Part shown: positions 1-64,000 of the stretch, piece after piece
How positions within the stretch are numbered: the stretch's first letter is position 1
Layout of the letters: each line of letters opens with the position of its first letter
Assembly (NCBI GenBank): GCA_949317995.1
Contig: OX439039.1
Coordinates: 75,340,002-75,404,001 of the forward strand
Origin: Acholoe squamosa
Taxonomy: Eukaryota; Annelida; Polychaeta; Phyllodocida; Polynoidae
Direction: 5' to 3'
Length of the DNA: 64,000 bases
Position numbers and translations under genes: made by a program
The notes under the pieces: model-generated
Seen by the model: only the letters and a program-made list of their open reading frames with translations
The model's database searches: none
Told to the model about the DNA's origin: nothing

Positions 1-1733
1 CAACAGAACCAATTCCCAATCTTTTCACAACAGCCTCAAGGCTAAAAGAGATATTTCCTAAGAAATCGACCAAAAATCATTGAAGGGTATGCAGTGTATT
101 TTATAAAATCAGGCCTTAGAGTCCCTCACTCCTTAAAACCAATGAATCATTAAGCATTCAGGTTTACTTGAATTGTCTGACTGAGGGTTATCTCACGAAG
201 CTCCGCTGTTGTTTTAGCGCAATATGATCCAAATTACATTCATTTTGAATAAAATAATGATTTTTAAGCAGATATGAAGTCATGTTCAAATGGCCATGGA
301 ATACAGGGTAGGGTTATTGCATGGCGGTGCATGTGCAATACGGGGCTCCTAAGTTAAACCTATGGGACCTATTCAGCCTGAGATAAATGAAAAAGAAATC
401 ATAAGTTATTTGCCAAATTCGCATTCATAAAGATATTGTACACGTAAAATCATAAAAATGATGTGGTGAAGCTGGAACAACAACAACAACAACAAAGGAT
501 TATAAAACGCATGGTAGATATATGCACTCTTCCCCTTTTAGAATATTGCCATGGTCTAAAAGGCACTGTGAGTACATAGATCATATATAATATATCATCC
601 CTAGGCCAATAGATGATTGGATGGTGCACTCCATTAGGAGATGAATCAGGATGATAAAAAAAGATCGTCCATGCACCTCAGTGTGGATAGAAATCTATAT
701 GCCCCAATAGGAGCAATCTTATCTCCTACTGAGCGACTTCTATTGTGTAGAGGTCATGTACCTCACAATAACCACTCCCATCTGGATCAAGGAGATTGAT
801 ATTATCATATACCTTTCATGTCTAGACGATTATTAGCACCGATTATTAGCTTTCATGTCTAGACGATTATTAGCACCAGCAGGCCACAGTACACAAATAG
901 TCTCGTCTTTATCTATACCTGACATGCACCTGTTCCTTCTACACTGGCCATAGGCCCATATTTCTCTTCCATTGCCCACAGCTATTTGCTTTGTGTTCAG
1001 GTAAATGGCATTGCCGCTGGAAAAAATAAATAAGCAAATGTCCACGACCAGCTTCATTGAATACGGGCAGCCCCACCAAGGTGAATACGATGCCAAATTT
1101 TTCACGGGAGTGGACATTTGTTTTTATGGCCCTACGGGATGAATTTGCTTTTAAGTAAAGAATCACAATGATATTTACCTGTTTTGAAGCCATCATGTCG
1201 TCTCGATTTGTTTTGATCTGCCATCTTGGCTGGCTCGAACAAGTAGGTCACTTGATAGGGGAGCTAGCCGCTGCTTTTAGTTTTGGATTAAAATAAATGT
1301 TCCTTACGCAAGGCAATGTTTTCTTTATTAACATGGCGCTAATACGATATACCTTAAAACAAGTCATAACATAAAATTATTGAACTATTCCTATCGTTCT
1401 TTTACCATAAAACTTCTAATAACCATACCTTTGAATATGCGAGGATTATATTCCATCCCCTCATTGAGTACAGCGTAAGTAGTACAAATCTATATTGTCG
1501 TTGGTATTAGCCATGGCATAAAGATCATTTCTCAATTTCACAATTGATATTTAAACGTTTTAAAGGGTTGCTTTTAGACGTTACCCTGGAAACAATATTG
1601 TATATATATAAAAAAAATATAATGAAACTGTCTTAAATATGACTATACTAATCGCAGGATGTTTGATTGAACATTTTAGCGTGTTTTTTTTTTCTTCAGT
1701 GTACAGCACTGTGAATCCACTGGGTATACAGGG

Positions 1734-2000
1734 GACTATTGCGAAAAGAATTGGAATTGAATTCTCACTGTACCTATTTGATCTTTAAATTCTCCACTCT
1801 TCCCCACCCTGAGAATCGACTTTTCAGAGAAATGGTTCCTACTTGAGAATTACACCCCAATTCTGTACCACTCCTATACCACTCATCTGACCAATTCCTT
1901 TTTCGCAGCACATGAGGGAATCTATTCCCTGAGTTGAGTGAGTTCCGTTTTGGGAATAGCAGCTCCGACAGAATCAATTCCAAGTCTTTTCGCAATGGCC
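1734..2000. mobile_element. Small inverted-repeat element, GAATTC-end family, copy 1
   Basis: Left end ATTGCGAAAAGAATTGGAAT and right end ...ATTCCAAGTCTTTTCGCAAT are inverted repeats of each other. About 265 bp with no coding capacity: a MITE-like non-autonomous element. Close relatives at 2049-2350 and 23098-23350, and a right end at 1-45. Confidence 0.65.
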
Positions 2001-2048
2001 TCCTGGTTAAGTTGAAGAGTGAACCACCACAATTGTAATGCAGAAGAG

Positions 2049-2350
2049 CAGTGGAGGCTATTGCGAAAGGAATCGGAATCGAATTCTTACTGTCATAACT
2101 CACCTTCCAGTTCCTGGCCATTTCCCTGCTCAGAGCTAACTTCTTACCATACACTCAGAATCAATCCTCTTAGTGTGAGTCACACTGGGAAGCATTCCCC
2201 AATTCATGAAAACTTAAGAATCAATTCTATAACCTATTACCTTGCTGCAAAACAGGGGAGAAGTCATTGACTGAGGGTAGTCAGTTCCCATTTGGGAATA
2301 GCACCTCCGACAGAATTGAATTCCTGTCCTTTCGCAACACCCTCCAGTGT
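2049..2350. mobile_element. GAATTC-end MITE family, copy 2
   Basis: Begins GGCTATTGCGAAAGGAATCG and ends ...CCTGTCCTTTCGCAACACCC, inverted to each other; shares the internal TTGGGAATAGCACCTCCGAC motif with copy 1, from which it is separated by only about 50 bp. Confidence 0.6.
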
Positions 2351-3758
2351 AGTTTCACACTGTATTATTATTGTTGTTGTTGGAAAAACTCTTTTAAGCC
2401 AGTGAAAAACGTTTTTCAGTGCCAAAATGATAAGATAGATGATTTTTTAATCTTTTTCTCTGATAGTTCGATGCTTTGCTAGGGTTGGTGGAATGAATGG
2501 AATTTTTTTTTGTTTATGCCTGAAATGTGATCATATATACTTTAGGAATTTATAGCGATCTGGCATTTTGTGGTAGTGATTCAGGGAAAAAGGATGTGCG
2601 CATCTAGTAAATATAGTCTCCCTTGTGCTATATCTGCGTTCCTCGTGGCCAGAGAGGCTGAGAGGTATGCAACATTTATTACTTACAGCAGTCCAGACTG
2701 CACTATTGCTATATGTGATCGATGGTGATTGGTTGAGGAAGGGTGGTTGTAATCAGGAGAATCTCTGAACCATCTGTGCGAACACTTTGACTGACATTTA
2801 ACACAGATTTCATGTTTCTTGCAATGTCTATTGTGCCAATGAAACAACTGCGTATACTAGATGGAAATGGGAATATCTAGCTCTGGCTTGAAGGAAAATA
2901 CCATCCTTTGGTCTTTTTTACAAATAAATGCTCCTATAGTAGCTGTCTTTTCACAGTGCATTCATATTGCCTTTGGTTATCAGCAGTAAAAAGTCCCACA
3001 GACTTATCTCAGATGAAATAATGATGTTGTACACAGTGTATTTAAAATTACAAAACATCCTCCATGCTTAAGTAATGCAGCATCTGAATGCATTTTGTCT
3101 ATTGTGACGTCATAGATTACATCGCTGAAGCTTGCCATATTCCCTCATAATAGCAGATGTGCTCATATGCATGTAAGGATCTTTTTATTACATATAAAGT
3201 CTACCAAATGAAGACATCATGAAACTAGGTTTAGGCTTTTCCTATAATGGTATTTCCAAGGATCAACCAGAAGTATTTGTCAATGATGCAGACCAGAAAG
3301 AATGAAATTGGGCCTTTTTTTTTATCAGAAAGTCATGGGGAATGGCTATCCTATAAGTGTGTATATCTTAAGGTCAATGATGGTTCTCAACAATACAATT
3401 TGTATTACAAATAATGCATCAGGCTGTCGGATCTCTACCTATTTCAGATTAAAATTCCACCTTAAAGGCTAGTGTGCTAGCACCTTGACAATCAATCAGT
3501 AATCTAGTAATAGTTATTTGAAATCATACTTAAATAGTTATACAGTCCACCCTTGGTCCCCCTACCCTTTAATTCCTCAGATCATTCATTACCTCAGACA
3601 CAGGATCTACAACTCCATCTATATTTTCCATTATATTTGGACTTAAATCCTTAGATAATTTGCTTCCTAAGACAATTTCCTTTTCATTTTAAAATCTGGG
3701 AAAGCATGGGCCGACTGTTCTTTCTTTAAATGTTTTCCCTTTATTATCTTTCCATTAG

Positions 3759-4311
3759 GTTTTGGACTGCTGGAAGCGGGCTGTGTCAGTATCAAGAACG
3801 AAGTGAACATCATGGTGAAAAATGCAGTGGACGTCATCTTTGGTGGACTCACATATTGGGCATTTGGCTATGGGCTCAGCTTTGGCGAGGACAAATATGC
3901 TAACCCCTTCTGCGGCATAGGGTTTTTCATGGTGGACACCAATGATCCAGACCTCATGGGAATTGTGTATTCCAACTTCATCTTCCAACTGTCCTTTGCC
4001 ACTACAGCGACCACGATCGTGTCAGGAGCCATGGCTGAGCGGACCAAACTGACTGCTTATATAATCTTCTCCTTGTTGAACACAATTGTGTATGTGATCC
4101 CAGCACATTGGATGTGGGCCAATCTCGGCTTTCTCAACCAGCTCGGGGTCATAGATGTGGCGGGATCTGGAGCCGTGCACCTCGTAGGAGGAACCTCTGG
4201 GCTGGTGGCTACTTTGATGCTGGGGCCACGGATAGGCCGCTATGAAAAGGGCAGTGACCCTCTACCACCTGGCAATGCTACAAATGCAATAGTGGGAATG
4301 TTTATGCTCTG
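3759..4311 (+). CDS. AMT gene 1, exon 2
   Basis: Starts after acceptor ...TCCATTAG and ends before donor GTAAGT; enters in phase 1, leaves inside a TGG codon. Encodes most of the first half of the transporter, from GFGLLEAGCVSIKNEVNIM to ATNAIVGMFMLW. It contains GAMAERTKL and the aspartate and first pore histidine in DVAGSGAVHLVGG. Length (553 nt) is identical to exon 2 of gene 2. Confidence 0.95.
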
Positions 4312-7300
4312 GTAAGTTGCACCTTTACTTTATCAATATATTTGTATATTCATTCCATAGCCTTGACTTATATGAAAGGATAATACCTTGCTGTGCCTAA
4401 ACGAAGTACCATTCAACTTCAAGTATGGTGCTAAAAAAGGGGCATTTGAGTAGGTACCTAGTTGGGAGAAGTCAGTCAGTATAATATACTATAGAGTGTG
4501 TAGGTACCTGATAGAGCAGCTCTCTCTGTTTTAAACAAGGCAGGTGACTAATGTGGTGAGTGCAAGTTGAATGGTGAAGCAGAGCGTGACTTCTTTTGAA
4601 AAGAGGGTACCTAATGACAGCTCTTTTTACCATAGGAGCAACACGCTCCTGTCCTGCAGGCAGGATATATTATTCCATGGTGCGCCCTAGGAGGGTGTTG
4701 CTCCTATTGTAAAAAGAGCTGTGAGTATGTGCCCTCTTTTCTAAACAAGTCGTGCTCTGCTTCACCAAAGTACTTGCACTCACCACATCAGTCTGAAAAG
4801 TCACATGCTTTGTTTAAAACAGAGAGAGCTGCACTATCAGGTACCTACGCATGTCACACACTCTATAGTAAGCTAATAAATCATGGATATTGCAGCCCTA
4901 GGGCCGTACATGCTGAATGCTGGTATATCCAGCATGTTAGGCCCGTGGGCTGCAATATCCATGACCTAATAGGTTTATACCACGATTTCCTCCATTTTGT
5001 ATTAATTTCTTACCTGATATCCACAGAATATAGCCAGGAGAAGATATTTTGTAAGTGCAAGCAATATGGCTCGGGTCTGCTCTGCGCGAAGCGGCGAGGG
5101 TATATCCAGCATGTTAGGCCCGTGGGCTGCAATATCCATGACCTAATAGGTTTATACCACGATTTCCTCCATTTTGTATTATTTTCTTACCTGATATCCA
5201 CAGAATATAGCCATGAGAAGATATTTTGTAAGTGCAAGAAATACGGCCCGGGTCTGCTCTGCGCGAAGCCATTGTTTTTGTTCCTTGCCGGGAGAGGTAC
5301 CGCTGTGTTTACGCACACTTTTCGTATGGAATCCAACCATGACATGTCGAGATATTAAAAAGAATACATCCTTAGATAGTCTTAATGATCCCTCCATGTC
5401 AAATGAGTCCATAATATTAACAATAAAGAAGAATCCATTGATTTTCCAAAACGGTCCGAAATTTTCGGCGTCTTCCTCGTATGGCGAGCGGATGACCTAT
5501 ATCTACATCCGGGCCACTGACACACTTTCGTCGGACAAGGAGCTGGGTGGGAATGGCCGGACCACAACTCACGTACATTGGGAAAATCAATGGATTCTTA
5601 TTTATATCGAAGAAAATGGAGAAAATTAGCACGTATTCCTTTTCTATGGATCGAACACTTCTTGGGATTTCGATATTATAACATGTCAAGGTTGAAATCA
5701 AGACATAGGACTAGGACCTCAGGTTAGAACTTATTTATTTTCGCATTGGGATTTCATCACCGTACAGTGTGGCGCTATGGCTAAGGCCGTCACCTACCAC
5801 CACTGCGGCCGGGTTCAATTCTCATACGAGTTGGCACGATTTTTCACAATGGAAAATTGCTAGATTAACTTTGTATAGCTGCCATAATTTCCAAAAATAT
5901 TCAAAGTCCAACTTGACCCCGAAAAAGTATATACCAAAAATTCCAAAAATGCACATGTGTGGTATATGCAGAATAATGCACAACTAAACTGCATATAAAC
6001 CCACCGGAAGTGCCAGAATCGTGGTATAATATATTATACTGACTGACTTCTCCCAACTAGGTACCTACTCAAATCCCCCTTTTTTAGCACCATACTTGAA
6101 TGACCACTTGTGAGCAACAGAAAGGACAAGTTATAGCTACATGAAAAGAAAGGACTGGAAACTAGGGCATTTTTAGCCAGTTCTTCCTTTTGCTATAGGA
6201 GCAACACCCTCCTGAAGAACTCTCAACGACATCCCATCAAGAGAAGTGATCAGAGCTGACATGAATGGGGGATGTAAATACCCTTGGGGAGATTCACAGT
6301 AATATTATCAACATCATTGTGAAATGCCCTCCTGGCCCTTTTGTATATCTCTGTTACTACTTATCGTCTTAACATTAAAGTGTGATTTGAAACTCTCTCG
6401 TTTGATTTCCAGGTGGGGTTGGCTTGGCTTCAACTGTGGCAGCACTTTTGGTATTTCAGGAGGGAAATGGAAATTAGCAGCAAAGTAAGTAACACTAAGT
6501 GCTGACGGATTAATTCTTAAAGTCTCCTTGAGGTTCCTGAGGCTAACTCTGTGTTCCCTCACATTGGTGATTATGGTCTTCTGAATCTAGATGAGTACAA
6601 ACATATCTTTTCTTTTCTTTGAATCAAGAGATGACTAAAGTTATTGATACTGACTTTATGATGTAAAGATAAATAGATTAAAAAAAGAAAGAAATGGATC
6701 TAATTGTACATAGAAAGCTTTCCATAACCAACTCATCCTTGTAAAGAATTTCTAGAAGAAACTGCTTGTACTACTATATAGCATTTTTTAAATCTAACAG
6801 TAACATGATTTGAGTCATTAGCCTAAATTCGCAATACCTTTTGCCTTTTCAGGTCTGCAGTGACAACAATAAACGCGTCTATGGGAGGAGGCTTTATAGG
6901 GATTACATACAGGTAAGTGTCGAGCAAATACCAGTAATGAGGCGATTTATCGGGCTACTCAGCAGCGACTTTTCTTTACCTTGTTGAAGGTGACAAGTGA
7001 AATAGTAGGCCTACATCTCTTTAAAAACACATTCCTAACTCAAATTAAAAGACACAGACTACACCAGGGCTTACTCTAAAAATCACCATCCAATTTTGAG
7101 CAAAAAAAACCCTCATTTTGAATCATTTTCATGTTGGTTCAGTTTGTTGACAAGGTAATGCCATTAGCTATTGGTTGTTTCCAAGTAGAAGGATTAGAAA
7201 AAGAAATACCTCTACCTGACTACCATACACTAGATTGACCTTATAATTTGGTCTTTTCCAACATTGTTGCAGCTATGTATTCCGGAACCGGAAATATAAT

Positions 7301-10300
7301 GTCACTGACCTGGTGAACTCTGTCCTCGGAGGTCTCGTTTCTGTGACAGGTAGGGAGAATTTACACCTCAATCATATGAACAATTAATTGAATAGAAGTC
7401 CATTTCAAGTATTTCTCCTCAGCTGAATACATGTTACAAGAATCCGATTATTACATATACCACAAAGAGCTCCCTGATGTTGCAATACACCTTATTTTCC
7501 TTTTAGCAGTATTTTAAAACATTTAGTATACCAGTATCAGTATTCATAAAGATGTAAAAATAATGATGAATTAAGAATTTCATGATGAACACATGAGTCT
7601 ACTAATTCTTGATATAATCACAGATTTATGCTTGTATAATGTGATGTGCTTTCTGGTGATGTCGTAAGAATGTGAAACCTAAAATTCATTATGATTATTA
7701 GGGTAGGTTCACCTTAAGTCGGCCACATACCCCAAGTCGGCCAGCCCACCCATTGACCAGAATAATCCTGCAGATTCCGTGATATTGTTTCATGGCCTTT
7801 GGGTGGGGTGGCCTTCTTACGGTATATCTTCGACTTGTGGCAAATCTACCCTATGTCAGTTTACGGTCCGCTACCTTTTGCCTGTAGTTTAGAGTCTGCT
7901 AAGCCTCAAATTTAGCTAAATGGAGAATAGAATTAGGGGCGCGTCCCCCTTTCTTCAAAATCTTGGATCCGTCACTGGTAAAACTGATTGCATCAAGAGT
8001 TGGTCTCCTTTTCAATGGAAACGTTTTGTGTAATGCATTGTGTCTCTACATTTCCTGCTTTAATATGAAATAGATATCTTCTTTGCTTCAGTGAAGATCG
8101 GCCTCTTTAATGTACTTTCTTTTGGTGGGAGGATAAGGGATTTGATCAAAGTTCTCGATCTACTCATGCCATTACATGTGCTAAAAGGTTGTCCTTTTTG
8201 TTTCTGTGTTCACTCCAAGATTCATGGAAGAACATATATTGAATGTGAAACTTATTTGTGTTTATCCAAATGTATATGCAGCTTTTATCAATTTAAAGGA
8301 AATGAATTTCACAATCTAGTATCTGGCGTCTATGTTGATTTAGCCCGGTGGACCTATACCCAGCCAGCACATCCACATGGCCCTAGATGGGAACCCACTG
8401 GCCTTTCTGGGCCAGCCCAGATGTGGGTTCAAGCTGGTAATTGTCTGGGCTGCCAGGTGGGGCCCAGGTGGGCTCAGTCCAGAAGCAAGTATCTCAGCTT
8501 AGCCCTCCTGGAAGTCATTTCTCAGACACTAAGTTTTGGGCACCCTGAAATCGTACTGACCTGGCCAGGATCGGAAGGGAATTCTTCATTGTACAGGGTC
8601 AATCACTACGATTACAGCAGATACAGATGGAAAAGGCATGCACCTGAATAGGCAATCGTAGGTAATACATGATCACCAAGGGTCAATCACTATGATTGGA
8701 TTGGATCATAGGGGTGATTGAAATCGGAGGGAGAGGGGTAGGATCGTAGTGTTTGAGAAATGGATAGCTGAGAGCTGTTTCACAAGGAGACTGAAATTAA
8801 GATCGATCTTTGGGCTATATGAGTGACCACTTAAGATCAGTCATTTGGTAATGACTACAAGTGTTTTCAGAACAAGCTGTTACTCATATCAGAACATAAA
8901 ACTGGTCCTTTAGAAACAGCTGTCAATTAGACATAGAGGCAGTAATCAAGATTAGTTGTAAGGTCACTCACAGACCAATCATCTAGCTTGTAAGTTCGAT
9001 CAACCAGTTCACAATATGTCTTTACCTTGTAATTTCATGATAGGAAAGGGGTATTTCAGAAGGGTATTTCATTTTTATCTATGCCTGACATCATGCATTA
9101 ACTCTTCCTTTACCAACTACACATTAATGCGTAGTTTTGGCCGATTTTGGCCAACTTTTGGCCCATATTGAGTACACTATAACTTCCAAAAAATCCATTG
9201 AAACTCTTTGAATTTTTTGTTAGACCTAGCCTGAATTGGGTTCTCCAGAGAGTCCAAAGAGTTAGTCGGTATATTGAGCATGGCAGTTTTACAAACTTGA
9301 GACAACATCTTAAATTACCCTAAAGGTTTTCTATAGATTTAATCAATAGTTAGGCTAAAAATCATGAAAAATGTCAAATAGTATTAATTTTTTGGTGAAA
9401 ATTGACTTTGTACTTTTTTTCATGCTCAACAAAATGGCATGGAAAATATGTGTGTATTTTGATGCATTATTGTCCATTTTGGCTGGTAACCAGGCAACAG
9501 GTATGAAAAAATGCAGATTTTCCATGGTTTTGGTTGTCATGGTAACCAAAAAATATTACTTCCAAAATTCATTATCTGCCAAAATTTCAACAAAACAAAA
9601 TATTTACTACAATATGCACTTTACATAATTGCAATTGATACAGGGCGTGCTGAGATATTGCAGTTTGAAGTTAACTCATGAGATAAACTTTTCTCATCAT
9701 ATCACCACATTATAATGATATATCTCATTAATCAAACTAGATAGAGGAAACTAGGGTGTTGTTCTATCTAACTGATTAGCCTAGCTTAACCGGTCACCAT
9801 TTCCGTTCTAATTTGAATATTCACATAATTCCAACGGTTTTTGATAGTTTATGTTATAAACTAAAACCCAAAAATTTGCTCTGAAATACTCTTGTAAAGG
9901 AAGAGTAAAAGGATTTGTGGAATTCCACTTATTGATATGATTTTTCACATTTATGTGTACCCTTAACCTCCCACATAAATCAGCTACTTTATGTTGGTCA
10001 TATGTCACTCTTACACCGGCCCTTCACTCATAAGTTTCACCCACCGTTTCCTTTTGAAACACTTCGACTGGTAGCAATAAGCCAATGATGAGTCTTCTGA
10101 TGACCATATGAGTGACATTGCTCCTATACCAATATCACTCATATATAGTGCTTGTGAAATATGTCTCTGAGAGCTGTTTCACAAGGAGAAGGAAATTACG
10201 ATGAGTCTCAGTGACATATGGGTGATCCCTTATGAATGATCTTTTCCAAGTGTTTCACAAGCATCACTCATAAGTATTGACATATGTCACTCATATGTTG

Positions 10301-13300
10301 AAATTTAAGATCAGTGCTTTAGAAACAGGTGTTGCTGGTACAAGGATCACTCGTCAAAATATGTCTGAAGACCAATTATGATCACTAGAGTCAAACAGAA
10401 TTGGACAAATATGTTGTAATACTGTATCCTACATTTACAGCCAAAAACAAGTTAAAATGACCTGTGAAAAAAAAACCCACAGATGTTTAAGACCCAAATT
10501 ACTAGTTAATACCATAAAGAAAATGTTAAATTACATTTTCTTAAGGGTTTTACACATTTATGTGGACTTTTTTAGGTGCCCATAAATTTGGCTTCAGAAA
10601 CATCTTTATGTTGGTTGTATCTCACTCATACAAGGCATTCAGGCAGCGGTTTTCTAACCATATGCAGTGCATTGTGGGTGGGGGTGACCTCGAACGCTAA
10701 CTACACAACCTTAGCTTGTTCCCTCCACCCCTTTCCACCCCAGCCAGGTCTGGCTAGGTACCATTCCCTAACTATGCTTGGGAGGGTAATTTCACCTTTA
10801 GCTATCACCTTCCCTTTTGAAACACCTCCTACTATGAGTAAGCTATACATATACGACCAGTGAACCCAATGATTGGTCTTAGTACCACCTTATGAGTAAT
10901 CTTGCTCGTAAGTCCATATCACTCGTATATAGCCATTGTGAAACCACTCTCTGGGCCCACCTGGCAGCCAAGACAATTACCATTTTACCAGCTTGAACCC
11001 ACATCTGGGCTGGCCCAGAAAGCCCAGTGGGTTCCCATCTGGGGCCCATGTGAACGTGTTGGCTGGGTATTCAGCCTTCTCCTGTGTCTGTGTTGTCAGC
11101 TATTTGACAGGCGTTATATCATTTCTACCATAAATCCTCGCGTATAGGACGCTCCTCGCGTATAGGACGCACCCCTAGTTAATCTAAAGCCTAAAGGACA
11201 CCCCTAGGGTCAAATTTTGGTGATTTTAGTACTGTTCTATAGTGGAAAATCCTCATCTATAGGACGCACCCCCAACTTCTGACAATGCTATAGGACGCAC
11301 CTGGGGTCATTTCAGTGCATAAGACGCGTCCTATATGCGAGGATGTACGGTAGTTCTATGTGTTGTTACACTATTGTACCCAATGCTGCTGTCAAATCAA
11401 GTCGGTGACGACTTCACCTGCCGACCCTTTTTTAATTTCCTTAACATTAAACTATATCTATTTATTCCAAAACGATTTCAACAACTGATGATCCCTGTCG
11501 TTTTGGTTCATACCAAATTCATTTACAGGTAGAAAATGACACATTCTTTGAAAAAAGGAAACTTTCTTTGAAAAAGGGAAACCCCAAACCATGCACTGAT
11601 TAATTTTGCCCCCCCCCCACCCACTCAGTCCAAGTTTCCTTTGAATCTTTGTATGATTTTTTGCAACTTACTTTTCTAATTTTCTTTGTGATCTCGACTA
11701 TTCCCCTGCGCTGCTTTTGATCAATTTTGTACATACCAGTAGTTAGCCTTGGAATGATTTTATTATTTCAATTTTACATTTATCATTATATTGTCATTAG
11801 TTTTCACTTAATTCTGCGTCCATATTTTAAAAGTCCATACGTAAGGCATGACTTGATTCCCAATTTTTATCATTACAATGCTTACTTTCCTAAAATATGG
11901 ACAAAATCCAATAGGAGAGAATTTCACAATGACAATGCCAATCAGTATTTTTATGAAACACCCTCTAGACCTGTACACACTGAAAAATCTGTTTACTTTC
12001 TTGTAATATTTTGGCAAAGGTGTAAAGGGTTTTGGCCAAAAAAGTGTTTCACAAAATCTTACAAGAAAGTGTTTAAAATATTAAACACATTTTTTAGTGT
12101 TCACTACTCATCAATAGCATGGTCTATCCATTTGCCCACAGGCAGTTGTGCCCTTATCAGACCCTGGGAGGCAGTCATCATGGGCATGATTGGCGGCACC
12201 ATTGCAGTGAACGGCGTAAAAATATTAGACGCTCTGCGCATAGACGACCCCGTCAGCGCCATATGTGTTCACGGCTTTTCTGGTCTCTGGGTGAGTTCAC
12301 CAGTTCATCTACAAAGCCATGAGACCAATGCACCTGGAGGGCATTTCTCAGGAGCCTACGAGAGGAAAAAACTTGTCTGCTAGAGCTAAGGCCTCTTTAG
12401 GTTTGCATTGGGTCTGTTGGCAATTTGAAGGTACTCTACAAGAAGAGTCCACAGAAATAGCGTCCAGAACGCTTTTATAATGAGGAGCATACTAGTGCAC
12501 CCTTCAAATCTCATCATAAACTCAATACAAAGTCAATCAACCTTAGCTCTCTGATAGCCTGGTTTATTCAAGTAGGACGCTGAGAAATGGCCTCCTGGCA
12601 TTATCACAGAATCCCACAGAAAGAACCAAGACTAGGCGGGAAGCATGGCACAGCCCAAAGCAAGTGGCGAGCTACACTAACAAAAAAGAATGTGAGGAGT
12701 CAAATCCGAGTCAAGTTTTATGTCAGCACGACTGCCGCTTTACTAAAGAGAGGAGTGAGGGATTGTTGGACTCCGAGAGAGAAATATGCTTCGTTGGATC
12801 CTTGGTCAAAGGCCTGTTACAGGCCTTGTTCAAAAGTCCATGGCTCCCCTCGTTTCCTACAGCAAAAACATTCCGGAGAGAGAATCCTGCAGTACTTGGG
12901 AAAGAGAGCACTGCAATGCTCCTTGAAAGGGGAGTCATCCTAATGATAAGTAAGCCCCTGAGTCAAGGGTCACCGTGACCCCCTCACTTTTATTTGAGGA
13001 GTTGCCTCCGCAGGGAGCCACTTGCCGAGGGTTGTAAAATGGACTAGAACTCGTTTGGTTCTTTCTTCAGTTATCTTCCATGTTTTCAGGTGACTTCTGA
13101 CCTTTTTTCTCTACCTTAAAATCCCTTAATGGATTTGGCCTGGTATGGCCAAATCAATTTTAAGGTGCTCCATGAGCAATCACTCGATAATCCAGATGAT
13201 TAGGAACCCTCTATGGTCCTCTAAGACCACATAAGTTTTGAATAAACGATGAGCGTGAATTATGCTCTTATTTTCATCCATGAAATGATAGAAAGGATAC

Positions 13301-16300
13301 ATATAGAAGGATTCTATGCCCTTAGATGCACCACTTGCACACAAAGACTTAGAGACAGTGTCTCAATAGTTGCTAGGACAGCCTTCTGACACTATTCAAA
13401 AACCACGACAACTAATCATGTACAATTATGGTAATGGCTGTTAGTTTCAGTTTATGTCATAGCAATTAAAACAGCAACACTTGGTAACTGCGATCAATAT
13501 AACAAATTGGTGTCCTGGCTTCTATATGTTGTATACACTGCCTCTAAAACTATGGTCCATGGCTCTCCTCGCTTCCTACAACAAAGCTCTAATTTCCCAT
13601 ACTACTACCCCCTACCACAGCAGGCTGCGCCCTGATAAGGACCTATGAGTCTGTTATCATTGGCTTCGTAGGGGGTATTGTGGCCGTTATCGGGGTGCCA
13701 CTTTTCGACAAGGTGCACATAGACGACCCTGTGGGGGCCATCGCTGTGCACGGTCTATGCGGCATCTGGGTGAGTGCTGTCTAGAAAAACACAAAGGTGC
13801 ACCCAAATGGGTCGCCACTGAGGGTTGTCACATTTGGCTTCGGCTGTGCCTCGTGTGATAACCCTAAATGGTGACCCATTCAGGTGCTCCTTTGTATCTA
13901 TTTCAAGTTATATTAGTCAGACATTTCAGAAATTCATTCATTTGGCATTAGTATTCATTTTATCATTAGTTATGTCACCATTAGGGATGATAGATAGGTA
14001 CCTGGCAGTGTAATACAGGGCTGGAACGTGTTGCTCCTATGGTAAAAAGAGCTGTCAGTAGGTACCCTCTTTTCAAAAGAAGTCACGCTCTGCTTCACCA
14101 TTCAACTTGCACTCACCACATTAGTCTGAAAAGTCACCTGCCTTGTTTAAAACAGAGAGAGCTGCACTATCAGGTACCTACTCATGTCACACATTCTATA
14201 GTATATTATACTGACCGACTTTTCCCAACTAGGTACCTACTCAAATCCCCTTTTTTAGCACCGTACTTGAATGACCACTTGTGAGCAACAAAAGGGACAA
14301 GTTATAGCTACATGAAAAGAAAGGACTGGAAATGAGGGAATTTTTAGCCAGCTCTTCCTTTTACTATAGGAGCAACACCCTCCAGGATACCTTCATATTT
14401 ATAACTCTGTGGCAAAACTGTTTAAGACCCCAACCCCTCCGCCTTAAAAAGGAGTGAAATCTTCACCCCCTTCCCACAGCAAAAGTCAAAATTCTGTTTA
14501 CTCCCTGCCAAGAGAGGGTCACCACACCCTCCACCTCGATAATGATATGACCATTCCCTGAATGGCGTCTATATAGCCCATTACCTGTACCTCTTTTGTC
14601 GATTCTCATTCTTCGTGATTGCTACTTACCTTGACTTGATCTGGGTAGATTGGTTTGAGCGCCTGAAGCCCCATATTGCGGGACACTTGTATGCCTGCTG
14701 TCTGGGTCCGTATCAATTAGTATAGATATACATAGGCGTAGCAGGGCATTTCTCGATAATACCTATTAAATTTATTGAGAACTGCCAATCGGGTTTTGTA
14801 GGAAAGCATTGGAATAGACTTTTCTGTACATGTCGACTCTGCCATTCTGCTGAATAACCCCAGGGATTGATCATTACAAGACAGTTTTAGAATTGCTTAC
14901 TTCAGTTAAAATTCTAGAATTAAATGTCAGTAAAAGTTAATCATACTGGATCATTGATTATTCAAATGTTAGATATAGGCTACCCTGTATAGACAAACAT
15001 CCAAATGCACTGTTACTATAATACATGTAGCTAGCGGTCGCTCATTTAGAGAAGTTTAGTCACAAATGGCCAAAATGAAGTACTTGGTCCAGGAGCATTC
15101 TTATTCATTTGTGGGACTGTTATTGCTAGCAGATGACATTTGATATATATGATCACATTGAAAAATAGGTGTCAAATTTTAGGCATTTTGTGCATCAGGG
15201 GATCACAGAATCATGCTCTAGATTTGTAGTGCTTGATGAAATTTTGGATCTCATCAAGGCTAAATTGTTTTGGAAAGATTTGTTCTAATATCCATGCATA
15301 CAATGTAGGGGCTAAAAAAGTGTGTTGGTCAGTACTTAGAAATAATGATTATACCAATATTTCTTACAAATTTAAAGAAAAAAAGAACTTTTATCTTTAT
15401 CCATGTAAATCATCAGTGACCAAGACCAAAGTGAATTTCAATGGTTTCATTTAAGTTACATTTTTGCCTTTTTTTGTTTCAGGAAATTAACTATTTCCAT
15501 CTATTGCAGGGTATGATTGCAGTGGGACTTTTCGTGGACATAGATCTGGTAGAGAACTTTACCAGAGGTAACAGAGGGTTATTCCATGGAGGAGGGCTCT
15601 ACATGTTAGGGGTACAGGCCTTGGCGTGTGTATGCATCATAGTGTGGAGCGGCACCATCACCTTCATTCTACTATTTGTGAGTATATTTAAAATGGTATA
15701 TAAGGCCAGTCCAAAAAAGTTATCACCATGCGATATAAAAAATTGACGAGGGAGGATTAAGATCAAAACCTATGTGCCGCGGTTGTCTGTGGGTAAAAAT
15801 AAGTGCATGTTAAAAGTAAAGTTATCATTAACATTTAAAAAGAGTGGAAATGGCTATCATATAGCTGCATTACTGGGGCCCTAAGCTTTACTTTGATACC
15901 AGACTTGACTACATTTGTCCATCTTTCAGTGTATTTTTGTCAGAAAGTTCTAACCAAAATGACGATTTTTCTGACGGGGGTGGTGATGAGAACCGAGGTT
16001 CTTTGGAGTGGCCTTATGTAGTTGATATAGGAGTCTGGGGGGGGGGGGGGTCATGGGCCTAAATAAACATCTGGACGTATGCACATCCTCTTGTTACTCA
16101 GAAATACCGCTCCTTTAGCCTAATTCTGGAATGCTACTTATTGCAATAAAACCTTGAACACAACACTGTTTCACATGATAAAACTTTTGATTCTTTCTTT
16201 GAATTATTTATTTGTTATAATCAAAAATGATCTATTTATACTGTTCAGAGTTAGCGGCCTTTGATGAGTTGTTTCATCTTATGATACCACTCGGGGATAC

Positions 16301-18052
16301 CACTCTCCACATCATATAATGTATATATTGCTAGCTCCAAACTAATAGTAGATAATGCCATTTTGACGGTCTATACAGTTGCAATTACAGTAAAATTCCG
16401 TTAAAACAAACTACTTGGGACAAGCAAAAAAATTCGTTATAAATGAATTTCGTTCTATCCAAACATCACATTAGAAGTCTTGAAAACCTACCAAATATCC
16501 CCTTTAAGGCTCTGTTCCATGTCTATATAGAAGCATCTTACAATTAGCTGCTTAGAGAAGTTTATTGAATTATTCACAAATCTCAAAAAAATAATATATA
16601 GAATGAAGAATCTATGCTACCCTACAGTTCCGACACAGGATGTGCAAATGTGAATGAAGGGCAACATCTCCCCCTAGCCCCTAGGCCCCTACCAGCATCG
16701 TCTGCACCCCAAACTCCCCCCCCCCCCCCCCCATCAAGTAGGAAGAATCTGTGGGGGATTAAAGGCAACATCTCCCCATACCCCCCTCCACCTATATCAG
16801 CATCAAAGGCCCCTCTCTGCATCCTCAGACACCTCCCCTCAGACACCTTTGTTGTAAACGAATTTAGGTCATGTGAAATTCGTTATAAAGGGACTTTTTT
16901 ACTATAGAAATGTAAGGGGCTGAATTGGGAAAGAGACATTTGTTTGTTATAAACGAAAATTCGTTGTAACAGAATTCTTTGAAACGGAATTTCACTGTAT
17001 CTGAAAACATGATACTGTGCTTCTTGGAAGAAGTATACACACCCGTGCCTTACATTGCCCTAAATCGAGAATATAAAGCTCGCTTCTGACTTTGACCCAG
17101 CATCATTCAGACGTCGAGGTGTATCAAAGAGTACACATTATTTATTTGCTTTTGTTCACCAATGTTTTCTTTTCATTCAGTGCATTAACAAGTTGATTCC
17201 AATCCGTATGTCGGAGTACGAGGAGACGATGGGCGCCGACTTCTGTGAACACGACATCGTCGACAGCTACCTGGCCGAGGACGGCGTAAGTAACACCGGG
17301 AGTACTCGACGACGTAGCAGCTTCGGCATCATACGTTATGACGGAACGCCGAACGGCTCCCTGCGCAGGCGTAACAGGGTCTCGGAAAATGGCTTCGCTG
17401 GTAGCCAGACTGAGGGAGAGAGCAATGGGGCTGTGGCACCTACCCAGATCGTTATCTCTACAATAGATGGCCATAGTCAGTGTCCACCAGAGGATAACAA
17501 GAAAGGTTTGTTATGTTTTGTATTGCCTTCTGATATTTTAAAAAAAAGTACTGTAAAAATGTCGTGAAAATAATGGCAAAATACTTGTCCCAAAGTTGCC
17601 AGAGATCCGTCTTTATTTTCATAGAAATTCCACTTACCACCGTACTACCATTTGGAGCTTCAAATGTAGAAACGACAATGCTCGACTGCTCTATGATCAC
17701 CATGGATCAGTTTTATGAGAATCCCTTTTACATTCAAGAGTAGTTGTTAGAGTAAAACACTTTATCCACCGCTATCAATCAATAGGCGTGAGTATAGGCG
17801 ATGGATCTTACTGTTCATTTTTTATTATAAGGTGCAAGAATAGATCACACAAAACTGAAAGTTTATTTCAGTTTCACTACATATACAATATTAACATCTC
17901 TTAACCAGTTACCAATAAATTGTCACTTTTCTTCCCCAGCAGAAAAGCAAAAGAACAAGAAACAGGGTAAGCGTGGTGCGCTGGGCTTTGCCCGGAAGTC
18001 ACATGGGTCAATGAACGTGACGTCATCACCGGCGCCTCCCAGGAGGACGTAG
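3759..18052 (+). CDS. AMT-family ammonium transporter, gene 1 (5' partial, with alternative exons)
   Basis: Membrane channel/transporter for ammonium of the Amt/MEP family (AMT branch, as in plants and invertebrates). Exons: 3759-4311, 6413-6484, 6853-6912, 7273-7349, then 12142-12290 or 13621-13769, then 15510-15677, 17181-17505, 17940-18052. With one preceding base from a missing first exon the joined length is 1518 nt, exactly 506 codons including stop. Visible family signatures: GAMAERTKL, the first pore histidine in AVHLVGGTSGLVATLM, the WWGWLGFNCGS turn, the second pore histidine in DDPVxAIxVHG, and the cytoplasmic IRMSEYEETMGADFCEH start of the C-terminal tail. The first exon (N-terminus and first helix in gene 2) was not found between 1 and 3758, so it is either upstream of the window or too diverged to spot. 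Tandem paralog of the gene at 26208-34408. A possible poly(A) signal AATAAA lies at 18123. Confidence 0.93.
4438..4876. repeat. Long palindrome of two foldback-element arms
   Basis: In AMT gene 1 intron 2. The left arm (4438-4645) is nearly the exact inverse of the right arm (4692-4876): compare AGCTCTTTTTACCATAGGAG with CTCCTATTGTAAAAAGAGCT. A third copy lies at 14028-14385. No coding capacity. Confidence 0.75.
4883..4962. repeat. 80-bp hairpin
   Basis: GGATATTGCAGCCC...ACATGCTG pairs with CAGCATGT...GGGCTGCAATATCC. Part of the nested insert. Confidence 0.7.
4924..5275. repeat. 177-bp tandem duplication
   Basis: Two near-identical copies (4924-5100, 5101-5275) beginning TATATCCAGCATGTTAGGCC. 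177 is divisible by three, so an open frame runs through both copies; I treat that frame (4729-5358) as a by-product and not a gene. Confidence 0.85.
5765..5850 (+). repeat. tRNA-like SINE head
   Basis: TGGCGCTATGGCTAAGG resembles a polymerase III A box, and GGTTCAATTCT about 45 bases on resembles a B box. It probably begins a tRNA-derived SINE. No full cloverleaf was established. Confidence 0.45.
6413..6484 (+). CDS. AMT gene 1, exon 3
   Basis: Follows acceptor TTTCCAG and precedes donor GTAAGT. Encodes WWGWLGFNCGSTFGISGGKW, the conserved aromatic/asparagine turn of Amt proteins. 72 nt, the same as the gene 2 counterpart; leaves in phase 2. Confidence 0.95.
6853..6912 (+). CDS. AMT gene 1, exon 4
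   Basis: 60-nt exon after CTTTTCAG and before GTAAGT. Encodes SAVTTINASMGGGFIGITY, matching ASVTTVMSAMGGGLVGITY in gene 2. Phases 2 in, 2 out. Confidence 0.94.
7273..7349 (+). CDS. AMT gene 1, exon 5
   Basis: 77-nt exon after GTTGCAG and before GTAGGG. Encodes YVFRNRKYNVTDLVNSVLGG and LVSVT; gene 2 has YVMKKRKFDVQTIINSVLG at the same place. It ends in phase 1, which fits either of the two downstream alternative exons. Confidence 0.94.
7699..7855. mobile_element. Small TIR element in AMT gene 1 intron 5
   Basis: TAGGGTAGGTTCACC at the left and GGCAAATCTACCCTA at the right are inverted repeats extending to AAGTCGG/CGACTTG. MITE-like, with possible TA target duplication. Confidence 0.6.
8357..11070. 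mobile_element. 2.7-kb element bounded by 115-bp inverted repeats
   Basis: TACCCAGCCAGCACATCCAC at 8357 is answered by GAACGTGTTGGCTGGGTA at 11070, and the arms match over about 115 bases (shared AGCCCAGATGTGGGTTCAAG and its complement). The interior has repeated GAGAGCTGTTTCACAAGGAG (8767, 10167) and no convincing gene. The 186-codon frame at 8091-8651 crosses the left arm and looks like chance. Confidence 0.65.
11126..11352. mobile_element. MITE of the GCGTATAGGACGC family, member 1
   Basis: TIRs TACCATAAATCCTCGCGTAT and the inverse ending GCGAGGATGTACGGTA; the interior repeats TATAGGACGCACC several times. Likely TA target duplication. Confidence 0.75.
12142..12290 (+). CDS. AMT gene 1, exon 6a (alternative version A)
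   Basis: 149-nt exon, acceptor GCCCACAG, donor GTGAGT, phase 1 in and phase 0 out. Encodes one long membrane segment, a short loop and the RIDDPVSAICVHGFSGLW pore segment carrying the second conserved histidine. 28 of 50 residues match exon 6b. Since 149 is not a multiple of three, including both or neither copy shifts the frame, so only one can be used per functional mRNA. Confidence 0.92.
12333..12598. repeat. Imperfect 100-bp hairpin after exon 6a
   Basis: Left arm 12333-12431 (CATTTCTCAGG...GAGCTAAGG...ATTTGAAGG) pairs with right arm 12501-12598 (CCTTCAAAT...CCTTAGCTCT...TGAGAAATGG) at roughly 70 per cent. It begins 43 bases after the exon 6a donor. Could be an old foldback element or a splicing-relevant RNA structure. 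Confidence 0.6.
13621..13769 (+). CDS. AMT gene 1, exon 6b (alternative version B)
   Basis: 149-nt second version of exon 6, acceptor CTACCACAG, donor GTGAGT, phase 1 in and 0 out, fully open. Encodes GCALIRTYESVIIGFVGG to HIDDPVGAIAVHGLCGIW. The acceptor is a tandem CAGCAG, so a variant three bases shorter is possible (start 13624). Reads in frame from exon 5 and into exon 7 exactly as exon 6a does. Confidence 0.92.
13791..13895. repeat. 43-bp hairpin 21 bases after exon 6b donor
   Basis: ACAAAGGTGCACC...GGGTTGTCACA (13791-13833) pairs with TGTGATAACCC...GGTGCTCCTTTGT (13853-13895) with a 19-base loop and few mismatches, several tolerable as G-U. Could sequester or expose the 5' splice site. 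Confidence 0.75.
14028..14385. mobile_element. Foldback-family element, uninterrupted copy
   Basis: CGTGTTGCTCCTATGGTAAA at the left, TACTATAGGAGCAACACCCTCC-type end at the right. Shows the structure of the 4690-6215 element before its insertion. Confidence 0.7.
15510..15677 (+). CDS. AMT gene 1, exon 7
   Basis: 168-nt exon, acceptor CTATTGCAG, donor GTGAGT, phase 0 both sides. Encodes GMIAVGLFVDIDLVENFTRG, a glycine-rich GLFHGGGLYMLG stretch and the last membrane helix. Its first 33 nt correspond to the end of exon 6 in gene 2, so the intron position differs between the paralogs. Confidence 0.94.
16386..16999. mobile_element. Pogo/Tigger-like MITE, member 1
   Basis: TIRs TACAGTAAAATTCCGTT and AACGGAATTTCACTGTA flanked by TA; inner TTCGTTATAAATGAA/TTCGTTGTAAC motifs. 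TIR sequence and TA duplication are typical of non-autonomous pogo-type elements. Contains poly-C around 16716-16732 and a chance 97-codon frame. Confidence 0.7.
17181..17505 (+). CDS. AMT gene 1, exon 8 (cytoplasmic tail)
   Basis: Starts after TTTCATTCAG. Encodes LIPIRMSEYEETMGADFCEH, the conserved start of the Amt C-terminal regulatory tail, then a diverged hydrophilic tail with an arginine/serine patch (STRRRSSFG). Donor AAAG/GTTTGT joins in frame to 17940; if unspliced the frame stops at 17565-17567 instead. Confidence 0.88.
17940..18052 (+). CDS. AMT gene 1, exon 9 (last coding part)
   Basis: After a pyrimidine-rich tract ending CCCCAG, the frame from exon 8 stays open for 37 codons, rich in lysine and arginine (KQKNKKQGKRG, PAPPRRT), to TAG at 18050. 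The acceptor is again a tandem CAGCAG (one residue difference). No family homology is expected in this tail, so the exon rests on splice sites and phase. Confidence 0.7.
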
Positions 18053-21000
18053 CGGAACCGGAAGTAAAAATTACAGCGGAAGTAGCCAAATATCCAGCTT
18101 ACAACAAACCATTTTTTTGATAAATAAATCCGAGTAAACCATTTTGATATCAGCTAATTATGTAGGCTTCTCTTTTACTGAGCTATTGTGTTATCATGGC
18201 CTACAGCATAGAAGATGGAATAGATGACCCTAATTATCATCTATCGTAATGCTAATACCCTGAAGTCAATGATATAACTCACTCCATATATCATAGCCAG
18301 AGCCTCCAATCCACAGGGATTATTCCTTTCAATTCGGATTTATATACTTCAAGCCTCTAATTCTTTGTAGGCAATTTAGAAAACTTTACATATACAAGTA
18401 TTGTATATCATAATCACAATCTTGCACCATGTGACGCAATGTGTTGGCCAAAAACACAAGATACGCAAAGAAAAATGATGTCATAATGTGAGCACTGTCG
18501 AAGAGAAATATAACTTAAACATTACTGTATTTATGACTGACAAATGAGGTGTCTGTGAAATGGCCGATACTGAAATAGATTATCAGTAATCTCAGGCCCT
18601 GTTGAAGGGTTGTAGATAGCTATAATTTCACCATTACTGTTGATGTAGAGGTTTCACAATCAATACCGATGTATCTATCAAGGACCTGGAGGGTGTTACA
18701 TAATAATATAAAAGAGCGATTTGTGAAATGCCCCCCTGTCACATATTGCTCCTGTATGTATATCCTATAACTGACCACAAGTAATGCTATAATTAGGTTT
18801 ATGCACACTTATGGTGTAATTATTATGTTTTGCATGCTACTCTCAAAATGGTTTGGTGTATGGGTAAAATAATCTATAGGAAACCATCTGCTATATTTCC
18901 ATTTTTACAAGTAGTCCTTTTGCAATCTCAATTCGTATATTTATATGTTAGGTACACACGTTTAGCTCTTGTTCATGGCCTACTATGGTTTATTGTATGT
19001 GTTATAATTTGATCAGTACGATGTTAAATCTTGAGTCATGATCAAATATCATAATATTATAGTCTATAAGCTAGAAGTATTTTAGGAACTATTGTAAGGG
19101 AGCTATATTACAACAATCACTGATCTAGCTCTAGCTGTATGAATTTAAAGGGAAGAGGTCACATTTTCACCTAATGCCTCCACGAAATCCACATACCCTT
19201 TGAATTTAGATCAGGATAAAGGTTATACTGGCCCCTATTCCTTATAATGTACCTTTGTCACATGCTTTGTACCATAACAATATCTTTCTATACTCAATAT
19301 ACCAAATTCAAAATCAGATAAGCTATCTAAAGATTACGGTTTATCATCGTGGTACACGCTATCCGAGTGCGAGGTGTGAGGATCCTTTTGTGAAAAAATA
19401 GAATGTTTTTTGTCAAATTTTCATAAATAATCTTCCAGAACTAGCACAGATCAAATACATAATCATCATATCATATTGTTATCAACATACTCTGTAAATG
19501 TAAATAATCACGATGATAATGACACATTGAGGAGAATGTACTAATCTGGAAGTCTATTAACCCTAACCTACAAAGATGAATTATTTTGCCATGTTCATTC
19601 GAAGTTATTGAAATGAGGTTTCTAAAGATGCTGAGGCCAAAGAAAATCTCACCTACCGACCCTAGGTCTTGGAGGCATGCAACTGGAAACACATGATTTT
19701 TTTTGTGCCTCATGGGTAGAATCCCTCTGAGTGAAACTGTAAGTTTAGGTTGCCAGGTTACACACCTCGTGAATATAATGTAAATACACATGTACTTAAC
19801 GCAGCGGTGAAATATATAATACAAAAAATATACAGGGTAAGAGTTATGGTCTGTGAAGGTTGAATAGCCTATAACTCCGATCTCTCTACTCCGGGCCCCT
19901 ACACAGAAAATAATCCAAGTTAGTAAATAATAATCTAACATAGACAAAATCACCCATTAAGCAAAATACTCAACATGTAAGTAACATTTTACTAATGTGT
20001 TAGTAGTATTAACTAACCTATTAAGGCAAGCTGACTTGACTTAGCCATGTCTAAGGGGTAGTAGTTTTGTCTAAGGGGTAGCAGTTTTGTCTAAGGGTAG
20101 TAGATTTTTCACGTCAGGTGGCAGTGTGGTTTGCATGAGGATTTTTATGGTAATTGCATATCATGGAAAAGCCTATGAATGTCAGAATAATGGTGCTTTC
20201 AATGACTATCGACATAATAAAGCCTCTACAATTCAACCTGGCATGTGATTTAACAGAATACACTTAATAAATATATATTTGTTATTGAAGGAGCAATGAA
20301 GAAGAATGGAAACACCTTTTCTGTGGAAATTTAATTTACTCATATATCTACATCTTTGACATTATGATAAACCCAGAGCAACTAAGTTCACGGGTTGCAA
20401 AGAAAATGATGTGAGGTATTGAACTTGCTTCTCAAATGGAGAGGCTTTGTTCTGGATGTCTTAACCTATGTGGAGTTTACACTTACCATTTCAGAATAAA
20501 AAAATTGCTATGTTGCTTGAAAGTCTATGTAGTTAGTGGAAAGGTCTAAGGCAAGTTAGGAGAAATCAGGCAAGTCGGGCATTTCTCCTAAGGGTTAGGC
20601 GTAAAACTCCCAAGAAAACTTCGGTGGTTTGGGGACATGCAAACTCCCAACTTGGGTTAGCAAGTCCAAAAATGTTAAGCGAAAGGCCTAAGATATTCAG
20701 AATATTTTTGTGTGTGTATATAACTGCCAAAGGGTGATCACATCAGCGAGAGGGCCATTTTGGATAGAATTAATTTCTATTCACCATAGTATGTTAGCTT
20801 CTTTCCAAGGGTGATTATAGAGGTGCCCCCATTAGATATGTGATCTTATGTAGAGAGTTAGCTTTAGCAATCTGGAACCAACTCGCAACTTCTGGTAGCG
20901 ACCGATGACTCACTGTCATGACTCTTGGACAGTAGAAAATGTTTCCAGAATCACCAGAAAAGTGACCTAAATTACATATCTTTCTGTCAATATTGAAGAT

Positions 21001-23097
21001 AAAGTTAAACGGCCAACAACAACTCTTTTTACCTTCAATGACTGAGAGGATCGTCTGTTAACCTGATGAACCTCATGAATAAAGGGAAACTTTTAAAAAT
21101 CAGTTCACTTTGTCTTCTGTTCTCTTTTTAAAACTGTTTTATGGATTATGAGATATGACTGTGTGCCAACAATAAAGGAATGCTAGAAATATTAAAAAAT
21201 GATATAGTTCACACATGGGATTGACACACTAAAGGCACGTATCATATCTCGAATTACGAATGTCCTTTCTAGGGTATTTTTTAGGATTAGACTGATGGCT
21301 TGGATTCTTTAATTATTCCGCTAGGTAGGTGGAAATTCATGTTGATACATTAAGAAACAGAGCTGATCTACTGACGATACAAAATGGTCTAGGAACAGGC
21401 AATCTGATCGTCTGTTCGGGATAGGCATTGATTGATGAATAACTTCTCGGTCTAGCTCAAAATGAAGCCCCCCCCCCCCATTTCAGAAGAGGGGGGGGGG
21501 TATGTCTGCCCCCCCCCCAAGATTTGCCAACGCCTTTTGTTGCAATGCACATGGTTTTCATTTTCAAACTTTACCACTCTCATTTGTCTGATATGTTAGT
21601 GAGATAGAGCAAGGATGGGGCATGTCCTTTCATGCAGAACTAATTATAACAAAATATTACTTTTCTAATTTTAAACAAAATTCTAAGGGGGGTATGAATG
21701 GTAGTCATCATGTTCATGCCAATGCCTCGACGTGTAACTTGGGTACGGCTTCCTTCGCCTCTGTCACATAATTACAGCCAACCCTTGCTTCCTCAGATAT
21801 GGAGTCCGAGAGTGCAAGGAAAAAGATGTATGAAGAAGGAAATTATCTGTGGATTTCAGTCCAAATATGATAGAAAACCTAGAGACCGTTGCAACTCCTC
21901 TGTTTGTGGTATTGAGTGATCTAAGTGATCAAGGAGTCTAGGAAGTGAAGATTGACTTTATTGCATTAACCCTTTCAGAACAGCATGATGCATCAGCTTC
22001 TGTGATCTTTAAAACACCAATTCATTGGCCACAACTAAATGTATGTGTCAACGTTGAAGAATATCACTATTTTAGAATTGTGAGCTATTTACCAGAGCTG
22101 CGTTTATCTTACAGTTATGCCGACAAATGAGCGTTTCCTTTAACCCCCTATGATAAAGATAGTGGGTTAGGAAACCCTACTTTATTACTAGATCAATCTA
22201 CCACATAGCAGACATGACTATTGAGTAAAGGAGGTAATAACAAAGTATCAGTGACCTGATTAATTATCTCCAAAAACGCAATATCTATCAAACACATTTG
22301 AGACAAGGAAATTTCTCGAATCTATGTCTCTTGGTCCTTAATCCCTTTAAATAATTTAAATCAAAGTACTCTAAAACGCACAGTGAAACAGGGGCGTGGG
22401 AAGCAGTTTCAGAGTGGGTGGGACCAGAGGGGTTTTCTGCAATTTTTGACCTCTCTTTGCTTGACCTTTTAGTTTTGACCTTTTGAGGAGTTGGCCAAAA
22501 GTGCGGGGGGGGGGAGACATGTCCCCCCCTGCTTTCCACGCCCATGTAAAAGGACAAAAAACTTCATTTCCTCATTGCTCTTGAGGCATCAAAGTCAAGT
22601 CTTGTTTTAATATGGTGATGTTCTACACTTGGAGGGGTTTTCTATAGAGTCCTCGTAGTCCAAATTCTTTTTCTAAATCATTGCCCACGAGGCCTAGTTA
22701 ATGTCAGTGAGTACATATTCAGTGTTATCAGATCTCGGGAATCAATCAAAGGAAGGAAGAGATAAGACTGCAATGTGTACACTGAAGCTGTTGCAGATGA
22801 GGTTGAAAATGTTATTTCAACTTGAAATGGCGTTTTTATCCTAATAAAAACTGTAACAAAAATCACAGAGGAGCGTTCTATTACGTTCAAGCAGTTCCAG
22901 TCTCAGGGATATCGATAGTCTATTCATATTCACATGAGAATAATATCCAGTGGCTAAGGTTGAGCATAGCAAGTGACCCCAGATCTGCAATTACAAGAGC
23001 TCCCTTCATAGAAGGCCGTTACAGGAATTTAGATGACTGGTTCCAAGACTGCAATATAGGTGGTGGTAGTGTTAATTGATGTCGTTATCCAGGAAGC

Positions 23098-23350
23098 TGT
23101 TGCGAAAAGAATTGGGGCCGAATTCTCACTGTAGCTATTTGATCTTCCAATTCTCTGCTTTTCCCCACCCTGAGAATTGACTTCCTTAGAGAAATGGTTC
23201 ATACTTGATAATTACACCCTGACTCTGGACCACTCCTATACCACTCCTCTGACCAATTCCTTTTTCTCAACACACAATGTGAGTGAGTTCCGTTTTGGGA
23301 ATAGCAACTCAAACAGAACCAGTTCCAAGTATTTTCGCAACAACCTCCAA
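23098..23350. mobile_element. GAATTC-end MITE family, copy 3
   Basis: Begins TTGCGAAAAGAATTGGGGCC and ends with CAAGTATTTTCGCAACAACC; the interior (CACTCCTATACCACTCCTCT) closely matches copy 1 about 21 kb away. Confidence 0.65.
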
Positions 23351-23621
23351 TACAGGGATGTATGGTTTATGCCGGAGGTTCACACAGCACAAAGGGTGGA
23401 GCAGGTGTGTTCGGCTTTGACACTAAAATGCAATATAATGTTTGCGATAAGTCTAGACAGCTTATTGTTAGGGTGAGCCGAATATGTGTTTTTTTTTAAT
23501 ACGAAACAGATACTAAAAGTGCAAGTGCGCCTTTCAGGATCCTTCCAAGGTCAGGGTGACCTTATTTGTCGGTTCACCTTATGGGCAAGGTACTAGAGCA
23601 TTTCCAGCATGTGTGTCAACG

Positions 23622-23750
23622 TACCATAAATCCTTATGTAGGATGCACCGGGCTTAATCTTACATACATGTCAATTTAGTTTACTGTTCTATAGATAAAG
23701 ATCGTTGCTTATAAGATGCACCAATGACATTAATGTGAGGATTCGTTTAC
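23622..23750. mobile_element. Decayed MITE of the GCGTATAGGACGC family
   Basis: TACCATAAATCCTTATGTAG at the left, ATGTGAGGATTCGTTTA at the right, with TATAAGATGCACC inside; CpGs of the family consensus are mostly lost. Confidence 0.5.
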
Positions 23751-24539
23751 CCAAAACAAGAGGAAATAGCGAGTACCTTGAAAAGGTTTCGGTTTGTCTC
23801 AAAAAGGTAGTTGTTAAGGTCTCTCCGAATCGAAAACACCAGGATAACCCGACCTTGGTTGTTTCTTTGGGTACTTGGTAGCTTTTGTTGGGATAGGCCT
23901 GGCATACCTGATTGCTTTCTGAAAGTAACCATAAAAGAAAGCAAAATAAAGAAATGGAATTGCAGTTTTTATTAGCAGGTGCCAGCTACTGATGCCAGCT
24001 ATAGTCATTAAACAAAAGGAGGGGAAAGGGGTGCTCTATAGATGAGGGACGCTGCTTGTCTGTTTGTCCTTCCGGTCTAAAGCTTTTGGCTTCCGGTGTG
24101 GAGAGCAGATGTTCCACTAGGGCTTCCTTTCTTGACTATTGGCCATCGTTAAATAGGTTTGTGGTGGCTGTAATAGAGCGCTTGGCTGATATCAACAACT
24201 GTAAGGCTTATGAATAGATATGCCTAGTGGTATAAGGGTTATATTGAAATCCACAACGCAAACATATAGATGGAGGGTGATTTAGTCAGGATCTTAGTTT
24301 GGAATATGCTGTTTGTATTCTGTTTCGCTTCTTTGTTATATCAGAGCATCATAAATGCTATCAAAAGCTTACTTCATCCTCAAGTTATCAAATATGTAAT
24401 GGTTTTCTTCACCAGTCTACTGATATCCATGTGTATCTTGTATTTATTACAAAACTACTCACAGCAAAATCTGAACATATCCCATTAGAACCAGTGTCAC
24501 ACCACGAATTTCATGCATTATGCATAATATATACTTTCT

Positions 24540-25205
24540 CAGCCTGTCAGTTTCTACACTACTCACAGTAGAACCTGCATCATATTATCAATTCCCTGCA
24601 CTACTCACGGTAGAACCTGCATCGTATTTTCAATTCCCTGCACTACTCTCAGTAGAACCAGCATCATATTGTCAATTCCCTGCACTACTCACAGAAGAAC
24701 CTGCATCATAGTGTCAATACCCTGCACTACTCACAGAAGAACCTGCATCATATTGTCAATTCCCTGCATTACTCTCATGAAACCTGTTTCATATTGTCAA
24801 TTCCCTGCACTACTCACAGTAGAACCTGCATCATATTGTCAATATCCTGCACTACTCTCAGTAGAACTTGTGTCATAGTGTCAATTCCCTGCACTACTCT
24901 CAGTAGAACCTGCATCATATTGTCAATATCCTGCACTACTCTCAGTAGAACCTGCATCATATTGTCAATTCCCTGCACTACTCACAGTAGAACCTGTGTC
25001 ATAGTGTCAATTCCCTGCACTACTCTCAGTAGAAGCTGTGTTATATTGTCAATTCCCTGCACTACTCACAGTATAACCTTTGTCATTTTGTCAATTCCCT
25101 GCACTACTCACAGTAGAACCTGCATCATATTGTCAATTCCCTGCACTACTCTCAGTAGAACCTATGTCATGGTGTCAATTTCCTCCTTTACTCTCAGTAG
25201 TGTGA
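24540..25205. repeat. 42-bp minisatellite
   Basis: About 15 copies of a unit reading CACTACTCACAGTAGAACCT then GCATCATATTGTCAATTCCC and TG. Since 42 is a multiple of three, stop-free frames run through the array; these are not genes. Confidence 0.95.
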
Positions 25206-25451
25206 ACATTGCATGAAGGTCATTTCTATCAAAGGCCGTCCATTTGTCCACCCCACATTTAGCGCGTCCTTCACACGGAAATAGGTGTTGTGCATGCGCT
25301 GTGGTGGCAGCGTCTCCTGCCAGTCGACAGGTGTACCACCAGCTGAGACAGGTAGGACGGCCACAGCACCATAGCCACACTGAGGGTGTGTGGGGTTTCC
25401 TCCAATGGCTGTTGGGAACTCCAGGATGTTTCCCACCATAAAGCAGCTCAT
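25194..25451 (-). other. Unassigned open frame beside a minisatellite
   Basis: An 85-codon minus-strand frame, open upstream to about 25510, reading LGMSCFMVGNILEFPTAIGG, YGAVAVLPVSAGGTPVDWQE and RMHNTYFRVKDALNVGWTNG. It looks more protein-like than the overlapping 155-codon frame, and its composition (GC-rich) differs from the flanks. There is no good start context and the last codons run into the tandem repeat. I do not recognise it; it could be a decayed exon, a mobile-element fragment or chance. Confidence 0.25.
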
Positions 25452-26207
25452 ACCCAGACCCAGCTTTTCCTGTTTCGCCTGAAGCCTTCGGCCGCCGACG
25501 ATTTCCAGCAGTTACGACTCGAGACACCATAGGGAGAAGAAGGAGACTTTTATACATGTAGAGGATTGAGCCAAATACTAGAGACTTCTTCCAGACTGCC
25601 TCTCTGTTCTTATACTGGACTATAGACATTTACTTCCTCAGTATGTATCCCTTGGAGATCTTAGCTTGTTTCTAGATTGGGTTCTATCTTTTCATCCATA
25701 GCCCATTTCCGTCCAGACATACCTCTTTTCGCCACATTGGTATAGAATCCCTCCTTGCCGTTTTCCTTTTCGTCCCCATCCCCTTCATTGTCACACAGAC
25801 AGGTTTATTCTTGAGGCCTCCCATCTCTCTACTACCAGATATATCTATAGTTTTCTATTCTTCCCAGTATACCCCCTTCATTGGTATCACATCTCAGGTC
25901 TATCTACTTCTTAATAACTTACTTTTGATATCTTCAGACCCGTCCAGTTCAAGTCATTAGCACAAATTAAGTGTTGCCCTGCCAGTCATTGACCCTCCAT
26001 TATCATCCATGGAGCTTTGTCCAATATCCTACGGCCAGGCCTTCCTCAGTCTATCCCCATTTCTGCCCCCCTCTCCAGATATGAAGTCCTAAAAACAATC
26101 CCTTCCCCTAGAACCCTATTCGACCCTCTGCCCCAACACCCCCTTCTTCTCCTCTCCCCTATTGTTGTTCCCTTGTAATCTTCTCCCAAGTCCTTTGACC
26201 TGTAACT

Positions 26208-26370
26208 ATGGCTAACATGGCGTCCACAGGAGTGCCTAACATGACACAGCCCGCCATGTCGGCTCCGACCTCCGGGCTGCCGACGCACACCGCGCCGTAT
26301 GGTAATATATCCTGGGACGACGCGACATGGATCATGACATGCTGCTTCATCATCTTCACCATGCAGTCAG
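26208..26370 (+). CDS. AMT gene 2, exon 1
   Basis: Start ATG at 26208 in context AACTATGG. The exon codes for an N-terminus with several Met/Thr/Pro residues, then GNISWDDATWIMTCCFIIF, the first membrane helix, and ends ...MQS plus one base before donor GTCAGG. The next in-frame ATG (26217) could also serve as start. Confidence 0.88.
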
Positions 26371-28258
26371 GTCAGGTTTGATTTTTATTTTCATATCTTT
26401 TCTTCTAATATTAGGCCGTTTTTTTTAATAACTTGGATTACGGATTATTTTAGTCAAAATCTTGGCCAGCCAGAGGCAAAAATTGACCCCAAAATTCCCA
26501 CCGGCCAGAGGGGAAAAAAAGGCCATGCTACCTCTCGTTTTTGGGCTTCAAATGTAACTTTTAGCCAATAAAGGGCAGATTTCTGACTGCCATATGTCGG
26601 AAAAATGTTAAAATGTTTGACATTTGTTGGTCTCGATGGACATTAATTTTTTCTATTTTTTTGCCCCTAAATCTTGAAAAATACCAGCGGCCACAGGTAA
26701 AAAAAAAAATTTTGCTTTTGCCAAAAATCTCACCGGCGGATTCTTTACAGATTCAAACTTCCAAAGGTCCAAACTTCTTTTGATTTTACATTTTAGGTGA
26801 AGTCATGAAACCTGGCAATCTACAAGATTATACTTTGGTTGAATAGCTTTTTCCTAGCTGGCACAGAACCTTTGTTTCAATTGAACCTATTTGAAAACCA
26901 ACTATCAACATTGACTCAACGTTGTATGCCCACTGATTTGCCATGTTTCAATAAAAGAATTATCATATCTTCTTTTAAAATTGTCTTATCCCCTGTCTGT
27001 AAATTTTTAACAGGATTTGGGCTCCTGGAGTCAGGATCAGTGACTGCTAAGAACGAGGTTAACATCATGGTTAAAAACGCCATTGATGTCGTCTTCGGTG
27101 GGCTCTCCTTCTGGATGTTCGGCTTCGGCATCGTCTTTGGCAACCCTAAGATGTCAAATGCCTTCATGGGCGTTGGCAACATCTTTGTGGACAGCTATGA
27201 TGTCAACCAGATGGGTGACCTCTACACTCTCTTCATCTTCCAATTGTCGTTCTGCACTACAGCGACCACGATTGTGTCAGGAGCCATGGCTGAACGCACA
27301 CGGCTTAACTCGTATGTTATCTTCTCCTTTCTGAACACTCTCATCTACTGCTTCCCGGCTCACTGGATGTGGGGCGACTATGGCTTCCTTGGGGGCTTGG
27401 GTGCAATCGACATAGCTGGCAGCTCGGTGGTGCACCTCGTAGGTGGGCTGTCTGGGCTGGTCGCCACAATGATGCTTGGGCCACGAATAGGGATCTTCGG
27501 TAAGGACGGCAAGAAGAAGCCAATGGGGTCACCGACTAATGCACTGTTAGGCATGTTTCTTCTATGGTAAGTAAGCTTATGTTTTTATGTACATCGAAGT
27601 ATAACATATGTTATATGTGTCAGAATGTACTCAGCCAATTCCCAAAAGTTTGGATAAATTTGACTCACAGTTTGGCCTAATACTTCGGGTTGTGCATATA
27701 TGATTCACAATATCTGGGCATTCATGTGAACACCAGCTACTTTCCGTCCCCAGCAGCAGATTTAAATGGGGTACGTGTCTCATTTTCCCCTGTAGGCATA
27801 ATTGTATTTGCCTCTTTTAGGCCTGAGATTTAACCAAAAATAGGGAGTAAAGGAAGGGCTGCCCGCTCTCCTATTCAACGTCGTTGATCAGCCACTGCCT
27901 CCCAGTGGATGATGTTTTGGAGTGGTGCATGCAGTTGGCAAAATACTTTTCTAAGGTCTCCTTTAAGGTAGCATCGAGGGTGAAACTCTTGAATATCAAA
28001 GACCCCTTACAATACTTTAGAGATCTGACAGTCAGCTCATAAGTGCTATAACCTTGTCCTTCGCAGCCACAGCTTAGATGTTTATGGATGTAATTCCTAT
28101 ATGGACTAGATGTCCAAGGAGAGGGACATGGTATAAAGGAACTCTAATCAGAATAGCACGAAAATTGATGCTATGAACTTTCTAACCAAGGATAAGAAAA
28201 TAGACCTCCATTTCTTGTATTGTTTTGGGCGTTATTTCAACATTTCTCTTACAGTGTA

Positions 28259-28314
<56 letters not shown>

Positions 28315-29151
28315 TTATGCATAGTGGCACTCTTACGTAACAACACTCAGGTACAAATATATAACCTTATTTATGCTGTAGTGGATATCTGTCAACTCCA
28401 CCCTTGCCTTAGGAGATAACAAAGAACGTCTTCTGTGACCCCAGCCTCGGACAGCGTCTATTGATACTCAGTTCAATAGTCTGGGAGCATCTCTATATTC
28501 AACTGGATGTGTATTCCAGTTTATTGTTTTATTGCCCCCTTTGATCTAGATAAGAATCTGATAGGTGTGGGATGTGTATTCACTCTCCAACCAGAGGTTT
28601 GGTCACTGCACAAATGCTTTATCTGCTTGAAGAGTGGAGCTTCGTCACTGCGGCGGCGAACCACTCAGCATAAGGTCTGAAGCCAGCCCGTAGTGTGACG
28701 GGCTGGAGAGGGCGAGCCTGCTGTGACCCAGGTGAATCAAGTCTCCTAGACCTTCACTTAGATGGATACAGGGACTGCTTGTCCTCTGACCTATGTCTGC
28801 TTTCTGGTTCATAATAAGCAGGTCCATGTCATTCAGTGACCAACATATCATAAAGAGGAACCAACTCTGGCGTGTCTAGAACATTGCCATATGGTGGGAA
28901 AATCGGAAGCGATTCCTTGCATCCAGTGTAGTGAAAGGAATTACCTATCTACTTTTGCCATTAAATAGCATTCCCTTTTTACTTTGCTCTCAATATTCCT
29001 CAGAAAGTACCTCATATTTCAGGTGGGGTTGGCTGGCCTTTAACTTAAAGTTTAACTGGGTCAGTACTTATGGGCGGCGTAGCAAGTAATTTCTATTTTG
29101 TGTGGTGGTGGAGGGGTCTTGATAAGGGATCCTACTATATCTTTATATTGG

Positions 29152-29208
<57 letters not shown>

Positions 29209-32200
29209 CCTTACCGGGTACCTTATCATCCTTTTCTTTCTGTTTTTAAGGGTAGCGGGGTAAGGGTTGGGTGCCCGAACCAATGTTTTCCAGTGCAATT
29301 GCGTGTAGTGAAAGGAGTTACTTTTGTCATTAAATAGCATTCCCCCTTTCTACATGTTGCTCTCAATGTCTATCAGAAAGTACCTCCAATTTCAGGTGGG
29401 GTTGGCTGGCCTTTAACTGTGGCAGTACGTATGGAATCTCCGGAGGGAAATGGAAGCTTGCTGCAAGGTGATCTATGACCCTTTCTGAATATAGTTAGAC
29501 CAATATCATTTTAATACCATTTCTGATACTGACAAATTAACTATTTAGTGTACATTTGTTATTCTAATTTAAATCCTCAATAATTCATCATTATAGAGCT
29601 TCTGTGACAACAGTCATGTCTGCCATGGGAGGAGGTCTAGTCGGAATAACTTACAGGTAAGTCACTCTACCGCTAACGACTGTTTTATTAACTAGGTCTG
29701 ACATGAAACTGTTACTAGATGTACACAATACACAATAGTAGACTCACAGGGAATATAAGAAGTCATGGACCGACCGTTATATACAGCAAAGGGGGGGGGG
29801 GTGCTTCTGTGGGGAGTAATGAAGACGTTGGGTGGCAAGATAAGGCAACAACATGTGAAATACAGTAAAGCTTCTTTATAAGGAGCTCGGATATAAGGAG
29901 ACCTTGCTTATAAGGAGCAAATTCTGTTTTCAAGATTCATTTAAATACATTCCTCTAGTAATAAAACCTTCGTAGAAGGAGGAAAATCCTCCATAAACTC
30001 GGATATAAGGAGGTTATTTTGGCCAGTGGAGGGTCCCAGGACTTCCCAACTCGCACCTTTGCCCTTTGATCTGCTCTATAGGCGGTGGTAGGCGGCCTGG
30101 AGGTTCCCAGGACTTCCCAACTCGCACCTTTGCCCTTTGATCTGCTCTATAGGCGGTGGTAGGCGGCCTGGGGGGGTTCCAGGACTTCCCAACTCACACC
30201 TTGGCCCTTTCATCTGCTCTATAGGCGGTGGTAGGCGACCTGGATGGTCCCAGGACTTCCCAACTCGCACCTTGGCCCTTTCATCTGCTCTATAGGCGGT
30301 GGTAGGCGACCTGGATGGTCCCAGGACTTCCCAACTCGCACCTTGGCCCTTTCATCTGCTCTATAGGCGGTGGTAGGCGACCTGGATGGTCCCAGGACTT
30401 CCCAACTCGCACCTTGGCCCTTTCATCTGCTCTATAGGCGGTGGTAGGCGGCCTGGAGGGTCCCAGGACTTCCCAACTCGCACCTTGGCCCTTTCATCTG
30501 CTCTATAGGCGGTGGTAGGCGGCCTGGAGGGTCCCAGGACTTCCCAACTCGCACCTTGGCCCTCTGATCTGCTCTACAGGCGGTGGTAGGCTGACCGTGC
30601 TTATAAGGAGCAAATTCTTATTTTTCAAGGTCCACCTTATATCGAAGTTTTACTGTATGACTAAAATTGGGGATATAATAATCTTACCTATTAGGCAGTG
30701 CAGAAAATGTTGGTTTTACCTCTGGGAAGGTAGTAATGCTAGAAATACTAGTCTGTCTCAGGCTGGGGAGGAAGTAGTACATGTACATTCTAGACCTCAA
30801 GGGAAGTAGTAGTATAGGAAATGTTGGTTTGCCTCAGGGTAGGAGGTAGTAGTATAGGAAATGTTGGTTTGACTCAGGGTTGGAAGGTAGTAGTATATGA
30901 AATGTTTGATTGACTCAGGGTAGGAGGTAGTAGTATAGGAAATGTTGGGTTTGACTCAGGGTTGGAGGTAGTAGTATAGTAAATGTTGGTTTGACTCAGG
31001 GTAGGAGGTAGTAGTATAGGAAATGCTGGTTTGACTCAGGGTGAGAAGGTAGAAGTATAGGAAATGTTGGTTTGACTCAGGGTGGGAAGGTAGCAGTATA
31101 GGAAATGTTGGTTTGACTCAGGGTAGGAGGTAGTAGTATAGGAAATGTTGGTTTGACTCAGGGTTGGAAGGTAGTAGTATAGGAAATGTTTGATTGACTC
31201 AGGGTAGGAGGTAGTAGTATAGGAAATGTTTGATTGACTCAGGGTAGGAGGTAGTAGTATAGGAAATGTTGGGTTTGACTCAGGGTTGGAAGGTAGTAGT
31301 ATAGTAAATGTTGGTTTGACTCAGGGTAGGAGGTAGTAGTATAGGAAATGTTGGTTTGACTCAGGGTGAGAAGGTAGAAGTATAGGAAATGTTGGTTTGA
31401 CTCAGGGTGGGAAGGTAGCAGTATAGGAAATGTTGGTTTGACTCAGGGTTGGAAGGTAGTAGTATATGAAATGTTGGTTTGCCTCAGGGTAGGAGGTAGT
31501 AGTATAGGAAATGTTGGTTTGACTCAGGGTGGGAAGGTAGTAGTATAGGAAATCTTGGTATCACTCAGGGTGGGAAGGTAGTACCGTAAAACCCCGGCTA
31601 TAAGTCGATTTTTTATTTTTATTTATTTTTCATATAAGTCCATTTTTCCCCCCAAAGCGGGGGATTAACTTATAGGAGGGATTGTCAAACATGATTATAG
31701 TATTAATATTTCTCAAGCACTTTTTCTATAGGTCGAATTTGATTCTCAAAGAGGGGCTCGACTTATAGGTGGGGTAGACTTATAGGCGGGGTTTTACGGT
31801 AGTATAGGAAATGTTGGTTTGACTCAGGGTGGGAAGGTAGTAATGTATGAAATGTTGGCATCACTCAGGCATGGGAGGTAATAGCATAGGAAATGATTCA
31901 GGCAGGGAAGGAAGCAACATACAAGAAATGTGATGAAATTATTTTTATTTTCAGTTATGTCATGAAGAAGAGAAAGTTTGATGTTCAAACCATAATAAAC
32001 AGTGTGCTGGGTGCCTTAGTAAGTATAACAGGTAAGAATCAAGAGTTTTACATTCAAACATGATTTAATTAGGGAGGAACATGGGGGAGGGGATAGAGGG
32101 ACTATCCCCTCCCCCATTTACAAATTTTCTGTTTACAATCATATCCAACCCACATTATAACCCGTAGGTACTTTGTTGAAATATAGAAATCATGAAAATA

Positions 32201-34408
32201 TTCTCATCCCTGTCTTCTCTTCAAAATTTGGGATGGATGATTGATTTAACCCATGTGCAAAGTATTTCTCAGAATGTTTTTTTCTTCTTGCTTTTGGAGA
32301 TAGATGTGATGATGGTCTCTGTGGCGCCACTCCTGCTCCCAATAATAAGACCGCAGTACGATGTTTCCATTTAAAAATTATTTAGAAATCAATTCATGAG
32401 CTGTGGTTTATGACTCATGTGCAACACCTGACTCATCTTCTTTTTGAATGAGTAAAATGTTCAGTCTTTTTTTTTTGCTAGGTATAGGATCAGGTCGCAT
32501 GGAGCACAGTTTTCTCTATCCTAATGTAATTCTGCTGTAATGATCTATTAGTCTGTCCGTCACACAGCTATCTGCGCAATAGCCTTTGACTAGAACAACT
32601 CAAAATGACCTAAAGATGATCGAAATTGCATATTATTTCTTCTTCTTTTAATGAAAATAAAAGGTATTGGGTTTGGTCATGTTTGCAAGGTATAAGATCA
32701 TGTAGCATGGATCACATTAGAACTTCTTTATCATAATACAATTCTACTGTAAAGTTTTATTGGTCGGTCCATCATACAGCTATCTGCGCCATAGCCTATG
32801 CATGGGAAGCTGTTATCATTGGTATGGTGGGAGGTCTATTGACTGTTATCACCCCACCCTTCCTGGACTGGATGAGGATTGATGACCCTGTCGGTGTGGT
32901 TCCTGTGCATTGTGTTTGCTCCATATGGGGGATGCTCAGTGTTGGACTCTTTGTTGATGATGTGAGTAGCTTATTTATTTCATGCCTTCTCAGGCAGATA
33001 TGATTTGAGACCACTCAGCTTCAAATAGCCTCTATGTCACAAGTATTTGGCATTTTGCGAGATAGGGCCTACCTAAATTCAGAGATAATATGAGACTCCA
33101 AAGCTTCAAATAGCCGCTTTGTCACCTTTTCGAGTTAGTGGCATCCTAAAGTACCCAAGAACTAGTCCCTATCTTACAAATATATAATCTAGTTCCAAGT
33201 TTAGGCACATGTATGCAATCTCTCAAAGTATACATAGAATACCTAAACCAAGATGCACAAGAATTTATAAACTTGACTTTGATTATGTAAGGACGAGGCC
33301 AACCTCCATACATTATTTTACTCTGCCTGTTCATCCACATCTTAACTCAGGACAAGATACAGAACATGACGCGGGGCCATGTCGGCATATTCCGGGGCGG
33401 CGGTCCGTATATTTTCCTTGTTCAGCTCCTCTCTGTCCTAACCATAGCCTCCTGGACCATCGCCACCTCCTATACCCTCCTCAAGGTCAGTATACTAACC
33501 TAGAGGTCATCTGTCAGGTTTCCCATTCAGTCCAAATGTGACTAGGGAATTATTAGGGATACAATTTATGTATCTTTATACCTCAGGGGATGGTTGGCGG
33601 ATTTAAGAGGAAATCTTTAGGCCCTAGCGGTGCAAAAGAAGGGAGAGAAAGAAGGAAGGGAAAAACAAAGAAAGGAAAGAAAAAGAGAAAAGAAAAGAGG
33701 AAAGAAGGGGAAAAAAAGAAAGAAAATGCCTAGGCGAAGGAGGGGCAGGAGTCTGTCGACAGTCAAAAGTAATGCTAACGACTTGATTTCTAAATTGAAG
33801 ATGCAGAAACTCTAATTAGATGAGTCGGGCGATGCCTGAATATGCCTCAATCAATCGAATCCTATTCCACAGACCTAAGCCTTTGGCAATTTCTTTATGG
33901 ACTTTTTTTTTAAATTCAGATACTTGATGTGTCCCTGGGTCTACGCATGTCTGCTGAGCATGAGCGTCTCGGGGCAGACTTCGTCGAGCACGGCCTGACA
34001 TGTCGTCTTGAGTTCCCGGATGGAACCATAATCGAATCTACAGATGCCGACGTGCAAGGGGACGCCTCCAAGATAGCCACTGGAGTCAAGAAAAGCAAAG
34101 TGCGACACCCACTGGAGTTAAACTTAAACACACTCACTGAGCGTCCAGAAGAGATGGAGGGCGTCACTGAAATCAGAAATGGAAAGTCACCGCGCATGCA
34201 TCGCGAAGCAGACATTTCGAATGAAAATTACGTCACTGAATATTCGTCCAATGGAAACGCGGGAATGGCCGATGGTATTTATCGAGAGATGCCAGTTGAT
34301 GTTCCTGCAGTGGAGAGAACAGGTTCAAATGCCAGTAAGATAAGGAAAAGAGAAAAGGCAGACGGTCATTCTAACCCAGCGTTCAAATCTGACGATGAGA
34401 GGGATTAG
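26208..34408 (+). CDS. AMT-family ammonium transporter, gene 2 (complete)
   Basis: Ammonium transporter/channel of the Amt family, expected in the plasma membrane as a trimer with about 11 helices (family knowledge). Exons: 26208-26370, 27014-27566, 29396-29467, 29597-29656, 31955-32031, 32780-32961, 33351-33485, 33920-34408. They sum to 1731 nt, exactly 577 codons with stop, so 576 aa. Order: extracellular N-terminus rich in Thr/Pro with an NIS glycosylation site, first helix, GAMAERTRL, first pore histidine in SSVVHLVGGLSGL, the GWLAFNCGS turn, second pore histidine in DDPVGVVPVHC, then cytoplasmic LRMSAEHERLGADFVEHG and a long hydrophilic tail. Odd point: the residue after the second histidine is Cys, where gene 1 and most family members have Gly. 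Tandem paralog of gene 1 and convergent with ELP1. Confidence 0.95.
27014..27566 (+). CDS. AMT gene 2, exon 2
   Basis: After TTTTAACAG, before GTAAGT; 553 nt. From GFGLLESGSVTAKNEVNIM to TNALLGMFLLW. Contains FCTTATTIVSGAMAERTRL and the first pore histidine in DIAGSSVVHLVGGLSGL. Confidence 0.95.
28261..28311. repeat. (TA)n microsatellite
   Basis: Uninterrupted TA repeat of about 25 units in AMT gene 2 intron 2. Confidence 0.97.
29023..29089 (+). pseudogene. Degenerate copy of AMT gene 2 exon 3
   Basis: After an intact acceptor-like TATTTCAG the frame reads WWGWLAFN, then a 12-base insertion, then FNWVSTYG (true exon FNCGSTYG), then diverges and stops at TAA 29087. The upstream intron sequence (28930-29020) is also duplicated from before exon 3. 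Confidence 0.8.
29158..29204. repeat. (TA)n microsatellite
   Basis: AT dinucleotide tract between the exon 3 copy and true exon 3 of AMT gene 2. Confidence 0.97.
29396..29467 (+). CDS. AMT gene 2, exon 3
   Basis: After CAATTTCAG, before GTGATC; 72 nt. Encodes WGWLAFNCGSTYGISGGKW. A decayed partial copy of this exon with its upstream intron sequence lies about 370 bases upstream (29023). Confidence 0.94.
29597..29656 (+). CDS. AMT gene 2, exon 4
   Basis: After ATTATAG, before GTAAGT; 60 nt. Encodes ASVTTVMSAMGGGLVGITY. Confidence 0.94.
29861..30658. mobile_element. Pogo/Tigger-like MITE, member 2, carrying a minisatellite
   Basis: TIRs TACAGTAAAGCTTCTTTATA and TATATCGAAGTTTTACTGTA with TA flanks; subterminal CTTATAAGGAGCAAATTCT occurs near both ends in the same orientation. 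The interior is a 71-bp tandem array. Confidence 0.75.
30028..30595. repeat. 71-bp minisatellite inside a MITE
   Basis: Eight copies of a unit containing CCCAGGACTTCCCAACTCGC and GCTCTATAGGCGGTGGTAGG. Confidence 0.92.
30785..31910. repeat. About 40-bp minisatellite in AMT gene 2 intron 4
   Basis: More than 20 copies of GTAGTAGTATAGGAAATGTT followed by GGTTTGACTCAGGGTAGGAG, with higher-order blocks repeated. Interrupted by a MITE at 31582-31801. Confidence 0.95.
31582..31801. mobile_element. MITE inserted in the minisatellite, TA duplication visible
   Basis: TIRs TACCGTAAAACCCCGGCTAT and GGCGGGGTTTTACGGTA. Removing it with one TA restores a normal repeat unit (GGTAGTAGTATAGG), so the TA target duplication is directly demonstrated. 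Confidence 0.88.
31955..32031 (+). CDS. AMT gene 2, exon 5
   Basis: After TATTTTCAG, before GTAAGA; 77 nt. Encodes YVMKKRKFDVQTIINSVLG and ALVSIT. The preceding intron is largely minisatellite. Confidence 0.94.
32568..32593 (+). pseudogene. Truncated copy of the start of AMT gene 2 exon 6
   Basis: An intact acceptor (CGTCACACAG) followed in the correct phase by AICAIAFD and a TAG stop; the true exon reads AICAIAYAW. The preceding 90 bases also match intron sequence before exon 6, so this is a 200-bp tandem duplication. Confidence 0.8.
32780..32961 (+). CDS. AMT gene 2, exon 6
   Basis: After CATACAG, before GTGAGT; 182 nt, phase 1 in and 0 out. Encodes AWEAVIIGMVGG through MRIDDPVGVVPVHCVCSIWG to GLFVDD. 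It equals gene 1 exon 6 (149 nt) plus the first 33 nt of gene 1 exon 7. It carries the second pore histidine, followed by Cys rather than Gly. Confidence 0.94.
33351..33485 (+). CDS. AMT gene 2, exon 7
   Basis: After TTAACTCAG, before GTCAGT; 135 nt, phase 0 on both sides. Encodes NMTRGHVGIFRGGGPYIFLV and the last membrane helix ending SYTLLK. Confidence 0.94.
33920..34408 (+). CDS. AMT gene 2, exon 8 (cytoplasmic tail)
   Basis: After TTAAATTCAG; ends at TAG 34406-34408. Encodes LGLRMSAEHERLGADFVEHG, the family's regulatory tail motif, then about 140 hydrophilic residues of low recognisability. Candidate poly(A) signals AATAAA occur about 1 kb downstream (35433), but the real site cannot be fixed from sequence. 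Confidence 0.93.
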   Translation: MLDVSLGLRMSAEHERLGADFVEHGLTCRLEFPDGTIIESTDADVQGDASKIATGVKKSKVRHPLELNLNTLTERPEEMEGVTEIRNGKSPRMHREADISNENYVTEYSSNGNAGMADGIYREMPVDVPAVERTGSNASKIRKREKADGHSNPAFKSDDERD

Positions 34409-37149
34409 GTTCTCTAACAAGTTCTGGTGCATAGAAAAACAGAGACGTGCTATGTATGGTTAGGTTTGAAAGGTGAACTGCTGTCTGCATTGTTGCCTAT
34501 GGTTGGACAGTTTTGTTACGTTTGGTATGAGATTGATACGATTTAGAGTTTATCCAAAAGGTTAAGGCCAGGGTACGTGAATGGGCACCGGCATTTGAAA
34601 TGGCATTGGTGTACCCATTTTGATAGTTAACGAGCGCCATCCCCGTCATTTGGTAAGGTTTCTCATGTGAAAAATGGACCAAAAGGTCATTGATGGAAAG
34701 CATTTTCCAATGGAACACCACCATTTAAACCCTGTATCCACTATTGTACTTTGACATAGAGTAAATTGCATGCAGTGATGACTACATTGGTACTTTGCTA
34801 CATAATATGTGTATTAGGAATATGAAGATTTAGTGTGTTATGCACAATTTGTATTTGTATAGGCCTACCTTTTTGCAAAGGTCTTAAGACTGAATAGATA
34901 CTGCTAGCTAGTAGTACCGGTATGTGCAATGCATTTCAGGCACAGTAGGCTATCATGGAATCATATGTTTTATTTTCTTTCTTATTTTTCTAATTAGTGC
35001 TGTCGCTGTCAAGTAAGTCAATGGTGTTAATATTGTTTAATAATTATAGGATATAGGAGTCGAGCAAGTCAGAGGTGTTTGTATTCTTTGATATAGGATA
35101 TTAGATTCGAGGAAGTCAGGGTATTAGATTTATGTAGGATCATACCTTCACCGTGAGAATTTTCTGCATATGGCTTGATATAAAACCCAAAAGGGAATTA
35201 GCCGGATGTATTAAAAGCCAATAAGAAAATGCCCTTCGTTCAATGCAGAACGTTCAGGGTGCACTGCATAACTGGTACCCATCATGCTTGATGTTATATG
35301 TGCTAATCTCGCAAGGTACCAAATCAAGCAATGGCGTCCCCACTAAGGACCCCGCTACCTGGGAATACAGATGAAGACCTATATTATCTGTCTGTAATTT
35401 GTAAACATGTATAACTATGGCGGATAATGCATAATAAATCTTGTAGGAAATAAGAGAAGCGGATTAATGTCGATGAGAATATCAGTGAAATGATGGCATC
35501 CTAAAAAGACATGTTTTGCGTTCATATAACAGAGACCCGTTAAATACATAGTGAGTTTTTGCGAGAAGCAAAATGCACTTACAAGAAGTAATTTACGATA
35601 CCTTATAAGGTCTATTAGCAAAGTGGTAAATAAAATCTTTTGTAAGTAGGAACTTACAATACCTCTTTATTTAACACCATGTAACAGACTTCTCTTAGCA
35701 ACCTTTTGTAGAAGATCAATCTCTTCCAAAGGAAATAAGAGAGGTAGATGCTTAGAAATGTGAGTTCTAGCCATTTTCCCTCAAATATAAAACATGACAA
35801 AATATATATCCACAGGTAGATTACTTTGGATCTTTTTTCAATCATAAGAGTGTGCAATACTTTCGAGAAGCCTGAAAATTTTCAAGTCCGAAAATGAACC
35901 TGTATAATTTCCATAATATTCTACATAGAGATACAAGATTTGGCGTGGACAGGGTTCTCTCTATACTTCAGTTTTATTACGGTAGTATATTACATGTTTT
36001 AAATTCATGCTTTGGATATTTAGCATGACATACATCTGGTTTATTTAACTGCGATTATGCTTCTTGTAAGTGTATTTAACTTACAAGAAGTGGGTACCAT
36101 ATCTTATTATTTAACGATTGTTTTAAAGTTACAGGGGTAGTTGATTTACACTAAAACCGTAGACAAACCGCATAAAGTGGAAATGCGTTCGCCAGGTGCC
36201 TTACGAGCTATAGGCCTAGATGAGTTTACGTGCTAAATATACAGTCCTAGCACAGATTTTTGTGTTACGCACACGATGATCCTTTGAATTTCACTTTTTT
36301 CAGATGGTATTTTGCACGCCTTCTCGAATTTAATGTATATGCCATGAATGCAGTGGAAAACACTTAAGATATTAAGTCGCTTTGTTTCACAGCATATTGC
36401 AGCGGCTGCGTCTACTAGAAATATTTGCTACAATCTGTGTAAGCACTCGTTCTATAAACATAGGTCTACAAGAAATCTGAGAATTTACAAAATAAATGAT
36501 ATACGTGTGTAACGACTTCAAGATGATTTAGCAAGGAATCAAGTTTAGTGTGTGATGTTGCGGTGTACAATAAAAGTATTTTTACATGGACATTTTTGTT
36601 ATGTCAAATCTTAGGAATCCAATAATATGGCCGATTAAAACGAGTGAAAACTACAGATTCTGCTTGGTGAAGTTTATTTACAAACAGATATTCTAACAGC
36701 TGACGTGTCTTGACCATTCATCATTATTTAGATATTCAATTTATCCGATACAATGAACTAAACGATACAATATAATTCAGTGTACATAAATTGTTACCTC
36801 AGATTTGCGTCTTGCCAGATATATTAAGTTTCTTTCTTTCTTTGCCCAATCCAGATCCCATACCAAAAGTGGAGCGTTGATACCAATTTATGACAATTAT
36901 TGTGAAGGTAAAACTACCGATGAAATAAGGCCATTAGCGTCAACAAATGGCCTTCAAACCTTCATCCATGAATTAAATGCATGTATAATAGAAGTATTGA
37001 TGAACATAATATTATATTTTAGGTGCAAGTGATAGGGCAGTTACATTATCTTCTTGAATGCAAAAATCACTTACAATTGAATGAGAGTACAGACATGTCC
37101 TACAGAGTTTTTAACTTATACATACTGGTATTTATTAAACGGTAATGTT
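34409..37149. other. Gap between convergent AMT gene 2 and ELP1
   Basis: Presumably both 3' UTRs plus spacer. AATAAA on the plus strand at 35433 and 36568; minus-strand AATAAA near 36673 and 37131. No open frame that looks real and no tRNA-like structure seen. Confidence 0.5.
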
Positions 37150-62972
<25,823 letters not shown>

Positions 62973-64000
62973 CTGTCAAAATGTAGAAGAGGACAAATAG
63001 GAGATATGACATAGATTTAAAACACAGCTCCACAGAATTATTTCAAGCTCCTATGGAGCAAAATGTCTCTCTGTCATCCTAGGACCTTGGGCAACATGGC
63101 AGTTTTGTACGGCTTGGCAATCGGACCATTTTTACGGGTTTTATGGTGAAAAACAAAAGCATTCAGGTTTCCTTAAAATGTTACATATGATATCTAAATG
63201 AGGTAAGTGACTAAGATAGTAAGTTTGCTTTTATTTTTCATTATGTATTTCCTGATAATGTAATCTTGAGGTATTTGGTACTACAAAAACCAATCTGGAA
63301 GGATTTGCAGGACGCTTGCAGGGCCCAATTAGTTACAGCTGAACTCTCAGTGGGGCGGGCTGAGAGTTACAGCCAGAAGTGTCAAATATCTACTGGTTTG
63401 CAATGTACAACCTATGCAATATACAAACTAATGATGGTTATCAGTATGTCTAGACCAGTCATGATGACCTGTGATTGGTTGTTGAATCTTAATTGGCTGG
63501 GACGAAATTAACAACTAGGTAATTATAGCCATGTCTAGACTAAATAAAGCATGCTCTGAAAGGCCTTTAAGAAGATACATGTCTGTACATACTGCCTCTT
63601 CAAAGTTACAAAATGTGTAGAAATGAGACAGAAATGACAAAATGTGGAAACATACAAGGGTAGAGGACACTTATAAGATACTACCGGTAACGGTATGTGT
63701 AGAATTTGGGGTAGATCCATGTGGTATTAAGCTCAGGGGCGCTAGAATGAAACCAACCTCTAATTTACCAGAGCTTTTTGTACACTTAAAGTCTATACCC
63801 ACAACGTTAGTGTCTGTGGGTATAAGCAGGCTATACTAGGCCCAATAGCTAGCATGGCAAAAAACTTTTCATATAAACTGTGTCAATAGCTATGCATATG
63901 TGCACCAGTCAGACAGAGCGGACAGAATACATAAATCTTTTTCAGATGGGGTACTCTGAAACCGGTGCCACATTGGTTGACATGAAGGTTAAGTTTAGGC
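62973..64000. other. ELP1 intron at window edge
   Basis: No ELP1 exon recognised on the minus strand; the phase-1 start of exon A requires upstream exons further out. Nothing else identified. Confidence 0.6.

What the first reader, a model, noticed from the sequence alone, without database searches (positions are those of the whole stretch)
12142..13769. Two mutually exclusive exons for the pore-histidine segment of an ammonium transporter
Two intact exons, both 149 nt, both phase 1 in and 0 out, both with good splice sites, encode alternative versions (28/50 identical) of the same segment including the second conserved pore histidine. Because 149 is not divisible by three, using both or neither breaks the frame, so the gene structure forces a choice. 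The differences (for example CVHGFSGLW versus AVHGLCGIW) sit in the channel wall, so the isoforms could differ in transport or selectivity. I know of no described case of exon choice tuning an Amt pore.
Basis: partly seen in the sequence, partly recalled or inferred. Interest (0 to 1): 0.88.

Follow-up and report, generated by a model that had tools for sequence, protein, structure and literature searches.

The report
Two swappable exons in ammonium transporter
An animal ammonium-transporter gene carries two intact, interchangeable versions of one exon in a row, and the reading frame allows only one to be used at a time, so the gene very probably makes two versions of the transporter; transcripts are still needed to prove it.

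Summary
Gene 1 of a tandem pair of animal Amt genes (PF00909) has two adjacent 149-nt exons, 6A (12142-12290) and 6B (13621-13769), with the same phases, good U2 splice sites and 28/50 identical residues. Using both, or neither, gives an early stop. The pair is old: synonymous codons are saturated (10 of 27 shared, 9.1 expected by chance), and differences by codon position are 14/49, 9/50 and 32/50. Yet each exon keeps 13 of the 14 positions conserved in at least 90% of 120 animal Amts. Mutually exclusive splicing is much the best reading, though no transcript could be examined. The functional claim needs correcting: the two pore-lining residues of this stretch named for AmtB (V314, H318) have the same equivalents in both versions, and 13 of 22 differences lie in the preceding helix, which varies across animals. 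I expect tuning of packing, subunit contact or rate rather than a new selectivity filter. Swapped exons are known in ZIP14, NKCC2 and NALCN; four open-access searches aimed at Amt/Rh listed no such case: a new member of a known kind.

The parts
3759..4311 (+). Gene 1 (Amt) exon 2, 553 nt, holds the first pore histidine (GAVHLVGG)
   Evidence: same length as gene 2 exon 2
6413..6484 (+). Gene 1 exon 3, 72 nt
6853..6912 (+). Gene 1 exon 4, 60 nt
7273..7349 (+). Gene 1 exon 5, 77 nt, ends in phase 1
12142..12290 (+). Alternative exon 6A, 149 nt (GSCALIRPWEA...CVHGFSGLW)
12291..13620 (+). Intron between the alternative exons, 1330 nt; no significant Amt match in it
13621..13769 (+). Alternative exon 6B, 149 nt (AGCALIRTYES...AVHGLCGIW); CAGCAG tandem acceptor
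13791..13895 (+). Fold-back (MITE-like) hairpin beginning at base 22 of the intron after exon 6B; possible but untested cis effect
15510..15677 (+). Gene 1 exon 7, 168 nt, shared by both isoforms
17181..17567 (+). Gene 1 exon 8, C-terminal tail; its 3' end is uncertain
26208..34408 (+). Gene 2, tandem Amt paralogue, 8 exons, one intact copy of the corresponding exon (32780-32961), no intron at W|G
32474..32588 (+). Decayed partial duplicate of the gene 2 exon 6 acceptor and exon start (in-frame stop; the copy ends long before the exon's donor): an example of a dead copy

Best explanation
Exons 6A and 6B are a functional pair of mutually exclusive exons in an animal Amt gene. Each mature mRNA takes one of them. 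The gene therefore makes two ammonium transporters that differ only in a 50-residue stretch: the helix before the IDDP motif with its approach, and the start of the helix carrying the second pore histidine. Shown here: anatomy, frame constraint, age and long-term protein conservation of both exons. Inferred: transcripts with two exons or none are destroyed by nonsense-mediated decay, and a trans-acting splicing factor chooses, because the splice sites are near equal, U2-type, and too far apart for steric exclusion. Inferred and less sure: the isoforms share the conduction path and differ in helix packing, trimer contact, rate or affinity, rather than in the twin-histidine filter.
For: Same length, phases and splice-site type, homologous, adjacent: the criteria used to predict such exons (PMC3228551, passages). 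Both-in and both-out give premature stops upstream of the last junction. Codon-position differences 14/49, 9/50, 32/50; NG86 dN 0.31, dS 2.33, with LWL85 dS 1.9 and ML dS 5.7 (YN00 gave no value). Of 27 degenerate codons for shared residues, 10 are the same, 9.1 expected (sd 2.4) if codon choice were independent. Neutral simulation at distance 0.70 and at 1.44 (the third-position distance) gave 28 or more identical residues in 0 of 4000 runs each. Exons 6A and 6B each match 13 of the 14 columns at least 90% conserved in 120 animal Amts. Mean identity to 119 animal segments: 6A above 20% of those animals, 6B above 49%, gene 2 above 6%. PF00909 scores 371 and 380 bits with A and B. No detectable similarity between the introns flanking A and those flanking B, so no recent duplication or assembly artefact.
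Against: No transcript data of any kind. With 6A as the searched region, 1 protein passed E 0.001 among 36 candidates; with 6B, 420 of 481 did, the 120 listed being led by bacterial Amts. 6A is thus the more derived version and could be under weaker constraint. No orthologous exon pair could be shown in another species. No docking or selector pairing stood out: of five intron pairs only one (score 38, largest of 30 shuffles 36) exceeded all its shuffles, unremarkable for five tests.
Confidence: 0.84

Rival explanations
1. Exon 6A is a relic: an old duplicate no longer used, or included only at noise level, while 6B makes the working transporter.
For: 6A is the more derived: its region search found 1 protein of 36 candidates against 420 of 481 for 6B, and at four positions it has residues seen in at most 1 of 120 animals. 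Dead partial duplicates do occur in gene 2.
Against: At saturated synonymous divergence 6A still has an open frame, intact splice sites and 13 of 14 family-conserved positions; neutral simulation does not reach this. The gene 2 partial copies, at 79-82% nt identity, are already broken.
Confidence: 0.08
2. The pair serves mainly to control amount: double inclusion or skipping is used productively to send mRNA to decay, and the protein difference is secondary.
For: Both off-frame products have stops 305 and 109 nt before the last junction of the model, which by the usual rule (recalled) triggers decay.
Against: A decay switch needs no conserved protein sequence in both exons, but both are conserved. 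A single out-of-frame cassette would do.
Confidence: 0.05
3. 6A and 6B are not alternatives in one gene but parts of two overlapping transcription units left by a partial gene duplication.
For: Amt genes here are tandemly duplicated.
Against: Only one copy of exons 2-5, 7 and 8 was found around them; tblastn with five animal Amts gave no significant match between 12290 and 13621 or between 13769 and 15510 (one chance-level hit, E 2.6, on the other strand).
Confidence: 0.02

Closest known systems
ZIP14 (SLC39A14) exons 4A/4B
   Same: Two mutually exclusive exons in a metal-ion transporter; [quoted passage not shown]
   Different: Unrelated transporter family; there transcripts and affinities are reported, here only sequence
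NKCC2 (SLC12A1) alternative exon 4
   Same: Alternative exon 4 encodes a transmembrane segment and the transcripts differ in ion affinity (passages of PMC6873903)
   Different: At least three transcripts; different transporter family; vertebrate kidney
NALCN and voltage-gated channel tandem exons
   Same: Tandem duplicated exons swap channel segments; NALCN forms are described as selective for calcium or sodium (passages of PMC9741552)
   Different: In NALCN the swap is reported to change selectivity; here the named pore-lining residues are unchanged
AgRh50a/AgRh50b of Anopheles gambiae
   Same: Alternative splicing in the Amt/Rh superfamily, one form antennal (passages of PMC4216128)
   Different: An extra 3' exon alters the C-terminus only; not homologous swapped exons; the same paper reports a single AgAmt transcript

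Membership tests
Mutually exclusive exon cluster (criteria of PMC3228551) | Neighbouring internal exons of about the same length | tested here: met
   149 and 149 nt, adjacent
Mutually exclusive exon cluster (criteria of PMC3228551) | Compatible splice sites and conserved reading frame | tested here: met
   GT-AG, phase 1 in and 0 out for both
Mutually exclusive exon cluster (criteria of PMC3228551) | Homologous sequence | tested here: met
   28/50 identical, tblastn E 5e-16 and 4e-18
Mutually exclusive exon cluster (criteria of PMC3228551) | Exactly one exon present in each productive transcript | not testable with these tools
   No RNA data held; the frame makes any other product truncated
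Mutually exclusive exon cluster (criteria of PMC3228551) | Known enforcing mechanism: steric, U2/U12 or RNA pairing | tested here: inconclusive
   1330 nt apart and GT-AG sites of U2 type by eye, so neither of the first two; pairing scan within shuffle range in four of five tests
Amt/Mep/Rh ammonium transporter family, Amt branch | PF00909 above curated cut-off | tested here: met
   371.3 and 379.9 bits against a cut-off of 23.2
Amt/Mep/Rh ammonium transporter family, Amt branch | Both pore histidines present in both isoforms | tested here: met
   First in exon 2 (GAVHLVGG), second in CVHGF and AVHGL
Amt/Mep/Rh ammonium transporter family, Amt branch | Transports ammonium | not testable with these tools
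   No assay

The most novel reading that the evidence does not exclude
The exon choice is an ancient, regulated switch between two Amt transport modes, with A and B subunits mixing in one trimer, and it also exists in other invertebrate phyla. The lead is two Lineus longissimus Amt proteins, 80% identical outside this segment and 52% inside, where the two best-fitting low-identity blocks (core columns 257-304 and 254-304, tied) nearly coincide with the exon (253-302).
Probability: 0.15. Interest if true: 0.75.

Novelty: new member of a known kind. Interest (0 to 1): 0.52.

Why it matters
Amt proteins are probed mostly by point mutation (recalled). A natural pair of swapped segments kept intact by selection would be a ready-made experiment on which parts outside the twin-histidine filter tune ammonium transport. 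It would also mean that an invertebrate regulates ammonia handling by splicing as well as by gene copies. It would add the Amt family to the ion transporters with tandem exon swaps, for which convergent evolution has been argued (abstract passage of PMC9741552).

Tried and rejected
Whole-genome search: the genome search 'own' with PF00909 was sent ten times in the same form and never answered. So the organism, other Amt genes of this genome and other exon pairs in it are unknown.

Cross-species proof: the protein collection is clustered at 90% identity, which would merge two such isoforms (22 differences in 487 residues), and no animal genomic DNA collection was on hand. Instead I looked for protein pairs whose identity drops at this exon. 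P0001, which looks like two Amt models fused, was dropped, leaving 119 of 120. Lineus P0004/P0014 and the limpets P0028/P0035 had the two lowest segment identities among the pairs printed in the 0.76-0.86 band. The limpet drop is confined to the helix before IDDP (best blocks within columns 261-288), so it looks like ordinary variability; the Lineus block fits the exon but is only a lead. Neither pair is among the 30 largest drops printed of 263 pairs, and most of those 30 lie partly or wholly outside this exon.

RNA structure: five intron pairs scanned for docking/selector pairing, nothing convincing. Of five 150-nt flanks folded, the one upstream of 6A has z -2.3 and the one after 6A's donor -2.8, both weak; upstream of 6B +1.0, upstream of exon 7 -0.7. 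The one after 6B's donor is strong (z -9.8), but nearly as stable 120-nt stretches occur elsewhere in the window (-66.5 and -66.3 against -69.0 kcal/mol). Rfam at gathering scores found nothing in 3000-35000.

Phylum: in a 43-row tree gene 1 branches just outside a 14-row group (support 95/80) that holds gene 2, one Lingula protein, arthropods, deuterostomes and others; the phylum stays undetermined.

Full report
Observation. Reading the window and assembling exons confirms the two exons at exactly the stated places. Exon 6A is 12142-12290 and 6B is 13621-13769. Both are 149 nt, both complete a codon begun by the last base of exon 5 (7349) and end on a whole codon before exon 7 (15510). They encode 50 residues each, 28 identical. 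Both donors read TGG|GTGAGT; both acceptors have 12 of 16 pyrimidines. Exon 6B's acceptor is a CAGCAG tandem. Joining both exons, or neither, gives a stop codon 305 or 109 nt before the last junction of the model, so any mRNA without exactly one of them is truncated.

Gene context. The exons belong to gene 1 of a tandem pair of Amt genes on the + strand. Both isoforms score far above the Pfam cut-off for PF00909 (371 and 380 bits against 23.2). Gene 2 (26208-34408) has the same lengths for exons 2-5 (553, 72, 60, 77 nt). Its sixth exon has one intact copy and is 33 nt longer (182 nt), and its seventh is 33 nt shorter (135 nt); the sums are equal (317 nt). The intron after the Trp codon that bounds the alternative exons is therefore absent from gene 2. 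Gene 1 exon 1 was not found in the window. On the minus strand lies an ELP1 gene: of eight open frames scanned, four pass an ELP1 cut-off in Pfam and a fifth falls just short.

Both exons are old and selected. Differences between 6A and 6B fall 14/49, 9/50 and 32/50 at codon positions 1, 2 and 3; NG86 gives dN 0.31 and dS 2.33. Of 27 degenerate codons for shared amino acids, 10 are identical, against 9.1 (sd 2.4) expected if codons were chosen independently, so synonymous sites are saturated. A neutral copy of 6B at distance 0.70 or 1.44 never kept 28 of 50 residues in 4000 simulated runs each. Against 120 animal Amts (the 120 listed of 6535 hits), 6A and 6B each keep 13 of 14 columns conserved at 90% or more. 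By mean identity to 119 animal segments, 6A lies above 20% of those animals, 6B above 49% and gene 2 above 6%. In gene 2 a 115-nt partial copy of the same exon's acceptor and start (32474-32588), at 79% identity, already has an in-frame stop and ends long before the donor. That dead copy is a useful contrast.

Results against symmetry. When only the exon region was searched, 6B drew 420 significant proteins of 481 candidates, the list being led by bacterial Amts (69% identity), and 6A drew 1 of 36. The search needs shared five-residue words, so this exaggerates the gap, but 6A is the more derived. On the other hand 6A keeps the PWEA stretch common in animals, where 6B has TYES. Each has kept common features that the other lost.

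What the swap changes. The AmtB passages I read name V314 as part of the pore's second hydrophobic region and H318 as protruding into the lumen (PMC7447429). The equivalent residues, four before the histidine and the histidine itself, are Ala and His in both exons. Of 22 differences, 4 lie at segment positions 1-10, 13 at positions 11-33 (the helix before IDDP and its end) and 5 in the histidine helix (6B/6A: G/S, A/C, L/F, C/S, I/L; counted). The cysteine before VHG in 6A is seen in 0 of 120 animals. The stretch before IDDP is variable in other animals too. I therefore expect altered packing, trimer contact, rate or affinity, with the same filter. This is inference.

How the choice is made. 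The exons are 1330 nt apart and the introns look U2-type, so steric exclusion and spliceosome incompatibility are unlikely. [quoted passage not shown] The scan for competing RNA pairing was within shuffle range in four of five intron pairs and marginally above it in one. A strong fold-back element begins at base 22 of the intron after 6B and could affect use of that donor; nothing tests this. I favour a trans-acting regulator plus frame-based removal of errors.

Elsewhere. Two Lineus longissimus Amt proteins, from contigs of the same listed length, are 80% identical outside and 52% inside this segment. The two best-fitting low blocks (columns 257-304 and 254-304, tied) nearly equal the exon (253-302). 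This hints at exon exchange or alternative exons in another phylum, but the drop is not among the 30 largest of 263 pairs and the gene structure could not be read.

Known kinds. Mutually exclusive or tandem exons in transporters and channels are well established: ZIP14 4A/4B (PMC10761908), NKCC2 exon 4 (PMC6873903), and NALCN and other channels (PMC9741552); only passages of these were read. Searches aimed at an Amt or Rh example (2 of 2 papers listed; 20 of 113; 12 of 33; 8 of 11) gave only the C-terminal variants of AgRh50 (PMC4216128, passages). The passages on exons and isoforms in a Drosophila Amt paper (PMC4238959) mention none. The other five searches were on AmtB residues, known swapped exons and prediction methods. 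I file it as a new member of a known kind, with transcript proof outstanding.

Noticed in passing
28926-29045 and 29303-29418: In gene 2, the end of the intron and start of exon 3 are duplicated (82% identical) just upstream of the true exon, with an insertion in the copy. Together with 32474-32588 this makes two partial acceptor-plus-exon duplications in one gene.
   Followed up: partly
15483-15510: Exon 7 of gene 1 has a second acceptor 27 nt upstream with a longer pyrimidine tract; using it would add nine in-frame residues (EINYFHLLQ) inside the histidine helix.
   Followed up: no
12836-12866 and 13555-13585: A 31-nt direct repeat (90%) lies inside the intron between 6A and 6B, one copy just upstream of the 6B acceptor.
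   Followed up: no
8356-8464 and 10953-11070: Inverted repeat of about 110-120 nt in the long intron before 6A could loop out about 2.5 kb.
   Followed up: no
15510 versus 32961: The intron after exon 6 sits 33 nt further downstream in gene 2 than in gene 1, while the two flanking exons sum to the same 317 nt.
   Followed up: partly
37894-63042: Minus strand carries exons of an ELP1 (Elongator subunit 1) gene: four of eight open frames scanned pass an ELP1 Pfam cut-off, one falls just short.
   Followed up: partly
24557-25200, 30027-31583, 40377-41061, 42847-43944: Large tandem repeat arrays with units of 21 to 122 nt, two of them inside gene 2's intron between exons 4 and 5.
   Followed up: no
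P0028 versus P0035 (Lottia and Patella proteins): Limpet Amts 81% identical elsewhere fall to 54% in this segment, the drop being confined to the stretch before IDDP: that helix evolves fast.
   Followed up: partly
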